The translations under genes were made by a program, and so were the position numbers. A DNA stretch of 64,000 bases. It comes from Gemmatimonadota bacterium. Lineage in GTDB: Bacteria > Gemmatimonadota > Gemmatimonadetes > Gemmatimonadales > Gemmatimonadaceae. The notes beneath the pieces are model-generated. The model worked only from the letters and a program-made list of their open reading frames with translations, was not told the origin of the DNA and did no database searches. Positions 1 through 64,000 of the stretch are shown here, one piece after another; the first letter of the stretch is position 1; each line of letters opens with the position of its first letter. The stretch is taken from assembly GCA_021413975.1 (NCBI GenBank), contig JAIOPJ010000055.1, forward strand, positions 62,001 to 126,000. The letters are read 5' to 3'.

Positions 1-235
1 CACAGGGGCACAGGGGGCACAGGGGACTTCGACTGCGAGGGCCTTTGTGACGGCGACTGCAACTGCCGTTGGGACGGCCGCGGCGGTTCCTGGCGGATGT
101 CGGGTGCCAGGGGCATGGGAGGACGATGTGTACCCGTACCTCGCGCTCCCCTCACCGTTCGACAGGCCCCACGGGATTCAGGTTCTCGCAGTTCCCTGTG
201 CCCCCTGTGCCCCTGTGGTGAACGCCGTCGCCGTC
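1..235. repeat. dispersed inverted repeat, copy 1 (CACAGGGGCACAGG type)
   Basis: The left arm (CACAGGGGCACAGGGGGCAC, bases 1-26, cut by the window edge) and an inverted right arm at about 190-225 (CCTGTGCCCCCTGTGCCCCT) enclose about 160 bases. The same layout recurs at 1385, 11822, 16095 and 55387. No gene is visible in this stretch; the reading frames through it are products of the repeat. Confidence 0.7.
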
Positions 236-240
236 GGGGT

Positions 241-1266
241 TCAGCGCTTCAGCAACCGCACCCCACCCGACCCCGTCGACACCTTGATCATCGGCCCGCC
301 GGCCCCGATCCGCCCGCGCAGTTCGCGGCGCCGGTAGCCATCCATGGTGACCGCGAAATCGGTCGAGATCCCCCCGGACCCGGTCTCGATGTCGAGGTCC
401 GCCGCCGCGTCCGCGGGCAGCGCGAACGAGACACTCCCCGAGCCGGTGTCGATGTTGGTGCGCCCCGGCACCTTGGTGAGCCCCACCCGGACGCTCCCCG
501 AGCCGGTGTCCACGAAGAGGTCGTCCGTCGTGAGCCCGTCGACCGTCACCGAACCCGAGCCCACCTCGACGGAGAAGCGGTCCGCCTGCACGTCGCGCGC
601 GTCGACGCTGCCCGAGCCGGCGTCGACCTTCACGCTCGTCATCCGCAGTCCGATCAACGTCGTCGACCCGCTGCCGGTGTCCACATCGAGTTCACCGCCC
701 GCGCCCTCGACGCGCACCGATCCCGATCCCGCGTCGATCACGAGTCGCCCCTTGGTGCCGGCCGTACGCACGCCGGCCGAATGGACGTCGAGTCGCAGGT
801 CGGATTCCACCTGATCGGCCGAGACGTTCCCGACGGCGAGGTTCACTTCGACGCGCTTGCCCGCAGGGACCTTCACGACCAGGTCCGCGTGCGCTTGGAG
901 ACCGCTGCCGTAGGTCCGTACGGTGGTGCGGCGTCCGCCCGAGCCCCAGTCGCCTTTGAACGTGCCGTCGCTCCTGACCGTCAGCGTCGACGAACTGCGC
1001 GAATCCCCGCCTCCCCGGTAGACGATCTCGTCGCCCGGGTAGCGGATCGTGAGCGTTCCGCCGATGGCCACGACCTCGAGCCGACGTGCATCGCTGCCGC
1101 CGCGGGTGACCTCGACGACCACGTCGTTCCCCGTTCCGCGTTCGAGCCGCACCTCGCCGGCGAGGTTCCAGATGGTGATCGCGGCGCCGCTGAGCACGTG
1201 GCGTTCCTGGGCCTGCAGCGCGAGCGGGAAGAGCAGGGCCGCGAGGGTCGGACGGAGGAATCGCAT
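241..1266 (-). CDS. secreted DUF4097-type putative adhesin with GSGSV repeats
   Basis: A 341-residue protein with an N-terminal signal peptide (MRFLRPTLAALLFPLALQAQ) followed by a body rich in short repeats of the form DTGSGSV / DAGSGSV, spaced about 15-20 residues apart. This is the pattern of DUF4097 proteins, which are expected to fold as a right-handed beta-helix and are usually exported. An ATG ten codons upstream (1296) is in frame, but the start at 1266 places the signal peptide directly at the N-terminus. The gene stands alone, diverging from the next one across a repeat-filled gap. Its role is unknown; adhesion is only the family label. Confidence 0.8.
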   Translation of the reverse strand: MRFLRPTLAALLFPLALQAQERHVLSGAAITIWNLAGEVRLERGTGNDVVVEVTRGGSDARRLEVVAIGGTLTIRYPGDEIVYRGGGDSRSSSTLTVRSDGTFKGDWGSGGRRTTVRTYGSGLQAHADLVVKVPAGKRVEVNLAVGNVSADQVESDLRLDVHSAGVRTAGTKGRLVIDAGSGSVRVEGAGGELDVDTGSGSTTLIGLRMTSVKVDAGSGSVDARDVQADRFSVEVGSGSVTVDGLTTDDLFVDTGSGSVRVGLTKVPGRTNIDTGSGSVSFALPADAAADLDIETGSGGISTDFAVTMDGYRRRELRGRIGAGGPMIKVSTGSGGVRLLKR

Positions 1267-1384
1267 CGGGGGCTCTGGTGAGGGTCTGGCCGGCACTACG
1301 GGGGGCGCGGCGATCCGGGTTCAGGTATTGGACAGGCGTGCTGCCTCAAAGGGTTTGGAGGTGGCGGACAGCTCTAGCCGATGA

Positions 1385-1570
1385 TTTCACCACCGAGGCA
1401 CCGAGGACACCGAGGAGGACCACGTGTGCTCGACGGGTGGTGCTCCGGGCGGATGATCGTATGGAAGTGGGGAGCTCTGCCCGTTCCTCGCGCTCCCCGT
1501 TCGCCGTGTCGCTGTCCTCGCGTCCTCGCCGCTCTGGTTCCCGGTGTCCTCGGTGCCTCGGTGGTGAAGA
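1385..1570. repeat. dispersed inverted repeat, copy 2 (CACCGAGGCACCGAGG type)
   Basis: The left arm at 1385-1415 (TTCACCACCGAGGCACCGAG followed by GACACCGAGG) and the inverted right arm at 1542-1569 (GGTGTCCTCGGTGCCTCGGT) enclose about 125 bases. It fills most of the 355-base gap 1267-1621 between the DUF4097 gene and the glycosyltransferase. No RNA gene or credible small ORF is seen in the gap. Confidence 0.8.
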
Positions 1571-1621
1571 GCCGTTCTCCCGCGCCGCGAACCCAACCCC
1601 TGCGCACTACGTTTACCTCGC

Positions 1622-2776
1622 GTGATCGCTCTCCTCGCCTCCATTCAAGCCGTCCTCGCACTGCTGCTGGCCAGCCGCCTCATCGGCGGCCGCTCGCGCC
1701 GCGCGGCGGAGGCCCCGAAGGTCGACGGACTCGACACCCCCGGGCTCACGATCGTCGTCGCCTGCCTCAACGAGGCCGCGCGCATCGGCCCCTGCCTCGA
1801 GGGACTCATCGGGCAGGGGAAGCCCGTGACGGAGATCCTCATCATCGACTCGGGAAGCACCGACGGCACGCGCGACCTGATCGCCGCGGCGGCCGAACGA
1901 GACCCGCGCATCAGGCTCATCACCGATCCACCGCTCCCGGGCGGGTGGGTCGGCAAGGCCTGGGCACTCCAACACGGCATGTCGCTCGCGACGAACCCAT
2001 GGGTGCTCGGCATGGACGCGGACACGCAGGCGGAGCCCGGCTGCGCCGCCGCCGTCCTCGCCGCGGCGCTGCGTGAGCGGTTCGACGTGGTGAGCTTCGC
2101 GCCTCGCTTCGCGGGCCAGAGTGACGCCGAGCGCTGGCTGCAGCCGGCCCTCCTCGTCACTCTCATCTACCGGTCGGGCGCCGTGGGCGACCCGAGCGTG
2201 ACCCCCGACCACGTGATCGCCAACGGCCAGTGCTTCCTCGCCAAACGGAGCACGATCCTCCAGTACGGGGGCTACGAACCGGTGAAGGACTCCTTCGCCG
2301 AGGACGTGAGCCTCGTGCGGCACCTCGCCCGGCGCGGCGTGCGCGTCGGCTTCCTCGACGGCGCGCGACTCTATCGCGTGCGTAGCTATCGCGACGTGGG
2401 GCAGATGTGGCGCGAGTGGGGCCGGTCGCTCGACCTGAAGGACGCCACCACGCGCTGGCGGCAGGTGCGGGACACCCTCTTCGTCGTGCTCACGCAGGGA
2501 GCGCAGTGGCCGGCGGCGGTCGCGCTCGCGCTCGGGTGGTCCTCCATTCCCGCCGGCCCGGCGCGCACGCTCCTCGGCGCGAGCACCGCGGCGCTGCTCG
2601 CGATCCGTTGGCTCCTGCTCGTCGCACTGCGCCCGAGCTACGAGGAGCGGGGCGTCACTTGGTGGCTCTCGCCCTTCGCGGACCCGCTCGCGGCGGTTCG
2701 GCTCGTGGTGTCGAGCGTGCGACGGCCGACGCGGTGGCGGACACGGAGCTACTTGGTGGCAGGTGGTAGGTCGTAG
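1622..2776 (+). CDS. family 2 glycosyltransferase, carotenoid/hopanoid-associated type
   Basis: A 384-residue membrane-anchored GT2 enzyme. An N-terminal hydrophobic segment (residues 1-19) precedes the GT-A fold, which has the nucleotide-binding region IVVACLNE, the segment IIDSGSTDGT and a DADT motif (DxD type) near residue 130. PGGWVGKAWALQHG is typical of CruC/CrtQ and HpnB-like glycosyltransferases. ED in FAEDVSL and a late RxxxxW-like region follow, then C-terminal hydrophobic segments around residues 290-345. Glycosylation of a carotenoid or another lipid is inferred from the subfamily motifs; no carotenoid gene is adjacent. The start is GTG. The last six residues and the stop codon lie in a GGTGGCAGGTGG-type repeat. 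Confidence 0.8.
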   Translation: MIALLASIQAVLALLLASRLIGGRSRRAAEAPKVDGLDTPGLTIVVACLNEAARIGPCLEGLIGQGKPVTEILIIDSGSTDGTRDLIAAAAERDPRIRLITDPPLPGGWVGKAWALQHGMSLATNPWVLGMDADTQAEPGCAAAVLAAALRERFDVVSFAPRFAGQSDAERWLQPALLVTLIYRSGAVGDPSVTPDHVIANGQCFLAKRSTILQYGGYEPVKDSFAEDVSLVRHLARRGVRVGFLDGARLYRVRSYRDVGQMWREWGRSLDLKDATTRWRQVRDTLFVVLTQGAQWPAAVALALGWSSIPAGPARTLLGASTAALLAIRWLLLVALRPSYEERGVTWWLSPFADPLAAVRLVVSSVRRPTRWRTRSYLVAGGRS

Positions 2777-2782
2777 GTGGCA
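2755..2782. repeat. GGTGGCAGGTGG-type short repeat overlapping the glycosyltransferase end
   Basis: Short degenerate tandem units (GGTGGCAGGTGGTAGGTCG) like those at 15953-15970. This copy overlaps the end of the glycosyltransferase gene and supplies its C-terminal residues VAGGRS. The gap after it (2777-2987) holds a small GC-rich inverted repeat (TCGCCGC/GCGGCGA, 2817-2831) and no gene. Confidence 0.5.
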
Positions 2783-2987
2783 CGGACGGCAACGGCGACT
2801 CGCGCATGAGCCCGCATCGCCGCTGCGGCGAGTGATCGCCCGGATCCGGTGCGGTCGCGTTCCGGACACGGGCGGTTCGAGGTCCTAAGGGGTTACCCCA
2901 CGCCGATTTGCCTCGTCTTCCGCTCGCGTGGACGCCCTCGGGGCGCCGCGATCGAAAGTCCTTCACGCTAGCCAGAGGATACCCTCC

Positions 2988-3533
2988 ATGGTCCGTCGTC
3001 TCGCGAAGTTCGTTGCCGTTGCAGCCCTCGTGGCCCTGCCGAGTGCTGCCCAGGCGCAGGCCGTCTGCGTCGGCATCAACTCCTGCTCGCTCAACCCCAA
3101 CGCGTCGCTCACGATCCCCAAGGTCGTGCGTCTCGCCCTGGCATCGCCGGCCGTGACGCTCAACACGCCCGACTTCTCGCTGGACTCGTTGAACGGCCAG
3201 CTCACCGAGACGACCTTCGGCGGCCTGAACGTGCGCGCGAACCATCCGTGGACGCTCAACGTCTCGTCTGCCGCGGCGACCTGGACCTACACCCCTGCCG
3301 CGGGTGCCAGCGGCGGCTCGCGCGACCGTGCCGATCTGGAGTTCCAGGCCAGCTGCGCCGGCGCCTGGACGGCGATGTCGGGGACGGCGGCCACCATCGC
3401 CAGCGGGGCCATCACCAACGGCGCCGCCGCCTCGGTCTGTTTCCGCACCAACTTCCCCAACGACTACACCGACGTGAAGAACCGCCCGGGCACCTACACC
3501 CTGGCGCTGACGCTCACGCTCGCGGCGAACTGA
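2988..3533 (+). CDS. secreted fimbrial-subunit-like protein (paralog A)
   Basis: A 181-residue exported protein. The signal peptide ends at AQA|QAVC, followed by a Cys pair (VCVGINSCS) and a beta-rich domain rich in Thr, Ser and Ala, ending in GTYTLALTLTL. It aligns by eye with the product starting at 8061: an RLALASPAVTL block, a PWTLNVSSAAATWTY block, a DLEFQ block, and a C-terminal G-x-Y-x-L-x-L-x-L-T strand. A final hydrophobic alternating strand is what donor-strand fimbrial subunits show. The start at 2988 follows AGAGG and places the signal peptide first. It lies 70 bases before a PapD-like chaperone. The subunit role is inferred from context. Confidence 0.75.
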   Translation: MVRRLAKFVAVAALVALPSAAQAQAVCVGINSCSLNPNASLTIPKVVRLALASPAVTLNTPDFSLDSLNGQLTETTFGGLNVRANHPWTLNVSSAAATWTYTPAAGASGGSRDRADLEFQASCAGAWTAMSGTAATIASGAITNGAAASVCFRTNFPNDYTDVKNRPGTYTLALTLTLAAN

Positions 3534-3603
3534 GTTGATCACGCATCGGATGCGGCGCGAGCCCTCCGTCCGATCGCGGAGCACTTCCTGCAGCTCACGG
3601 GGG

Positions 3604-4437
3604 ATGACCCGGGGAACCGCGGTCGCCCTCGTGAGTCTGTGGGCCCTCCTGCTCTCGGCCACGCCCGTACGGGCGCAGGTGTCGGTGGAGGACCTGGAGG
3701 TCCATCTCCAGCTCAAGAAGGACACGACGGCGCTCACCGGCGTCGTGCCGGTGAGGAACGAGGAGACCCGCGCGCAGCAGGTGCGCGTGATCGTCGGCGA
3801 CTGGATCCGCGACTCGCTCGGCAACAACGTCTTCACCGAGTCGGGCACCGTCTCGCAGAGCTGCGGCAAGCGCCTCTCGGTCTTCCCGACCACCTTCCAG
3901 ATCGCCCCCGGGGCGACCGAGCTCATCCGCGTCTCGTACGCTCCCGAGGCCGGCGACGACGGCTGCTGGGCGATCGTCTTCATCGAGACCGTGCTGCCGC
4001 CATCGCAGCGTCCCGACGCGCAGGGATCGTTCCTCACGATCGAACTGCGCACCGGCGTCAAGATCTACGTGCATCGTGCCGACGCCCATCGCGCGGCGAT
4101 CGTCGAGGCCGCCGAGGTCGGGATGCGCTGGCGCCCGGTGCCCGAGGCCATCGCCGCCGGACGGCGCGACTCGGTGCACGTGCGCGAGGCGAGCGTCCTC
4201 CTCTCCAACACCGGCACCGCGCACCTGCGCGTGAGGAGCACGCTCGAGATCCGCGATGCGCAGGCCCGGCTCCTGCACACCGTCACCGGCAGCGAGGCCC
4301 CCATGACGCCCGGGTCCTCGCGCTGGGTCGCCCTCCGCATGCCGACGCTCACCCCCGGCGAGTACGTCGCGGTCCTCCTGCTCGACTACGGCGGCGACGA
4401 GATCGCCGCGGCCCAAGTGGAGTTCCGCGTCCCTTGA
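3604..4437 (+). CDS. PapD-like periplasmic pilus chaperone
   Basis: A 277-residue exported protein whose signal peptide ends near ATPVRAQ. The first Ig-like domain contains FQIAPGATELIRVSYAPEAG followed by CWAIVFIETVLPP, which corresponds to the conserved G1/F1 region of PapD-family chaperones (Pro-Gly turn, Arg-Val strand, then the loop before F-x-x-x-x-x-x-P). The second domain holds the remaining ~110 residues. Such chaperones cap unfolded fimbrial subunits in the periplasm and hand them to an usher. The downstream gene overlaps its stop codon. The start at 3604 follows GGGG; an in-frame ATG at 3535 would place 23 charged residues before the signal peptide. The fold assignment is fairly secure, the partners inferred. 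Confidence 0.75.
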   Translation: MTRGTAVALVSLWALLLSATPVRAQVSVEDLEVHLQLKKDTTALTGVVPVRNEETRAQQVRVIVGDWIRDSLGNNVFTESGTVSQSCGKRLSVFPTTFQIAPGATELIRVSYAPEAGDDGCWAIVFIETVLPPSQRPDAQGSFLTIELRTGVKIYVHRADAHRAAIVEAAEVGMRWRPVPEAIAAGRRDSVHVREASVLLSNTGTAHLRVRSTLEIRDAQARLLHTVTGSEAPMTPGSSRWVALRMPTLTPGEYVAVLLLDYGGDEIAAAQVEFRVP

Positions 4438-4445
4438 CCGCGCGC

Positions 4446-4943
4446 GTGCCGCTGCGATCCGGCTGGCGCGCGCTCCTCGCTGGGCTCCTCGTCGCCGCCG
4501 CCGTGCGTGATGCCGGTGCGCAGCGACGCACGAGTCTCGCCCTCTCGGGGTGGCCGCTCACCATCACCTCCACGAGCGCGAATGACTTCGAGGCCGGCTT
4601 CGTGCTCCTCGGCACGACGAGGTTCACCGTCGACGCGGTGAGCAACACGCCGGCCTTCACGCTGCGCTCCACGACGGTGTCGGTGCAGTGCGTCCCGGCC
4701 TGCCCGCGCAGCGGGACGCTGCCGCTCGCCGGCGTGCAGTGGCGACGCAGCGATCAAGCGACCTGGAACACGCTCACCACCGCCTATGTCGCCATCGAGA
4801 CCCGGACGCTCTCGTTCGGCGGCGTGAATGACCCCTGGACGCAGACGGTGCAGTGGCGCTACGCGCTCGACTGGGCGACCAATGGCCCGACGGCGGCCTC
4901 GCAGTTCCGCATCCGGTTCCGCCTCACCGTCGCCGCCCCGTGA
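4446..4943 (+). CDS. secreted fimbrial-subunit-like protein (paralog B)
   Basis: About 165 residues, exported (signal peptide through AAAVRDAGAQ). The domain begins LTITSTSANDFEAGF, resembling the FDAGF segment of the product at 8061, and ends with the alternating strand FRIRFRLTVAAP. A Cys pair lies in CVPAC. There is no ATG: GTG at 4446 is chosen, and TTG at 4434 would overlap the chaperone stop as TTGA. It sits between chaperone and barrel genes with no spacing, so translational coupling is likely. Role as a pilin-like subunit is inferred from position and strand pattern. Confidence 0.7.
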   Translation: MPLRSGWRALLAGLLVAAAVRDAGAQRRTSLALSGWPLTITSTSANDFEAGFVLLGTTRFTVDAVSNTPAFTLRSTTVSVQCVPACPRSGTLPLAGVQWRRSDQATWNTLTTAYVAIETRTLSFGGVNDPWTQTVQWRYALDWATNGPTAASQFRIRFRLTVAAP

Positions 4944-7657
4944 GCGCGCGCCGCGCCGTCGCCGTCCTGCTCGGTGCCGTCGCGATGATCGCCGCGCGCG
5001 CCGGCGAAGTCCGGCTCCCCACCGTGGTCTCCGAGGGCGTGCCGCGCGGCCTCGTCACGATGATCGTGCCGATCCCGCCGGATCTCGCCGACGCACCCGA
5101 GGTCACGTTCGACGTGCGCACGATCGGTGGCGTGGAGATCCTCGGGAGACTGAGAGGCCCGGCGCGCGTCGCCGGTTCGCCGTCGCGTCCGCTCGTGCTC
5201 ACGCTGCGGGTCCCCGCGGGGGCCGACGCCGGCATGATCGACGTCGCCGAGGTGACCTTCCGCGGCAACGACGGCCGCGAGTTCGTGGTGCCGCTCCGAC
5301 TGCGCGTGACGGTCGTCCGCTCGCTCACCGTGATGGGCACGACCGAGATGCGGGCGTTGCGCGCCGGCGACCGGCTCGACCTCCCCTACCGGATCGTCAA
5401 CGCCGGGAACGCCACCGACACCGTGCGGATCGTCGTGCGGGGGCCGCTCGCGTGGGGCACGCGGCTCGACCGCGACGCCACGGCGATCGTCGGTCCGCGA
5501 GCGCAACTCGAGTTCAACGTGAGCGTCGGGATCCCGCAGGTCGCCAACATCGGTGACCACACGCTCGCGGTGTCGATCATCGCGCTCACCGGGAGCGAGC
5601 CGATCGCGACGGTCTTCACCACGCTGGGCATCACCGGGCGCGCGGGGCAGGTGGCCGGCGTCGTGATGCGCCCGTCGATCGCCGTCGCGAGCACGAGCAC
5701 CGGCACCGCGACCTACTCCGGCGTGGAACTCTCGGGTCCCGTGCGCACCGGCGTCTCGGTCCGCGCCCAGCTCACGCCGGCGATCGCGCGCGGGGGCATG
5801 ACGTCGCAGGGACTCGCCGCCGTCGGCGCCCTGAGTGCGCCCTTCTCGGCGTCGATCTACGGCGAGCACTGGGACGTCTCGGCGGGGAACACGTCGTTGC
5901 AGATCGGCGACCTCTCGGGAGTGAACGTGATCGGGCGCGGCGTCACCGCGAACGTCGAACGGCCGGCGTACGAGGCGCGCGCCATCGTCGGCACGCCGTC
6001 GAGCGGTTCGCGTGCGCTCTCGGGGGAACTCCTCGGCGGCGGGTACTGGCGCAACACGGCGAGCGGCCGCGTCGGCGGGTCGGTCTCGTACCTGCGCGAA
6101 CGCGGCGGCTTCGGTGCGGGCCGCGAGCTGCGCGCCGTGGCCGCCGACTATCGCAGCCCGGTCCTCAAGACCTTCCAGCTCGGCGCGTCGCTCGCGCATC
6201 GCAGCGCGATCGGCGTGCAGGGACTCGGCTACGCGGCCACCATCTCGCACGAGCGCCCCGACGAACGCGCCGTGCTGCGCGTCGCGCATGCCCCGGGGGG
6301 CACGGCGGCCTTCGCCCGCGCCGAGGATGAGTTCCAGTTCGAAGCGTCGCGCGCACTCTCGTCGCGCTGGTGGGTCGACGCATCGGCGCAGCGGAGCACC
6401 GACCGAGGAACGGTCTTCGCCGGGATGCAGGCACGCTCCTGGTCGCTGGGGCAGCGCTTCGCCTGGCGTCCCGACGTCGCGCTCACGCTGCGCGGCCAGT
6501 CGTCCGACTTCACCGTCACCTCGAGCGGCGCCGACATCGGGGACTTCGGCGCGCGCGATCGCTCCCTCATCGGCGGGGTGGAGTGGCGACGGGGTCCGCT
6601 CGGCCTGTCGGCCGAGGGCTCGTACGGTGACATGACGCGGCGCACCGAGCTCTTCAGTGGCACCGTCGACGAAGCGGTGGCGGCGCAACGCGGACTCCGC
6701 GTCACCGCCGCGCGCGCGTTCGAGCGCTGGGGTTCGCTCGACGTCAACAGCTCGATCGAGCAGACCGGTGCCGGCGTCGGCGTGCCGGGGACCATCCAGT
6801 CCACCGGCGCCCGGTGGAGCGAGGTGCCGCTCGGCTTCGGCACCCGCCGCGCCTCGCTCACCACCGAGGTGGCGCTGCAGCGGATGGGGCAGCAGCCCGC
6901 CACGCTGGTCACTCGCGCCCTGGCGCGCGTCGCTCTCCCCGCCGGCCTCGATCTCACCGTCGCGGCGGAGCGGAATCCGTTCTTCAGGGACCCGCGCGGC
7001 AGGCCCGGCTGGATCGGTGCCGTGCGGCTCTCGGCGGCCACGCGCGTATTCTCGCCGGGTCAGCTCGGGCCCGAGGGGCTCGTCTTCGAGGACCTCGACA
7101 ACGACGGCAGGCACGACCCGCTCGAGCCCGGCGTCGCCGGCGTGGTCGTCCGTCGCGGCGACGCGAAGGCCGTCACCGATCGGCATGGACATTACCGACT
7201 GCCGGTCAGCGCGCGCGGGCGGGCGCGGATCGACCAAGGGAGTCTGCGGCCCGGCCTCGTCGCCCATCCCGTGCTCGCGAACGACCAGACCGAGCGGCTC
7301 GACCTCCCCGTGCTCCCCACGGGGAGCGTGTTGGTCGAGATGGAACTCGTCGCCGACGAGTCCGGTCGCCTCCCCGAGATGAGCCTCGAACCCGCGACGG
7401 TGATCCTGCGCGACGAGACCGGCTTCGAGTGGGTCGGTCGCCGTATCGGTCCCGATCTGGCGACATTCGATGGCGTACCGGTGGGACGCTACGCGCTCAC
7501 CTTCAACTTCGCGCGCCTTCGCGAACCGCTGCGCGCCGAGGAGCAGGATGTGATCGTGCGACCGCACGCGACGACGCAGGTGAAGGCACCGCTCCGCGCC
7601 CGCGCGATCCGTGTCTTCACGCCTCCGGCCAGGCGCACGGGGGGACCGGCGGAATGA
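4940..7657 (+). CDS. large outer-membrane beta-barrel protein, usher-like candidate
   Basis: A 905-residue exported protein that starts at GTG overlapping the previous stop (GTGA) and opens with a signal peptide (SARRAVAVLLGAVAMIAARA). Residues ~20-230 are two Ig-like/CARDB-like beta domains. Residues ~240-700 show long alternating beta-strand sequence with aromatic and Gly turns, as in outer-membrane barrels. Residues ~712-760 are an SdrD-B/Cna-B-like domain with a Ca-type loop (DLDNDGRHDP, then GVAGVVVRRG). A final beta-sandwich follows. Its place after chaperone and subunit genes is where an usher would be, but I cannot show PapC-type plug or N-terminal domains. It may be a divergent usher or a structural barrel. 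Confidence 0.65.
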   Translation: MSARRAVAVLLGAVAMIAARAGEVRLPTVVSEGVPRGLVTMIVPIPPDLADAPEVTFDVRTIGGVEILGRLRGPARVAGSPSRPLVLTLRVPAGADAGMIDVAEVTFRGNDGREFVVPLRLRVTVVRSLTVMGTTEMRALRAGDRLDLPYRIVNAGNATDTVRIVVRGPLAWGTRLDRDATAIVGPRAQLEFNVSVGIPQVANIGDHTLAVSIIALTGSEPIATVFTTLGITGRAGQVAGVVMRPSIAVASTSTGTATYSGVELSGPVRTGVSVRAQLTPAIARGGMTSQGLAAVGALSAPFSASIYGEHWDVSAGNTSLQIGDLSGVNVIGRGVTANVERPAYEARAIVGTPSSGSRALSGELLGGGYWRNTASGRVGGSVSYLRERGGFGAGRELRAVAADYRSPVLKTFQLGASLAHRSAIGVQGLGYAATISHERPDERAVLRVAHAPGGTAAFARAEDEFQFEASRALSSRWWVDASAQRSTDRGTVFAGMQARSWSLGQRFAWRPDVALTLRGQSSDFTVTSSGADIGDFGARDRSLIGGVEWRRGPLGLSAEGSYGDMTRRTELFSGTVDEAVAAQRGLRVTAARAFERWGSLDVNSSIEQTGAGVGVPGTIQSTGARWSEVPLGFGTRRASLTTEVALQRMGQQPATLVTRALARVALPAGLDLTVAAERNPFFRDPRGRPGWIGAVRLSAATRVFSPGQLGPEGLVFEDLDNDGRHDPLEPGVAGVVVRRGDAKAVTDRHGHYRLPVSARGRARIDQGSLRPGLVAHPVLANDQTERLDLPVLPTGSVLVEMELVADESGRLPEMSLEPATVILRDETGFEWVGRRIGPDLATFDGVPVGRYALTFNFARLREPLRAEEQDVIVRPHATTQVKAPLRARAIRVFTPPARRTGGPAE

Positions 7658-8064
7658 GAGCCGCCGCACCGCTCCTCGTGCTCGGTCTCCTCGTCGGCTG
7701 TTCCCTGCCTGGCGAGCCCGCGGCCGACTCGGCGATCGTCCGAGGCGAGTGGGCGTTCACGGGCACCCAGACCGCGCCGCAGGCGACGCTCACGGGGAGC
7801 CTCACGATCCAGACCCAGACCGGGGATCTCATCACCGGCAGCGCCGGATGGGACGAGCGGGACGGCTTCGGCGTCGTTCGCTCCGCCGGTGGCCCGGTCT
7901 CGGGTCGGGTGATCGGCGAGCAGGACGTCGACTTCGACATCGAATCGGACGGCGTCACACGGCGCCACGTGGGCCGGATCCGTGCCGACACCATGGATGG
8001 CAGCTGGGTCCAGTTCGGCGACGGGCGGACCGGGAGCTTCCGCGCCGTCCGGGCCAGACGATGA
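7654..8064 (+). CDS. small lipoprotein in the chaperone-usher-like operon
   Basis: A 136-residue protein with a type II signal peptide. The lipobox reads LVGC at about residues 13-16 (MRAAAPLLVLGLLVGCSLPG), so the mature protein should be lipid-anchored. The rest is a beta-rich domain with repeated short strands (LTGSLTIQTQTGD, ITGSAGWDE, GRVIGEQDVDFDIESDG) as in small lipocalin-like or META-like domains; no family is recognised. It overlaps both neighbours by four bases (ATGA), indicating one operon. It might help the barrel protein or bind the assembled fibre, which is a guess. Confidence 0.7.
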   Translation: MRAAAPLLVLGLLVGCSLPGEPAADSAIVRGEWAFTGTQTAPQATLTGSLTIQTQTGDLITGSAGWDERDGFGVVRSAGGPVSGRVIGEQDVDFDIESDGVTRRHVGRIRADTMDGSWVQFGDGRTGSFRAVRARR

Positions 8065-8633
8065 GTATCCCACGGGTCGCCGGACATTCACCGCGGTCGT
8101 TCTGCCGATGGCTCCCCCTACTGGCGCTGGCACTCGCCGTCGGCCGTTCGGCCCACGCTCAGTCCACCTGCCAGCGCAATGGCGCGGGGGCGTGCGCGGT
8201 CGGGAACAGCGCCGCCATCTCGCTCAACATCACGGTCACGAGAGCCATCAGGATGTCCCTCGGTTCGTCCGCGATCACGCTCACGGCACCCGGAGCGAGC
8301 GAGTTCGACGCCGGTTTCGGCCAGACGGCTGCACCGACCCTGCAGGTGAAGTCGAATGCGCCGTTCTCGGTGAGCCTGCGATCGACCCAGGCGCTTTGGA
8401 CCGCGTCGCCCCCGCCGGCGCGCGCCAACAAGCCGGCGAGCGACCTGCAGTGGTCGGTCTCGGTCGGCGGTCCGTTCACGGACATGACCACCCTGAGCGC
8501 CACCATCCTCACGGGGGCGGTGGGCACCGCGGGGACCCTGATCCCCCTGCAGTTCCGGGTGAAGTACTCCTGGCTCCTGGATACGACCGGCAGTTACTCG
8601 CTTCCGCTCCAGCTCACGATCACGTCGCCCTGA
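8061..8633 (+). CDS. secreted fimbrial-subunit-like protein (paralog C)
   Basis: A 190-residue exported protein with a signal peptide ending GRSAHAQS, an early Cys pair (CQRNGAGAC) and a beta domain. It shares with the product at 2988 the order: an R-x-x-L-x-S-x-x-x-T-L strand, a FDAGF/FSLDS block, a NAPFSV/NHPWTL block, a DLQWS/DLEFQ block, a long Thr-rich strand, FR and a terminal GSYSLPLQLTI strand. It is last in the operon, overlapping the lipoprotein stop (ATGA). Length and the terminal alternating strand fit a donor-strand-complemented subunit, by inference. Confidence 0.7.
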   Translation: MSIPRVAGHSPRSFCRWLPLLALALAVGRSAHAQSTCQRNGAGACAVGNSAAISLNITVTRAIRMSLGSSAITLTAPGASEFDAGFGQTAAPTLQVKSNAPFSVSLRSTQALWTASPPPARANKPASDLQWSVSVGGPFTDMTTLSATILTGAVGTAGTLIPLQFRVKYSWLLDTTGSYSLPLQLTITSP

Positions 8634-8649
8634 CCCGGGAGCCCGCCGG

Positions 8650-9147
8650 TCAGCCGCCCGGCTGGCCGTCCGCGTAGCCGATCGAGAAGCGGAGCACCTC
8701 GCGGAGCCTCGTGCCCTCCGCCGACGGCAGTCGGACCCGGATCCGGACCGGCGCTCCGTTCGAAGGAGCCGTGCGCCCGATCACCCGGAGCTCGGATCCC
8801 GGGGTCAGCGGCGCCCACGCCCCCGTCTCGGTCCTGACGGTCGGGACCGAATGCACGGCGGCGGTGGCGGGCAGCGCGACGCTCATGGCCCACTCCACGT
8901 TGGCCGCGACCACGAACGTGAATTCCAGCTCGACCAGGTCTCCCGTGCGCCCGACCACCTCGGGAGCCGCCTCCGCGGACATCCGGAGGCGGGGCCGGAT
9001 GGTCATCTGGACCGGGATCGAGAGCGCCGCGCGGCCGATTCCGACGCGCGCCTGCGCCCGGGCACGGCCCGAAAGGCCGCCCATGAGCACGAACGCGAGA
9101 ACGAATCCCCTGAGTGGGCTCTGGAGCCCGCCGGATGAGTTGAGCAC
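8650..9147 (-). CDS. secreted beta-rich protein, possible fourth subunit (paralog D)
   Basis: A 165-residue exported protein on the opposite strand, converging on paralog C with a 16-base gap. The signal peptide ends at GRARAQA. The mature part is a single beta domain with alternating strands (VELEFTFVVAANVEWAMSVAL) and a C-terminal strand VLRFSIGYAD. Similarity to A-C is weak and rests on size, export, and the NVEW block that matches the N-x-P-W strand position. The start at 9147 is the first ATG and gives a slightly long n-region. It may be a tip or an anti-sense-regulated subunit; both are guesses. Confidence 0.6.
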   Translation of the reverse strand: MLNSSGGLQSPLRGFVLAFVLMGGLSGRARAQARVGIGRAALSIPVQMTIRPRLRMSAEAAPEVVGRTGDLVELEFTFVVAANVEWAMSVALPATAAVHSVPTVRTETGAWAPLTPGSELRVIGRTAPSNGAPVRIRVRLPSAEGTRLREVLRFSIGYADGQPGG

Positions 9148-9242
9148 CCCCTCATCATCGGCCGGAGCCTCGGGTTCGTGAGGCCGGCGCTAGGGGCCCG
9201 CGAACGACATCGATGCTCCGCGGACGCGCGAATCCGACCCCA

Positions 9243-9764
9243 TCAACGCCCCTCGAGCCACCGGACCATCGCCTCGCCGAACTCCGGAAGGTCCCTCGGG
9301 ACTCGGCTCGAGATGAAGTTCTTGTCCTGGACAACAGCTCGATCGAGCCACTCGGCGCCCGCGTTCACGACGTCGTCCCGGATGCCGACCGTGGACGTCA
9401 AACGACGCCCGCGAACGATACCGGCGCTGATCAGGATCCATGGTCCGTGGCAGATCGTGGCCACCAGACCGCCTGCAGCGTCGACCTTCCTCACCAGGTC
9501 CAGCGCCACCGGGTCGCGACGGATCTTGTCGGGAGCCCAGCCGCCAGGAGCGAGTACACCGGCCAAAGTGGCCGGGTCGATCGAGGCGAGTGCAACGTCG
9601 ACTGGGGCAGGGTAGCCATGCTTGCCCCTGTAGACTTGACCCCCCGCACCTACGAGAGGGGCCTCGTATCCGGCCGCCTCGAGCCGCAGCTTGGGATACC
9701 AGACTTCGAGGTCTTCGTAGTCAGGTCCAACGAGTATGGCGATGCGTTTCGTCGTCGCGGTCAT
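9243..9764 (-). CDS. DJ-1/PfpI family protein
   Basis: A 173-residue protein of the PfpI/DJ-1 class I glutamine amidotransferase-like fold. It starts RIAILVGPDYEDLE, where the Glu next to the nucleophile is conserved, and has the nucleophile elbow ATICHGPW with Cys105 and His106, then TSTVGIRDDVVNAGAEWLD, the usual PfpI region with W-x-D. Family members act as general stress proteins, glyoxalases or deglycases; the exact activity cannot be read from sequence. It lies upstream of the minus-strand secreted gene with about 95 bases between, and its own promoter must lie in the AT-rich stretch just beyond its start. Confidence 0.85.
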   Translation of the reverse strand: MTATTKRIAILVGPDYEDLEVWYPKLRLEAAGYEAPLVGAGGQVYRGKHGYPAPVDVALASIDPATLAGVLAPGGWAPDKIRRDPVALDLVRKVDAAGGLVATICHGPWILISAGIVRGRRLTSTVGIRDDVVNAGAEWLDRAVVQDKNFISSRVPRDLPEFGEAMVRWLEGR

Positions 9765-10135
9765 TCAATTGTTGAAAAAGGTAAGCGTTCGAGCCGGTCA
9801 CATTATACTCTAGAGCAAATAACATTCTATAACTCTATATAGAATGCTATATTACGGAGTTCGTGTAATGTCAGATATCAAATGCATAACGACGATATTT
9901 CATGCATCGTCGATTGCATATTGTCCGCAGCGTTACCGAGCGCGATGGAAAAATCACATCTGCGTTTATCAACATCCGGCCGCTGTGGAAATCAGGGCGA
10001 GGCTCTAGAAGTACGGGCGAAGCCGGAATGTGGTGCCTCCTGGGCCTTGCGAGCCAGGTCGATCCGGCGAGGGCCATTCCGATTGCCCGACGCCGATGGC
10101 AATGAGGCCCGCGGTCCGTACAATCTACAGGACTG
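9765..10135. other. AT-rich intergenic island with an inverted repeat
   Basis: A 371-base gap whose first ~220 bases (9770-9990) are strikingly A+T-rich compared with the surrounding DNA. It contains an exact 8-base inverted repeat with a 6-base loop at 9824-9845 (ATTCTATA ... TATAGAAT) and several TATA-like hexamers. No credible gene is seen: the short frames crossing it lack coding character. It probably carries the promoter of the PfpI gene and may be a transfer scar. Confidence 0.6.
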
Positions 10136-11165
10136 TCATTCAGGCGGAATGTCACCGGGCACCTTCTGACCCTGAAAGGCCATGGCGCGGAGTCGAGCGA
10201 CCCTGATGGCCATGGGAGGATGGGTCGCGAAGAAGTCGGCGACTCGTCCGGACCGCGCATTCACCCGGCGCCCCAGCGGGTCGGCGATGCAGAGGTGGGC
10301 CACCCCCGACTTGATGCTCGGCGTGGGGGCGCTCTCCTTCTCGATCTTGTCCAGGGCTGAGGCGAGCGACATGGGGTTTCGCGTGAACTGAGCTCCCATG
10401 GCGTCGGCCAGGTATTCACGCTTCCGGCTGATCCCCATGGCGAGCATCCGGCTGATCAAGGGGGCCAGGAGCCAGCTCACCAGCCAGACCACGAGCAGGA
10501 TGATGAGGAGCGGGTTGCCACCCTTGTCGCTCTTTCTGCCGCCCCCGCCGCCACCCCCCCCCACCGACCAGTCGTGGCCCGTGCCGGAAGACGCGGCCTA
10601 GCCCGTCGGCGATCAGGGCTATGGCGCCCGCGAGCCCGGCCACGAGGGTCATGAGCTCCATGTCAAGATTCTTGACATGTCCCATCTCGTGGGCGATCAC
10701 GCCCTGGAGCTCGTCGCGGTCGAGAAGCGTCAACAGCCCCGTCGTGACGGCGAGGTGGGGCTTGAGGGGGTCGGTCCCTGTCACGAATGCGTTCGGGTCG
10801 GGGTCGTCGATGAGGTAGAGTGAGGGTCTCGGCACGCCGGCCGCGATGGCCATCTCCTCCACGACATTCTCCAGCCGTCGTTCCTCGTCCGTGCCGCCCG
10901 CCTCCAGCGGTCGCGCCCCGGTCGACCAGAGCACCTTCTTGGCGCCGGTGCGGCGGATGTTCGCGACCAATCCCGTGGCGATCAGGGCGAGCACGACACC
11001 GGCCCACGGGAAGACGTGGCGATACTCGCCCCGCGGCGCGTCCAGGGTGTACTGCCACAGCAGGTAGTCTCCCCCCAGTCCGAGCCAGGCGAAGAAGAGC
11101 AGGAAGACCAGGACCAGCCACCGGGATTTCCGCCGATTGGCTGCCTGTTGCTCGAAGAGGTTCAC
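10136..11165 (-). pseudogene. M48 (HtpX-like) metallopeptidase, frameshifted in a run of nine G
   Basis: The first frame (11165 down to the poly-G tract) has two N-terminal membrane segments, then the catalytic HEMGH motif (GVIAHEMGHVKNLDMEL). The second frame (ending 10136) continues with two more hydrophobic segments and REYLADAMGAQFTRNP, which supplies the third zinc ligand of M48 peptidases. The frames join at a run of nine G on the coding strand (C at 10554-10562). Dropping one G gives an uninterrupted Gly-rich linker and a full-length HtpX-type membrane protease of about 343 residues. As read, the first frame runs on out of phase to 10416. This may be phase variation, a real mutation or a sequencing error. 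It follows lemA by 15 bases, a common pairing. Confidence 0.8.
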
Positions 11166-11180
11166 GGCGGCGGGCCGCGT

Positions 11181-11756
11181 CTAGTTCCGCCGGAACTCCA
11201 CCTTGGGCACGGCGCGCTCGGCGCTGTCCTCGATCTCCCACAGTTCGGCCGGGGAAGCGTTGGCCATGCCGGCGGCCAGGTTGGTCGGGAACTGCTGCTG
11301 CCGGGTGTTGTACTCGGTGGCCGTGTCGTTGTAGAGCTGCCGGGCGAAGGAGACCTTGTTCTCGGTCGAGGCGAGCTCCTCCTGGAACTGCTTCACGTTC
11401 CCGGTCGCCTTGAGGTCGGGGTACGCCTCGACCACGGCCATGAGCTTGCCGAGGGCGCCGGAGAGCTGCGCCTCCGCCTGCGCCGAGGCGGCGACATGCT
11501 GGGGGGTGAGCCCCGCCGCCGCGACGACCGCGGTGTTGCGTGCCTGGACGACGGCCGCGAGTGTGTCCTTCTCGAAGTCCATCGCCCCCTGCACGGCCTG
11601 CATCAGGTTGGGGATGAGGTCATGCCGGCGCTTGAGCTGGACGTCGATCTGCTTGAGCGCGTTCGCCGTCTGGTTCTTGAGGGCGATCAGGCCGTTGTAG
11701 GCCATGATGAACCAACCGCCGACGACGACCAGTGCGATGAGGATCAGGTAGAACAT
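11181..11756 (-). CDS. lemA: LemA family protein
   Basis: A 191-residue protein with one N-terminal membrane helix (MFYLILIALVVVGGWFIMAYN), then the LemA signature NGLIALKNQTANALKQIDVQLKRRHDLIPNLM and a helical bundle with NVKQFQEELASTENKVSFARQLYND and a late FP...A segment. LemA proteins are membrane-anchored helical-bundle proteins of unclear role that often sit beside M48/HtpX peptidases, as here. It is the upstream gene of the pair, so both are probably co-transcribed from the repeat-containing gap beyond its start. Confidence 0.93.
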   Translation of the reverse strand: MFYLILIALVVVGGWFIMAYNGLIALKNQTANALKQIDVQLKRRHDLIPNLMQAVQGAMDFEKDTLAAVVQARNTAVVAAAGLTPQHVAASAQAEAQLSGALGKLMAVVEAYPDLKATGNVKQFQEELASTENKVSFARQLYNDTATEYNTRQQQFPTNLAAGMANASPAELWEIEDSAERAVPKVEFRRN

Positions 11757-11821
11757 CTCGGCTCCGGAGATGGTGGGATGACGGGGGGACGACTTCGGGG
11801 TTCCGTTCGACCGCTACTGCG

Positions 11822-11970
11822 ATTCACCACCGAGGCACCGAGAGCACCCGGAAGTGCGTGCGCTCGCGTGCTCGCGAGCTCGATCGGGGACCGGACCTCG
11901 GGGATTCCCACGACGGCCAAGAGAAGGCGCCGTTACTCGGTGTCCTCGGTGCCCCGGTGGTGAACAGTCG
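11822..11970. repeat. dispersed inverted repeat, copy 3 (CACCGAGGCACCGAG type)
   Basis: The left arm at 11822-11850 (TTCACCACCGAGGCACCGAG) and the inverted right arm at 11937-11966 (GGTGTCCTCGGTGCCCCGGT) enclose about 85 bases. It occupies the middle of the 321-base gap 11757-12077 between lemA and the small membrane protein. A short T/A run (CACAAATCGTACCACAAATCG, near 12000-12021) follows; nothing else is recognised in the gap. Confidence 0.8.
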
Positions 11971-12077
11971 TTCGGCCGTCGCGGCGCGCGACGGGTGTTC
12001 CACAAATCGTACCACAAATCGAAGCGGGAGGAAACGCCATGGCGTCACCTCCCGCAGGTCCCGCGACGATCGGTGGA

Positions 12078-12260
12078 TCAGCCCTGGCGGGCGGCCTTCC
12101 GCTTGGCCATCGCGTCCTGGAGCCAGGTCAGCGGGATGATGAAGAAGGGAGTCAGCACCACGCCGAGGAGGACGTTGATCCAGACGAGCCCGATGTAGTA
12201 GCCACCCATGCCGAGTCCGGCCACGAGGGTGCCGAGGGGGCCGCCGAAGTTGGATTCCAC
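12078..12260 (-). CDS. small membrane protein, function unknown
   Basis: A 60-residue protein starting at GTG 12260 with GGAG nine bases upstream. It has two hydrophobic stretches (LGTLVAGLGMGGYYIGLVWI and NVLLGVVLTPFFIIPLTWL) and a basic tail (DAMAKRKAARQG), giving a likely hairpin in the inner membrane with the tail in the cytoplasm. It diverges from tilS with about 57 bases between starts. I do not recognise a family. Confidence 0.55.
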   Translation of the reverse strand: MESNFGGPLGTLVAGLGMGGYYIGLVWINVLLGVVLTPFFIIPLTWLQDAMAKRKAARQG

Positions 12261-12305
12261 GTGAGTGCTCCGCGAGTGCTGGTGGGACGTCGTGCGTGAC
12301 GACGA

Positions 12306-12314
12306 TATCTTAAG
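12306..12314 (+). promoter_or_regulatory. candidate -10 element before tilS
   Basis: TATCTTAAG lies four bases before the tilS GTG. It is one of very few A+T-rich stretches here and resembles TATCTTTAAG before murC. If it is the -10, the transcript would start at or within the first codons (leaderless). This is inferred from similarity among start-proximal motifs only. Confidence 0.3.
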
Positions 12315-12317
12315 TCC

Positions 12318-13418
12318 GTGAGCACCGAAAGGGAACTGGCGCCGGGGACGGCGGTGCAGGCGGCGCTCGCGGAGTTGCCTCGCGGGCGCTGGCTGCTCGC
12401 GGTGTCGGGCGGGCAGGATTCGATGGTGCTGCTGCACGCCATGGCGCGCTCGCGGAGCGCCGAGGTGGCGGCCGTCGCCAACTTCGACCATGCCACGGGC
12501 GCGTTCGCGCGCCGCGCCGCGGCCCTCGTGGAACGCGAGGCGCTGCGGCACTGCCTGCCCTCGGTCTCCGGCGTCGCGGAGCCGGGGCTGCCGTTCAATG
12601 AAGGTGCCTGGCGCGCCGCGCGTCATGCCTTCCTCGACGCCTGGGCTGCCGAGCTCGGGGCGACCGTGCTCACCGCACACACGCGCGACGACCAGATCGA
12701 GACCGTGGTCCAGCGGCTGCTGCGTGACGCGGGGCCGCGCGGGCTCGCGGGGATGCGGGTGGCCGCGTCGCCGCCGGATTCGCCGCCGGATTCGCCGCCG
12801 GATTCGGCGCCGGATTCGGCGCCGGACGCGGCGCCGGGCCGCCGGCGCGCCATGCGCGCGCGCCCGCTGCTGAGCGTGCCGCGCACCACGCTCGCGGCCT
12901 ACGCGCGCGCGCACCGCGTGCCGTTCGCCGAGGACCCGAGCAACGCGTCGCTCGACTTCCAGCGTAACCGTGTGCGTCACGAGATCCTCCCGGCGCTCGA
13001 GCGCTCCGCGCCGGGGTTCGGCGAGTGGTGCTGGTCGCTCGGAGAACGCGCGGCCGCCTGGCGCGAAGGCGTCGAACGCCTCCTGGACGCGGTGGGCGTG
13101 ACGGTTCCGCCGGACGCCGCGAGCGACGGTCCGCGATCGGGCTCCGCGCGCGCGCGCGGCGGGAGCGCGGTGGTCGCTGCCGCGCCGTTCGCCGAGTGCG
13201 GCGAACCCGAATGGGCGGTGCTCTGGCCGGCGATCGCGGCCCGTGCGGGAGTGGTGATGGACCGCCGCGGCATCGAGCGCGCCGCGAGCTGGGCCCCGCG
13301 GGCGAGCGCCGGGCAGGTCATCCCGCTCTCCGGTGACGCGACGATCGTGCGGACCGCGTCGACCTTCGTCGTGAAGGGAACGCCCGGGGCCTCTCACGGC
13401 TATATATTGCATCAATGA
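12318..13418 (+). CDS. tilS: tRNA(Ile)-lysidine synthase
   Basis: A 366-residue N-type ATP pyrophosphatase. The PP-loop SGGQDSM lies at residues 30-36, followed by FDHATG (the family's xDHxLR region is degenerate here), LTAHTRDDQIETVVQRLLR (typical TAHHxDDQxET) and RPLLSVPRT, then EDPSNAS...RNRVRHEILP, the signature for substrate placement. It modifies C34 of the minor tRNA-Ile so that it reads AUA. A Ser-Pro-Pro-Asp repeat (six 12-base units) is inserted after GMRVAA. The C-terminal part is shorter than in E. coli. The start is GTG, and its stop overlaps hpt (ATGA). Confidence 0.9.
   Translation: MSTERELAPGTAVQAALAELPRGRWLLAVSGGQDSMVLLHAMARSRSAEVAAVANFDHATGAFARRAAALVEREALRHCLPSVSGVAEPGLPFNEGAWRAARHAFLDAWAAELGATVLTAHTRDDQIETVVQRLLRDAGPRGLAGMRVAASPPDSPPDSPPDSAPDSAPDAAPGRRRAMRARPLLSVPRTTLAAYARAHRVPFAEDPSNASLDFQRNRVRHEILPALERSAPGFGEWCWSLGERAAAWREGVERLLDAVGVTVPPDAASDGPRSGSARARGGSAVVAAAPFAECGEPEWAVLWPAIAARAGVVMDRRGIERAASWAPRASAGQVIPLSGDATIVRTASTFVVKGTPGASHGYILHQ
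12768..12839 (+). repeat. 12-base tandem repeat inside tilS
   Basis: Six consecutive 12-base units (TCGCCGCCGGAT and variants) encode SPPD three times, SAPD twice and AAPG. The repeat lies in a surface loop between the catalytic core and the RPLL motif, so copy-number change would keep the frame. Confidence 0.85.
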
Positions 13419-13966
13419 CCGCATCGGCCGCCGATCCCCGCCTCAAGGGGCGCGCACTCAAGCGCGTCGCGCTGAGCGAGGAGACCATCGCAGCGCGCGT
13501 CCGGGAACTCGGCCGCGAGATCACCGCGTCCTACCCCGACGGCGACCTGCTCGTGCTCGGCCTGCTCAAGGGGAGCTTCATCTTCCTCGCCGACCTGGTG
13601 CGGCAGATCGAACGGCCGCTGCACGTCGACTTCCTCGTCGCGTCGAGCTACGGCGACGCGACGGTGAGTTCCGGGATGGTGCGGCTGGTGTATGACCCGG
13701 AGACCGACCTCGCGGGGAAGCACATCCTCCTCGTCGAGGACATCGTCGACTCGGGCCGCACGCTGCAGCGGCTCATGACGTTGCTCAATGAACGGAACCC
13801 GCGCTCGATCGAGATCTGCGCGCTGCTCCACAAGCACATCGCCACCGAACTGCATCACCCGACGCGGTTCATCGGGTTCGACGCCCCCAACGAATTCCTC
13901 GTGGGCTACGGGCTGGATCATGCGGAGGATTTCCGTCATGTGCCGTACGTCGCGAGCCTTCAGTAG
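13415..13966 (+). CDS. hpt: hypoxanthine phosphoribosyltransferase
   Basis: A 183-residue type I phosphoribosyltransferase. It has GLLKGSFIFLADLVRQI (the pyrophosphate loop), DFLVASSYGDATVSSG (flexible loop), the PRPP-binding signature LLVEDIVDSGRTL and a C-terminal FIGFDAPNEFLVGYGLDHAEDFRHVPYVA, where bases of hypoxanthine/guanine are recognised. It salvages purine bases to IMP/GMP in the cytoplasm. It overlaps tilS by four bases and is followed by ftsH after 12 bases; tilS-hpt-ftsH is a widely conserved order, which supports all three calls. Confidence 0.94.
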   Translation: MTASAADPRLKGRALKRVALSEETIAARVRELGREITASYPDGDLLVLGLLKGSFIFLADLVRQIERPLHVDFLVASSYGDATVSSGMVRLVYDPETDLAGKHILLVEDIVDSGRTLQRLMTLLNERNPRSIEICALLHKHIATELHHPTRFIGFDAPNEFLVGYGLDHAEDFRHVPYVASLQ

Positions 13967-13978
13967 GAACTGACCGAC

Positions 13979-15946
<1,968 letters not shown>

Positions 15947-15952
15947 ACGGAT

Positions 15953-15970
15953 AGGTGGCAGGTGGCAGGA
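15953..15970. repeat. GGTGGCAGGTGG-type short repeat after ftsH
   Basis: AGGTGGCAGGTGGCAGGA leads straight into the ftsH terminator hairpin. It is the same unit as at 2755. A comparable layout (repeat arm leading into a stem beginning AACGGCG) occurs at 59121-59199 with a different arm. Confidence 0.5.
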
Positions 15971-16000
15971 ACGGCGGTGCGAGGCTCTCGCGCCGCCGTT
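15970..16000 (+). terminator. likely terminator of the tilS-hpt-ftsH operon
   Basis: A 14-base stem with one G:T pair and a 3-base loop (AACGGCGGTGCGAG / CTCGCGCCGCCGTT), 24 bases beyond the ftsH stop and followed by CGTGCTTTCC. The T run is weak, so termination strength is uncertain. Confidence 0.6.
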
Positions 16001-16094
16001 CGTGCTTTCCAGGGATGTTCCGTTGCTCGGCGCTCCTTCCTCGCTCCTTCCTCGATCGCGGCGTGGATGCGGCGTTCGGAGAGCAGTTCGCCGT

Positions 16095-16196
16095 TCCTCG
16101 GTGTCCTCTGTGCCTCGGTGGTGAATGCCGTCGCCGTTGTGAGGCCACCCGTGACGAACCGCTCTCACCACAGAGGCACCGAGGGCACCGGGAACT
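16095..16196. repeat. dispersed inverted repeat, copy 4, arms in reverse order
   Basis: Here the right-type arm comes first (16095-16127, CTCGGTGTCCTCTGTGCCTC) and the left-type arm second (16163-16196, TCACCACAGAGGCACCGAGG), about 35 bases apart. It lies in the 375-base gap 15947-16321 between ftsH and the YggS gene; the rest of the gap has the ftsH terminator and no gene. Confidence 0.75.
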
Positions 16197-16321
16197 GCAC
16201 GAGCAGGTTTCCCATGGTCGCTGCGGCCATCACGGCGGGGAGCCGAGAGCGCTCCCGGCGCCTGAGATTCCCGCTTCCGAGGGCTTTCCCGCCCGTGTAA
16301 GCCCCTGTAATTTCAACTGTT

Positions 16322-17020
16322 ATGGATTTTCCGGAGCTCCCCGAGCGGTTGGCCGAGGTGCGCGGCAGGATCGCGCAGGCGGCCGCGCGCGGTGGCCACG
16401 GGCAGACGGTCAAGGTGATCGCGGTGACCAAGACGCACGGGCCGGAGGCGGTCGAGGCGGCCTGGGGCGCGGGGATCCTCGATGTGGGTGAGAACAAGGT
16501 GCAGGAAGCGGTCGGGAAGCAGGACGCACTGGCGGGCTCCGCGGCGGAACGCGGCGGCCTGCGCTGGCACCTGATCGGGCATCTGCAGACGAACAAGGCC
16601 AGGTCGCTCTCGCGCTTCGCGCTCTTCCATGGCCTCGACCGGGACGGTCTCGTGGACGCGGTGCGCGATGCGGCCCGGAGAGCGGGGACGACCTTCGAGG
16701 TGCTGGTGCAGGTGAACGTGTCGGGCGAGGAGAGCAAGGGGGGCTTCGAGCCGCAGGCACTCGAGGCACTCGCCGCGCGACTCGTGACGATGCCGGAGCT
16801 GCGCGTCCGCGGCGTGATGACGATGGCACCGTTCGACGCCGCTGAGCGCGTGCTGCGCGACGTCTTCAGCGGGGCGCGTTCCGCCCTCGGCGTGCTGCGC
16901 TCGGCGGGGCTGCCGGCGGTGGAGCTCTCGATGGGCATGTCGGGCGATTACGAGCTCGCGGTGGAGGAAGGCGCGACGATGGTGCGGCTCGGGACCATCC
17001 TTTTCGGGGCGAGGGAATGA
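16322..17020 (+). CDS. YggS/PLPBP family pyridoxal phosphate homeostasis protein
   Basis: A 232-residue single-domain TIM-barrel PLP protein. VIAVTKTHGPEAV contains the PLP-binding Lys (Lys37), followed by DVGENKVQEAVGK, WHLIGHLQTNKAR, VQVNVSGEESKGGF, MTMAPF and the C-terminal SMGMSGDYELAVEEGATMVRLGT phosphate-binding motif, all family hallmarks. These proteins buffer PLP and affect amino-acid balance and have no known catalytic reaction. The start ATG follows TTCAACTGTT, with no clear Shine-Dalgarno. It overlaps the DivIVA-like gene by four bases, the usual yggS-division-gene association. Confidence 0.93.
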   Translation: MDFPELPERLAEVRGRIAQAAARGGHGQTVKVIAVTKTHGPEAVEAAWGAGILDVGENKVQEAVGKQDALAGSAAERGGLRWHLIGHLQTNKARSLSRFALFHGLDRDGLVDAVRDAARRAGTTFEVLVQVNVSGEESKGGFEPQALEALAARLVTMPELRVRGVMTMAPFDAAERVLRDVFSGARSALGVLRSAGLPAVELSMGMSGDYELAVEEGATMVRLGTILFGARE

Positions 17021-17547
17021 CGGACATGGAACAGGACGACGCATTCCATCTCACGGCGGTCGACGTCCGCCGCTACGACTTCGCCACCGTCATGCGGGGG
17101 TACGACCGCGCGCGCGTGGACCAGTTCAAGGACCAGGTCGCGGACGAGATCGAGCGCCTCATGCGTTCCAACACGGAGCTCGAGGAGAAGGCGCGCAATT
17201 TCCATGAGCAGCTGCGCGCCTTCCGCGAGCGCGACCGCGCGCTCAACGAGGCGCTCGTGAGCGCGCAGCAGCTGCGCGCCGACGTGAAGGAGCAGGCCAT
17301 GCGCGAGGCCGACCTGATCGTGCGCGAAGCGCAGTCCGACGCGACAGGACTCGTGGAGGCGGCGCGGGCGGAGGCCAGGGACCTGACCGAGACTTCGCAG
17401 ACGTCGATCGCCTCGCTGCGCGCCGAGATCGAGCAGCTGGAACGCATCCGTCGCGCGTACCTGTCGCAGGTGCGGGCGCTCGCGGAGCGGCAGATCGCCG
17501 AGGTGTCGGCGTTCGAAGAGCGGCGCCCCTTCGACGAGGCGCGCTAG
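17017..17547 (+). CDS. DivIVA domain protein
   Basis: A 176-residue, mostly coiled-coil protein. The N-terminus HLTAVDVRRYDFATVMRGYDRARVDQFKDQVADEIERLM is the DivIVA lipid-binding segment (F/Y...GYD..EVD.F), followed by a long heptad region to about residue 165. DivIVA-type proteins gather at curved membranes, at poles and division sites. The short length and lack of a C-terminal domain resemble the DivIVA-like proteins of Gram-negatives. It overlaps the yggS stop. An ATG nine bases downstream (17026) is the alternative start. Confidence 0.85.
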   Translation: MTDMEQDDAFHLTAVDVRRYDFATVMRGYDRARVDQFKDQVADEIERLMRSNTELEEKARNFHEQLRAFRERDRALNEALVSAQQLRADVKEQAMREADLIVREAQSDATGLVEAARAEARDLTETSQTSIASLRAEIEQLERIRRAYLSQVRALAERQIAEVSAFEERRPFDEAR

Positions 17548-17562
17548 CATGAGGGCCCGCCA

Positions 17563-18411
17563 GTGAGCGCCGTGTCCGTGCCCGGAGCGGAGCTGCACGC
17601 GCCAGCGCCGATCGCAGCGGCCGTCGCGGCGATCCGCGCGCAGTGCGCGCTCGTGCCCGAGGTCGCGATCATCCTCGGGACCGGACTCGGGGGCCTCGCG
17701 CAGGCCATGACGGTCGAGGCGTCGATCCCGTACGACCGCATCCCCGGCTTCCCGCTCTCGACGGTGGAATCGCATTCGGGACGCCTGCTGCTCGGCACGC
17801 TCGGCACGCGACGCGTGGTGGCGATGCAGGGGCGCTTCCACCGCTACGAAGGGTATTCGCTGCAGCAGGTCACGTTCCCGGTGCGCGTGCTCAGGGCGCT
17901 CGGCGCCGGCACGCTCGTGGTCTCCAACGCGTGCGGGGGCATGAACCCGCTCTGGGCGCCGGGCGACCTGATGCTGATCGCCGACCACATCAACCTGCTC
18001 GGCGACAACCCGCTCATCGGGCCGAACGACGCGTCGCTCGGCCCGCGCTTCCCGGACATGAGTGCGCCCTACGATGCGGGGCTCCGCGAGATCGCGCGCA
18101 CGGTCGCCCGCGAGCGCGCGATGACGCTGCGGGAGGGGGTGTACGTGGCGGTGCAGGGGCCCAATCTCGAGACGCGCGCGGAGTACCGCATGCTCCGGGC
18201 GATGGGGGCCGACGTGGTGGGGATGAGCACCGTGCCCGAGGTGATCGTGGCGGTGCATGGGGGGATGCGCGTGCTCGGCTGCTCGATCATCACCGATCAG
18301 TGCCTTCCCGATGCGCTCGAGGAGGCTTCTCTCGACCGGATCCTCGCGATCGCGGCCAAGGCGGAGCCTCACCTCACGGCGCTCGTGCAGGGCGTGCTGG
18401 AGCGTCTGTGA
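17563..18411 (+). CDS. purine nucleoside phosphorylase
   Basis: A 282-residue phosphorylase of the trimeric PNP/MTAP type. It has [13 protein letters not shown] (phosphate-binding Gly-rich loop), [97 protein letters not shown] and a C-terminal helix. It cleaves purine (deoxy)nucleosides with phosphate to free base and (d)ribose-1-phosphate. The start is GTG with AGGGCCCGCC upstream. Its stop overlaps the ileS start (GTGA), so the two are coupled, although they are not functionally related. Confidence 0.93.
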
Positions 18412-21400
18412 CCGGTACCTCACCAGCGGTGCGCTACCGGCTGCTCCCGAGCGAGATCTCGGGGGACGCGCTGGAGCGCGAGGTGATGGACCGCTGGACG
18501 CGCGACGGGGTGTTCGCCGCCTCGCAGGCGCTGCGTGCCGACGCGCCGGCCTGGGTCTTCTACGAGGGTCCGCCGACGGCGAACGGGCGCCCGGGGATCC
18601 ATCATGTGTTCGCGCGCACGGTGAAGGACCTCTTCTGCCGCCATCGCGCGATGCTCGGCTTCCACGTGCCGCGCAAGGCCGGGTGGGACACGCACGGCCT
18701 CCCGGTGGAGATCGAGGTCGAGAAGGCGCTCGGGCTCTCGGGGAAGCAGGACATCGAGCGCGTGGGCGTCGCCGAGTTCAACCGCCGCTGCCGCGAGAGC
18801 GTCTGGACGTACAAGGGCGAGTGGGAAGGCGTGAGCGCGCGCATGGGCTACTGGCTCGACTACGCCGATCCGTACGTGACGTACGAGAACGCATATGTGG
18901 AGAGCGTCTGGTGGGCCCTCAAGACGCTGCACGGGAAGAAGCGGCTCTACCTCGGGCACAAGATCCTCCCGTATTGCGCGCGGTGCGGCACGGCGCTGAG
19001 CTCGCATGAAGTGGCGCAGGGGTACGAGGACGTGGAGGATCCGTCCGTCTACGTGGCGCTCGATCTGGTCGATGAAGGTGGAAGGAGGGAGGATGGAAGA
19101 ACCTCCACCCTGCCTCCTTCAGCCTCCATCCGCCGGCGGATCGTCGTCTGGACCACGACGCCCTGGACGCTCGTCTCCAACGTCGCGCTCGCGGTGAACC
19201 CCGAGCTGACGTACGTCGAACTCCGCAAGAAGAACGTCACCGACTGGACCATCCTCCTCGCCGAGGCGCGGGCCGGTGCCGTGCTCGGCGCCGACTTCAC
19301 CGAGCGCTGGGACACGGTCGCGACGCTGAAGGGCGCCGACCTCGTCGGCCTGCGCTACCGGCGCCCGCTCGACTGGGTCGGGTATCCCGAGGAGGGAGCG
19401 CGCGAGGTGATCGTCGGCGAGGAGTTCGTCTCGGCCGACGATGGGTCGGGCGTGGTGCACCTGGCGCCTGCCTTCGGCGCCGACGACTACGCGGCGGGGC
19501 AACGCCATGGGCTCGCGTTCGTGAATCCGGTGGACGCGCGCGGCGAGTTCCCGACCGACGTGCCGCTCGTGGGCGGCAAGTTCGTGAAGGACGCCGACGC
19601 GGCGATCATCGAGGAACTCACGCGGCGCGACCAGCTCTGGAAGGCGCAGAAGTTCGTGCACAGTTACCCGCACTGCTGGCGCTGCGGCACGCCGCTGCTC
19701 TACTACGCGCGCACGAGCTGGTTCGTGCGCACGACGGCGTACCGTGACGAGATGCTCGCGCGCAACGCCGACGTGGACTGGAACCCGCCCGAGGTGGGTG
19801 CGGGGCGCTTCGGCAGCTGGCTCGAGAACAACATCGACTGGGCGATCTCGCGCGACCGCTACTGGGGCACGCCGCTCCCGGTCTGGGTGAACGACGCCGA
19901 CGCCGACGAGATCGAGGTGATCGGGTCGTACGCCGAGCTGGCGGCGAAGCTGGGCAGGGCGCTGCCGGCCGACTTCGATCCGCACAAGCCGCAGGTGGAC
20001 CAGTACAGCTGGCCGGCGCCGAGCGGCACCGGCACCATGCGCCGCGTGCCGCAGGTGATCGACACCTGGTTCGACTCGGGGTCGATGCCGTTCGCGCAGT
20101 GGGGCTTCCCGCACACGCCGGGGAGCGCCGAGAAGGTCGCGCGCTACTTCCCGGCCGACTTCATCGCCGAGGGCGTCGACCAGACGCGCGGGTGGTTCTA
20201 CTCGCTGCTCGCGATCGCGACCGGCCTCGGCGACGCGTTGCCGAACAACGGGCCCGGCGTGGCGACGCGCGGCGCGTCGGATCGCGGCGTGGTCAATCGT
20301 GCGGCCCCGTACCGCGCGGTGGTCGTGAACGACCTCGTGCTCGACGCGAACGGGCAGAAGATGTCGAAGTCCAAGGGGAACACGGTCGAGCCGCGGGCGG
20401 TGATGGAGCGCCACGGCGCCGACGCGGTGCGGCTCTTCCTCATGGCGAGTTCGCAGGTCTGGGTGCCGCGGCGCTTCGACGAGTCGGTGATCCGCGAGAC
20501 GGCGGGACGCTTCCTCGTGACGCTGCGCAACGTCTACAGCGGGATCTTCGCGCAGTACGCGAACTTCGGCTGGACGCCCGGCAGTGACGATCCCCCCGTG
20601 GCGGATCGCCCGGTGCTCGACCGGTGGGTGCTCTCCCGCCTGGCGAGCGTCGAGGCCGAGGTCGACGGCCTGCTCGGGCGCTTCGACGCCACCGCGGCCT
20701 CGCGCGCGCTGATGGACTTCGTGAGCGAGGACGTGGCGAACTGGTACGTGCGGCTGTCCCGCGGCCGCTTCTACGAGACCGGCGGTGCAGACAATCGCGC
20801 GGCCTTCGCGACCTTGCACGAGGTGCTCACCGTCACCTGCCGCCTGCTCGCGCCGTTCGCGCCCTTCGTGAGCGACTGGATCCACACCGAGCTCACCGGA
20901 CGCTCGGTGCATCTCGCGGACTTCCGTCGCGCCGGGGTCGCCGCCCCCGATGCCGCGCTCGAGCGTGCGATGCGCGCCGCCCGCATGCTCGCCACGCTCG
21001 GCCGGGCCGCGCGCGAGACCGCCGGCCTCAAGGTGCGGCAGCCGCTCGCGGCGATGACCTGCGTGATCCCGGGCGTCGACGCCGCCTGGCATGCGATGAT
21101 CGCGCCGCTGGTCGCGGCGGAACTGAACATCAAGCGGGTGATCTTCGTCGATTCCGCCGCCGACTGGGTCCGGCTCGAGGGCAAGGCGAACTTCCCCGTG
21201 CTCGGGAAGATCGTGGGCGGCGCGATGAAGGCCACCAAGCCGATCGTCGAGGGGCTCTCGCAGGACCAGCTGCGCACGATCGAACAGGGCGGGACCGTGG
21301 AGGTCGAGGTGCCGGGCCATGGCGCGCTCGCGCTCGATGCCTCGCGCGTCACGATCACGGCGCGTGCGTCCACGGCGCTGGTCGTGCAGCAGGGCGACGG

Positions 21401-21716
21401 GATGTCCGTCGCCCTCGACCCGGCGGTGACGCCGGAGCTCCGTGCCGAAGGGATGGCGCGCGAGGTGGTGAGCCGCGTGCAGCGCCTGCGGAAGGAAGCG
21501 GGGCTGGCGGTGAGTGACCGGATCCGGCTCGCGATCGCGGCGCCGGCGCCGGTGCAGGACGCGTTGCGGTCGCACGCGGCGTGGATCGCTGGAGAAGTGT
21601 TGGCCCGTGAGTGCGTCATCACCGACGCACTGGCCGGGACCCCCGTGTGGCTCGCGACGGCCGAGGTGGAACTCGACGGCGCGAATGCCCGCATTGCCCT
21701 CATCAAGGACAGTTGA
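18408..21716 (+). CDS. ileS: isoleucyl-tRNA synthetase
   Basis: A 1102-residue class I synthetase. The HIGH motif appears as GRPGIHHVF near residues 62-70, the zinc Cys pairs are CARCGT and CWRCGT, the editing domain follows WTTTPWTL, and KMSKSKGN is present about residue 650, with an anticodon-binding C-terminus. It charges tRNA-Ile with isoleucine and hydrolyses mischarged valine. The length and HHVF motif match the longer IleRS2 group. At residues ~224-245, before [13 protein letters not shown], there is an extra segment [20 protein letters not shown] encoded by an inverted-repeat-like sequence (19077-19135), which looks like an in-frame insertion. The GTG start overlaps the upstream stop. 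Confidence 0.96.
19077..19135. repeat. inverted-repeat-like insertion inside ileS
   Basis: The coding strand has an A+G-rich arm (GGTGGAAGGAGGGAGGATGG) followed within 10 bases by a C+T-rich arm (CCACCCTGCCTCCTTCAGCC), forming an imperfect palindrome. The units resemble the GGATGAAGGCTGAAGGATG repeat at 59121. It stays in frame in ileS and adds about 20 low-complexity residues. Confidence 0.6.
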
Positions 21717-21718
21717 AC

Positions 21719-22141
21719 ATGGCGAACGCGACCCCCGGTGGCGAGAAGAAGTTCAAGCCGCTCCCGAAGAAGCAGATCAGCTACTTCGAGAAGCGCCTCC
21801 TCGAGGAACGGAAGCGCGTCATCAAGGAGCTCGTGCACTATGACGAGACCTTCGGCAACACGCCGCAGGGCGCCGACGGCGACCTGAGCTCGTACTCGTT
21901 CCACATGGCCGACCAGGGCACCGACGCCATGGAACGCGAGAAGGCCTTCCTGTTCGCGAGCAAGGAGGGGCGCTTCCTCTGGCACGTGGACCAGGCGCTC
22001 CGCCGGCTCTACCGTCAGCCCGAGGAGTTCGGGAAGTGCCACAGCTGCGGCGGCGAGGTCGGCTTCGACCGGCTCGACGCGCTGCCGCACGCACGCTTCT
22101 GCATCGAGTGCAAGCAGCGTGAGGAAGATGGGAAGAAGTAG
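21719..22141 (+). CDS. DksA/TraR family zinc-finger protein
   Basis: A 140-residue protein: an N-terminal coiled-coil helix hairpin (FEKRLLEERKRVIKELVHYDETFG) with a C-terminal DksA-type zinc finger CHSCGGEVGFDRLDALPHARFCIEC, all four Cys present. The loop between helices carries LSSYSFHMADQGTDAMEREKAF, the YocK/DksA-like DxxA-type region. It may bind the RNA polymerase secondary channel like DksA, or be one of the general TraR-type proteins seen next to lspA. It starts two bases after the ileS stop; ileS-dksA-like-lspA-rluD is a conserved order. The start at 21719 gives the expected length. Confidence 0.9.
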   Translation: MANATPGGEKKFKPLPKKQISYFEKRLLEERKRVIKELVHYDETFGNTPQGADGDLSSYSFHMADQGTDAMEREKAFLFASKEGRFLWHVDQALRRLYRQPEEFGKCHSCGGEVGFDRLDALPHARFCIECKQREEDGKK

Positions 22142-22637
22142 CGGCGGCGCCTTGCCGCCGTCGCGGTTCCTGGGCATCGCGGCGGTGGTCGTGGTGCTCG
22201 ACACCGTCACGAAGATGCTCGCGGTCGACCGGCTCGCGCCGGCCTACCTCCCGCACGAGGTGTGGGGCGAGTGGGTGCGGCTGACGCTCGTCTACAATCA
22301 GGGGGCCGCGTTCGGCCTGCACCTCGGCGCGTACTCGCGCTGGATCTTCCTGGCGCTCACGGTCGTCGCGCTCGTGGTGATGTGGCGGCTCTACCGGCGG
22401 AGCCCCGCGGACGCCGCCTGGCGCACCTGGGCGCTCGCGCTCGTGAGCGGTGGCGCGACGGGGAACCTGATCGACCGCGTGCGCAGCGCGCGCGGCGTGG
22501 TGGATTTCCTCGACGTCGGCGTGGGCGCGTGGCGCTGGCCGACGTTCAACGTCGCCGACATCGCCGTGAGCAGCGGCGCGATCATCCTCGCGGTGGTGCT
22601 GTGGAACGAGGAAGAGGAGCGGGCGGCGCCGCAGTGA
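22128..22637 (+). CDS. lspA: lipoprotein signal peptidase (signal peptidase II)
   Basis: A 169-residue inner-membrane aspartyl protease with four membrane helices. The conserved motifs are VLDTVTKML (helix 1, normally D-x-x-x-K), NQGAAFGL, GGATGNLIDR (first catalytic Asp) and FNVADIAVSSG (second catalytic Asp). It removes signal peptides from diacylated prolipoproteins. The start at 22128 has GAGGAAG just upstream; a GTG at 22119 is the alternative. It overlaps the DksA-like gene by 14 bases and the next gene by four. Confidence 0.95.
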   Translation: MGRSSGGALPPSRFLGIAAVVVVLDTVTKMLAVDRLAPAYLPHEVWGEWVRLTLVYNQGAAFGLHLGAYSRWIFLALTVVALVVMWRLYRRSPADAAWRTWALALVSGGATGNLIDRVRSARGVVDFLDVGVGAWRWPTFNVADIAVSSGAIILAVVLWNEEEERAAPQ

Positions 22638-23629
22638 CCGCGCCCCTCGGTCCCGGCACCTACAGCTTCTCCACCGACGACGTCTCGGGTGAACGGCTCG
22701 ACCTCGGGGTCGCGCGGCTCACCGGCCTCTCGCGCACGCAGGCGGCGACGCTGATCGCCACCGGCAAGGTGACCGTCGACGGCCGCTCCGAGCGGGCGAG
22801 CTTCCGCTGCATGGCGGGCGAGTCGATCGACGTGACGATCCCGGTGCCGCCGGGACGGGAGATCGCCCCAGAGCAGATCGCGCTCCGGATCGCCTTCGAG
22901 GACGACGACCTGGTGGTGGTCGACAAGCCGGCGGGCATGGTGGTGCATCCGGCTCCGGGGAACTGGACCGGGACGCTGGTGAACGCCCTCATGGGGCGGG
23001 GACAGGGGCTCGCCGAGGGCGCGGCGCCGGAGCGCGCGGGCCTGGTGCACCGGCTCGACAAGGAGACGTCGGGGCTCCTGATCGTGGCCAAGACCGACCG
23101 GGCGCTCCGTGCGATGAGCGAGGCCCTCGCGGCCCGCCGCATCACGCGGCGCTACGCCTGCCTGGCGTGGGGGCATCTCGACGCCGACGTCGTGCGCGTC
23201 GACCAGCCGCTCGCGCGCGACCCGAACGACCGCACGCGGGTCGCCGTCCGCCCCGAGGGACGCCAGGCGAAGACCGATTTCCATCGGCTCGCGCGCTTCG
23301 ATTCGGCGGAGTTCCTGCGGGCGCACCTGCACACCGGGCGGACCCACCAGATCCGCGTGCATCTCGCGTCGATCGGGCATCCGGTGGTCGGTGACGACAC
23401 TTATGGCGGCGGGGGCGGACGGCGTCTGGTCGGATTGCCGCCCAAGCGGCATTTCCTTCATGCCGCCTGGCTCGTCTTCACTCACCCGGTGTCGGGCGTC
23501 GAGGTGGACCTGAGGTCTCCGCTGCCGGAGGACCTCCGGCACTCGCTCGCGACGGTGGCGGGAGAGCCCGACTGGTTTGCCCACCCCGATCCCCTGGAGT
23601 ACCTTGGCTTCTATAGAGCGACCGGCTGA
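22634..23629 (+). CDS. RluD-type 23S rRNA pseudouridine synthase
   Basis: A 331-residue protein with an N-terminal S4 domain (RLDLGVARLTGLSRTQAATLIATGKVTVDG), then the RluA-family catalytic core: VVVDKPAGMVVHPAPGN, HRLDKETSGLLIVAKTD (catalytic Asp) and HTGRTHQIRVHLASIGHPVVGDDTYGG. It converts uridines in 23S rRNA to pseudouridine; RluD (positions 1911/1915/1917) is the nearest match, but RluC-type targets cannot be excluded. The GTG start overlaps the lspA stop (GTGA). The downstream cheW start lies within its last codons. Confidence 0.92.
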   Translation: MTAPLGPGTYSFSTDDVSGERLDLGVARLTGLSRTQAATLIATGKVTVDGRSERASFRCMAGESIDVTIPVPPGREIAPEQIALRIAFEDDDLVVVDKPAGMVVHPAPGNWTGTLVNALMGRGQGLAEGAAPERAGLVHRLDKETSGLLIVAKTDRALRAMSEALAARRITRRYACLAWGHLDADVVRVDQPLARDPNDRTRVAVRPEGRQAKTDFHRLARFDSAEFLRAHLHTGRTHQIRVHLASIGHPVVGDDTYGGGGGRRLVGLPPKRHFLHAAWLVFTHPVSGVEVDLRSPLPEDLRHSLATVAGEPDWFAHPDPLEYLGFYRATG

Positions 23630-24053
23630 TTCCTCACTGCCCCGGTACCTCGTGGTGGTGGCGGGGGAGCAGCGGTTCGCGTGGGAGCTGGGTGCCATCA
23701 AGGAGATCGTGCCCACTCCGGTGGTCACGCGGCTCCCGGGTGCGCCCGCCTGGGTGCTGGGTCTGCTCAACCTGCGGGGGCGCGTGGTGACGGTCGTCGA
23801 CCTCGCCGTGCGGATGGGCCTGCCGAGCGGGGTCGGCGCGTCGATCGTGGTGCTCGAGTTGGACGGCAGGATGCTGGGCGTGCGCGTGGACGAGGTGCGC
23901 TCGGTGGCGAATGCGGAGGACGCGACGGTCGAACCCGTGGAGGCGGCGCGTGCCGCGGACGGGCTCGTGGCGGGTATGGTCCGACTCACCGAAGGGACGG
24001 CGTCGCTCGTGGACGCCCGGGCCTTCGCGCGGTCGGTCCTCGTGACGGCGTAG
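23604..24053 (+). CDS. cheW: CheW-type chemosensory coupling protein (first of three)
   Basis: A 149-residue CheW domain: YLVVVAGEQRFAWELGAIKEIV, PGAPAWVLGLLNLRGRVVTVVDLAVRMGLP and ELDGRMLGVRVDEVRSV follow the family pattern. CheW bridges chemoreceptors and CheA. No ATG fits; TTG 23604 has GGAG five bases upstream and overlaps the rluD-type gene. It opens the chemosensory cluster, so transcription may be partly carried in from the housekeeping operon. The other cheW genes are at 39269 and 39709. Confidence 0.9.
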   Translation: MASIERPADSSLPRYLVVVAGEQRFAWELGAIKEIVPTPVVTRLPGAPAWVLGLLNLRGRVVTVVDLAVRMGLPSGVGASIVVLELDGRMLGVRVDEVRSVANAEDATVEPVEAARAADGLVAGMVRLTEGTASLVDARAFARSVLVTA

Positions 24054-24081
24054 CGGTAGACCATCTCTAAGCGAGGGACAC

Positions 24082-24444
24082 GTGGCTCCGACGGTTCTGA
24101 TCTGTGACGACGCGATCTTCATGCGCACCATGGTGGGCGACATCCTGACGCAGGCGGGCTTCGAGATCGTGGGCGAGGCCGAGACGGGGGTGCAGGCGGT
24201 GGAGAAGTACAAGCTGCTGCGTCCCGACCTCGTGACGATGGACATCGTCATGCCCGACATGGGCGGCATCGACGCGGTGCGGGCGATCACGAAGCTCGAC
24301 CCGAACGCCAAGGTGCTCATGTGCAGCGCGATGGGGCAGCAGTCGCTGGTGGTGGAGGCGATCCAGGCGGGCGCCAAGGACTTCGTCGTGAAGCCCTTCC
24401 AGCCCAGCCGCGTGCTCGAGGCGGTGCAGCGCGTCCTCGGCTGA
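24082..24444 (+). CDS. cheY: CheY-type single-domain response regulator
   Basis: A 120-residue receiver domain with no output domain. The acidic pocket is CDD at 9-10, the phosphorylation site is Asp54 (VTMDIVMPDMGG), then the conserved Ser/Thr position (MCSAMG) and Lys104 (VVKPF) near the end. It should be phosphorylated by the CheA encoded next and act on a motor or polarity target. The GTG start follows GCGAGGGA. An ATCTCTAAG motif lies just upstream, and a 28-base gap separates it from cheW, so an internal promoter is possible. Confidence 0.94.
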   Translation: MAPTVLICDDAIFMRTMVGDILTQAGFEIVGEAETGVQAVEKYKLLRPDLVTMDIVMPDMGGIDAVRAITKLDPNAKVLMCSAMGQQSLVVEAIQAGAKDFVVKPFQPSRVLEAVQRVLG

Positions 24445-24489
24445 GCCGACGCCGGCACCGCACCTTCCCACCTCCCTCCTCACCGCCGC

Positions 24490-26556
24490 GTGGATCCGTC
24501 CCGCTACGCCGACCTCTTCCGCACCGAGAGCCGTGAACAGCTCTCGGCGTTGAATCGTGCCCTGCTCGCGCTCGAGCAGGGTGAGGCGATGCGCGAGCCG
24601 GTCGACGCGATCTTCCGCGGCGTGCACACCATCAAGGGGATGAGCGCGACGATGGGCTACAGCGCCGTCGCCGAGTTCTCGCACGAGCTCGAGTCGCTGC
24701 TCGACAAGGTGCGCACCGGGGAGCAGGGACTGACGGCCGAGCTGATGGACGCGCTCTTCGCGGCGGCCGACGCCCTCGAGGACGGGATCGAGGGCGCGCG
24801 GGAGGACGACGCGCTCTCGCCGGCGATGAAGCGCGTGCTCGAGCGCCTGCACGATGTCGCGGGAGGGAGGGCGACCTCGGAGTTCCGCGTGGCCAGACCG
24901 AGCGGCGTCTTCGGAGTGACCTCCGAGTTCACCGTGCCGGCGCCCGCCGCGGCCGATGCGGCCCCCTCGCTGCCGGCCCCCGTTCACGCCGGTCCGACGG
25001 CGACGGTGCGCGTGGTGCAGGCCGCGACGACGTTGCTCCCCGGCGTCCGCGCCTTCATGGTGATCCAGCGCCTGCGCGGGCTCGGCGAGATCACCGCGAG
25101 CGTGCCGACGGTGGAGGCGTTGCAGGCCGCCACGACGCCGCAGCGCTTCGAGGTGCGCGTCGCGACGAGCGCCGGCTCCGCCGAGCTCGAGCAGGCCGTC
25201 CGCAGCGCCGGCGACGTGGACGAGGTGACGGTCGTGCTCAGCGCGATGGTGCAGCCGGCGGTCGTGGCGACGGACGCCACGGTCCGGACGCGGTCGGCAC
25301 CGCCGTTCAACCGTCGGGCCGCCGACGCGTCCCCCACCTTCGGCCGCCGTGCCAGCGATGCGATCGAGGCGGAGGACCTCACGGCGACCGCCGAGCGCGC
25401 CGTCGCGGTGCCGGCGCGCACGCGGCATGTGCGGATCGAACTCTCGCGCCTCGACGCGCTGCTCGACCTGATCGGCGAACTGGTGATCGTGCGCGGGCGG
25501 CTCAACGCGCTCACGCGCGCGCTCGCGCTGCCGGCCCTGCAGGAGGCGATGAGCGATGCCACGCGCCTGATCTCCGACCTGCAGACCGAGATCATGACGA
25601 GCCGTCTCGTGCCCGTGGGGCAGGTCTTCGACCGCTTCCCGCGCCTGGTGCGCGACATCGCGCGGCAGCTGGGCAAGGACGTCCTGCTGCAGATCGAGGG
25701 GAAGGAGATCGAGCTCGACCGCTCGGTGCTCGACGAGATCGCCGAGCCGGTGGTGCATCTCCTGCGCAACGCGGTGGACCATGGCCTCGAGATGCCCGAC
25801 GTGCGCGAGGCGCAGGGCAAGCCGCGCGCCGGCCGCCTCACCCTCGCCGCGCAGCGCGACCGCTCGGCGGTGCTGGTGACCGTGCGCGACGACGGCATGG
25901 GGATCGACCGGGAGCGCGTGCTGAAGCGCGCGATCGAGCTCGGGATGGTCGAGGCCTCGACGACGCGACTCGACGACGAGGCGATGCTGCGCTGCATCGC
26001 CCATGCCGGGTTCTCGACCGCCGAGGTGGTGACCGACGTGTCGGGGCGCGGCGTGGGCGTGGATGCGGTGCAGAGCCGGGTGCGTACGCTGGGCGGTTCG
26101 ATCGAGGTGGCCACGGCCTCGGGGGTCGGGACGACGATGACGATCCGCCTGCCCGTCACGCTCGCGATCGTGCGCGCGCTGCTCGCCCGCGTGGGGGACG
26201 AGCGGTACGCGCTGCCGCTCACGCATGTCCGCGAGACGATGGAACGGATGCCGGCGACGATCCGGCGGGTGCAGGGTCGCGAGGTGCTCGTGCTGCGCGA
26301 CGAGGTGCTGCCGGTGCTGCGGTTGCGCGAGGTCGTGCACCTGCCGCCCGGGGAGGAGTCGGGGCTGGAGGAGATCGTGGTCATCGAGCGCGGCGATCGC
26401 CGCGCCGGACTGGTGGTCGATGAGCTCACTGGACAGGAGGACATCGTGGTGAAGTCGTACGACGCGGTGCGGGACGGGACGGCGCTCTTCAGCGGCGCGA
26501 CGATCCTATCGGACGGGGCACCGGCGTTGATCGTCGACGTGGGGAGCCTCCTGTGA
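24490..26556 (+). CDS. cheA: chemosensory histidine kinase CheA
   Basis: A 688-residue kinase with the CheA layout. The P1 Hpt domain has IFRGVHTIKGMSATMG with phospho-acceptor His46. A P2-like region (about 165-290) is followed by a dimerisation helix hairpin (RLDALLDLIGELVIVRGRL), then the HATPase domain with N box HLLRNAVDHGLE, G1 DDGMGIDRERV and G2 GRGVGVDAV. The C-terminal P5 CheW-like domain binds CheW and receptors. No receiver is fused. The start is GTG. It overlaps cheC by four bases. Confidence 0.96.
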   Translation: MDPSRYADLFRTESREQLSALNRALLALEQGEAMREPVDAIFRGVHTIKGMSATMGYSAVAEFSHELESLLDKVRTGEQGLTAELMDALFAAADALEDGIEGAREDDALSPAMKRVLERLHDVAGGRATSEFRVARPSGVFGVTSEFTVPAPAAADAAPSLPAPVHAGPTATVRVVQAATTLLPGVRAFMVIQRLRGLGEITASVPTVEALQAATTPQRFEVRVATSAGSAELEQAVRSAGDVDEVTVVLSAMVQPAVVATDATVRTRSAPPFNRRAADASPTFGRRASDAIEAEDLTATAERAVAVPARTRHVRIELSRLDALLDLIGELVIVRGRLNALTRALALPALQEAMSDATRLISDLQTEIMTSRLVPVGQVFDRFPRLVRDIARQLGKDVLLQIEGKEIELDRSVLDEIAEPVVHLLRNAVDHGLEMPDVREAQGKPRAGRLTLAAQRDRSAVLVTVRDDGMGIDRERVLKRAIELGMVEASTTRLDDEAMLRCIAHAGFSTAEVVTDVSGRGVGVDAVQSRVRTLGGSIEVATASGVGTTMTIRLPVTLAIVRALLARVGDERYALPLTHVRETMERMPATIRRVQGREVLVLRDEVLPVLRLREVVHLPPGEESGLEEIVVIERGDRRAGLVVDELTGQEDIVVKSYDAVRDGTALFSGATILSDGAPALIVDVGSLL

Positions 26557-27185
26557 GCGCCGCCAGGGGATCGGGCGACGACCTGCGCCAGCTCACGCCG
26601 CGCCAGCTCGACGCGCTGCGCGAGGTGGCGAACATCGGGGCGGGGCATGCCGCCACGGCGCTCTCGCAGATGACCGAGCAGCGGATCATGATCAGCGTGC
26701 CGCAACTCTCGATCGCCTCGATCGACGACATGCCGAACCAGATCGCCGAGCCGGAGGAGCCGGTGGCGGCGGTGCTGATGCGGATGGAGGGGGACCTCAC
26801 CGGGCTCACGCTCCTGGTGTTCCCGCACCCGATCGCGTTGCGCGTGGCCGGCCTGATGATGCGCCGCAAGGTGAGCAAGCTCGGCGCGATCGAGGAGTCG
26901 GCGATCAAGGAGGCGGGGAACATCCTCAGTGCCGCCTACCTCAACGCGCTCGCCGACTTCATGCACATGACGCTCCTGCCCTCGCCGCCGAGCCTCGCCG
27001 TGGACATGAGCGAGGCGGTGCTGAGCTCGACCTTCGTGGCGAGCGCGCACGGGGCGTCGCAGGTGGTCTGCGTGGAGAGCGAGTTCGAGCTGCAGGACGT
27101 CGAGGAGCGGCTGCGCGGCTTCTTCCTCCTGCTCCCGGATCCGCCGAGCCTGCAGCGGATCCTCAAGGCGATCAACGTCGCGTGA
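26553..27185 (+). CDS. cheC: CheC-family CheY-P phosphatase
   Basis: A 210-residue CheC-type protein with two copies of the phosphatase signature, LDALREVANIGAGHAATAL near residue 26 and IEESAIKEAGNILSAAYLNAL near residue 110; the Glu and Asn of both (E..N) are present. These proteins dephosphorylate CheY-P and often work with CheD, which is also encoded in this cluster. The GTG start overlaps the cheA stop, and the stop overlaps the TPR gene (GTGA), so expression is coupled. Confidence 0.92.
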   Translation: MSAARGSGDDLRQLTPRQLDALREVANIGAGHAATALSQMTEQRIMISVPQLSIASIDDMPNQIAEPEEPVAAVLMRMEGDLTGLTLLVFPHPIALRVAGLMMRRKVSKLGAIEESAIKEAGNILSAAYLNALADFMHMTLLPSPPSLAVDMSEAVLSSTFVASAHGASQVVCVESEFELQDVEERLRGFFLLLPDPPSLQRILKAINVA

Positions 27186-29911
27186 GCGAGCCCACCGGCA
27201 CCCGGATCTCGGCGCGGGACCGTGAGGTCCTGCGCGGCTTCGCGCACCGGATCGATCCGTCGGACGCCGGCGCCCACAACAACCTGGGCGTGCTCTACTT
27301 CAGCAAGGGGCTCTACGAGGAGGCGGTCGCCGCCTTCACGCAGGCGCTCGACCTCGATCCCAAGATGCAGGTGGCGCAGCGCAACATCGAGGTCGCCTAC
27401 TTCAACACCGGCTACTACGACCAGCGGGTGAACGAGCTGCGCGAGCGGATCCGCATGCGCTCCGACGACCGTGAGGCGCGCTGGGACCTCGGCCGCGCCT
27501 TCGCCCTGCTCGGGCAGCACGAGGACGCGATCCCGGAGTTCCGCGCGTTGCTGCAGCAGCGGCCCAACGACGTGGCGGCGATGATCCAGCTCGGGCTCTC
27601 CGAGAAGGCGACCGGCCGCCTCGGCGAGGCGCTGCTCTGGTTCCGCCAGGCGCTCGCGAGCGATCCCTCCAGCTCGCTGCTGCACTTCTACGTCGGCGAG
27701 GTGCTGTACAACCAGGGCGCGTTCGAGGACGCGCTGAGCGCGATGCGCACGGCGATCCGGCTCAACCCGGACAACCCCGACGCGCACTTCCTGCTCTCGT
27801 TCGTGCTGGGCGACATGGGGCAGCACGCCGAGGCCCAGGCGGCGTCCAAGCGGGCGGTGCAGCTCAATCCGTCGCTCTCCCGCGCCCAGGCGAACCTCTC
27901 GCTCGACCAGTACGATCCCAAGAAGTACGAGGAACTGCTCCCGGGGCGCCAGGCGCGCCGGTCGCAGGCGCAGATGGCGATCGCCGAGGGCGAGCCGCTG
28001 GCGCAGTACACGCTCGGGCTCGCCTACCGGCAGCAGGGGTACATCGCCGAGGCGATGCGGGCCTACCAGAGCGCGCTCGAGCGGGGCGAGGACCGCGCGC
28101 TCGTGATGCAGGCGATGGCCGAGCTGCACCTGATCCAGAAGGATCCTCGGCCGGCGATCGAGCTCTACGACACGCTGCTCACCATGCGGCCCGAGAGCCC
28201 GAAGCTCTGGAACGAGCGCGGCGTGGCCCTGCACCAGGCGGGCGAGCACGCCGCGGCCGCCGAGAGCTATGCGCAGGCGCTCGAGATCGACCCGCACTAC
28301 GCGCTCGCCCGCAACAACCTCGGCGTCGCGCTCTTCCATGCGCGCCAGCCCGACGACGCGATCGACGCGTTCCGGTCGGCGCTCAAGGCCGACCCCGCCC
28401 TCGTGAAGGCGCGGCTCAACCTCGCGCTGCTCCTCACGCGCGGGCATCGGTACCAGCTCGCGCTCGAGGCCTACCGGCAGGTGCTCGACACCTCGCCGGA
28501 GAACGCGGTCGCGTGGAACGGGATCGGCATGGTGCTCGCGGAACTGCGCAAGTTCGCCGAGGCGAGGACGGCGTTCGCCCGCGCGATCCAGTCCAAGCCC
28601 GAGTTCGCCGAGGCGCACTACAACCTGAGCTTCACGCTCTCGAACCTGGGCGACTTCGACGGCGCGCTGCGCGAGACGAAGCTCGCGCTCGAGCTCGACC
28701 CGTACTACGTCGCGCAGAAGTTCTCGCTCGCGATCGACCTCGAGTACGAGGACCCCGACCTCTCGGTGGTCCCCGACCTCGGCGGCGAACAGCGCCTCAC
28801 GACGGAGGTGGACACCTTCACCTTCGATCCGACGCTCCTCGACTCGATCTTCACCGAGCTCGCGCCGGTCCCCGAGGCCGCGCCGCCGCTCGAGAGCGAC
28901 CCCTACCGGCTCGCCGCGGACTACCTGTCCAAGGGGCTCACCGATCGCGCGATGGCCGAGACGCGGCGCGCCCTCGCGCGCGGCGCCGACGCGGTGACGG
29001 GGAACGTGCTGCTCGGCGAGGCCCTCGGACGGCAGGGCGCGTGGGGCGACGCGCTCGAGCGGTTCGAGGACGCGCGCGAGCATGACGCATCGCATCAGGG
29101 GGCGCTGCGCGGGCATGTGCAGTCGCTGCTCATGCTCGGCCGCGGCACCGAAGCGGGAACCGAGGCCGAATCGCTCGTGGCCCTCGCGCCCGACGACGCC
29201 GACGCGCTGATGCTCGTCGCGACCGCGCGCTTCGAGGCCGGCGAGGCCGACCTCGCGCTCGCGGCGCTCGCGCACGCGCGCACGGTCGCGCCGCAGCGCG
29301 CCGACGTGCTGCGCGGGATCGGCAACATCACGCGCGCGCTCGGCGACCTCGACGCGGCGATCGCGGCCTACCGCCATGCGCTCACGATCGACGGGGACTT
29401 CGCCGCCGTGCGCTTCGACCTCGCGCAGCTGCTCCTGCAGCGCGGCCTCTTCGCCGAGGCGGAGGCCGAACTGCATGCGGCACTCGACGCGGTGCCGACC
29501 TACGCCGACGCGACGCTCGCGCTCGCGGGGGTCTACCGCGTGAGCCACCGCGTGCGCGAGGCGCTGCTGTTGCTCGTGGAGTTCCTCGAACGCGACCCCT
29601 ACAGCTTCACCGGGCTGCTGGCGCTCGGCGAGTTGCTGCTCGAGGAGGGCCGGATCACCGATGCGACGGTCGCCTTCCAGCGGATCCTGCGGTTCGACGA
29701 GGATCACGTGGGCGCGATCTTCTACCAGGGCGTGCTGCTCGCCGGGCAGGAGCGGTTCCGCGAAGCGCTGGCGTCGTGGCGCAAGGTGGCGATGCTCGCC
29801 CCCGAGAGCGAATGGGCGCGCCGTGCCTTCCGCGAATCGCGTCAGGTGCAGCACCGGCTCGAGGGCGAAGGGCCGGACGCCACGGCGGCCCGGCCGGGCG
29901 GAGGGGGCTGA
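27182..29911 (+). CDS. large TPR-repeat protein in the chemosensory cluster
   Basis: A 909-residue soluble protein made of about twenty tetratricopeptide repeats. Unit motifs are clear, e.g. AHNNLGVLYFSKGLYEEAVAAFTQALDLDP, NNLGVALFHARQPDDAIDAFRSAL, WNGIGMVLAELRKFAEARTAF. A gap at residues ~520-575 without repeats (acidic, linker-like, VVPDLGGEQRL) splits it into two solenoids. No signal peptide is seen. TPR arrays act as scaffolds; the partner is probably a neighbouring roadblock, GTPase or Che protein. The GTG start overlaps cheC; the stop overlaps the next ATG (TGATG). No named family is recognised. Confidence 0.9.
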   Translation: MSEPTGTRISARDREVLRGFAHRIDPSDAGAHNNLGVLYFSKGLYEEAVAAFTQALDLDPKMQVAQRNIEVAYFNTGYYDQRVNELRERIRMRSDDREARWDLGRAFALLGQHEDAIPEFRALLQQRPNDVAAMIQLGLSEKATGRLGEALLWFRQALASDPSSSLLHFYVGEVLYNQGAFEDALSAMRTAIRLNPDNPDAHFLLSFVLGDMGQHAEAQAASKRAVQLNPSLSRAQANLSLDQYDPKKYEELLPGRQARRSQAQMAIAEGEPLAQYTLGLAYRQQGYIAEAMRAYQSALERGEDRALVMQAMAELHLIQKDPRPAIELYDTLLTMRPESPKLWNERGVALHQAGEHAAAAESYAQALEIDPHYALARNNLGVALFHARQPDDAIDAFRSALKADPALVKARLNLALLLTRGHRYQLALEAYRQVLDTSPENAVAWNGIGMVLAELRKFAEARTAFARAIQSKPEFAEAHYNLSFTLSNLGDFDGALRETKLALELDPYYVAQKFSLAIDLEYEDPDLSVVPDLGGEQRLTTEVDTFTFDPTLLDSIFTELAPVPEAAPPLESDPYRLAADYLSKGLTDRAMAETRRALARGADAVTGNVLLGEALGRQGAWGDALERFEDAREHDASHQGALRGHVQSLLMLGRGTEAGTEAESLVALAPDDADALMLVATARFEAGEADLALAALAHARTVAPQRADVLRGIGNITRALGDLDAAIAAYRHALTIDGDFAAVRFDLAQLLLQRGLFAEAEAELHAALDAVPTYADATLALAGVYRVSHRVREALLLLVEFLERDPYSFTGLLALGELLLEEGRITDATVAFQRILRFDEDHVGAIFYQGVLLAGQERFREALASWRKVAMLAPESEWARRAFRESRQVQHRLEGEGPDATAARPGGGG

Positions 29912-30894
29912 TGGCGATCGAAGGCCCGCTCAAGGAGCTCGGCATCCATGACGTCTTCCAGCTGCTCGACCTGAGCCGGAAGACGGGGATGCTGCTCGTC
30001 ACCTCGGAGCTGCGCGACAACGAGGGGACGGTGCTCTTCGAGAACGGGAAGATCGTGAGCGCGACGATCCGCTCCAATCCGCACCGGCTCGGTGACCTGC
30101 TCATCCGGTCCGGGCGTCTCGCCGAGCTCGACATGATGCGGGCGCAGGCCCTCCAGCAGCGCGGCGACCGCCGCCGGCTCGGCGAGATCCTCATCGCGCT
30201 CGACCTCGTCACGCCCAAGGAGATCGAGCGGCAGATGCGGCTGCAGATCGAGGCCGTGGTCTTCGAGCTCATGTCGTGGCGCGAGGGGTTCTTCCGGTTC
30301 GAGGAAGGGCTGAGCGAGGAGCAGCTGCAGGAGGCGGGCGTGCCCCTGAGCACGGAGTCGCTGCTCATGGAGGGCGCGCGACGCATCGACGAGTGGTCGC
30401 GCATCGCCGACCGCGTGCCGAACCTCTCGATGGTGCCGTACATCACGCCCCCCGACGACGAGCACCCGCCGTTGCTCGACCTGCTGCCGACCGAGTGGCA
30501 GGTGCTCGCGCTCATCGACGGCGCGAACGACCTGCGGGAGATCTCGGCCGCGCTGGCGATGAGCGAGTTCGACGTCGCCCGCATCACGTACGGCATGGTC
30601 AGCACGGGCGTGATCCGGCTCCGGCATCCCGAGCGCACGTCGCGGGCGATCCAGCTGCCGCGCGACGGGGCGAAGAGCGACCCGCACATCACGCCGGTCG
30701 ACTCGGCCGCCGAGCCGCTCTGGCGCGGCGCCGCGGCCTTCCGTCGCGGTGACTTCGCCGAGGGGATCGCGGTCTGGCGCCAGTTCGTGAAGTCGATGCC
30801 GCAGTATCCGGGGTTCGCCTCGATCCTCGACGGGATCTCGGCGGCGACGACGTTGGTGCAGGTGCTCGAGCGGGAGGTGCCGAGTGGCCGGTGA
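29911..30894 (+). CDS. DUF4388 domain protein (first paralog)
   Basis: A 327-residue protein. Residues 1-105 form a DUF4388/PatA-N domain (MAIEGPLKELGIHDVFQLLDLSRKTGMLLV, GTVLFENGKIVSATIRS, RLGDLLIRSGRL), followed by a second half with GEILIALDLVTPKEIERQMRLQIEAVVFELMSWREGFFRFEEG and a winged-helix-like segment (LIDGANDLREISAALAMSEFDVARITYGMVSTGVI). DUF4388 proteins accompany GTPase and response-regulator systems. It closely matches the N-terminal part of the protein at 35305, so the two are paralogs. Its ATG overlaps the TPR stop; role unknown. Confidence 0.85.
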   Translation: MAIEGPLKELGIHDVFQLLDLSRKTGMLLVTSELRDNEGTVLFENGKIVSATIRSNPHRLGDLLIRSGRLAELDMMRAQALQQRGDRRRLGEILIALDLVTPKEIERQMRLQIEAVVFELMSWREGFFRFEEGLSEEQLQEAGVPLSTESLLMEGARRIDEWSRIADRVPNLSMVPYITPPDDEHPPLLDLLPTEWQVLALIDGANDLREISAALAMSEFDVARITYGMVSTGVIRLRHPERTSRAIQLPRDGAKSDPHITPVDSAAEPLWRGAAAFRRGDFAEGIAVWRQFVKSMPQYPGFASILDGISAATTLVQVLEREVPSGR

Positions 30895-31834
30895 CGACAT
30901 CCATGCCATGAGCGAGACGCTGGCGGCGGATCCGGGGAGCCTCGTCTTCCTGCCGCTCGCCGAGGCGTTGCTCGCCCGCGGCGACCTCGTCCGCGCGGCG
31001 CGCGTGGCACAGCGCGGCGCGACCCGCCATCCGGATCGCATCGAGGCGCACGACCTCGTGGCCCGACTCGCGCTCGCGCAGGGCGACGATGAACGGGCCG
31101 AAGCCGGCTTCACCGCCGTGCTCGGGCTCGACCCGAGCTTCGGCACCGCGCACCGCGGCCTCGGGCTCGTGCGCTACCGGCAAGGGCGACTCGACGAGGC
31201 GCGCGAGCATCTCGCGTACGCCGCGCACGTCGATCCACACGACCAGGCCGTGCGGTCGGCGCTCGACGCGGTCGACGGCGTGATCGCGCACCGCGACAGC
31301 GGACCCGGAGCGGCCGCACCGGAGCGCACCGCCGCGGCGCCGGAGTCGCACGACCGGGACGTGGCCGAGGGTGCCGCCCATGCCGCCGGCGAGGCCGCCG
31401 CTGAGGCCACCGCTGAGGCCGCCGCTGAGGCCGCCGCCGAGGGTCAGGTCGCCGTCGATCCGCAGGGCGAGTCGGCGGCCCGGCTCTTCGACCCGATCCT
31501 CGGCGAGGCCAAGCTCGTCGCGTTGCTGCTCGACGCCGACGGCCTCGTGAGCGCCGGAGAGTACATGACCTCGGAGGGCCGCGACCTCGGCAGCGAGATC
31601 GGCGCGCACCTCACGGGCGTGGGGGACGAGGCCGATCGGGCGATCCGCCACTTCAAGCTCGGCAAGTGGACGCGACTGGCGATCGAGACCGAGGCGGCGA
31701 CGATCGCCATGGCGCCGCTCGGCGAACAGGCGGTCCTCGTGGCCGCATCGCGCGACGTGCCGCTCGGCTTCGTGCGCCGCACGCTCGAGCGGTGCCTGAC
31801 GGTCGCGTCACAGTGGATCGGGGAGGGGAAGTGA
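30884..31834 (+). CDS. TPR and roadblock/LC7 fusion protein
   Basis: A 316-residue protein: two or three TPR units (residues ~20-130, e.g. AHRGLGLVRYRQGRLDEAREHLAYA), then an Ala/Glu-rich linker (about 150-190) with a 12-base tandem DNA repeat, then a roadblock/LC7 domain (LVALLLDADGLVSAGEYMTSEG ... HFKLGKWTRLAIETEAATIAMAPLGEQAVLVAA). Roadblock domains include MglB, the GTPase-activating partner of MglA. The GTG start overlaps the DUF4388 gene by 11 bases. It is the first of three consecutive roadblock-type genes. Confidence 0.82.
   Translation: MAGDDIHAMSETLAADPGSLVFLPLAEALLARGDLVRAARVAQRGATRHPDRIEAHDLVARLALAQGDDERAEAGFTAVLGLDPSFGTAHRGLGLVRYRQGRLDEAREHLAYAAHVDPHDQAVRSALDAVDGVIAHRDSGPGAAAPERTAAAPESHDRDVAEGAAHAAGEAAAEATAEAAAEAAAEGQVAVDPQGESAARLFDPILGEAKLVALLLDADGLVSAGEYMTSEGRDLGSEIGAHLTGVGDEADRAIRHFKLGKWTRLAIETEAATIAMAPLGEQAVLVAASRDVPLGFVRRTLERCLTVASQWIGEGK
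31391..31438 (+). repeat. 12-base tandem repeat in the TPR-roadblock linker
   Basis: Four units of GAGGCCGCCGCT or close variants encode EAAAEATAEAAAEAAA between the TPR and roadblock parts. It is an in-frame microsatellite-like linker whose length could vary between strains. Confidence 0.85.
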
Positions 31835-32172
31835 GCGACTTCGCACCCCTGATCGAAGCGGTCACCCGTCACCGCGGCGTCTCGGCCTGCCTCGTGGTCT
31901 CCGAAGGCGACGGGATCGTGGTGGACGGCACCGCGCAGGTCGGCATGCAGATGAACCCGTTCGCGGCGCTCACGGCCTCGCTCTACCGCAAGGCGGGGAA
32001 GGCCTCCGCGGCGGCGGGCTTCGGCACCGTGGGTTATTTCGAACTCGAGGCCGAGGAGGGCCGCGTGCTCGCGGCCGGGCGCAACGGGCTCGTGATCGTC
32101 GCCGTGGCGGAGTCCCGCGTGAACGTCGGACTGCTGCGGGTGGAATTGCTGCGCGCCGCGGAGGGCCTGTGA
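31831..32172 (+). CDS. roadblock/LC7 domain protein (MglB-like)
   Basis: A 113-residue single roadblock/LC7 domain: APLIEAVTRHRGVSACLVVSEGDGIVVDGTAQVGMQMNPFAALTASLYRKAGKASAAAGFGTVGYFELEAEEGRVLAA followed by the strand LVIVAVAES and a C-terminal helix (LLRVELLRAAEGL). It is the size of MglB, the activator of MglA in Myxococcus, and the MglA-like GTPase is two genes downstream. The GTG start overlaps the upstream stop and its own stop overlaps the next GTG (GTGA). Confidence 0.85.
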   Translation: MSDFAPLIEAVTRHRGVSACLVVSEGDGIVVDGTAQVGMQMNPFAALTASLYRKAGKASAAAGFGTVGYFELEAEEGRVLAAGRNGLVIVAVAESRVNVGLLRVELLRAAEGL

Positions 32173-32642
32173 TCCGGCACTCGGTGATGGTCGGCTGGGC
32201 GGACGCCCCGATCAAGCGCTACGTGGACGACGCCCGGTTGCAGCTCACGGTCCTCATGCATCCCAGCGGTCAGGTGCTCGCGCAACATGGCTTCCAGCGG
32301 CGGCTCGACGTGCAGACCGCGTGCGCGCTCTCGGCGGCGATCAATGCGACCGCCGTGCAGCTGGGGCTGCTGATCGACGGGGCGCCGTTCACCGACCTGC
32401 ACTACGCCGGGACGGTGCGCCAGCTCTATCTCGCGCAGATCCCCATCGCCGCCGGCACCCTGGTCCTCCTCTCGGTCTTCGACGACGAGAGTTCGCTCGG
32501 GATCGTGCAGCTCTACCTCGACGAGTTGCGCGCGACGCTCGCGGCGAGCGCCCCCGTGGAGCAGGAGGGTCCGCCCGCGCTCGCCGAGGATTTCGAGCGC
32601 GACCTGAACACGAACCTCGCCGCCCTGTTCGGGAGGCCCTGA
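32169..32642 (+). CDS. roadblock-like protein, divergent
   Basis: A 157-residue protein. The core LQLTVLMHPSGQVLAQHGFQRRLDVQTACALSAAINATAVQLGLLI then FTDLHYAGTVRQLYLAQIPIAAGTLVLLSVFDDESSLGIVQLYLDELRATL has the strand-helix-strand order of a roadblock fold (beta-beta-alpha-beta-beta-beta-alpha). The C-terminal ~35 residues are acidic with a helix (EDFERDLNTNLAALFGR). It lies directly before the MglA-like gene, so it may be the second subunit of a heteromeric activator. The family assignment is by pattern and less sure than for the previous gene. Confidence 0.65.
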   Translation: MIRHSVMVGWADAPIKRYVDDARLQLTVLMHPSGQVLAQHGFQRRLDVQTACALSAAINATAVQLGLLIDGAPFTDLHYAGTVRQLYLAQIPIAAGTLVLLSVFDDESSLGIVQLYLDELRATLAASAPVEQEGPPALAEDFERDLNTNLAALFGRP

Positions 32643-32679
32643 TCATGCCCGCCCACCGTCCCCGTCACCGGTCCATCCC

Positions 32680-33282
32680 GTGAGCCTCGTCAACTACGCC
32701 ACGCGCGAGATCACCTGCAAGATCGTCTACTATGGCCCGGGTCGGTCGGGGAAGACGACGAACCTGCACTACATCTACGGACAGGTGCCGGGCGACCGCA
32801 AAGGCCAGATGGTCTCGCTCGCCACGCAGACCGACCGCACGCTGTTCTTCGACTTCCTGCCGATCGACCTCGGCACCATCTCCGGTTTCACCACCCGCTT
32901 CCAGCTCTACACGGTGCCCGGGCAGGTCTACTACCAGACGACGCGCAAGCTCGTGCTGCAGGGGGCCGACGGCGTCGTCTTCGTCGCCGACAGCCAGGCG
33001 CGGCAACTCGACGAGAACATCGAGTCGATGCAGGACCTGCACGCGAACCTCGCCGAGCAGGGGGTCGATGCGCGCACCATGCCGCTCGTGATCCAGTACA
33101 ACAAGCAGGACCTCCCGCCCGAGATGGTGACGTCGGTCGCCGACCTCGACGAGGCGCTCAACTTCCGCGGCGTCCCGTCCTTCGCGGCCGATGCGCTCCA
33201 CGGCCCCGGCGTCTTCGAGACCCTGCGCGGGATCTCCGAACAGGTGCTCCGTCGGTTGAGCACCGGGTCGCAAGGGCGCTGA
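32680..33282 (+). CDS. MglA-like Ras-family GTPase
   Basis: A 200-residue small GTPase. The P-loop is GPGRSGKT (19-26), switch II has TVPGQ at 78-82 instead of the eukaryotic DxxG, as in MglA, the guanine-specificity motif is NKQD (141-144) and PSFAADAL stands in the G5 position. Opening residues VNYATREITCKIVYYG are typical of MglA. In Myxococcus, MglA-GTP marks the leading pole and drives gliding and pilus use, reversed by the Frz chemosensory system. Roadblock genes lie upstream and Che genes on both sides here. The start is GTG; cluster membership suggests a polarity role. Confidence 0.92.
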   Translation: MSLVNYATREITCKIVYYGPGRSGKTTNLHYIYGQVPGDRKGQMVSLATQTDRTLFFDFLPIDLGTISGFTTRFQLYTVPGQVYYQTTRKLVLQGADGVVFVADSQARQLDENIESMQDLHANLAEQGVDARTMPLVIQYNKQDLPPEMVTSVADLDEALNFRGVPSFAADALHGPGVFETLRGISEQVLRRLSTGSQGR

Positions 33283-33283
33283 G

Positions 33284-35305
33284 GTGCGTCTCGATCCGCG
33301 ACTGACCTTCGACCGGCTGGTCGTCGGGGCGGGCAACCGCCTCGCGTCCGCGGCCGCGCGTGCGGTCGCGGAATCGCCCGGCACCGTCTACAACCCGCTC
33401 TTCGTGTACGGCGGCTCGGGGCTCGGCAAGACGCACCTGCTCACCGCGGCGGCGCATCTGCTGCTCGAGATGCAGCCCGACGCCGAGATCCTCGCGCTCA
33501 CGCTCGACGAGTTCTCGGAGCAGTTCCACGCGGCCGTCTCCGCCGGGGAGCCGCAGACCTTCAGCGGGCGGCTCGGTCATGCCCACCTGCTCCTGCTCGA
33601 CGACGTCCAGTTCCTCACCGGCCGGCGCGAGATGCAGGCCGAGCTGCTCAAGCAGCTCACGCGCCTGCAGTCGCAGGGGCGCCAGGTGATCTGCGCATGC
33701 GACCGGCTCCCGGCCGAGATCGGTGATGTGGACGAGCGGCTCATCGAGCGTCTCGCCGGCGGCCTCGTCGTGGACATCTCGCCGCCGGAGTACGAGGCGC
33801 GGGTGGCCATCCTGCGCGCGGCGTGCAAGGAACGCGGCGTCGTCGTGCCGGCCGGTGCGCTCGAGTCGATCGCCCGCAAGAGCGTGCTCTCGGTGCGCGA
33901 ACTCCTCGGCGCACTCAACGACTGGATCGCCCGGCAGACGCTCGGCGGCGAGCGGACGCCGACCGGTCGAACGCCCACCGGGCGTACGCCGATGCGCGGC
34001 ACGGCGATCAATCTGGCACCGTTGCGCGCCACGCCGGCGCTTGGCACCGCCACGACCGTCGCGGCGGAGGGCCGGACGCCGGCCGCGCGCACCCCGGTCC
34101 CGGGCCGCGCTCCCGCGGCCCGTTCGGGGGAGTTCCTCAGCTTCCTCTCCGACGTCGCGAGCGCCGTGCAGTCGCATGTGGAGTCCTGGCAGGTGAAGCT
34201 GCGCGAGACCATCGCCTACTGGAGCGGCGAGGGCTATCGCACCGGCGTACTCGAGCGTGCCCTCACGCTGCCCAACGACCCCGACGTGCCCGCCCTCGTG
34301 GCCATGTACGTCCAGGCGGTGGAGCACCTCCGCAAGCTCGAGGCGGCAGCGGTTTCGGTGGACCGCTCGCTGGCGGGGCAGTCGATCTTCCGCGACCCCG
34401 AGCGGCTGGAGGAGGCCGAGGACCTCGTGGAGCGGGCGCTCGCCGGGGAGATGCCCCCGGGCGGCGCGATCCCGGCCTTCACCCGCGAGGGCTTCGACGA
34501 GGGGGCATCGAACCAGCTCGCGCTGTACGCCGGCGACGCGGTGATCGCGGCCCCCGGGACGCGCTACAACCCGCTCTTCATCACCGGCGGGAGTGGCCTG
34601 GGCAAGACGCACCTCGTGCACGCGATCGGCAACGCGATCGCCGAATCCACCGGCGGACGGTCGCACGTCGCCTGCGTGCACGCGCAGGTGCTGGTGGACG
34701 AACTCATCGCGGCGATCCAGCAGGGCACCGTCGAGCGGTGGCGCAACCGGTATCGGCTGGCCGACGTGCTGATCGTCGACGACGTGCAGTTCCTCTCCGG
34801 CAAGGAGCGGACACAGGACGAGTTCTTCTTCCTGTTCAACACGCTCATCGAGGCGGGGAAGCAGATCATCCTCTCGAGCGACCGCCCGGCGTCGGAGATC
34901 CCGGAGCTCGCGGCGCGACTGCGCTCGCGCTTCGAGGGTGGACTGACGGCGGTCATCCAGCCCCCCGACCGGCCGCTGCGCGAGAAGCTCGTCGCGCGCT
35001 TCCTCGCGGCGCTCGGCCGGCCGGCGACGCCCGCGCTGCTCGACGTCGTCTGCGACACCGCGGTGCCGAGTGTGCGCGAACTCATCGGCCTGGTGAACCG
35101 CCTCGCGGCGGCGGCGGACGCGCGCGGCGTGCCGCTCGACGCCGCGCTCGCGCGCACCGAACTCGGGTTCGGCGCGTCGTCGTCGGCGACGATGGCCCCG
35201 GCGGCGGCCGCCGAGGCCGCGGGGGACCGCACCTTCCTCGACCGCGAGCGCGTGATCTGGGAATGGCCGGACATCGGTGCACGCCTCATCGAGGAGATGC
35301 GCTGA
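33284..35305 (+). CDS. protein with two DnaA-type AAA+ domains and no DNA-binding domain
   Basis: A 673-residue protein with two DnaA-like ATPase domains. Domain 1 (~1-215): LTFDRLVVGAGNRLASAAA (the DnaA box before Walker A), Walker A GGSGLGKTH at 43-51, Walker B LLLLDDVQFL at 102-111, sensor 2 SVRELLGALN with Arg205. A Thr/Pro/Arg linker (~220-282) and helical stretch (~285-400) follow. Domain 2 (~402-628): Walker A GGSGLGKTH at 435-443, Walker B IVDDVQFLSG, Arg-finger segment LRSRFEGGL (Arg549), sensor 2 SVRELIGLVN. DnaA's HTH domain IV is absent; the tail ends WEWPDIGARLIEEMR. It starts two bases after the MglA stop. A replication role looks unlikely. Confidence 0.88.
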   Translation: MRLDPRLTFDRLVVGAGNRLASAAARAVAESPGTVYNPLFVYGGSGLGKTHLLTAAAHLLLEMQPDAEILALTLDEFSEQFHAAVSAGEPQTFSGRLGHAHLLLLDDVQFLTGRREMQAELLKQLTRLQSQGRQVICACDRLPAEIGDVDERLIERLAGGLVVDISPPEYEARVAILRAACKERGVVVPAGALESIARKSVLSVRELLGALNDWIARQTLGGERTPTGRTPTGRTPMRGTAINLAPLRATPALGTATTVAAEGRTPAARTPVPGRAPAARSGEFLSFLSDVASAVQSHVESWQVKLRETIAYWSGEGYRTGVLERALTLPNDPDVPALVAMYVQAVEHLRKLEAAAVSVDRSLAGQSIFRDPERLEEAEDLVERALAGEMPPGGAIPAFTREGFDEGASNQLALYAGDAVIAAPGTRYNPLFITGGSGLGKTHLVHAIGNAIAESTGGRSHVACVHAQVLVDELIAAIQQGTVERWRNRYRLADVLIVDDVQFLSGKERTQDEFFFLFNTLIEAGKQIILSSDRPASEIPELAARLRSRFEGGLTAVIQPPDRPLREKLVARFLAALGRPATPALLDVVCDTAVPSVRELIGLVNRLAAAADARGVPLDAALARTELGFGASSSATMAPAAAAEAAGDRTFLDRERVIWEWPDIGARLIEEMR

Positions 35306-36924
35306 TGGCGATCCGCGGCTCACTCAAGGAGGCCTCGCTCCCCGACGTGCTGCAGCTCCTCGCCATGGGCAAGAAGAGCGGCTGCCTCTCGGTCACGCAT
35401 CGCAGCAACTTCGGCTCGATCTACTTCGACAAGGGTCGCATCTGCTACGCGTCGATCATCAACCGCCGCGACCGGCTGGGCGACATCCTCGTCAAGAGCG
35501 GGATCCTCTCGCAGGACAAGCTCGACGACGCGATCGCGGTGCAGGCGAAGTCGCGCGGCATGCGCCTGGGCGACCTGCTCGTGGAGCGCAAGTCGATCAC
35601 GCGCGAGGACCTGCACACGCAGATCCGGATCCAGATCGAGGAAGCGGTCTACTTCCTCTTCACCTGGGCCGAGGGGACGTTCAACTTCGAGGCGGACATC
35701 CGGCCCGAGGAGCAGGATCTCCTCGTGTCGATCAACCCCGAGTCGCTGCTGCTCGAGGGGGCGCGACGCGTCGACGAGTGGAGCCTGATCGAGAAGAAGG
35801 TGCCGTCGTTCGACATCGTCTTCGAGGTGGACCGTCGCAAGCTGATGGAGAGCAACGCCACGCTCACCACCGAGCAGCAGACGCTCCTGCCGCTGATCGA
35901 CGGCCGCCGCGACGTCGCCGCGCTCGTGGATGAATCGGGACTCGTGGAGTTCGACGTCGGCAAGGCGCTGTTCGGGCTCGCGACCGCCGGCTTCCTGCAC
36001 CGCGTCGGCAAGACGCGGCCGCAGGAGGAGCTCGCGGCCGACGTGCGGGTGGAGGAGCACCGCAACCTCGGCGTCGCGTTCTACCGGACCGGCATGCTCG
36101 ACGAGGCCGTGCGCGAGTTCCGCCGCGTGGCCGAACTGCGGCCCGACGACCTCGGCGCGCGCTTCTTCCTCGGGCTCGCCCACCTGCGGCTCGGCAAGTG
36201 GTCCGAGGCGCTCACGCACCTCGAGGCGGCGTCGCGCCATCGCGGCGCCGTGGCCGCGGTCTTCCACGACCTCGCGCTCGCGTACGAGCGGCTCGGCCGG
36301 CTCGACGAGGCGCACCAGGCGCTCGAGCAGGCGCTCGCCCGCGGCGGCGCGACCGAACCGCGGGTGCATCTCTCGCTCGGCATCCTCGCGCTGCGGGCCG
36401 GGCGGTTCGCCGAGGCCGACGAGCACTTCATGCGTGCCCGGCCCCTCTTCGGGACCAAGGCGCCTTCGCCGGTCTGGTACCACTCGGCCGGCCTGGCGGC
36501 GGGGCTCTCCGGCGACCTCGCCAAGGCGATCGAGATCCTCACCGAGGGGGCCGCGGCGCATCCCGGGGCGGCGGCGCTGCACAACAACCTCGCGGTCGCG
36601 CTCGCGACGAAGGGACGGGGAGAGGAGGCGCTCCAGGCGATCGACCGCGGGATCTCCGCCGACTCGAGCCTCGCACCGCTGCATCGCAATCGCGGCGATC
36701 TCATGCTCGCTGCCCGCCAGCCCGACCAGGCACTCGAGGAGTACCTCCGGGCCGTGAAGCACCACGAGACGCTCGGCCCCGAGGTCTGGGCCCGCATCGG
36801 CGGGTTGCGCGCGGCGCACGGCGAGATGCCCGAGGCGACCTCGGCGTGGGAGCGCGCGCTGCAACTCGACCCCGGCCACCCCGAGGCCCGCGATAAGCTC
36901 GCGGCGGCCCGCAACGGCGGATGA
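35305..36924 (+). CDS. DUF4388-TPR fusion protein (second paralog)
   Basis: A 539-residue protein. The N-terminal ~245 residues copy the layout of the DUF4388 protein at 29911: MAIRGSLKEASLPDVLQLLAMGKKSGCLSV, GSIYFDKGRICYASIINR, RLGDILVKSGIL, GDLLVERKSITREDLHTQIRIQIEEAVYFLFTWAEGTFNFE, then LLPLIDGRRDVAALVDESGLVEFDVGKALFGL. About eight TPR units fill residues ~255-535 (LGLAHLRLGKWSEALTHLEAA, LHNNLAVALATKGRGEEALQAI). It overlaps the DnaA-like stop (TGATG) and the cheR start. A scaffold role joining the GTPase and Che parts is inferred from its domain content and place. Confidence 0.85.
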   Translation: MAIRGSLKEASLPDVLQLLAMGKKSGCLSVTHRSNFGSIYFDKGRICYASIINRRDRLGDILVKSGILSQDKLDDAIAVQAKSRGMRLGDLLVERKSITREDLHTQIRIQIEEAVYFLFTWAEGTFNFEADIRPEEQDLLVSINPESLLLEGARRVDEWSLIEKKVPSFDIVFEVDRRKLMESNATLTTEQQTLLPLIDGRRDVAALVDESGLVEFDVGKALFGLATAGFLHRVGKTRPQEELAADVRVEEHRNLGVAFYRTGMLDEAVREFRRVAELRPDDLGARFFLGLAHLRLGKWSEALTHLEAASRHRGAVAAVFHDLALAYERLGRLDEAHQALEQALARGGATEPRVHLSLGILALRAGRFAEADEHFMRARPLFGTKAPSPVWYHSAGLAAGLSGDLAKAIEILTEGAAAHPGAAALHNNLAVALATKGRGEEALQAIDRGISADSSLAPLHRNRGDLMLAARQPDQALEEYLRAVKHHETLGPEVWARIGGLRAAHGEMPEATSAWERALQLDPGHPEARDKLAAARNGG

Positions 36925-37748
36925 ACACCGGCCCGGTGGACGAAGTGGAGTTCCGCGCGCTCACGGCGAAGATCGCCGCCGAGCGAGGCTTCGGCTGCGC
37001 CAACTACAAGGACGGCTGCCTCCGCCGCCGCATCGCGGTCCGCATGCGCGCCCGCGGCTCCGCGAGCTTCTCGGACTACCGGGCGTTGCTCGATCGCGAC
37101 GCCGGCGAATACGACCTGCTGCTCGACGCGCTGACGATCAACGTCACCAAGCTCTATCGCGACGCGGCGGTCTGGGAGGCGGTGGCGCAGCAGGTCATCC
37201 CCAAGCTCTGGGCGCTCGACCTGCCACGCCTCACCGTCTGGAGCGCCGGCTGCTCCTCCGGCGAGGAACTCTACACCCTGGCGGCGCTCTTCCACCGTCA
37301 CGCCGAACGGTCGGGGACGCTCGCGCGGCTGCGGCGGGTGCGGATCATCGGCAGTGACATCGACCGTGCGTCGCTCGAGCGGGCGCAGGCGGGCGTCTAC
37401 GCGCCGGAGTCGTTCACCGAGATGCCGGTGGAACTGCGCCGGCGGTATTTCTCCGTCGACGCGCCCCACTCGGCGGCCGCCGAGCTACGGGCCCTCGTCA
37501 CGGTCGAGCGGCGCGACCTGCTGCGGGAGCCAGCGCCGGCCACCGACGTGCAGCTGATCACCTGTCGCAACGTGGTGATCTACTTCGACCGGGCGAGTCA
37601 GGAATCGCTCATGCGGAAGTTCCACGATGCGCTCGCCCCGGGTGGCTACCTCGTGTTGGGGAAGGTCGAGACGCTCATGGGCCCGCTCCGCGCGCTGTAT
37701 GACGTGGTGGACTCGCGCGAGCGGATCTTCCGCCGGGCGGCCGCATGA
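36921..37748 (+). CDS. cheR: chemoreceptor methyltransferase CheR
   Basis: A 275-residue CheR. The N-terminal helical domain (FRALTAKIAAERGFGCANYKDGCLRRRIAVRMRARG) precedes the SAM-binding domain with VWSAGCSSGEELYTLA, IIGSDIDRASLERAQAGVY, and CRNVVIYFDRASQESLMRKFHDALAPGGYLVLGKVETL. It methylates glutamates of chemoreceptors using S-adenosylmethionine. There is no chemoreceptor gene in the window, so substrates are encoded elsewhere. The ATG overlaps the DUF4388-TPR stop and the stop overlaps cheD by four bases. Confidence 0.95.
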   Translation: MNTGPVDEVEFRALTAKIAAERGFGCANYKDGCLRRRIAVRMRARGSASFSDYRALLDRDAGEYDLLLDALTINVTKLYRDAAVWEAVAQQVIPKLWALDLPRLTVWSAGCSSGEELYTLAALFHRHAERSGTLARLRRVRIIGSDIDRASLERAQAGVYAPESFTEMPVELRRRYFSVDAPHSAAAELRALVTVERRDLLREPAPATDVQLITCRNVVIYFDRASQESLMRKFHDALAPGGYLVLGKVETLMGPLRALYDVVDSRERIFRRAAA

Positions 37749-38224
37749 CCGACCAGCACGTGCGCATCGCGCACCACGCGGTCGCCCGCGGCAGCGGGCG
37801 CCTCGTCACCATCGGACTCGGCTCGTGCGTGGCGATCGCGCTGCACGACGCGCGCTTCCGCGTGACGGGGCTCGCCCACGTGCTGCTCCCCGATCCGAGC
37901 GTGGCGCGCGATCCGGGCAATGCCGCCCGCTTCGCGTCGACCGCGGTGCCGATGCTCGTGACCGAGATGCGGGCGATGGGCGCGCGCGGTGAACTCACGG
38001 CGCGCATCGCCGGCGGGGCGGCGCTCTTCGGCACCATGCTCGCGACTCCGGGCGGACAGATGGGCGCGCGCAACGTCGCGGCCGCCAAGGCGGCGCTCGT
38101 GGCGGCACGGATCCCGCTCGTGGGCGAGGAGACGGGCGGTGGGGCGGGGCGCAGCGTGGCCGTCGACGTGAACACCGGCGCCATGACCGTGCGGTCGGTG
38201 CGCGGAGGCGAACGTGTCCTCTGA
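37745..38224 (+). CDS. cheD: chemoreceptor glutamine deamidase CheD
   Basis: A 159-residue CheD. It has TIGLGSCVAIALHDARFRVTGLAHVLLPD (catalytic Cys in GSCV and His in LAHVLLP), FASTAVPMLVTEMRAMGARG, ARIAGGAALF and the C-terminal IGRRNV-equivalent QMGARNVAAAKAALVAARIPLVGEETGGGAGRSVAVDVNTGAM. It deamidates receptor glutamines and binds CheC, which is encoded about 11 kb upstream in the same run. The stop overlaps the cheB start by 11 bases. Confidence 0.94.
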   Translation: MTDQHVRIAHHAVARGSGRLVTIGLGSCVAIALHDARFRVTGLAHVLLPDPSVARDPGNAARFASTAVPMLVTEMRAMGARGELTARIAGGAALFGTMLATPGGQMGARNVAAAKAALVAARIPLVGEETGGGAGRSVAVDVNTGAMTVRSVRGGERVL

Positions 38225-39272
38225 GCGCCGCGTGCTCGTCGTGGAGGACAACGCGCTGCTGCGCGAGGTGCTCCGCGAACTGATCGACGGACTCGACGGC
38301 TTCCGCGTGATCGCGACCGCCGCCGACGGCGAGGAGGGGTTGCGGCTCGTGCATCGGCTCGACCCCGACATCGTGACGCTCGACATCGAGATGCCGGTCG
38401 TGGACGGGCTCGCGGCGCTCGGCTACATCATGAGCGAACTGCCGCGCCCCGTGGTGATGGTGAGCGGGGCCACGACGCGCGGCTCGGTGGATCTCACGAT
38501 CCGCGCGCTCGAGCTCGGTGCGGTGGACTTCGTGCGCAAGCCGGCCGGGAACACCCCCGAGGACTGGGCGTCGGTGGGGCAGCGGGTCGAGGATGCCCTG
38601 CGCGCGGCGGCGCAGATGAACGTGCGCGGGGTGGGGATGCTCGCGCGTCCGCGCCTGCGCACGCCCGCGCCCCTCGCGCGGGTGTCGCGTGGCGCGGCCG
38701 CCGCCGTGGCGATCGCGAGTTCCACCGGGGGGCCGCGCGCGCTCGCGGAGGTCATCCCGGGCTTCGCCGCGGGGTTCGACGCCGCGGTGCTCATCGCGCA
38801 GCACATGCCGCCCGGCTTCACGGCCGGTCTCGCCCGGCGGTTGGACCAGCTCTCCACCCTGCCGGTGCACGAGGCGACGCACGGCGAGGCCGTGGAGCCC
38901 GGTCGCGTCTATCTCGCCCCCGGCGGTTCCCACATGACCGTCACCGAATCGTCCGGCGGTTTCGCCATCATGCTGAACCAGGGTCCGTCGGTGCATGGGG
39001 TCCGGCCCGCGGCCGACCCGCTCTTCGTCTCGGTGGCCACGCACTTCGGGCGGCGCAGCGTGGGCGTGGTGCTCACGGGGATGGGCCGGGATGCGGCGGC
39101 CGGTCTGCGCGCCATCCGCGCCGCCGGCGGCGGCGCCGTGGTGCAGGACCGTGCGACGTCGGTGATCTACGGCATGCCGCAGGTGGCGCTCGCCGAAGCG
39201 GGCGCCGATCGCGAAGCGCCGCTCGGAGAGGTCGCGCGCGCGGCGACGGTGCTGCTCGAGGCGCGCCGATGA
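38214..39272 (+). CDS. cheB: chemoreceptor methylesterase CheB
   Basis: A 352-residue CheB: receiver domain with phosphorylation site Asp57 (DIVTLDIEMPVVDG), then the methylesterase domain with IASSTGGPRALAEV (nucleophile Ser), IAQHMPPGFTAGLARRL (His) and LTGMGRDAAAGLRAI (Asp). It removes methyl groups and deamidates receptors, opposing CheR. The GTG start lies inside the end of cheD. The stop overlaps the second cheW (ATGA). Confidence 0.95.
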   Translation: MSSERRVLVVEDNALLREVLRELIDGLDGFRVIATAADGEEGLRLVHRLDPDIVTLDIEMPVVDGLAALGYIMSELPRPVVMVSGATTRGSVDLTIRALELGAVDFVRKPAGNTPEDWASVGQRVEDALRAAAQMNVRGVGMLARPRLRTPAPLARVSRGAAAAVAIASSTGGPRALAEVIPGFAAGFDAAVLIAQHMPPGFTAGLARRLDQLSTLPVHEATHGEAVEPGRVYLAPGGSHMTVTESSGGFAIMLNQGPSVHGVRPAADPLFVSVATHFGRRSVGVVLTGMGRDAAAGLRAIRAAGGGAVVQDRATSVIYGMPQVALAEAGADREAPLGEVARAATVLLEARR

Positions 39273-39712
39273 ACCCCGAACGATTCCTCCTCGCGCGGAT
39301 CGGCACCGAGACCTTCGCCTTCCCCCTGGCCGAGGTGCTCGAGGCGACCGATGCGACCGAGGTCACGCCGCTCGCGCTCCTGCCTTCCGGCGTCGCCGGC
39401 CAGAGCGTGTACCGGGATCGGCTCCTGCCGGTGATCGACGGCAGCATGTTGCTCGGCGTGACGCGGAGCGGGCCCAAGGGAGTGCTGCTCGTGATCGAGG
39501 TCGATGGGGACCGTGTGGCCCTCTGGGCCGACGACGTGGTCGACATGGTGACCGTCGACCCACGCCGGTTCCGCGCGGTGCCGGCCGGCGGGAGCGGGAC
39601 CGGCACGATGCTGCGCGCCGTGGTGGACCTCGGCGACGTGATCGCCGCGGTGGTCTCGATGGACGACGTGCGCGCCTTCGTGCGCGCGCGGCTCATGACG
39701 GAGGTCGCATGA
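39269..39712 (+). CDS. CheW-type coupling protein (second)
   Basis: A 147-residue CheW-like domain: FLLARIGTETFAFPLAEVLEATDATEV, LPSGVAGQSVYRDRLLPVIDGSMLLGV and VIEVDGDRVALWADDVVDMVTVD. It lacks the usual LRG motif (GLLNLRG in the first copy; here GQSVYRDRLLPVID), so its binding to CheA or receptors may differ. It is squeezed between cheB and the third cheW with four-base overlaps on both sides. Confidence 0.82.
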   Translation: MNPERFLLARIGTETFAFPLAEVLEATDATEVTPLALLPSGVAGQSVYRDRLLPVIDGSMLLGVTRSGPKGVLLVIEVDGDRVALWADDVVDMVTVDPRRFRAVPAGGSGTGTMLRAVVDLGDVIAAVVSMDDVRAFVRARLMTEVA

Positions 39713-40200
39713 CGAGTACGGGCACGGCGACGCGGCGGCAGCTCGTGACGTTCGCCGCGGGAGGGGAGCTCTTCGCGGCCGACATCTTCTCGGTGGAGCG
39801 CGTGCTCCGCCATACGCCGCCGCGCCTGCTGCCGAACGCGGCGCCCTGGTTGCGTGGCGTGATCGAGCACGCCGGCACGGCGATCCCCGTGATCGACCTC
39901 CGCGAGCGCCTGGGACTCGGCGCGGCCGAGACGCCGGCGGGGGCACGGATCCTCGTCGTGGTCGTCGGGGACACGCGGATCGGCGTCACGGTGGACGAGG
40001 TGCAGGCCGTGCGCGCGATCGATCCCGCACTGATCGAACCGCCGCCCGCGATCTACCGCGGGCTGGCGCGCGAGTACCTGGAGGGCGTGGCGCGGCTGGA
40101 CGGCGAACTCTTCGTCGTGCTGGCCATCACGCACCTGTTGGATTCAACGGAGCGGATCGAGATGGCGCGCGCGCTCGCATCGGAGGGAGCTCATGTCTGA
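39709..40200 (+). CDS. CheW-type coupling protein (third)
   Basis: A 163-residue CheW domain: RQLVTFAAGGELFAADIFSVERVLRH, LLPNAAPWLRGVIEHAGTAIPVIDLRERLGLG (canonical W-x-R-G...PVIDLR motif), RILVVVVGDTRIGVTVDEVQAVRAI and the C-terminal YLEGVARLDGELFVVLAITHLLD. This copy is closest to canonical CheW. It overlaps both neighbours. Having three CheW proteins suggests more than one receptor or kinase arrangement. Confidence 0.9.
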   Translation: MTSTGTATRRQLVTFAAGGELFAADIFSVERVLRHTPPRLLPNAAPWLRGVIEHAGTAIPVIDLRERLGLGAAETPAGARILVVVVGDTRIGVTVDEVQAVRAIDPALIEPPPAIYRGLAREYLEGVARLDGELFVVLAITHLLDSTERIEMARALASEGAHV

Positions 40201-41059
40201 CGAGACCCTGGCATCGTACAAGGCCAAGTACGCGTCGATCGACCAGCGGCTCGACGCCGGCCTGTCGGACGCGGAGCGGCCGGCGGTGAAGACGGAGATC
40301 GTGACGCTCTTCAAGTCGGTGGAGCAGCAGCTCGCCGAGTTGTCGGTGCTGCGCGACGAGATCAAGTCGCTGGTCGACAAGTGGAAGGCCCAGCAGGTCG
40401 CGAGCGCGGCGAACCTCGCGCCGCAGTTCACGGGCGAGAAGCCGGTCGTGCACGCCGATCACATCGGGGCGAGCACGTTCATCGAGAAGGGCTGGAGCCG
40501 CCTCTCCCTCGGCGACCACGAGGGGGCGGAGCAGGCGCTCCTCAAGGCGATCGAGCTCTCGCCCGGCGACCCCCAGAGCGAGGCGCTGCTCGGCTGGGCG
40601 CAGATGCTGCAGGAGAAGTACGACGACGCGCTCATGAACTTCCAGAAGGTGCTCGTGCGCGAGCCGGCGAACTCGCTGGCCCGCATCAACGTCGGCTACA
40701 TCTGCCTGAAGAAGAAGATCTTCGGCGAGGCGATCGAGCACCTCTCCAAGGCCATCCGGCTCGACAACGACCGCAAGGCGTCGCTCTACGCGCACTTCTA
40801 CCTCGGCCTCGTCTACTTCGAGCGCGAGATGTACGAGGACGCGCAGACCTTCTTCCGCAAGACGCTCGGGCTGGGGCCGAACCTGATCGAGGCGTACTAC
40901 GAGCTCGGTCGGGCGCACTGGTTCAATGACGAGCGCGAGCAGGGGCTCGAGGTGTGGAAGCAGGGCCTCGCGGCGAACAAGTTCAATCCGTGGGGCAAGA
41001 AGTGCGGTGAGATGGTCCGCCTCGTCGAGGGAGGGGGGGAACCGCCGCGTGAGACCTGA
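40193..41059 (+). CDS. coiled-coil TPR protein at the end of the chemosensory run
   Basis: A 288-residue soluble protein. Residues 1-65 are helical/coiled coil (YASIDQRLDAGLSDAERPAVKTEIVTLF ... LAELSVLRDEIKSLVDKWKAQQ), and residues ~85-265 are four or five TPR units (SRLSLGDHEGAEQALLKAIELSP, ALMNFQKVLVREPANSLARINVGY, GLVYFEREMYEDAQTFFRKTLGLGP). The start at 40193 overlaps the third cheW. It could be an adaptor between the Che array and its output; no family name is assigned. Confidence 0.8.
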   Translation: MSDETLASYKAKYASIDQRLDAGLSDAERPAVKTEIVTLFKSVEQQLAELSVLRDEIKSLVDKWKAQQVASAANLAPQFTGEKPVVHADHIGASTFIEKGWSRLSLGDHEGAEQALLKAIELSPGDPQSEALLGWAQMLQEKYDDALMNFQKVLVREPANSLARINVGYICLKKKIFGEAIEHLSKAIRLDNDRKASLYAHFYLGLVYFEREMYEDAQTFFRKTLGLGPNLIEAYYELGRAHWFNDEREQGLEVWKQGLAANKFNPWGKKCGEMVRLVEGGGEPPRET

Positions 41060-42110
41060 CGCGGCCGGTGGCGCACGGCGCGCGGGGATCGGTGGTCTCC
41101 TCCGACTCGTGCTGATCGGCGTCGCGCTCCAGGTCGGCCTGGGTCTGCTGGTGGCGCGCCCGGGAGGCGCGCAGGAAACGGTGCCGGCCGGGGCCGCGGT
41201 GCTTCGCGAAGGACGCTTCGAGGTCATCCACTTCCCGGGTGAGACGCGCTTCGCGCAGGCGGTGCTCGCTGCGGCGGTCGCTCGCGACTCGTTCCCCGGT
41301 CTGCCGCGGCTCACGGACCCGGTGCGGATCCAGCTGGCGCCCGACGAGCGGACCTTCCGCGAGTGGGTCGGCGCCGGGGCGCCGGACTGGGGCGGGGCCT
41401 TCGCCTTCCCGGCCGAACGCCTCATCGTGATGCAGGGGAGGAACGCGGCGGCGGCCGTCGGCGATCCCATGGCCACGCTCCGGCATGAGCTCGCCCATCT
41501 GGCCCTGGCCGAGGTGCTGCGCGGGCAGGTCCCACGCTGGTTCGACGAGGGGTACGCCTCGTACGCGGCCGGTGAGTGGGGCCGCGAGGAGGTCCTCGCC
41601 ACGAGCGTGGGGCTGATCTGGCGCGGCATCCCGACCCTCGCGGGGCTCGACTCGGGGTTCTACGCCGGGTCCGGCCGGGCCGAGCGCACGTATGCGTTGG
41701 CCCACCGGGCGGTCGCCGAACTGGCGTCGCTCGACCGGGAGCGCGGCCTCACCCTCTTCTTCGACTACTGGCGGCGCGAAGGGTCGTTCGAGCGGGCGCT
41801 CCGCTCGGCGTACGGCATGACGAGCGCCGATTTCGAGCGCCACTGGCGCGCGCGGGTGCGCCGGCAATACGGGGCGCTCGCCCTCGCGGCCGACCTCTCG
41901 GTGCTCTCGGTCTTCCTCGTGTTCCTGCTGGGACCGCTCTGGTGGCAGCGACGGCAGCGCCTCAGGGACCGGCTCGAGCGCATGCGCCAGGCGGACGCGG
42001 CGCAGGAGGAGCGGGAACGAATGAGCGCCCTGGCGGCCTTGCTGGGTGAGGGCGCTCCGGACGCACCGGACCCGCCGCACGCGCCGGCACCCCCGCGGGG
42101 CCCGGATTAA
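41049..42110 (+). CDS. membrane-anchored gluzincin peptidase (peptidase MA-like)
   Basis: A 353-residue protein. An N-terminal hydrophobic segment (LLRLVLIGVALQVGLGLLVA) acts as signal or anchor, then a zinc-peptidase domain with HELAH at 146-150 and the third ligand Glu167 in WFDEGYASY; HExxH plus Glu 17 residues later is the gluzincin pattern seen in M1/M61 and peptidase MA families. A second membrane helix lies near residue 290 (LSVLSVFLVFLLGPLWW) with a charged, Pro-rich cytoplasmic tail. The catalytic part should be outside the inner membrane. The GTG start overlaps the TPR stop by 11 bases. Confidence 0.85.
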   Translation: MRPDAAGGARRAGIGGLLRLVLIGVALQVGLGLLVARPGGAQETVPAGAAVLREGRFEVIHFPGETRFAQAVLAAAVARDSFPGLPRLTDPVRIQLAPDERTFREWVGAGAPDWGGAFAFPAERLIVMQGRNAAAAVGDPMATLRHELAHLALAEVLRGQVPRWFDEGYASYAAGEWGREEVLATSVGLIWRGIPTLAGLDSGFYAGSGRAERTYALAHRAVAELASLDRERGLTLFFDYWRREGSFERALRSAYGMTSADFERHWRARVRRQYGALALAADLSVLSVFLVFLLGPLWWQRRQRLRDRLERMRQADAAQEERERMSALAALLGEGAPDAPDPPHAPAPPRGPD

Positions 42111-42137
42111 GGCTTCGTGAAGGCCCGCCGATTTTGG

Positions 42138-42166
42138 TTGACACATCTATTAGTGTGGTCTAGACT
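42138..42166 (+). promoter_or_regulatory. near-consensus sigma-70 promoter
   Basis: TTGACA (42138-42143), a 17-base spacer and TAGACT (42161-42166). A start about seven bases later falls a few bases before the ATG at 42176, so the first transcript would be almost leaderless. It probably drives the small membrane protein and the tRNA-Val gene that follows. Confidence 0.75.
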
Positions 42167-42175
42167 CATCCCCCT

Positions 42176-42355
42176 ATGACCAAGGCGAAAGAAATGGTGG
42201 AGTCGGCGGGTTCGCGCCCGGCGCTCTGGTGGGGTCTGGCGGTGGCCACGTTGCTGCTCGGTTACGCCGATCTCTGGCGCGGCGGCGTGACGCTCGCGCC
42301 GATCCTGCTCGTGGTGGGATATTGCGTCCTCATCCCGATCGCGATCGTGAAGTGA
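42176..42355 (+). CDS. small two-helix membrane protein
   Basis: A 59-residue protein too short to stand out among longer frames. It starts MTKAKEMVESAGSRPALWW, has two hydrophobic segments (WGLAVATLLLGYADLW and TLAPILLVVGYCVLIPIAIV) and ends IVK. The ATG lies only ten bases after the -10 hexamer of a consensus promoter and no Shine-Dalgarno fits, so leaderless translation is likely. The tRNA-Val gene starts 31 bases after its stop. Similar proteins of 55-70 residues with two helices are common next to tRNA genes in this type of genome, which I infer rather than know. Confidence 0.65.
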   Translation: MTKAKEMVESAGSRPALWWGLAVATLLLGYADLWRGGVTLAPILLVVGYCVLIPIAIVK

Positions 42356-42358
42356 AGT

Positions 42359-42381
42359 GACACCCCACGGGGCGGGGTGTC
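42359..42381 (+). terminator. hairpin between the small membrane protein and tRNA-Val
   Basis: An exact 8-base stem with a 7-base loop (GACACCCC ... GGGGTGTC). No T run follows, so it may be a weak terminator or a processing signal ahead of the tRNA. Confidence 0.4.
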
Positions 42382-42386
42382 CCGCG

Positions 42387-42460
42387 GGGCGAATAGCTCA
42401 GCTGGTTAGAGCACCTGCCTTACACGCAGGGTGTCGGGGGTTCGAGTCCCTCTTCGCCCA
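42387..42460 (+). tRNA. tRNA-Val (anticodon TAC)
   Basis: A 74-base cloverleaf: acceptor stem GGGCGAA pairs with TTCGCCC, D arm TAGCTCAGCTGGTTAGAGCA, anticodon stem CCTGC/GCAGG around CTTACAC giving anticodon TAC, and T arm with GGTTCGAGTCC. The discriminator is A, and CCA is not encoded (TTC follows). It reads GUA and other Val codons. Confidence 0.95.
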
Positions 42461-42529
42461 TTCCCGAGCGACGGCGGACCGCTGCCGACGCGACGGGGTA
42501 GCATGTTCAACACCTTGGAGGAGATGACT

Positions 42530-44245
42530 GTGAAGGCTCGGTCGCATGCCCGCACCCTCGTCGCCCTGACGGCGCTCCTCGCCGCATCCGGGATCGTCTC
42601 GCTCGCGGCGCAGCCCGCGCGCACGCCCCCACGCCCCGACACGCCGCGCCTCATGGTGCAGGTGTTCGGGTCGGCCGACAAGGTCGCCGGACCGCTCGCG
42701 TCGGATGACCTCCGCGAGCGCCTCATCCGCGCGTTCCCGTCGCGCATCCTCTGGGTGATCGACCGCAAGGACATCATCGCCGTGCTCGAACAGTCCGGAT
42801 ACGACACGACGGCCCAGCTCGCACCGAGTGACGAGTCCCAGCTCGCCAAGGCGCAGCGCGCCGACGAGTACCTCCGTGGGCGCGTGACCCGCAACGGCGA
42901 CGTCTACACCGCCGAGGCGTGGATCGTGCTCACGCGCGACAACGCGCTCATGCAGCCGCTGCCGCCGAGCACCGGCAACCGTGCCGACCGCGCGACCGCC
43001 GGCCTGGTGAAGTCGATCCAGGACGCGCGGACGCAGATCGACAACGAGAAGCAGTGCATGAGTCTCGCGCGCACGCAGAAGTACGCGGAAGCGATCGCCA
43101 TCGCGGACGCGGCGATCCTCGAGTATCCGAATGCGACGCTGGTGCGCTATTGCAAGATGAACGTGCTCGCGGCGCAGCAGGCGCCGGACTCGGCCATGCT
43201 CAAGGCGGCGAACGAGATCCTCGCCATCGATCCGACTTCGAAGATCGCGCTCGGCGTCGCGGCCGACGCGCAGAAGAAGCTCGGGAACGTCGACGCGGCG
43301 AATGACCTGCTGGTCCGTCTGCTCGCGACGAACCCGCAGGACGCGGCGCTGGCGAACAAGGTGGTCGACGCGCTCGCGGCGAGTGGGAAGTGGGACGTCG
43401 CCAAGCGGGTCGTGCTCCAGGCCGTCCAGGACAACCCCGGCGACTTGGACCTGATCAGCCTCCAGTTCCGCATCCTCGCGGCCGCCGGCGACTTCAAGCC
43501 GGCGCTCAAGACGGGTGAGGAGATGGTGCTGATGGACACGTCGCTCGCCAATGTCGTGTACTTCAACCGCATGGTCGCGCTCTACGCGGCGGACAGTCAG
43601 CCGCAGAAGGCCGCCGAGTCGGCCGCGCGCGCCACGCAGAAATTCCCCAAGGATGCCGATCTCTGGCAGCTCTACGCCCAGGTCCTCAAGAAGGCGGGCC
43701 AGGTGCAGCAGTCGATCGCGGCCTCCCGGCGCGCGCTCGAGCTGAATCCGAAGATCCCGAACGGCTGGACGCAGATCGCCGTGGCGTACAACGAGCTCAA
43801 CTTCCCCGACAGCGCGCTCGTGGCGCTGCACGAGGCGAAGAACGCCGGTGACGACGCCAACCAGGTCGGCGGCTTCGCCATGAGCATCGGCAACAAGCTC
43901 TACAAGGACGCGATGGCCCTGGATCCCAAGCAGGCCGCGCCCTTCCTGGTGCCGATGCCGTACCTGCACTTCGCCGACAGCACGATCGTCGATGCGGCGA
44001 CGAAGGCGCAGGCGGCGTTCCTGATCGGTGTCTCGCACTTCTACTTCGTGCAGATCACCGCGCAGGGGCTCGCCGCCAGCAAGAGCTGCGACGAGGCGAA
44101 GGCGGCCCAGATCTCGGCGGCCGAGTCCATGATCTACACGCCCCGCGGCGGTCGCACCTCGCCCGATGCGGCGGCGCAGATCCTCAACGCGCTCAACGGC
44201 CTCACGCCGTATCTCGAACAGTCGGTGAAGACGCTCTGTAAGTAG
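42530..44245 (+). CDS. secreted TPR-repeat protein
   Basis: About 571 residues. The signal peptide (KARSHARTLVALTALLAASG, cleavage near LAAQPA) is followed by a ~120-residue domain (RLMVQVFGSADK ... RADEYLRGRVTRNGD), resembling a CsgG/curli-type or TPR-associated periplasmic domain, then about ten TPR units through residue ~480 and a C-terminal tail with a Cys (ALNGLTPYLEQSVKTLCK). GTG 42530 is chosen because GGAGGAG lies six bases upstream; ATG 42524 and ATG 42503 are alternatives. It lies between tRNA-Val and a strong terminator, so it is monocistronic. Function unknown; probably periplasmic. Confidence 0.8.
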   Translation: MKARSHARTLVALTALLAASGIVSLAAQPARTPPRPDTPRLMVQVFGSADKVAGPLASDDLRERLIRAFPSRILWVIDRKDIIAVLEQSGYDTTAQLAPSDESQLAKAQRADEYLRGRVTRNGDVYTAEAWIVLTRDNALMQPLPPSTGNRADRATAGLVKSIQDARTQIDNEKQCMSLARTQKYAEAIAIADAAILEYPNATLVRYCKMNVLAAQQAPDSAMLKAANEILAIDPTSKIALGVAADAQKKLGNVDAANDLLVRLLATNPQDAALANKVVDALAASGKWDVAKRVVLQAVQDNPGDLDLISLQFRILAAAGDFKPALKTGEEMVLMDTSLANVVYFNRMVALYAADSQPQKAAESAARATQKFPKDADLWQLYAQVLKKAGQVQQSIAASRRALELNPKIPNGWTQIAVAYNELNFPDSALVALHEAKNAGDDANQVGGFAMSIGNKLYKDAMALDPKQAAPFLVPMPYLHFADSTIVDAATKAQAAFLIGVSHFYFVQITAQGLAASKSCDEAKAAQISAAESMIYTPRGGRTSPDAAAQILNALNGLTPYLEQSVKTLCK

Positions 44246-44265
44246 TCCTCGCTGCCCGATCCGCC

Positions 44266-44300
44266 GAGACCCGCCGTCGCCCCGCGCGACGGCGGGTCTC
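44266..44300 (+). terminator. strong rho-independent-type terminator before rsmH
   Basis: A perfect 15-base stem with a 5-base loop (GAGACCCGCCGTCGC / GCGACGGCGGGTCTC), 20 bases after the TPR gene stop. The tail GTGCGTT is short in T. It separates the TPR gene from the division cluster. Confidence 0.8.
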
Positions 44301-44336
44301 GTGCGTTGGCGGGCCCGACCCATCATCTTTCACAGC

Positions 44337-45386
44337 GTGGAAATCCCCCTGTCCGCTCCGCTCCCGCCTGACGGCTACGCGACGGCCTGGCACGCTCCCG
44401 TGCTCGTGCGCGAGGTCTGCGACGCGCTGGCGGGCCATCGTTCCACGGCGAGCACCGGACTGGAGGGCGCGCGCCTCCTCGACGGTACCCTCGGCGGTGG
44501 CGGACACAGTCTCGCCCTGCTCGAACGCGGGGCGCAGGTCGTCGGCATCGACCGGGACCCGCGCGCACTCGAGGAGGCCGGCGCCCGCCTCGCGGGCCAG
44601 GAGCGGGGCGGCCGGTTCGAGGCCGTCGAGGGGAACCACGACGACGTGAACGCGATCCTCGCGCTCACCGACCGCACCTTCGACGGCATCCTCCTCGACC
44701 TCGGCGTGAGTTCGCGCCAGTTCGACGAGGACGCGCGCGGCTTCTCGTTCCGGCAGGGCGTCCCGCTCGACATGCGCATGGACTCCACCGCCGAACTCGA
44801 CGCGGCCGCCGTGCTCAACGAGTCGGACGAGGAGACGCTCCTCCGGATCTTCAAGGAGTTCGGGGACGATCCCAAGGCCCGCCGGCTCGTCCGCGAGATC
44901 CTCCATCGCCGGGAGCGCCAGCCGTTCGCCGTGAGCGACGACCTCGTCGGTGCGATCCGCGCGGTGCACGGCCCGCGCAGCGGCGCCCCCGAGTTCGCGC
45001 GCATCTTCCAGGCGGTGAGGATCGCGGTGAATGACGAACTCGACGGTCTCGCCCGCGGCCTCGTCATGCTGCGCGACCGACTCGTGCCCGGCGGCGTGCT
45101 CGCGGTGATCACCTACCACTCGGGTGAGGACCGGCTCGTCAAGCATGCCTTCCGCGACTGGAGCGCGGCCTGCACCTGTCCGCCGCGGCAGCCCATGTGC
45201 ACCTGCGGCGGGGTCTCCCTGGGTGAGGTCGTGACGCGGAAGCCGATCACGGCGTCGGACGCCGAGATCGCGGTCAATCCGAGGGCCCGGAGCGCGCATC
45301 TCCGCGTCTGGCGCAAGGGAGGGGGCAGGGAGGTGCGTGTGAAGCGACCATCGGATCGGGTGATGCTCCCCGCGGCCGAGGACTGA
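44337..45386 (+). CDS. rsmH: 16S rRNA (cytosine-1402-N4)-methyltransferase
   Basis: A 349-residue methyltransferase. It begins AWHAPVLVREVCDALAG, then the SAM motif LLDGTLGGGGHSLALLERG, IDRDPRALEEAGARLAG, FDGILLDLGVSSRQFDEDARGFSF, LDMRMD, FQAVRIAVNDELDGLARGL, ITYHSGEDRLVKHAFRDWS and the Cys-rich C-terminal segment (CTCPPRQPMCTCGG), all family features. It opens the division and cell-wall cluster in its usual position. No mraZ precedes it. The start is GTG after ATCTTTCACAGC. Confidence 0.95.
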   Translation: MEIPLSAPLPPDGYATAWHAPVLVREVCDALAGHRSTASTGLEGARLLDGTLGGGGHSLALLERGAQVVGIDRDPRALEEAGARLAGQERGGRFEAVEGNHDDVNAILALTDRTFDGILLDLGVSSRQFDEDARGFSFRQGVPLDMRMDSTAELDAAAVLNESDEETLLRIFKEFGDDPKARRLVREILHRRERQPFAVSDDLVGAIRAVHGPRSGAPEFARIFQAVRIAVNDELDGLARGLVMLRDRLVPGGVLAVITYHSGEDRLVKHAFRDWSAACTCPPRQPMCTCGGVSLGEVVTRKPITASDAEIAVNPRARSAHLRVWRKGGGREVRVKRPSDRVMLPAAED

Positions 45387-45388
45387 GG

Positions 45389-45679
45389 ATGCGCGGACGA
45401 TCGATCGTCTTCCTCGGGCTCTTCGGTTTCGTCGTGGTGGCCACGGGCGTCATATGGAGGCGAAGCACCGGGCTCGCGCAGGAGCGCGAACTCCGGGAGC
45501 TGCGTACACGCCGTGACGCGCTCGCCGCACAGCAGGCCGCCCTCGAAGGGGCGATCCGCGATGCGTCGAGCCGGGAGCGGCTCGCTCGCACCGCCGAGGA
45601 ACGCCTCGGCATGCGGGTGCCTCCTGAGAGCCTCGTGATCCGGTTGCCACGTCCCACACGGGAAATCCCCAAGCAGTGA
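45389..45679 (+). CDS. ftsL: FtsL-like divisome protein
   Basis: A 96-residue bitopic protein. A membrane helix (SIVFLGLFGFVVVATGVIWRR, residues ~5-24) is followed by a short coiled coil (LAQERELRELRTRRDALAAQQAALEGAIRDA) and a charged periplasmic tail. Sequence similarity across FtsL proteins is low; the call rests on topology, size and position between rsmH and ftsI, three bases after the rsmH stop and overlapping the ftsI start. In complex with FtsB and FtsQ it activates septal synthesis. Confidence 0.82.
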   Translation: MRGRSIVFLGLFGFVVVATGVIWRRSTGLAQERELRELRTRRDALAAQQAALEGAIRDASSRERLARTAEERLGMRVPPESLVIRLPRPTREIPKQ

Positions 45680-47664
45680 TCCGCGTCAGTCGCGTCGGCG
45701 TCGTCAACGGTGCCTTCGTCCTGTTCGCCATCGCACTCCTCGGTCGCGCCGCCTGGGTCCAAGTGGGCCAGGCCGACCGGTGGCGGGCGAAGGCCACCGG
45801 ACAGCAGAAGGTGGAAACAGAGATCCCCGCCGCCCGCGGGGCCATCCTCGATGCGGCCGGGACCGTGCTCGTCGAGAGCCGTGCCCTGGTGCGCCTCGAC
45901 GTCGCGCCCCCCGAGGTGAAGGAGCGGCGCCTGCTCGCTGACGCGCTCCGGCGCGTCGGTGTCCCCGCGGAGTTCGTGGGCCGCGCGACCGACCGCAGCC
46001 GCAAGTGGGTCGAACTGCCGGGGCGCTTCCTCTCGTCCGACGTCGACGACCTGCTCAAGATGCGCGGGGTGCATCCACGACCGGTGCTCGAGCGCGTGCC
46101 GCCCTCGACCGATGGCCTGCGCCGCCTGCTGGGACCGGTCGACAACGATGGCCGCGCCGTGGGTGGCATGGAGTCCGCGCTCGACGGGATGCTCCGAGGC
46201 ACGCCCGGCCGCACCGTGATGGTGAAGGCGGGGCGGGGCGGTGCGCTCTTCTCGCCTGACGAGCGCTACGAGGCGCCGGCGCCGGGCCGCACGGCGGTGC
46301 TCACGCTGCACCAGGGGCTGCAGGACATCGCCGAGCGGGCGCTCTCCGATGCCATGCGCACCCTCAAGGCCCGTGGCGGCGACATCGTGGTGCTCGACCC
46401 GCACACCGGCGAGATCCGTGCGCTGGCCAGCCGTCGCGCGCAGGCCGACGCCTCTGGCGCGACCGCACTCACCGAACCGTACGAACCCGGCTCGACGCTC
46501 AAGCCGTTCATCGCCGCGGCGCTGATCGAGCGCGGCCGCGTCTCGCTCGACGAAGTGGTGAACACCTACAACGGCACCTGGAAGGCCAACGGGCGCACGA
46601 TCACCGACCTGCACCGGGCGCCCGCGATGACCTTCGCCGAGGTGATCCGCTTCTCGTCGAACATCGGCATCATCCAGTTCGCCGGGCGCCTCACGGCGGG
46701 CGAGCAGTACGAGGCGTTGCGCGACGCCGGCTTCGGCATGGTGACGGGCGCGCCCTACCCGTCGGAGTCGTCGGGGCGGCTGCGCCCGGTGCGCGAGTGG
46801 TCGGGCTTCTCGCAGGCCTCGCTCGCCATGGGGTACGAGATCGCCGTCACGCCGCTGCAACTCGCCCTCGCCTACGGCGCCATCGCCAACGGGGGTGAGC
46901 TCCTCGAGCCGACGCTCGTGAAGGAACTGCGGAGCGACGACGGCAAGGTGCTGCAGAAGGCCAAGCGTCGCGTGGTGCGCCGGATCATGAGCGAGGAGAC
47001 GGCGCGCACCATGCGCGGCCTCCTCCGCGAGGTCGTGACGAGCGGCACCGGCACCGGCGCCAACCTCACCACCTACCAGATCGCCGGCAAGTCAGGCACC
47101 GCGCGTCGCGTGAGTGCCGACGGCCGCGGCTACCAGGAAGGTTCTTACACGGCGAGCTTCGTCGGCCTCTTCCCGGCCGAGGACCCGCAGTTCGTGATCC
47201 TCGTGAAGCTCGACGACCCCGAAGGCGCGTACTACGGCGGCAAGGTCGCCGCGCCGGTGACGAAGGCCGTGCTCGAGGCGGTGATCGCCGCGCGCGATGC
47301 GGCCCTCGACCCGAGCAAGCTCGAGGGTCCGCCGCTCCGGATCGCGACCGCGGCATCGGTCGCGGCCGAGACGACGCGCGCCGAGCTGGTCGAGGCCGCG
47401 CGGGTCGAGGCGGTCGCCGCGGCCGAGCCGAATGCGCCGTACGTCGTGGAGCTCGGCGCGCCGGTGCAGGCCCCCAAGCGCGTCGTGACCGCGCGCCCGG
47501 TGCCGGACGTGCACGGACTGCCCACGCGCAGCGCCGTGCGCGAACTGCACCGCGCCGGCTTCCGCGTCTCGCTCGTGCGCTCCGGTGACGGGATGGAGAC
47601 CTCGCCCGCGGCCGGCACCGTGCTCCCCGCCGGCACCACGATCCGACTCGCCGCGCAACGATGA
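45676..47664 (+). CDS. ftsI: septal peptidoglycan transpeptidase (PBP3) with PASTA domain
   Basis: A 662-residue class B penicillin-binding protein. An N-terminal membrane helix (VVNGAFVLFAIALLGRAAWV) precedes the pedestal domain, then the transpeptidase with the active-site STLK at 273-276 (EPGSTLKPF), SSN at 327-329 and KSGT at 472-475. The C-terminal ~65 residues are a PASTA domain (VPDVHGLPTRSAVRELHRAGFRVSLVRSGDGMETSPAAGTVLPAGTTIRL). It crosslinks septal wall. The GTG start overlaps the ftsL stop. PASTA domains are more usual in Gram-positive enzymes but occur in Gemmatimonadota and Deinococcus-type PBPs. Confidence 0.95.
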   Translation: MIRVSRVGVVNGAFVLFAIALLGRAAWVQVGQADRWRAKATGQQKVETEIPAARGAILDAAGTVLVESRALVRLDVAPPEVKERRLLADALRRVGVPAEFVGRATDRSRKWVELPGRFLSSDVDDLLKMRGVHPRPVLERVPPSTDGLRRLLGPVDNDGRAVGGMESALDGMLRGTPGRTVMVKAGRGGALFSPDERYEAPAPGRTAVLTLHQGLQDIAERALSDAMRTLKARGGDIVVLDPHTGEIRALASRRAQADASGATALTEPYEPGSTLKPFIAAALIERGRVSLDEVVNTYNGTWKANGRTITDLHRAPAMTFAEVIRFSSNIGIIQFAGRLTAGEQYEALRDAGFGMVTGAPYPSESSGRLRPVREWSGFSQASLAMGYEIAVTPLQLALAYGAIANGGELLEPTLVKELRSDDGKVLQKAKRRVVRRIMSEETARTMRGLLREVVTSGTGTGANLTTYQIAGKSGTARRVSADGRGYQEGSYTASFVGLFPAEDPQFVILVKLDDPEGAYYGGKVAAPVTKAVLEAVIAARDAALDPSKLEGPPLRIATAASVAAETTRAELVEAARVEAVAAAEPNAPYVVELGAPVQAPKRVVTARPVPDVHGLPTRSAVRELHRAGFRVSLVRSGDGMETSPAAGTVLPAGTTIRLAAQR

Positions 47665-49166
47665 ACGGCGGGGCGATGGCCAACGGCGTCCCCACTGCGC
47701 GGATCCGTGCGGCGCTCGAGCGCGCCGGCCAGCTCGTGTCGGTCCGCGGCACGCTGCCGCACTCGATCACCTCGATCACCGATGACAGTCGCCGGCTCGC
47801 ACCGTACGTCTGCTTCGTGGCGGTCCGCGGCGCGCTGCGCGACGGACATGGCTTCCTCCCGGGCGTCGCCGGCGGGGGCGCGACCTGCGTGATCGTGGAG
47901 GACCCCACCGGGACGGACCTCCCGGCACTGATCGTCCGCGAGAGCCGCGTCGCCGCGGCAGTGGCCGCGGCGGCCTTCCACGACGAGCCGGCCAAGGCGC
48001 TGCGCTTCGTCGGCGTCACCGGCACCAACGGCAAGACGACCACCGTCGGGATCCTGCGCCACCTGCTCGACACCCCCGACGCGCCTGCGGCGAGCATCGG
48101 GACGCTCGGCGTGCTCGTGGGAAGCGAGGGGACCGTGCTTCCCGGCGGCGAAGGCCTCACCACGCCGGGACCGATCGAGCTGCAGCGCCTCCTGCGCGCG
48201 CTCGTCGACCGCGGTGTCCGTACGGTGGCGATGGAGGTCTCGAGTCATGCGCTGCACCAGCAGCGCGTGCTCGGCGTGCGCTTCGACGCGGCGGTCTTCA
48301 CCACCCTCACGCGCGCCCCTCTCGACGACCACGGCACCATGGAGGCGTATCTCGCCGCCAAGGCGCTGCTCGTGGGGTTGCTCGCCGAGCGCGGTGCCGC
48401 CGTCGTGAACGCCGACGATCCCTCCTGGCGCGGCCTCCCGGCGGCGCCGCGCACGATCCGCTTCGGCCTGACCGATGCGACGGCCGATGTGCGCGCCACC
48501 AAGCTGCAGTTCGAGCCGCGGGGCAGCCGCTGGCAGCTCGAGGCCGCCGGCGCATCCGCCGCCGTCACCCTCCCGCTCATCGGCGACTTCAACGTCGCGA
48601 ACGCCCTCGGCGCCGCCGCGGCGGCGATCGCGCTCGGAGCGAGCGTGCCTGACGTCGCGGCGCGGCTCTGCAAGGCGCCGCAGGTGCCGGGTCGGCTCGA
48701 ACTCCTCAACGAGCACCCCGCCGTGCTGCGCGACTACGCGCACACCCCCGACGCCCTCGAGCGCGCACTCGTCGCGCTGCGTCCCTTCACGCCGGGGCGC
48801 ATCATCGTGCTCTTCGGGTGCGGCGGGGATCGCGACCGGGGCAAGCGTCCGCTCATGGCGAAGGTCGCGCGCGCCCATGCCGACCACCTCGTGGTGACGA
48901 GCGACAATCCGCGGACCGAGGACCCCGAGGCGATCCTCGACGAGATCGTCGCGCCGCTGGAGCCCGGGACGTATGACCGCATCGAGGATCGCCGCCAGGC
49001 GATCGCCCACGCGGTCGCGCTCGCCGATCCCGCGCGCGACCTCGTCCTGCTCGCGGGGAAGGGGCACGAGACCTACCAGATCCGCGGCACCACCACCCTC
49101 CCGTTCGACGAGAAGCGCATCGTGCACGAACTCCTCACGCCTACCGGCGGGACGGCGTCGCGATGA
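47661..49166 (+). CDS. murE: UDP-MurNAc-Ala-Glu:meso-diaminopimelate ligase
   Basis: A 501-residue Mur ligase. The N-terminal UDP-binding domain has SITSITDDSRRLAPYVCFVAVRG, the central domain has the ATP loop GTNGKTT near residue 121 and SSHALHQQRVLGVRFDAAVFTTLTRAPLDDHGTMEAY, and the C-terminal domain holds the DNPR motif at about 415-418, the marker of enzymes adding meso-diaminopimelate instead of lysine. It adds the third residue of the stem peptide. It overlaps ftsI by four bases and murF by four. Confidence 0.96.
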   Translation: MNGGAMANGVPTARIRAALERAGQLVSVRGTLPHSITSITDDSRRLAPYVCFVAVRGALRDGHGFLPGVAGGGATCVIVEDPTGTDLPALIVRESRVAAAVAAAAFHDEPAKALRFVGVTGTNGKTTTVGILRHLLDTPDAPAASIGTLGVLVGSEGTVLPGGEGLTTPGPIELQRLLRALVDRGVRTVAMEVSSHALHQQRVLGVRFDAAVFTTLTRAPLDDHGTMEAYLAAKALLVGLLAERGAAVVNADDPSWRGLPAAPRTIRFGLTDATADVRATKLQFEPRGSRWQLEAAGASAAVTLPLIGDFNVANALGAAAAAIALGASVPDVAARLCKAPQVPGRLELLNEHPAVLRDYAHTPDALERALVALRPFTPGRIIVLFGCGGDRDRGKRPLMAKVARAHADHLVVTSDNPRTEDPEAILDEIVAPLEPGTYDRIEDRRQAIAHAVALADPARDLVLLAGKGHETYQIRGTTTLPFDEKRIVHELLTPTGGTASR

Positions 49167-50497
49167 GTGCCGCCCCGTTCTGGACCCTCGCCCGGGTCTC
49201 CCAGGCGCTCGGCGGTGGCCCGTCCGACGGCCGACCGCTCGCCGGCATCACGACCGACACGCGGAGGATCCGTCCGGGCGAGTGCTTCGTGGCGCTCAAG
49301 GGCGAACACTTCGACGCGCACGACTTCCTCTCCGATGCCGTCGCCGCCGGTGCCGCCGCCCTGGTCGTGAACGATGCCCGCCGCGCGGCGACGCTCGGCG
49401 TGCCCGTCTTCGAGGTGACCGACACCCTGATCGCGCTCGGAGCGCTCGGCCGGTACCGCCGGCTCGCGTGGGGACGCCCGGTGATCGCCGTCGGTGGCTC
49501 CAACGGCAAGACGAGCACCAAGGAACTGCTCAAGGCCGTGCTCGGCAGCCGATTCACCGTGCACGCCACGACCGGCAATCTCAACAACCGGATCGGCGTG
49601 CCGCTCACGCTGCTCGCGCTCGACGACGCGGCCGACGTCGCGGTGATCGAGGCGGGGACGAACGAACCCGGCGAGATCGCGATCCTGCGGGAGATCATCC
49701 GCCCCGACGTCGCCGTGGTGACGACGGTGCAGGAGGAGCATCTCGAGGGACTCGGAGACCTGGCCGGCGTGATGGCCGAGGAACTCTCCCTCACCGATCA
49801 GGTGCCGGTGGCGATCGTGCCCGGTGCCGAACCCGCGGTGGTGGAGGAAGCGACCCGCCGAGCCGGACGCACCGTCGCGCCGGTGCTCCCCCCCGCGCAC
49901 GGGCTGCACGCCGATGGCCGCGGGTGGATCGACCGCGACGACCAGCGCCTCGAGATCCCGCTGCGCGGCACGCACAACCTGCGGAACGCCATGCTCGCGA
50001 TCGCGGTCGGCGCGGAGTTCGGACTCGGCGCGGCCGACATGGCGGCCGGCCTGGCGCAGATGCCCGCGCCGCCGATGCGCTCCGCGGTCTCCGCGCTCGG
50101 CCGCGCCTTGTTGCTCAACGACGCCTACAACGCCAACCCCGGCTCGGCGCGCGCGGCGATCACCCTGCTCGCCGACATCGGCGGTGGGCGGCAGCGCGTC
50201 GCGGTGCTCGGCACCATGCGCGAGCTCGGCGACCACACGGCGCGCGCGCACCGCGAAGTGGCCGAGGCGGCGCTCGCCGCCGGGCACGACCTCGTCTGCG
50301 GCATCGGCGAGTTCGCGGCGGCGCTCGACGCGCTCGCTCCCGGCGACGCGCGCGTGATCACCGCCGCCGACGTCGACGATCTCTGGCCCAAGCTCCAGCC
50401 GCGCCTCACGGTCGACGCGGCGATCCTCCTCAAGGCGTCGCGCGGCGTGAAGCTCGAGCGACTGGTCCCGATCCTCACCACCTGGGCGAGCGTCTGA
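49163..50497 (+). CDS. murF: UDP-MurNAc-tripeptide:D-Ala-D-Ala ligase
   Basis: A 444-residue Mur ligase. The N-terminal domain opens GITTDTRRIRPGECFVALKGEHFDAHDF; the ATP loop is VGGSNGKTSTKELL; ITTVQEEHLEGL-like and EAGTNEPGEIAILREIIRPDVAVVTTVQEEHLEGLGDL follow, and the C-terminal domain has NDAYNANPGSARAAI with the DAYNANP signature of MurF. It adds D-Ala-D-Ala to complete the pentapeptide. ddl, which makes the dipeptide, is not in the cluster. The stop overlaps mraY (TGATG). Confidence 0.95.
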   Translation: MSAAPFWTLARVSQALGGGPSDGRPLAGITTDTRRIRPGECFVALKGEHFDAHDFLSDAVAAGAAALVVNDARRAATLGVPVFEVTDTLIALGALGRYRRLAWGRPVIAVGGSNGKTSTKELLKAVLGSRFTVHATTGNLNNRIGVPLTLLALDDAADVAVIEAGTNEPGEIAILREIIRPDVAVVTTVQEEHLEGLGDLAGVMAEELSLTDQVPVAIVPGAEPAVVEEATRRAGRTVAPVLPPAHGLHADGRGWIDRDDQRLEIPLRGTHNLRNAMLAIAVGAEFGLGAADMAAGLAQMPAPPMRSAVSALGRALLLNDAYNANPGSARAAITLLADIGGGRQRVAVLGTMRELGDHTARAHREVAEAALAAGHDLVCGIGEFAAALDALAPGDARVITAADVDDLWPKLQPRLTVDAAILLKASRGVKLERLVPILTTWASV

Positions 50498-51630
50498 TGC
50501 TCTACGAGTTCCTCCTCCCCCTGCAGTCACAGGTCAGCGGATTCAACATCTTCCGCTACATCTCGTTCCGTGCCGCCGGCGCCGCGATCACGTCGATCCT
50601 GTTCTGCTTCATCGTCGCCCCGATGATCATCCGCTGGTTGCAGGGGATGCAGATCCATCAGGTGGTGCGCGCGGGCACCCCCGACTCGCATGCGGGGAAG
50701 GGCACCACGCCGACGATGGGCGGCATCATCATCCTCGCGGCGGTCTCGGGGTCGACGCTCCTCTGGATGCGATTCGATTCGCGCTATGTGTGGCTCGCGC
50801 TCGTCGTCACACTGCTCATGGGCGCGATCGGCTTCCTCGACGACTACCTCAAGCTCCGGCAGAAGCGCGAGGGAAAGGTGAACGAGGGACTCGTGGAGCG
50901 GTACAAGCTCGCCGGCCAGGTCACCATCGGGCTCGCGCTCGGCTGGTACATCTGGCAAGTGCCGCTCAACAGCCTCCCGGGCGCGTCGACGACGCTGCCG
51001 TTCTACAAGTACATGCTCGTCATCCCGACGATCCCGCTCCTCTACCTGCCATTCGTCACCTTCGTGATGACCGGCACGTCGAATGCGGTGAACCTCACCG
51101 ACGGACTCGACGGCCTGGCCTCCGGCCTGATGGCGATCGCCATGCTCACCATGGCGATGTTCGCGTACGTCATGGGCCGCGTGGACGCGACGGACTACCT
51201 GCAGATCTTCTACCTGCGCGGCGCCGGGGAACTCACGGTCTTCTGTGCCGCGGTCTTCGGTGCCTCGGTGGGCTTCCTCTGGTACAACGCGCATCCGGCG
51301 CAGGTCTTCATGGGCGACACCGGCTCGCTCGCGCTAGGCGGCGCGCTCGGGGCGGTGGCGATCCTGCTCAAGAGCGAGTTCCTCGTGCTGATCGTCGGCG
51401 GCGTCTTCGTCGCCGAGACGGTGTCGGTGATCATCCAGCGCAGCGTCTTCAAGTGGCGCAAGGCGCGGCACGGGTTCGAGTATGCCAAGGCGCACCGCGT
51501 CTTCCTGCGCGCGCCGATCCACCATCATTTCGAGCTGAAGGGCTGGCCCGAGACGCAGGTGGTGATCCGCTTCTGGATCCTTGGCGCACTCTGCGCCTTC
51601 CTCGCGCTCTCGACGCTCAAGATCCGGTGA
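50497..51630 (+). CDS. mraY: phospho-MurNAc-pentapeptide translocase
   Basis: A 377-residue inner-membrane enzyme with about ten helices. It has GKGTTPTMGGIIILAAV near the first cytoplasmic loop, FLDDYLKLRQKREGKVNEGLVERYKLAGQ with the catalytic Asp pair, TGTSNAVNLTDGLDGLASG, NAHPAQVFMGDTGSLALGG and the C-terminal RAPIHHHFELKGW, all MraY signatures. It transfers phospho-MurNAc-pentapeptide to undecaprenyl phosphate, forming lipid I. It is coupled to murF and, by GTGA, to murD. Confidence 0.97.
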   Translation: MLYEFLLPLQSQVSGFNIFRYISFRAAGAAITSILFCFIVAPMIIRWLQGMQIHQVVRAGTPDSHAGKGTTPTMGGIIILAAVSGSTLLWMRFDSRYVWLALVVTLLMGAIGFLDDYLKLRQKREGKVNEGLVERYKLAGQVTIGLALGWYIWQVPLNSLPGASTTLPFYKYMLVIPTIPLLYLPFVTFVMTGTSNAVNLTDGLDGLASGLMAIAMLTMAMFAYVMGRVDATDYLQIFYLRGAGELTVFCAAVFGASVGFLWYNAHPAQVFMGDTGSLALGGALGAVAILLKSEFLVLIVGGVFVAETVSVIIQRSVFKWRKARHGFEYAKAHRVFLRAPIHHHFELKGWPETQVVIRFWILGALCAFLALSTLKIR

Positions 51631-53018
51631 GCGACGCCCTCCGCGCCCTCTCGGCCCGCGGCGAGATCGCGGTCATCGGGCTCGGTGCGAGCGGCGCGGC
51701 CGTGGCGCGACTGCTGGCACGGGCGGGGGCGCGGGTCTACGCGAGCGACGCCGGCACCGGTGAGGGCGTGGCGCGGACCGCCGAGGCGTTGAGCGCGGAA
51801 GGGATCGTCGCCGAGGCGGGTCGGCATGACCTCGAGCGGATCGCCGCCTCGGGCTGCGTGGTCGCCTCGCCGGGTGTGCCGCCCACCGCGCCTCCACTCG
51901 CGACCGCGCGCGCTCACGGCGTGCCGATCGTCAGCGAGATCGAGGTGGCGCTGCGGGCCCTTCCCGGCGTGCCCTACATCGGCATCACCGGCACCAACGG
52001 CAAGACGACCGTCACGGCGATGATCGCGCACCTGCTGCGCGCACTCGGGCACGAGACGGTCGAGGCGGGCAACATCGGCACGCCGCTCTCGGCGGTGGCG
52101 CTCGAGGGAACTCGCCCGGCCTGGGTGGTGATCGAACTCTCGAGCTTCCAGCTGCACGACACCCCTTCGGTCGCACCGACGGTCGCGGTGCTCACGAACC
52201 TCGCGCCGGACCACCTGGACCGGTACGCGACGCTCGAGGAGTACTACGCCGACAAGGACCGGCTCTTCGCCAACGCGACCGGCGCGAGCCTGCGCGTGGT
52301 GAATGCCGACGACGCCGAGGTCATGCGACGGACGGCGCGGGTCCCGGGTGTGGCGAGGCGATTCTCTCTCTCCGACGCGCGTTGCGACGCCGCGTACGAC
52401 GCGGCGCACCAGCAGCTCGTGCTGGCCGGTGCGCCGCTGCTCGAGCGGCATCTCCTGCCGCTCCTCGGCGCGCACAACGTCGCCAACGCGCTCGCGGCAC
52501 TGCTCGCGGTCTGGAACGCCTGCCCGGGGGACCAGAACGCGGCGGGGCGCGCCAAGCTGGCGGCGGGGTTGATGAGTTTCCATGCGATCAAGCACCGCCT
52601 CGAACCGGTCGGCGAGGTGGGCGGCGTGCTCTGGGTGAACGATTCCAAGGCGACGAACATCGGCGCGGCGAAGGTCGCGCTCGAAGGCATGACGCGCCCG
52701 ACCGTGCTCCTGCTGGGCGGGCGGCACAAGGGCGAGCGGTACACGGCGATGCTCGATGCGGTGCGGGCGCACGCGAAGGTGGTGCTCGCCTACGGGGAGG
52801 CCGCGCCGCTGATCGAGGCCGATCTCGGGCCGCACGTGCCCGTTGAGCGCTTCGGATCGTCCTTCGGGCAAGTCATCGATCGTGCCCGCGCGCTCGCTGT
52901 GCCCGGGGACGTGATCCTGCTCGCTCCCGCCTGCTCCAGCTACGACATGTTCAAGAACTACGAGGACCGTGGCGCGACCTTCCGTCGCCTCGCGCTCCAG
53001 CCGATCGTCGCCCCATGA
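51627..53018 (+). CDS. murD: UDP-MurNAc-L-alanine:D-glutamate ligase
   Basis: A 463-residue Mur ligase. The N-terminal Rossmann region is IAVIGLGASGAAVARLLARAGARVYASD; the ATP loop is ITGTNGKTTVTAMIAHLLRALG; then GNIGTPLS, WVVIELSSFQLHDTPSVAPTVAVLTNLAPDHLDRY and the C-terminal NDSKATNIGAAKVALEG with DSKATN, plus LLAPACSSYDMFKNYEDRG with SSYDMF as in MurD. It adds D-Glu to UDP-MurNAc-Ala. Start GTG overlaps the mraY stop; stop overlaps ftsW (ATGA). Confidence 0.96.
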   Translation: MSDALRALSARGEIAVIGLGASGAAVARLLARAGARVYASDAGTGEGVARTAEALSAEGIVAEAGRHDLERIAASGCVVASPGVPPTAPPLATARAHGVPIVSEIEVALRALPGVPYIGITGTNGKTTVTAMIAHLLRALGHETVEAGNIGTPLSAVALEGTRPAWVVIELSSFQLHDTPSVAPTVAVLTNLAPDHLDRYATLEEYYADKDRLFANATGASLRVVNADDAEVMRRTARVPGVARRFSLSDARCDAAYDAAHQQLVLAGAPLLERHLLPLLGAHNVANALAALLAVWNACPGDQNAAGRAKLAAGLMSFHAIKHRLEPVGEVGGVLWVNDSKATNIGAAKVALEGMTRPTVLLLGGRHKGERYTAMLDAVRAHAKVVLAYGEAAPLIEADLGPHVPVERFGSSFGQVIDRARALAVPGDVILLAPACSSYDMFKNYEDRGATFRRLALQPIVAP

Positions 53019-54274
53019 CCGTGCCCGCCACCATGCTCGGCGGGAGCGCCACGGCGCGCCCGGGCGCGCGCGCCGCGGGGCGCACCACGCCGCGCGCGAC
53101 CCAGTCGCAGGGGAGTGCCCTCGTCCGCGACCGCTGGCGGATGAGCACGGAGGCGCTCGCGCTCGTGATGGTCACGGCGACGTTGGTCGCGTTCGGGCTC
53201 GCCACGCTCTACTCGGCGAGCGCCTTCTACGCGATGTCCAAGGATCACCCGAGCTGGTTCTACCTCTGGCGGCAGTTCACCGGGATCGTGTTCGGTGTCG
53301 TCGGCTTCGCGTTCCTCGCCAAGTTCGACACTGAGAGGTTCCGCGAGTGGGCCTGGCCCATCATGGGGCTTTCGATCCTCGCCTTGCTCGTGACGGTCCT
53401 GCCGGGCATGCCGCGTGCGATCTCCCCCGTGATCGGCGGCTCGCGCCGCTTCCTGCTGGGCGGTTCGATCCAGCCGTCGGAGTTCGCCAAGCTCGCGCTC
53501 GTGATCTGGACCGCGATGCTGATCGTGAAGAAGGGCGGGGAGGAGGGACTGCGGCGCCTCTCGAAGGGCCTCATGCCGTTCATGATCATCCTCGGCGTCC
53601 TCAGCCTGATCGTCGCGCTCCAGCCGGACCTCTCGGTCGTGCTCTTCTACGCGCTCGTGATGGGCATCATGCTCTTCGCCGCCGGCGCGCGTATCGGGCA
53701 CTTCGTGCTGCTGGGCATCGCGGCCGTGCCGGTCCTCTGGAGCGAGGTCCACCGGCTCGAGTACGTGATGCGCCGCATCATGGGCTTCGCCGCCGGCGCC
53801 GACACCGCGAGCGCGGTGAACCATCAGTTGCAGCAGTCGCTGATCGCCGTGGGGTCGGGCGGCATCTTCGGCGTGGGCTTCGGGCAGGGGCGCCAGCAGC
53901 TCGGCTTCCTCCCGTTGCCGTACAACGACTTCGTCGGCAGCAACGTGGGCGAGGAATGGGGGTTCATCGGCATGGCGGGGCTCATCCTCCTCTACTCGGC
54001 GTGGGGCTGGCTCGGGTTCCGGATCGCCAGGATGGCGCGCACGCCCTTCCAGCAGCTCACCGCGATCGGCCTCACGGTGACGATGGTCATCACCGCCTTC
54101 CTGCACCTCGGCGTCGTGATCGGCCTCCTGCCGACCACGGGACTCACGCTCCCGTTCATCTCGTACGGCCGCTCCAACATCCTGCTCTCGCTGCTCATGA
54201 CCGGCATCCTCGTGAACATCGGCAGCCAGAAGGAACGCGTGATCGGCGAGCAGGCCACGAACCCGCTCGCCTGA
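53015..54274 (+). CDS. ftsW: peptidoglycan glycosyltransferase FtsW
   Basis: A 419-residue SEDS-family polymerase with about ten membrane helices. A ~45-residue Arg/Ala/Thr-rich cytoplasmic N-terminus precedes the first helix (ALALVMVTATLVAFGLATLYSAS). Family marks include QFTGIVFGVVGF, GGSRRFLLGGSIQPSEFAKLALVIW, GIMLFAAGARIGHFVLLG, GVGFGQGRQQLGFLPLPYNDFVGSNVGEEWGFIG with the catalytic Asp/Glu loop, and LPTTGLTLPFISYGRSN. It polymerises lipid II at the septum with FtsI. The order murD-ftsW-murG is standard. Confidence 0.95.
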   Translation: MTVPATMLGGSATARPGARAAGRTTPRATQSQGSALVRDRWRMSTEALALVMVTATLVAFGLATLYSASAFYAMSKDHPSWFYLWRQFTGIVFGVVGFAFLAKFDTERFREWAWPIMGLSILALLVTVLPGMPRAISPVIGGSRRFLLGGSIQPSEFAKLALVIWTAMLIVKKGGEEGLRRLSKGLMPFMIILGVLSLIVALQPDLSVVLFYALVMGIMLFAAGARIGHFVLLGIAAVPVLWSEVHRLEYVMRRIMGFAAGADTASAVNHQLQQSLIAVGSGGIFGVGFGQGRQQLGFLPLPYNDFVGSNVGEEWGFIGMAGLILLYSAWGWLGFRIARMARTPFQQLTAIGLTVTMVITAFLHLGVVIGLLPTTGLTLPFISYGRSNILLSLLMTGILVNIGSQKERVIGEQATNPLA

Positions 54275-54276
54275 CC

Positions 54277-55371
54277 GTGACCGACGTCGTCTTCACCGGC
54301 GGCGGCACCGGCGGACACCTCTATCCCGGCCTCGCGATCGCACGCGCGCTCGTGCGCCTGCGACCCGACGTGCGGCCCTTCTTCGTCGGCGCGCTGCGCG
54401 GGATCGAGCGCGAGATCCTGCCCGCGACCGAGTTCCCGCATCTCCTGCTCGACCTGCACCCGCTCTACCGTCCGCAGGTCTGGAAGAACTGGCGCACGCT
54501 GCGCGGCGCGATGAGCGGTTGGAGCGCGTTGAATGCGATGGCGCGCGCACGGAAGCCGGCCCTCGTGGTCGGCACCGGCGGCTACGCGGCCGGCCTCACG
54601 AGCGCGTGGGCCGCCGCCAAGGGCATCCCCGTGGTGCAGCACATCGGCGACGCGATCCCCGGTATCACGGCACGCTGGAGCGCACGACTCGCGCGCGAGT
54701 CCTATCTGGGCTATCCGGAGGCGGAGCGCTACCTGCCGCACAACGGCTGCGTCTACCGCGACACCGGCAATCCGATCGAGCCGCCGCCCGACATCGCGCC
54801 CTCTGGTGCGGCGGCGCGCGCCCGCTGGGGATTCCCGGCGGCCGCGACGGTGCTCCTCGTCTTCGGTGGCTCGCAGGGCGCGCGCGCGATCAACCGCGCG
54901 GTGGCCTCGTGGGTGGAGCGCGGGCTCCCCAAGGGTGTCTGCGTCCTCTGGGCCACGGGGAGGGCGCAGCACGATGCGTTCAAGCATCTCGACCGGCCCG
55001 ACGTGCGCGTGCTCGGGTACATCTCGCCGATCGCCGAGGCGTATGCGACCGCCGACCTGGCCCTGGTGCGGGGCGGCATGATGGGCTCGAGCGAACTCTG
55101 CGCCTGGGGCGTGCCGATGGTGATCGTGCCGTTGCCGAGCGCGGCCAACGATCACCAGACGGCCAATGCGAAGGTGCTCGAGGCGGCGGGTGCGGCGCGG
55201 TATCTGCCGGAGGGTGAGCTGTCGGTCGAGCGGCTCGATGCGGTGGTCGGCGGGTTGCTCGGGGATCGGGGGGCGCTCGGTGCCATGGCTACGGCGGCGC
55301 GGGCGCGCGGGCGGCCGCGGGCGGCTGACGAGATCGCGGGGCACATCGCGCGGTTGCTCGGGGCGGGCTGA
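54277..55371 (+). CDS. murG: lipid II synthase MurG
   Basis: A 364-residue GT-B glycosyltransferase that adds GlcNAc to lipid I on the cytoplasmic membrane face. It has the N-terminal GGGTGGHLYPGLAIARAL, VVGTGGYAAGLTSAWAAA (canonical GGY.S.P shows GGYAAG here), VVQHIGDAIPGITARWSA where most MurGs have EQNA.PG, and LVRGGMMGSSELCAWGVPMVIVPLPSAANDHQTANA, close to RAGA.T..E....G.P....P.P. These differences are notable but the overall fold pattern is intact. GTG start two bases after the ftsW stop. It ends the first half of the cluster; a repeat follows. Confidence 0.9.
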   Translation: MTDVVFTGGGTGGHLYPGLAIARALVRLRPDVRPFFVGALRGIEREILPATEFPHLLLDLHPLYRPQVWKNWRTLRGAMSGWSALNAMARARKPALVVGTGGYAAGLTSAWAAAKGIPVVQHIGDAIPGITARWSARLARESYLGYPEAERYLPHNGCVYRDTGNPIEPPPDIAPSGAAARARWGFPAAATVLLVFGGSQGARAINRAVASWVERGLPKGVCVLWATGRAQHDAFKHLDRPDVRVLGYISPIAEAYATADLALVRGGMMGSSELCAWGVPMVIVPLPSAANDHQTANAKVLEAAGAARYLPEGELSVERLDAVVGGLLGDRGALGAMATAARARGRPRAADEIAGHIARLLGAG

Positions 55372-55386
55372 CTGACTGCAACGGCC

Positions 55387-55616
55387 TTCACCACAGGGGC
55401 ACAGGGGGCACAGGGAACTGCGACTGCTGGGGGAACTGCCACTGCCACTGCAACCGCCACTGCCTTCACCACCGAGTCACCGAGGGCACCGAGGGATCGA
55501 TCGCTCAGCCAGGCTCGGTGTGGGCAGTTGCTGTTCCCCAAGAAGTTGCTTGAAGGACCCATCGACCGAGTTCTCGGCACTCCTCCCTCGGTGCCCTCGG
55601 TGCCTCGGTGGTGAGC
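55387..55616. repeat. dispersed inverted repeat, copy 5, between murG and murC
   Basis: Two left-type arms (55387-55416, TTCACCACAGGGGCACAGGG; and 55464-55495, TTCACCACCGAGTCACCGAG) and one inverted right arm (55585-55615, GGTGCCCTCGGTGCCTCGGT). A degenerate AACTGCCACTGCCACTGCAA stretch lies between the left arms. It fills most of the 291-base gap 55372-55662 and breaks the otherwise seamless wall-synthesis run. Confidence 0.8.
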
Positions 55617-55646
55617 GCCGTTGCCGTCCGCCGTTTCCCGCCCAAC

Positions 55647-55656
55647 TATCTTTAAG
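55647..55656 (+). promoter_or_regulatory. candidate -10 element before murC
   Basis: TATCTTTAAG ends six bases before the murC ATG, right after the repeat. It resembles TATCTTAAG before tilS. It suggests that murC-ftsQ-ftsA restart transcription here. No clear -35 is seen. Confidence 0.35.
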
Positions 55657-55662
55657 CGATCG

Positions 55663-57039
55663 ATGCCACTCCTCGACCCGACCTCCGCCGCCCCGATCCA
55701 CTTTCAGGGCATCGCTGGCGCCGGCATGTCGGCACTCGCCGAGCTCTGCCATCGCCGCGGCGCGAAGGTGACGGGCTGTGACCAGAACCCCGACGGCGCC
55801 GCCGACCTGATCAATCTCGGCATCACCGTGCTCAAGGGGCACGACGCGGCGCACCTCGCCGGTCATCGCGCGCTGGTCGTCTCGAGTGCCATCCCCAAGG
55901 ATCATCCCGAAGTGCTCCGTGCCCGCGAACTCGGCATCGAGGTCGTGCGCCGCGCCGAGGCGTTGGCCGAGGCCACCGCCGGCGGGCTGTTGATCGGCAT
56001 CGCCGGCACGCATGGCAAGAGCACCACGACCGTCATGACCACCGAGGCGCTCGCGGCCGCGGGGAAGGCACCGACCGGCGTGGTCGGCGCGCGCGTGACC
56101 GCGTGGGGCGGCAATCTCTCGCAGGGTGGGCATGATGTGTTCGTCGTCGAGGCGGACGAATACGATCGCTCCTTCCTCGCGCTCCATCCGACCGTCGCGG
56201 TCGTCACGAACGTCGAGGCCGATCACCTCGACATCTACCGTGACCTCCAGGACATCCACGACACCTTCTCGGAGTACGTCGGGCGCGCCCGCTACGTCGT
56301 GCTCTGTGCCGACGACGCCGGCGCGAACGCGTTGCCGTCGCCCGCGACCGCCGAGGTGATCCGCTACGGCATCACGAGTCCCGATGCCCGCCTCGTCGCG
56401 CGCGACATCCGCCACGCCGACGGGCGCACCCTCTTCAGCGTGCACTACGATGGCACGCCCATGGGCGAGGTGACGCTCGGCGTGCCGGGTCTGCACAACG
56501 TGCGCAACGCGCTCGCCGCGCTCGCCTGCGGGATCGGTCCGTGGGGGCTCAAGGTGGCCGACATGGCCCCCGGGCTCGCGCAGTTCGTCGGCGCCGAGCG
56601 CCGATTCCAGCGGATCGGTTCGGCCAAGGGCGTGCAGGTCGTCGACGACTACGCGCATCATCCGACCGAACTCGCCGCGACGCTCGCCGCCGCACGCGAG
56701 GCGTACCCGGGGCGCCGCATCGTCGTCGCGTTCCAGCCGCACCTCTTCTCGCGCACACGCGACTTCGCGAACGAGTTCGGTGCCGCGCTCGCGCAGGCGG
56801 ATGTGATCGCGCTCGCGGACATCTATCCGGCGCGCGAACAGCCCATGCCGGGCGTGACGAGCAAGCTCATCGCCGACGCCGCGCGCCGTGCCGGCCGCGC
56901 CCCCGCCTGGGAAGGACCGCGCACGCAGGCCGCCGAAGCGCTCGCGGGCCTGGTCCGCGACGGCGACGTGGTCTTCACGGTCGGGGCGGGGGACATCACG
57001 AAGACCGGCCCCGAACTCCTCGCACGACTCCGGTCGTAG
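55663..57039 (+). CDS. murC: UDP-N-acetylmuramate:L-alanine ligase
   Basis: A 458-residue Mur ligase. The N-terminal domain is IHFQGIAGAGMSALAELCHRRGAKVTGCD; the ATP loop is GIAGTHGKSTTTVMTTEAL (GTHGKST as in MurC); then EADEYDRSFLALHPTVAVVTNVEADHLDIY and the C-terminal VQVVDDYAHHPTELAATLAAARE and FQPHLFSRTRDFANEFG, characteristic of MurC. It adds L-Ala to UDP-MurNAc. The ATG at 55663 gives the expected N-terminus. The usual partner murB is not next to it. ftsQ follows seven bases later. Confidence 0.96.
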   Translation: MPLLDPTSAAPIHFQGIAGAGMSALAELCHRRGAKVTGCDQNPDGAADLINLGITVLKGHDAAHLAGHRALVVSSAIPKDHPEVLRARELGIEVVRRAEALAEATAGGLLIGIAGTHGKSTTTVMTTEALAAAGKAPTGVVGARVTAWGGNLSQGGHDVFVVEADEYDRSFLALHPTVAVVTNVEADHLDIYRDLQDIHDTFSEYVGRARYVVLCADDAGANALPSPATAEVIRYGITSPDARLVARDIRHADGRTLFSVHYDGTPMGEVTLGVPGLHNVRNALAALACGIGPWGLKVADMAPGLAQFVGAERRFQRIGSAKGVQVVDDYAHHPTELAATLAAAREAYPGRRIVVAFQPHLFSRTRDFANEFGAALAQADVIALADIYPAREQPMPGVTSKLIADAARRAGRAPAWEGPRTQAAEALAGLVRDGDVVFTVGAGDITKTGPELLARLRS

Positions 57040-57045
57040 AGCCCC

Positions 57046-57831
57046 GTGACCCCGATCGGCGACAACGAACTCGGCAACGACCGCGGCGCCCCGGCCCCCC
57101 GGCGGAGCACGGGCTCGCGTCCGGCGCCGAACGTCGCGGACGAGCCGAGGTGGCGCAAACGCGTCCGGCGGATCGGCCAGCTCCTCGCCGTCGCGGGCCT
57201 GTTGAGCTCTCCCTGGTGGGGTCGGGCGATCCTCCGGCAGATGGACTTCTTCCGTGTCCGGCGCGTGGTGATCGAAGGCGCCCGTTACGCCTCCCCCGAC
57301 GAAATCGTTTCGCGGTTGAGGGTCGATACCACCGCGTCCATCTGGGACGATGTGTCGCCCCTCGTGGCGCGAGTGAAGGAGCATCCCCAGGTGCGCGAGG
57401 TGCGCATCGGACGGCGGCTCCCCGGTACCCTCGTCGTCCGCGTGACCGAGAACCTGCCCGTGGCGCTGGTGAACAGCGCCAAGGGCCTCGTCGTCACCGA
57501 CGCGTCGGGGGCATCGCTGCCGGTGGATCCCACACGGACCGACGTGGACCTGCCGGTGCTCGCGACACGCGACACGCTGCTCCTCCGGCTGCTCGGGGAG
57601 GTGCGCGCGGAGGTCCCGTCGCTCTTCGCCCGGGTGAGCGAAGCACGGCGGGGCGGTCGCGGCGAGGTCATCCTCGTGCTCCAGGAACACCGTGTGCTCG
57701 CGCGGTCCGACGTCACCGCCGCGCGACTCGCCGAACTGCTGCCCGTCGAACTCGATCTCGCGCGTCGCGCCCTGACGGTCGTGGAACTGGATCTCCGGTT
57801 CCGTGACCAGGTGGTCGCCAGACTCCCATAG
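57046..57831 (+). CDS. ftsQ: divisome protein FtsQ
   Basis: A 261-residue bitopic protein. A ~45-residue cytoplasmic N-terminus precedes a membrane helix (IGQLLAVAGLLSSPWWGRAIL, about 45-65). A POTRA domain follows (FFRVRRVVIEGARYASPDEIVSRLRVD, residues ~68-140), then the beta domain (VKEHPQVREVRIGRRLPGTLVVRVTENLPVALVN). FtsQ connects FtsL/FtsB with the early ring. GTG start after GCCCC. Identity rests on topology, POTRA pattern and location between murC and ftsA. Confidence 0.9.
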   Translation: MTPIGDNELGNDRGAPAPRRSTGSRPAPNVADEPRWRKRVRRIGQLLAVAGLLSSPWWGRAILRQMDFFRVRRVVIEGARYASPDEIVSRLRVDTTASIWDDVSPLVARVKEHPQVREVRIGRRLPGTLVVRVTENLPVALVNSAKGLVVTDASGASLPVDPTRTDVDLPVLATRDTLLLRLLGEVRAEVPSLFARVSEARRGGRGEVILVLQEHRVLARSDVTAARLAELLPVELDLARRALTVVELDLRFRDQVVARLP

Positions 57832-57851
57832 CTCCCGGTCAACCGCATCTC

Positions 57852-59117
57852 ATGAACCTCGATCGCCTCGTCGCCGGCCTCGACATCGGATCCGCCAAGA
57901 CCACCGCGGTGATCGCGGAGGTCGTCGGCGACCTGCCCAAGCATCCCACCGTCAACATCCTCGGCGTGGGGCAGTCGCGCACCACGGGGCTCCGCAAGGG
58001 CGTCGTGGCGGACATCGAGGAGACCATGCGCTCCATCACCAAGGCGATGCAGGACGCCGAGCGGATGGCGGGGGCGCAGGTCGAGAGCGTGTACGCGGGG
58101 ATCGCGGGCGAGCATGTGCAGGCCATGACGAGCACCGGCATCGCGTCGGTGACGGGCGCCGAGATCACGCGCGCCGACGTCGAGCGGGCCAACGCCGTCG
58201 CCCGCGCGCAGGCGATCCCGCAGGACCGCGAGCTCATCCATGCGATCCCGCAGGAGTACACCGTCGACAAGAACGTCGGCGTGCGCGACCCCATCGGCAT
58301 GATCGGCACGCGCCTCGAGACCGAGATGTACCTCGTGACCATCGGGTCCTCGCCGGCGATGAACCTGCGCAAGGCGGTCGAGCGTTCGGGCTACCGGGTT
58401 CAGGAGCTCGTGCTCGAGCCGCTCGCGAGCGCGCTCAGCGTGCTCACCGACGACGAGAAGGAACTCGGCGTGGCCCTCGTGGAGATGGGCGCCGGCACCA
58501 CCGACGTCGCGGTCTTCCTCGAAGGCAAGATCCGCCACCTCGGCACCGTCGCCTACGGCGGGCTCAACGTCACGAGCGACATCGTCCACGGGCTCGGCGT
58601 GACGCAGTCGGACGCCGAGAAGCTCAAGGAGATGTACGGCGCGGCCTTCGAGCCGCTCGTGCCGCACAACGAGAAGATCAAGCTGCCGAGCACCGGCGCG
58701 CAGGGCGAGCGCGAGATCCCGCGCTCGTTGCTGGCGCACATCATCCATCAGCGCACGCAGGAGATCTTCGAGCTCGTGCTGCGCGACATCGAGCAGGCGG
58801 GGCTCATCAAGAAGCTCTCCGCCGGTGTGGTGGTCACGGGCGGCGCCTCGGCCCAACCGGGCACCGCCGACCTCGCGAACGAGGTCTTCGGACTCGGCTC
58901 GCGGATCGGCATCCCCGGCGAGTTCCTCGGCGGACTCGCCGACTCGGTGCAGAGCCCGCGCTTCGCGACCGTGACGGGACTCGTCCAGTACGGCGCCCAC
59001 CGCGTGGCGCTCGGCTCGAGCACGGGGAAGGGGAAGCGGCTGAGCCTCTCGAACGCGGGACCGTCGATGGACAATCTGGCGGCGCGGTTCAAGACTTGGC
59101 TGCAAGACTTCTTCTAG
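57852..59117 (+). CDS. ftsA: divisome actin-like protein FtsA
   Basis: A 421-residue actin-family ATPase. It opens LVAGLDIGSAKTTAVIAEV (phosphate 1), GVGQSRTTGLRKGVVADIEETMRSI and VYAGIAGEHVQAM; phosphate 2 is VALVEMGAGTTDVAVF; the adenosine motif is GVVVTGGASAQPG; and the C-terminal amphipathic helix LAARFKTWLQDFF anchors it to the membrane. It tethers FtsZ filaments. The ATG is 20 bases beyond the ftsQ stop. A terminator-like hairpin follows and ftsZ begins 817 bases later, after an opposite-strand gene. Confidence 0.96.
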   Translation: MNLDRLVAGLDIGSAKTTAVIAEVVGDLPKHPTVNILGVGQSRTTGLRKGVVADIEETMRSITKAMQDAERMAGAQVESVYAGIAGEHVQAMTSTGIASVTGAEITRADVERANAVARAQAIPQDRELIHAIPQEYTVDKNVGVRDPIGMIGTRLETEMYLVTIGSSPAMNLRKAVERSGYRVQELVLEPLASALSVLTDDEKELGVALVEMGAGTTDVAVFLEGKIRHLGTVAYGGLNVTSDIVHGLGVTQSDAEKLKEMYGAAFEPLVPHNEKIKLPSTGAQGEREIPRSLLAHIIHQRTQEIFELVLRDIEQAGLIKKLSAGVVVTGGASAQPGTADLANEVFGLGSRIGIPGEFLGGLADSVQSPRFATVTGLVQYGAHRVALGSSTGKGKRLSLSNAGPSMDNLAARFKTWLQDFF

Positions 59118-59120
59118 AAC

Positions 59121-59243
59121 GGGCGGATGAAGGCTGAAGGATGAAGGTTGAAAGATGAACGGCGAGGCATGGCCCGTTTCGGGCTCAGCCTCGCCGTTCG
59201 TATTTCATCTTCCATCATTCATCCTTCGGCCTTCATCCGCCTC
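59121..59243. repeat. GGATGAAGG-type inverted repeat after ftsA
   Basis: An A+G-rich left arm (GGGCGGATGAAGGCTGAAGG, 59121-59156) and an inverted right arm ending at 59243 (CATCCTTCGGCCTTCATCCG) enclose the hairpin at 59157-59199. The arms resemble the insertion inside ileS. Confidence 0.7.
59157..59199. terminator. nested hairpin, likely two-way terminator between ftsA and the CZB gene
   Basis: A perfect 12-base outer stem (GAACGGCGAGGC / GCCTCGCCGTTC) around an inner stem (GCCCG TTT CGGGC). It lies between two converging genes and is followed by GTATTT. Good position for terminating ftsA and the minus-strand CZB gene. Confidence 0.65.
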
Positions 59244-59244
59244 T

Positions 59245-59613
59245 CTACCGCAGCGCTTTCTTCCACTCTTCCATCGCCGCCGCCATCTCGCGGTGCGCGC
59301 GACTGAACTCGCCGGTGCCGGTGATCTCCGCCGTCGCCTCGTCGCGCTGACCGTTCGTCGCCAGCTCGGCCACGCGTGCGGTCGTCGCGTGGAACTGCGC
59401 ATGCAACTCGGCCACGCGCGCGAAGTGCATCGAGGCCTTCGTCGCCGGGGCGATGGTCGGACCGTGCAGCCACTTGCCGAACGGGCAGTCATGGTCGGCG
59501 CGGATCGAGTCGATCGGCGTCTCGAGGCGCCCGCTGTCGATCGCGGCCTTCAGGCGCAGCTTCCACATGCCGTGGTTGCCGATCGCCTTGTCGATTTCCT
59601 GTAGTGCGGCCAT
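59245..59613 (-). CDS. stand-alone CZB (chemoreceptor zinc-binding) domain protein
   Basis: A 122-residue protein with the CZB pattern: HGMWKLRLKAAIDSG (His, W), DHDCPFGKWLHGP (the Cys-x-x-Gly-x-W zinc motif), ARVAELHAQFHATTARV (His ligands), then a C-terminal helical stretch. CZB domains bind zinc through 3 His and Cys and usually sit at the end of chemoreceptors or diguanylate cyclases. Here it stands alone, on the strand opposite to and between ftsA and ftsZ. The start at 59613 matches the domain; an ATG at 59643 would add ten residues. A soluble zinc or oxidant sensor is the likeliest role, inferred from the domain. Confidence 0.85.
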   Translation of the reverse strand: MAALQEIDKAIGNHGMWKLRLKAAIDSGRLETPIDSIRADHDCPFGKWLHGPTIAPATKASMHFARVAELHAQFHATTARVAELATNGQRDEATAEITGTGEFSRAHREMAAAMEEWKKALR

Positions 59614-59933
59614 TGGGGCGTGCGGGGGTGAGGGGAACTGCACGGAATGTGGCGTAATGCGCCCCGCGCCGAAGGGACCTCTGTCACATTGTGCCGTGGC
59701 CGGGACCTCTGGCAGCGACCGGCCGGGCTCGCGAGGACGATCCCGGCTCCATCACAATTGTGCGAGTTCGACGCGCGGGCGGTGGATAACCCGTTGCCCC
59801 GCCGCCGTTTCCGATTCACCCGTCCACTCGTCAAGCCTTCGTGAACACGGTGCCAGGACGGGCTATATTCCCCCGGCGCGCCCGCCGGCGATCCTGAGCC
59901 ACCTTACGCCCGACCGATGGAGCATCACCCCCG
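59614..59933. other. ftsZ upstream region
   Basis: A 320-base gap with no gene. It holds two CACA-TGTG palindromes (59685-59693 CACATTGTG, 59753-59762 CACAATTGTG), a TATATT hexamer (59864-59869) that could serve as a -10 about 65 bases before the ftsZ ATG, and no clear -35. It probably carries the ftsZ promoter on one side and the CZB promoter on the other. Confidence 0.5.
59685..59762. promoter_or_regulatory. pair of CACA-TGTG palindromes upstream of ftsZ and the CZB gene
   Basis: CACATTGTG (59685-59693) and CACAATTGTG (59753-59762) lie 68 bases apart between the divergent CZB and ftsZ genes. Such short exact palindromes could be regulator sites. No known regulator is assigned. Confidence 0.35.
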
Positions 59934-61136
59934 ATGAGCATCTTCGAATTCGAGGACAACGCGGCGCAGCACGCGCGCATGAAGGTCGTCGGTGTCGGCG
60001 GCGGTGGTGGCAACGCCGTCAACCGCATGATCGAGGAGCACCTCGCCGGCGTCGAGTTCATCTCGGTGAACACCGACGCGCAGGCGCTGCTCGCGTCCAA
60101 GAGCGACGTGAAGATCCAGATCGGCAAGAAGCTCACGCGGGGACTCGGCGCCGGCGCTCGCCCGGAAATCGGGCGTCAGGCGATCGAGGAGAACCGCGAC
60201 GAGGTCGCGCGCACCATCGCGGGCGCCGACCTCGTCTTCGTGACCTGCGGCATGGGTGGCGGCACCGGCACCGGCGCCGCGCCCATCGTCTGCGAGCTCG
60301 CGCGCGAGGCGGGAGCCCTCACCGTCGGCATCGTCACCAAGCCGTTCCTCTTCGATGGCCGCAAGCGCATGCGTCAGGCCGACGAGGGCATCGCCGAGAT
60401 GGCGAAGTTCGTCGACACCATGATCGTGGTGCCGAACGAGCGGCTGCTCGCCGTGGTCGGCAAGGGGATCCCGTTCCAGGACGCGCTCAAGAAGGCCGAC
60501 GAGGTCCTCCTGCAGGCGACCGGCGGCATCTCGAGCATCATCACGCAGGCCGGCATCGTGAACGTCGACTTCGCCGACGTGCGCACCGTCATGAAGGACG
60601 GTGGCTCGGCGATCATGGGCACCGGCATCGGTCGCGGCGAGAACCGCGCCGTGGACGCCGCCAAGATGGCGATCGAGAGCCCGCTGCTCGACAGCGTCAC
60701 GATCGCCGGCGCGCGCGGCGTGCTGATCAACATCACCGGCGGCAACGAGATGACGCTCGGCGACGTGAACACCATCTCCGACATCGTGAAGGAAGCGGTG
60801 GGCGAGGAGTGCGAGATCATCTTCGGCGCGGTCAGCGAGCCGGCGATGCAGGGCGAGGTGCGCGTCACCGTCATCGCGACCGGCTTCGAGCAGAAGAAGG
60901 TGCAGCAGCCGGGCCTCGTCGGCCGTCAGGCCGCGACGCCGATCATCCCGCTCGACCCGGCGTACCGCAACCGCGCTTCCACCGGCACGAACAGCGGCAA
61001 CGCTGGCACGGCCGGTTCCATCGGCGGCGCCAACGCGGCAGGCAACGCGGCCCCCAAGCCCCGTCCCGCGCCGCGGCCGATGGAGGATCTGAGCGACATG
61101 GAGATCCCGACGTTCATTCGGAGACAGATGGATTGA
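59934..61136 (+). CDS. ftsZ: cell division GTPase FtsZ
   Basis: A 400-residue tubulin-like GTPase. It opens [19 protein letters not shown]; the tubulin signature GGGTGTG lies at about 108-115 ([12 protein letters not shown]); then the T7 loop [15 protein letters not shown] and the C-terminal conserved peptide [13 protein letters not shown], which binds FtsA. A variable Gly/Asn/Ala-rich linker (about 345-385) precedes the tail. It forms the Z-ring. The ATG has no strong ribosome site. The stop overlaps the start of the M23 gene. Confidence 0.97.
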
Positions 61137-62377
61137 GCCCGCGCACCGCGCGGCTCCTCACCGGTGCGGTGGTCGCGGCGCTCGCGATCGCCGCATTGCG
61201 TTTGCCGGTCCCTCGTCCGGGCCGCCCCGGCTCGCTGCTCGACGCCAAGCAGGCGCGCCGCTGGTTCGAGCGCGACACGCTCGGCTCCGGCGAGGCGCTC
61301 GCCGACCTGCTGGAGCGCCGCGGACTCACCGCACGCGATGCCGCGCAGGTGATCGCGGCGACGCCGCTCGATCCCCGGCGCATCCCCGCCGGGCTCAAGG
61401 TCGAGGTCAGCGGCGACACCGCCTCGCGCGAGCCGCAGGAGGTGCGCTTCTTCCTCGGCCTCGACCGGATCGTGCGCGTCTCCCGCGCCGACTCCGCCTG
61501 GGTCGCGAACGACGAGCACCTCGCCTGGACCACCGACACCGTGCTCGTGCGCGGCGTGGTCAAGTCCTCGCTGTACGAGGCGGTGGAGCAGGGCGCCAAG
61601 GATCTCCTCCCCTCGCAGGCCCGGCAGGAGCTCGCGTGGGGCATCGCCGACATCTACGAGTACCGCGTGGACATGTCGCGCGAGCTGCAGCAGGGGGACG
61701 AGGTCCGCGTGCTCTTCGAGCGCCAGTCGCTGCCCACGGGCAACGTGCGGATCGGCATCGTGCTCGCCGCCGGCCTCCAGCGCGCCGGCAGCGAGGTGCA
61801 GGCCATCCGCATGGACATCGACAACGGACGCAGCAAGTACTACGACCAGAAGGGTCGGTCGCTCGCCGCCAGCTTCCTCCGGTCGCCGGTGCAGTTCCGT
61901 CGCATCTCGAGCAGCTTCGGCAAGCGCAAGCATCCGATCCTCGGCACCTGGCGTCAGCACCAGGGCATGGACTACGCCGCGAGCGCCGGCACGCCGGTGC
62001 GCACGATCGGTGACGGCGTCGTGGTCTTCGCGGGGCGCAAGGGCGGCTACGGCAACACGATCGAGATCCGCCACCCCAACGGCTACGTGACCCGCTACGG
62101 TCACCTGCGGGAGTTCGCGACGGGGATCCACTCGGGGGCGCGCGTCGAGATCGAGAAGACGATCGGCTACGTGGGCATGACCGGGCTCGCGACCGGCCCG
62201 CACCTGCATTTCGAGGTGCTCGTCAACGGTGTGCAGAAGGACCCGCGCCGAGTGCTGCAGGCCACCGCCGGCCCGCCGCTCACCGGGGCCGACCTCGCGC
62301 TCTTCGAGCGCATCCGCGTCGCCACCGTCTTCGCGCTCGACAAGCCGGCCGGCGTCGTGCGCGGTCCGAACGACTGA
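61133..62377 (+). CDS. M23 (LytM) family peptidase
   Basis: A 414-residue exported or membrane-anchored protein starting at TTG (overlapping the ftsZ stop). An N-terminal hydrophobic segment ([17 protein letters not shown]) is followed by ~240 residues with a LysM/OapA-like and helical region ([25 protein letters not shown]), then the LytM domain with [14 protein letters not shown] (His, Asp zinc ligands) and GPHLHFEV (HxH). It resembles DipM/ShyA-type endopeptidases that cut peptidoglycan crosslinks. Its coupling to ftsZ suggests daughter-cell separation. Confidence 0.9.
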
Positions 62378-62416
62378 TCCGCGGCCGACCGCATAGATTA
62401 CGCGGTCGCCCTCCTC

Positions 62417-64000
62417 ATGCTCTCCTGGATCTTCGCCCTCGCCGCGGGGCTCGCCCTCGCGGCCCTCGCGTATCGCGTCCGTCCTGCCGCTCCGGCGGGG
62501 ACGGTCTACGCGCTGCGCGCCTTCGCCGGCACCCTGATGGTCGCGCTGCTCCTCGACGCGCCGCTGGGACCCTCGCGTCCCCTCGCCCCCTGGGTCGGCA
62601 TCGACGTCTCGGCGAGCTGGCGCGCCGGCGGGGACTCGACCCAGTGGGCCGCGGCCCGCGCCGTCGTCGACTCGCTCCGCTCCGCCGGGGCCGACAGCGT
62701 GATCCTCTTCGGCGACTCGCTGCGCAGTGACACCCTGCCCACGGCCCCGGCCGACCTCGCGTCGCGCGTGGGGCCGCTGGTGGACGCGGCGACGGCGGCG
62801 GGGCGTCCGCTCGTGCTCGTCACCGACGGCCTGCTCGACGATCCCGAGCGGATCGCGAGACTGCCGCGGGGATCGGTCGTGCGGGTCGTGCAGGCCACCG
62901 CGCGTCCCGACGCCGCGCTCGCGCTGCTCGACGCGCCCGGCGGCGCGCTCGGGGGCGACACGGTCCCGGTGCGGATCGTGGCCAAGGCGGGGGCGGCGGG
63001 TTCGGTGGCGACGGCGCTCGAACTGCGACTCGATGACCGGGTGATCGCGTTCGCGGCCCTCCCGGCGCTCGAGGCGTTCGAGGAGCATGAGGTGCGCGTC
63101 GTGGTGCCGGTGCCGGCGACCGACGGCACGCGTCGGCTGCGCGCGGCGCTCGTGGCCGGAGCGGCCGGACCGGCGCCTGGCGCGGGATCGAATCTCGATG
63201 CAGTCGCCCAGAACGACACCGCCTCCGCGCCACTCGTGGTCTCCGGTGCCGCGGCGGCGACGTTCATCTCGAGTGCGCCGGACCAGGACGCGCGCTTCGC
63301 GCTCTCCGTGCTGCGCGGGACGCGCCGAGGGCCGGTGCAGGCCTTCTGGAGGGTCGCGCCGGGGCAGTGGCGCACCGACGGCAGTCTTCGCCCCGCCACC
63401 GAGGCGGCGGTGCGGCAGGCGGCATCCTCGGCGCCTCTGCTGGTTCTTCATGGCGACACCGCCGTCTTCGGTGCTCCTCGCGCGCTCGGCCGAGGGGCGC
63501 TCGTGCTCTTCGCGCCCCCGGTCGCCGGGGAGGACTATTACCCGGCGGGCACCGGGGACTCGCCGGTCGCGGCGGTGCTCTCCGGCGTGCCCTGGGACTC
63601 GCTCCCCCCGCTCGACGTCGCGCCGAGGGCTCCGCGAGGGTCGGCCGCGGTGATCGCCCGTCGCGCCCGGCGCTTCGAGGAGCGCACCGTCTTCCACCTG
63701 GAGGACGGTGCGCGCCGCACGGTGATCGTGCCGGCCGCGGGCCTCTGGCGCTGGCGCCTGCGCGGCGGACGCGCCTCGGACGCGTTCGACGCCGTCTGGG
63801 GGAGCATCTTCGACTGGGTGGGCACCGAGGCGCGCAGCGGAGCTCCGATCGCGGCGCGCGAGCGGGCGACCGCCGAGTGGGTGCCGCGGCGCGCGACCGT
63901 CGCCTCGGGGGCCGTGGGCGAGGGTGTGCCGATGGATCGGGCGCCGCGGGCGCTCACCGCCTGGTGGCTGGCCGCGGCGGCCATCATCGCGCTCTGCGCG
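62417..64000 (+). CDS. vWA/BatA-like membrane protein, incomplete at the window end
   Basis: At least 528 residues, open at the 3' edge. Two N-terminal hydrophobic segments (residues ~1-19 and ~35-51) precede a von Willebrand-A-like region (VGIDVSASWRAG with a D-x-S-x-S metal-site pattern; SVILFGDS; LVLVTDGLLDDPERI). The later part is beta-rich, ending in another hydrophobic segment (ALTAWWLAAAAIIALCA) at the edge. It resembles the membrane vWA/BatA proteins found with MoxR ATPases. ATG 62417 sits in CTCCTC without a clear ribosome site. Not related in function to the M23 gene as far as visible. Confidence 0.7.
   Translation, partial: MLSWIFALAAGLALAALAYRVRPAAPAGTVYALRAFAGTLMVALLLDAPLGPSRPLAPWVGIDVSASWRAGGDSTQWAAARAVVDSLRSAGADSVILFGDSLRSDTLPTAPADLASRVGPLVDAATAAGRPLVLVTDGLLDDPERIARLPRGSVVRVVQATARPDAALALLDAPGGALGGDTVPVRIVAKAGAAGSVATALELRLDDRVIAFAALPALEAFEEHEVRVVVPVPATDGTRRLRAALVAGAAGPAPGAGSNLDAVAQNDTASAPLVVSGAAAATFISSAPDQDARFALSVLRGTRRGPVQAFWRVAPGQWRTDGSLRPATEAAVRQAASSAPLLVLHGDTAVFGAPRALGRGALVLFAPPVAGEDYYPAGTGDSPVAAVLSGVPWDSLPPLDVAPRAPRGSAAVIARRARRFEERTVFHLEDGARRTVIVPAAGLWRWRLRGGRASDAFDAVWGSIFDWVGTEARSGAPIAARERATAEWVPRRATVASGAVGEGVPMDRAPRALTAWWLAAAAIIALCA

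What the first reader, a model, noticed from the sequence alone, without database searches (positions are those of the whole stretch)
33284..35305. Tandem DnaA-type AAA+ protein without the DNA-binding domain, coupled to mglA
Two DnaA-like ATPase domains, each with Walker A GGSGLGKTH, a DDVQFL Walker B and a sensor-2 VREL motif, are joined by a Thr/Pro/Arg and helical linker; DnaA's HTH domain IV is missing. DnaA, Hda and DnaC-type proteins usually have one such domain. It begins two bases after the MglA stop, so a role in polarity, array placement or DNA-independent remodelling is more likely than replication initiation.
Basis: partly seen in the sequence, partly recalled or inferred. Interest (0 to 1): 0.85.

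Follow-up and report, generated by a model that had tools for sequence, protein, structure and literature searches.

The report
Twin DnaA-type ATPase in MglA operon
Many Gemmatimonadota bacteria carry a protein made of two copies of the ATPase engine of the DNA-replication starter DnaA, without its DNA-reading part, built into a signalling operon that probably steers cell polarity or movement rather than replication.

Summary
Window 33284-35305(+) encodes 673 aa: two DnaA domain-III AAA+ domains around a helical domain, without DnaA domains I or IV. It starts one base after a true mglA; a separate 486-aa dnaA exists.

The gene is conserved and under purifying selection. Family-profile hits at E<1e-100 occur in 64 of 112 near-complete genomes of the phylum; all 64 have an MglA somewhere, against 32 of the other 48. 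Of 46 informative related loci, 45 have mglA directly upstream; 48 of 48 have a DUF4388/TPR gene downstream. The operon also encodes MglB, roadblock and Che proteins.

Comparative anatomy suggests how it works. AAA1's Walker lysine and first aspartate are kept in 79 of 79 proteins. In one family AAA2 lost both Walker motifs (11 of 11) but kept its arginine finger (11 of 11), so AAA2 probably serves AAA1. A C-terminal tail with an invariant Trp (79 of 79) also persists in short remnants without ATPases, so it probably docks to the always-adjacent DUF4388/TPR protein.

Replication initiation is unlikely. A DNA-free mode is not shown: AAA2 keeps an ssDNA-contact arginine in 76 of 79. My searches of the held library found no description.

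The parts
33284..35305 (+). Tandem DnaA-type AAA+ protein, 673 aa, GTG start
   Evidence: family alignment A1
33284..33949 (+). AAA1, DnaA domain III type (residues 1-222); Walker A 33410-33436
   Evidence: K49 and D106 kept in 79 of 79
33950..34129 (+). Low-confidence Thr/Pro/Arg-rich linker (residues 223-282)
   Evidence: pLDDT under 50; poorly conserved
34130..34441 (+). Helical domain 'LINK' (residues 283-386), no known family found
34472..35167 (+). AAA2, DnaA domain III type with the initiator-specific motif (residues 397-628; motif name recalled); Walker A 34586-34612
35246..35299 (+). C-terminal tail, usual form E-K/R-x-x-W-x-W-P-x(4)-R-x-x-E-E (residues 655-672); only W661 is invariant
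   Evidence: W661 in 79 of 79; WP...EE kept in 19 of 19 remnant peptides
32680..33282 (+). mglA, Ras-like GTPase
   Evidence: MglA chain 6h17_A, E=2.5e-73, residues 1-197
32169..32642 (+). mglB-like protein, 157 aa
   Evidence: MglB chain 6h5b_B, E=1.4e-6; no Pfam match
31666..32172 (+). Roadblock/LC7 protein (ORF as listed; true start may be further downstream)
   Evidence: PF03259, 24.8 bits against a cut-off of 23
30884..31834 (+). TPR + roadblock protein
29908..30894 (+). DUF4388 (PATAN-type) protein; ATG at 29911
   Evidence: PF14332, 109.3 bits
27182..29911 (+). TPR protein, 909 aa
35305..36924 (+). DUF4388 + TPR protein; its ATG shares one base with the tandem gene's stop; constant neighbour
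   Evidence: PF14332, 131.7 bits; downstream in 48 of 48 loci
24046..24441 (+). Response-regulator receiver protein (stop-to-stop frame)
   Evidence: PF00072
24490..26556 (+). cheA
   Evidence: Hpt, P2, H-kinase_dim, HATPase, CheW domains
36921..37748 (+). cheR
   Evidence: PF01739
37745..38224 (+). cheD
   Evidence: PF03975
38214..39272 (+). cheB
   Evidence: PF01339
39269..39712 (+). cheW
   Evidence: PF01584
39709..40200 (+). cheW
   Evidence: PF01584
40193..41059 (+). TPR protein
40926..42110 (+). Peptidase-MA-like protein; stays downstream also where che/mgl genes are absent
   Evidence: PF13485

Best explanation
A DnaA AAA+ domain was duplicated and taken over as the ATPase part of a signalling adaptor in an MglA/MglB/roadblock/Che operon. 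Shown by sequence: two DnaA-type ATPase sites, no DnaA DNA-binding domain, long-term conservation, and an operon slot between mglA and a DUF4388/TPR gene. Inferred: the two ATPase domains are a built-in neighbour pair of a DnaA-like filament. AAA1 is the obligatory ATPase, and the arginine finger of AAA2 (R549, aligned with E. coli R285) completes the AAA1 site, within one chain or between chains; where AAA2 is intact, chains can continue head to tail. The C-terminal tail around W661, with the first LINK helix, docks the protein onto the adjacent DUF4388/TPR protein. MglA, itself switched by MglB-type proteins under CheA control, then uses the ATP-dependent assembled or disassembled state as an effector, so the pair works like the MglA effector level of M. 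xanthus (SgmX-type TPR protein) that stimulates type IV pili. Most likely order of signal: CheA/receiver, then MglB/roadblock and MglA, then tandem ATPase plus DUF4388/TPR, then motility machine. None of these links was tested.
Against: No interaction was tested; all partner claims are guilt by association. Family f5 keeps tandem + DUF4388/TPR without mglA/mglB/cheA beside it (0 of 5 stretches, one of them damaged), and a clade of genomes keeps the mgl operon but lost the ATPases, so MglA and the ATPase can do without each other's neighbourhood. Families f6 and f9 have AAA1 + LINK only, so a pair is not essential everywhere, and in f6 singles the finger region and sensor 2 are partly lost. AAA2 finger R549 is missing in 2 of 15 f1 variants. 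PilT is nearly universal here and does not discriminate; tandem-type genomes carry FliG more often than the rest (29 of 64 against 10 of 48), which leaves a flagellar link open. Inter-domain placement in the model is uncertain (pTM 0.53).
Confidence: 0.5

Rival explanations
1. It is a DnaA regulator (Hda-like in effect): its AAA+ domains co-assemble with the cell's DnaA and tie replication initiation to the chemosensory/polarity state.
For: Both halves remain very close to DnaA domain III with the arginine fingers. No further PF00308 protein, hence no separate Hda, is seen in this 92.7%-complete genome: 3 matches, one dnaA and the two halves.
Against: Patchy: 64 of 112 genomes. Next to DUF4388/TPR in 48 of 48 loci and mostly to mgl/che genes; no replication gene was seen beside it in the loci annotated. 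Hda model cut-off not reached (132.6 against 194.8 bits).
Confidence: 0.13
2. It anchors the polarity module to DNA: AAA2 binds single-stranded or nucleoid DNA through the retained DnaA initiator-specific motif, as a positional cue.
For: K507 and R509 align with E. coli K243 and R245, I475 with V211; R509 in 76 of 79, K507 in 56 of 79.
Against: K507 is lost in all 16 f4 and f5 members; half 1 has H82/R114/E116 at these places. No HTH domain. The roles of the E. coli residues are recalled, not from a call.
Confidence: 0.15
3. The ATPases are optional: the working core is the LINK-helix-1 + C-tail adaptor between MglA and DUF4388/TPR, and the AAA+ part only tunes its stability or number.
For: Short peptides that keep only these two motifs (54-72 aa from the first motif to the end) sit in the same slot in 19 of 19 genomes of genera g5, g7, g37 and g8 examined for this.
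Against: AAA1 catalytic residues are kept in 79 of 79 full proteins under purifying selection, so ATP use matters where present. The 16 remnant rows in the tree that also lack the DUF4388 insertion form one clade; G023 lies outside it or is unresolved, so there were only one or two events.
Confidence: 0.14

Closest known systems
DnaA (bacterial replication initiator), domain III
   Same: AAA+ core with Walker A/B, Box VII arginine finger, sensor 2; half 2 also has the initiator-specific motif; best fold match of both halves
   Different: Two domains in one chain, no domain I, no HTH domain IV, a LINK domain and C-tail of its own, located in an MglA/Che operon; a separate dnaA exists
Hda (DnaA regulatory inactivator)
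   Same: DnaA-type AAA+ without the HTH domain
DnaC/DnaI/IstB loaders
   Same: Initiator-clade AAA+ without the DnaA HTH (clade name recalled)
MglA/MglB polarity module of Myxococcus and Thermus
   Same: True MglA and an MglB-like protein next door; PATAN genes near mglA and MglB homologues were noted in print (PMC4316618, passages read)
   Different: The word 'DnaA' occurs 0 times in the texts of PMC4316618 and PMC11580455
SgmX (TPR effector of MglA, M. xanthus)
   Same: TPR protein acting with MglA on type IV pili (PMC7519303, title and abstract start seen in the listing)
   Different: Functional analogy with the DUF4388/TPR neighbour only; homology not tested

Membership tests
DnaA initiator | DnaA-type AAA+ domain III | tested here: met
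DnaA initiator | C-terminal HTH domain IV for DnaA boxes | tested here: not met
   No such Pfam match; E. coli R399 has no aligned residue in either half
DnaA initiator | N-terminal domain I | tested here: not met
   AAA1 begins at residue 1-2
DnaA initiator | Residues aligned with E. coli V211/K243/R245 (ssDNA contacts; role recalled) | tested here: inconclusive
   Half 2 I475/K507/R509, half 1 H82/R114/E116; the cell's own DnaA has I219/K251/S253
DnaA initiator | Sole dnaA of the genome | tested here: not met
   486-aa dnaA elsewhere
DnaA initiator (NCBIfam TIGR00362) | Score over the equivalog cut-off | tested here: met
   457.5 against 343.9 bits, but summed over two stretches: a trap for automatic annotation
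Hda | Score over the Hda model cut-off | tested here: not met
   132.6 against 194.8 bits
Hda | N-terminal clamp-binding motif before the AAA+ domain (recalled) | tested here: not met
   No residues precede the AAA+ domain
Hda | Stimulates hydrolysis of DnaA-bound ATP | not testable with these tools
   needs biochemistry
DnaC/DnaI/IstB loaders | Score over the model cut-offs | tested here: not met
   IstB 86 against 200, DnaI 53.4 against 228, DnaC 17.5 against 357 bits
MglA polarity module | True mglA and mglB in the operon | tested here: met
   (MglB match is weak, 1.4e-6)
MglA polarity module | Tandem protein binds MglA-GTP | not testable with these tools
   needs a binding assay or complex prediction

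The most novel reading that the evidence does not exclude
Bacteria turned the DnaA filament motor into a cytoplasmic, ATP-driven switch or polymer for cell polarity: a tandem DnaA ATPase whose second domain can decay to a pure arginine-finger donor, docked by a tryptophan tail onto a DUF4388/TPR effector and read out by the Ras-like GTPase MglA.
Probability: 0.3. Interest if true: 0.85.

Novelty: new variant of a known kind. Interest (0 to 1): 0.62.

Why it matters
DnaA's ATPase is treated as a replication part. A conserved duplicated form outside replication, in a Ras-like GTPase operon, would show that a DnaA-type filament or switch can be reused for spatial signalling, and would give MglA modules an ATP-driven partner. 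Natural variants (dead AAA2 with its finger kept, single AAA, peptide-only remnants) offer a ready series for dissecting arginine-finger coupling. It also marks a trap: the window's protein passes the DnaA equivalog cut-off and such genes may be annotated as dnaA.

Tried and rejected
Gene fusion in G160 (L100): AAA1, LINK and the TPR region seemed to share a 1002-aa frame. Rejected: the TPR match lies in another frame, so it is a deletion or assembly junction. L100 is counted only for what lies beside the gene.

Co-loss of the ATPases and of model positions 56-108 of the DUF4388/TPR protein looked like proof of contact. Weakened: all 16 rows tested form one clade (100/100), so one event, and G023 (L119) lost the ATPases but kept these positions.

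Relatives outside the phylum: the close-relative scan of genome contigs confirmed 2 loci, both titled Gemmatimonadetes. Plasmids: 110 records match, phages 42, none with 80% of the query in one place; in the listed rows (40 and 30) the annotated features under the match are dnaA. Viral contigs: 3 weak loci. Other phyla could not be searched with the family profile, so restriction to this phylum is not shown.

Flagellar link: FliG in 39 of 112 genomes; tandem-type in 29 of these and in 35 of the 73 without; not decisive. The Fisher values ignore relatedness and are not used.

Literature: searches; judged by titles and abstract starts, none listed describes a tandem DnaA ATPase. One search asked for 2 of 5 terms and gave 0 papers. 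Searches listed only the best 20, 12 and 10 of 134, 131 and 1,232 papers. The library is open-access only.

Full report
What is there. The window is G000:C1:62001-126000 of a 3.08-Mb genome, 92.7% complete. At 33284-35305(+) one frame encodes 673 aa. PF00308 (Bac_DnaA) matches both halves. The whole genome holds 3 PF00308 matches: a normal 486-aa dnaA on contig C33 and the two halves. mglA ends at 33282 and the GTG is at 33284, so one base lies between; the ATG of the DUF4388/TPR gene downstream shares one base with the stop.

Spread. In 112 genomes of the phylum (a request for completeness 97 or more, plus the window's own), the family profile gives E<1e-100 in 64; of these, G298 and G160 match AAA1 + LINK only. 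Several others carry weaker, reduced forms, and many show dnaA only. All 64 have an MglA match at E<=1e-20; so do 32 of the other 48. Of 48 loci around close relatives, mglA lies directly upstream in 43 by BLAST, some only partly because the contig ends, and in 2 more by profile at a contig edge; 2 have no upstream sequence and 1 (L025) lacks it, hence 45 of 46. DUF4388/TPR follows in 48 of 48. By coordinates, 53 genomes have both matches on one contig and 51 lie within 200 bases; in one of the two others (G098) the profile match starts inside the gene. Of the 64 genomes, 11 lack an mglA match over 250 bits. Three are of genus g26; in the two of them fetched (G041, G057) and in G053 a divergent mglA of 40-43% identity is adjacent. 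Eight are of family f5; each has an MglA of about 58-60% identity elsewhere. All 14 ortholog pairs tested have dN/dS from 0.05 to 0.33.

Operon. Order in the window: receiver, cheA, TPR, DUF4388, TPR/roadblock, roadblock, mglB-like, mglA, tandem ATPase, DUF4388/TPR, cheR, cheD, cheB, cheW, cheW, TPR, peptidase-MA. MglA matches solved MglA chains over its length (2.5e-73) and the 157-aa protein matches MglB weakly (1.4e-6). Methyl-accepting receptors were not searched for. A second MglA lies on another contig (G000:C7, 62% identity).

Variants of the slot. (i) Family f5: tandem (in L100 a damaged gene) + DUF4388/TPR + peptidase-MA, with no mglA or cheA found in 5 of 5 stretches with about 7.5 kb or more upstream (L084, L085, L098, L099, L100; L099 has one MglB-profile hit of 28 bits, and receiver-domain hits occur). 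In L098 the gene order upstream (Ala_racemase_N, DivIVA, class I tRNA synthetase with DUF5915, pseudouridine synthase) is that upstream of the window's operon, so it is the same chromosomal place. (ii) Families f6 and f9: AAA1-type single AAA + LINK, in the mgl operon; the single AAA of G085 scores slightly better with the AAA2 profile. (iii) Genera g5, g7, g37 and genome G023 (g8): a short peptide that keeps LINK helix 1 and the WP tail, between mglA and DUF4388/TPR, 19 of 19 loci examined. (iv) G031 keeps LINK without an AAA domain; G033 and G032 have shortened or damaged AAA1.

Which parts are constrained. In 79 proteins (48 core, 15 f1 variants, 5 f4, 11 f5): AAA1 K49 79, D106 79, R156 77, R205 77. 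AAA2 K441 67, D499 68, R549 77, R509 76, K507 56, sensor-2 R598 46 (plus one R in f4 at a doubtfully aligned place). In f5 alone: K441 0 of 11, D499 0 of 11, R545 11, R549 11, R509 11. W661 79 of 79; the full W-x-WP form is usual but not universal. The simplest reading is that AAA1 is the ATPase that must work, AAA2 is needed above all for its arginine finger, and the tail is needed everywhere. Since the tail also persists where mglA is not adjacent and where both ATPases are gone, and DUF4388/TPR is the neighbour in these cases, the tail most likely binds that protein. This is inference from co-conservation.

Origin. In a tree of 82 AAA domains, AAA1 halves plus 7 of 9 single-AAA rows are split from AAA2 and DnaA (99/99). 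AAA2 halves form one group (90/88; with the two other singles 88/96; one of these, L102, is cut by a contig end). DnaA of this phylum and others groups with Hda (92/79). The root is not known, so the order of events is open, but neither half is a recent copy of the phylum's DnaA. The Hda and DnaC branches are very long and their places unsure.

Function. Replication initiation by this protein is unlikely. A signalling role with MglA, MglB and Che is the best reading. Type IV pili as output is plausible because a PilT-family match over the cut-off is in 109 of 112 genomes, whereas FliG is in 39 of 112; this does not discriminate, and tandem-type genomes carry FliG more often (29 of 64 against 10 of 48). 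In print, PATAN-domain genes near mglA and MglB were noted (PMC4316618, passages), two PATAN proteins are among ten that co-occur with SgmX (PMC11580455, passages and one section read), and the TPR protein SgmX acts with MglA on pili (PMC7519303, listing only). That DUF4388 corresponds to PATAN is my own knowledge. No paper listed describes a tandem DnaA ATPase (titles and abstract starts).

Limits. No interaction, activity or phenotype was tested. Gene starts in these GC-rich genomes are uncertain. Other phyla could not be searched with the profile. Many genomes are draft assemblies, so absences are provisional.

Noticed in passing
window 33284-35305: The protein passes the NCBIfam DnaA equivalog cut-off (457.5 against 343.9 bits), summed over its two domains, so automatic annotation may call it dnaA.
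   Followed up: yes
G000:C7:10340-10816: A second MglA (229-aa frame, 62% identity) in the same genome; several genomes without the tandem keep only a copy of this kind.
   Followed up: partly
L091, L119, L124, L126, L127, L129-L132, L134-L140, L142-L144: Short peptides between mglA and DUF4388/TPR keep only LINK helix 1 and the WP tail (54-72 aa from motif to end): a candidate minimal adaptor.
   Followed up: partly
L124, L126, L127, L129-L132, L134-L140, L142, L143 (genera g5, g7, g37): The DUF4388/TPR protein lacks model positions 56-108 in the clade that also lost the ATPases.
   Followed up: partly
L057-L061, L065, L145-L149: In family f5 the AAA2 domain is a pseudo-ATPase: both Walker motifs gone, arginine finger kept in 11 of 11.
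   Followed up: yes
window 16301-23629 and 44301-54274: The operon lies between an Ala_racemase_N/DivIVA/tRNA-synthetase/pseudouridine-synthase group and a MraW/transpeptidase/Mur-ligase/FtsW division cluster.
   Followed up: partly
L118 (G090): A divergent single AAA with the WP tail and no LINK domain found, in the same slot.
   Followed up: no
L025 (G019): The one close relative with upstream sequence but no mglA directly before the tandem; a roadblock gene is there instead.
   Followed up: no
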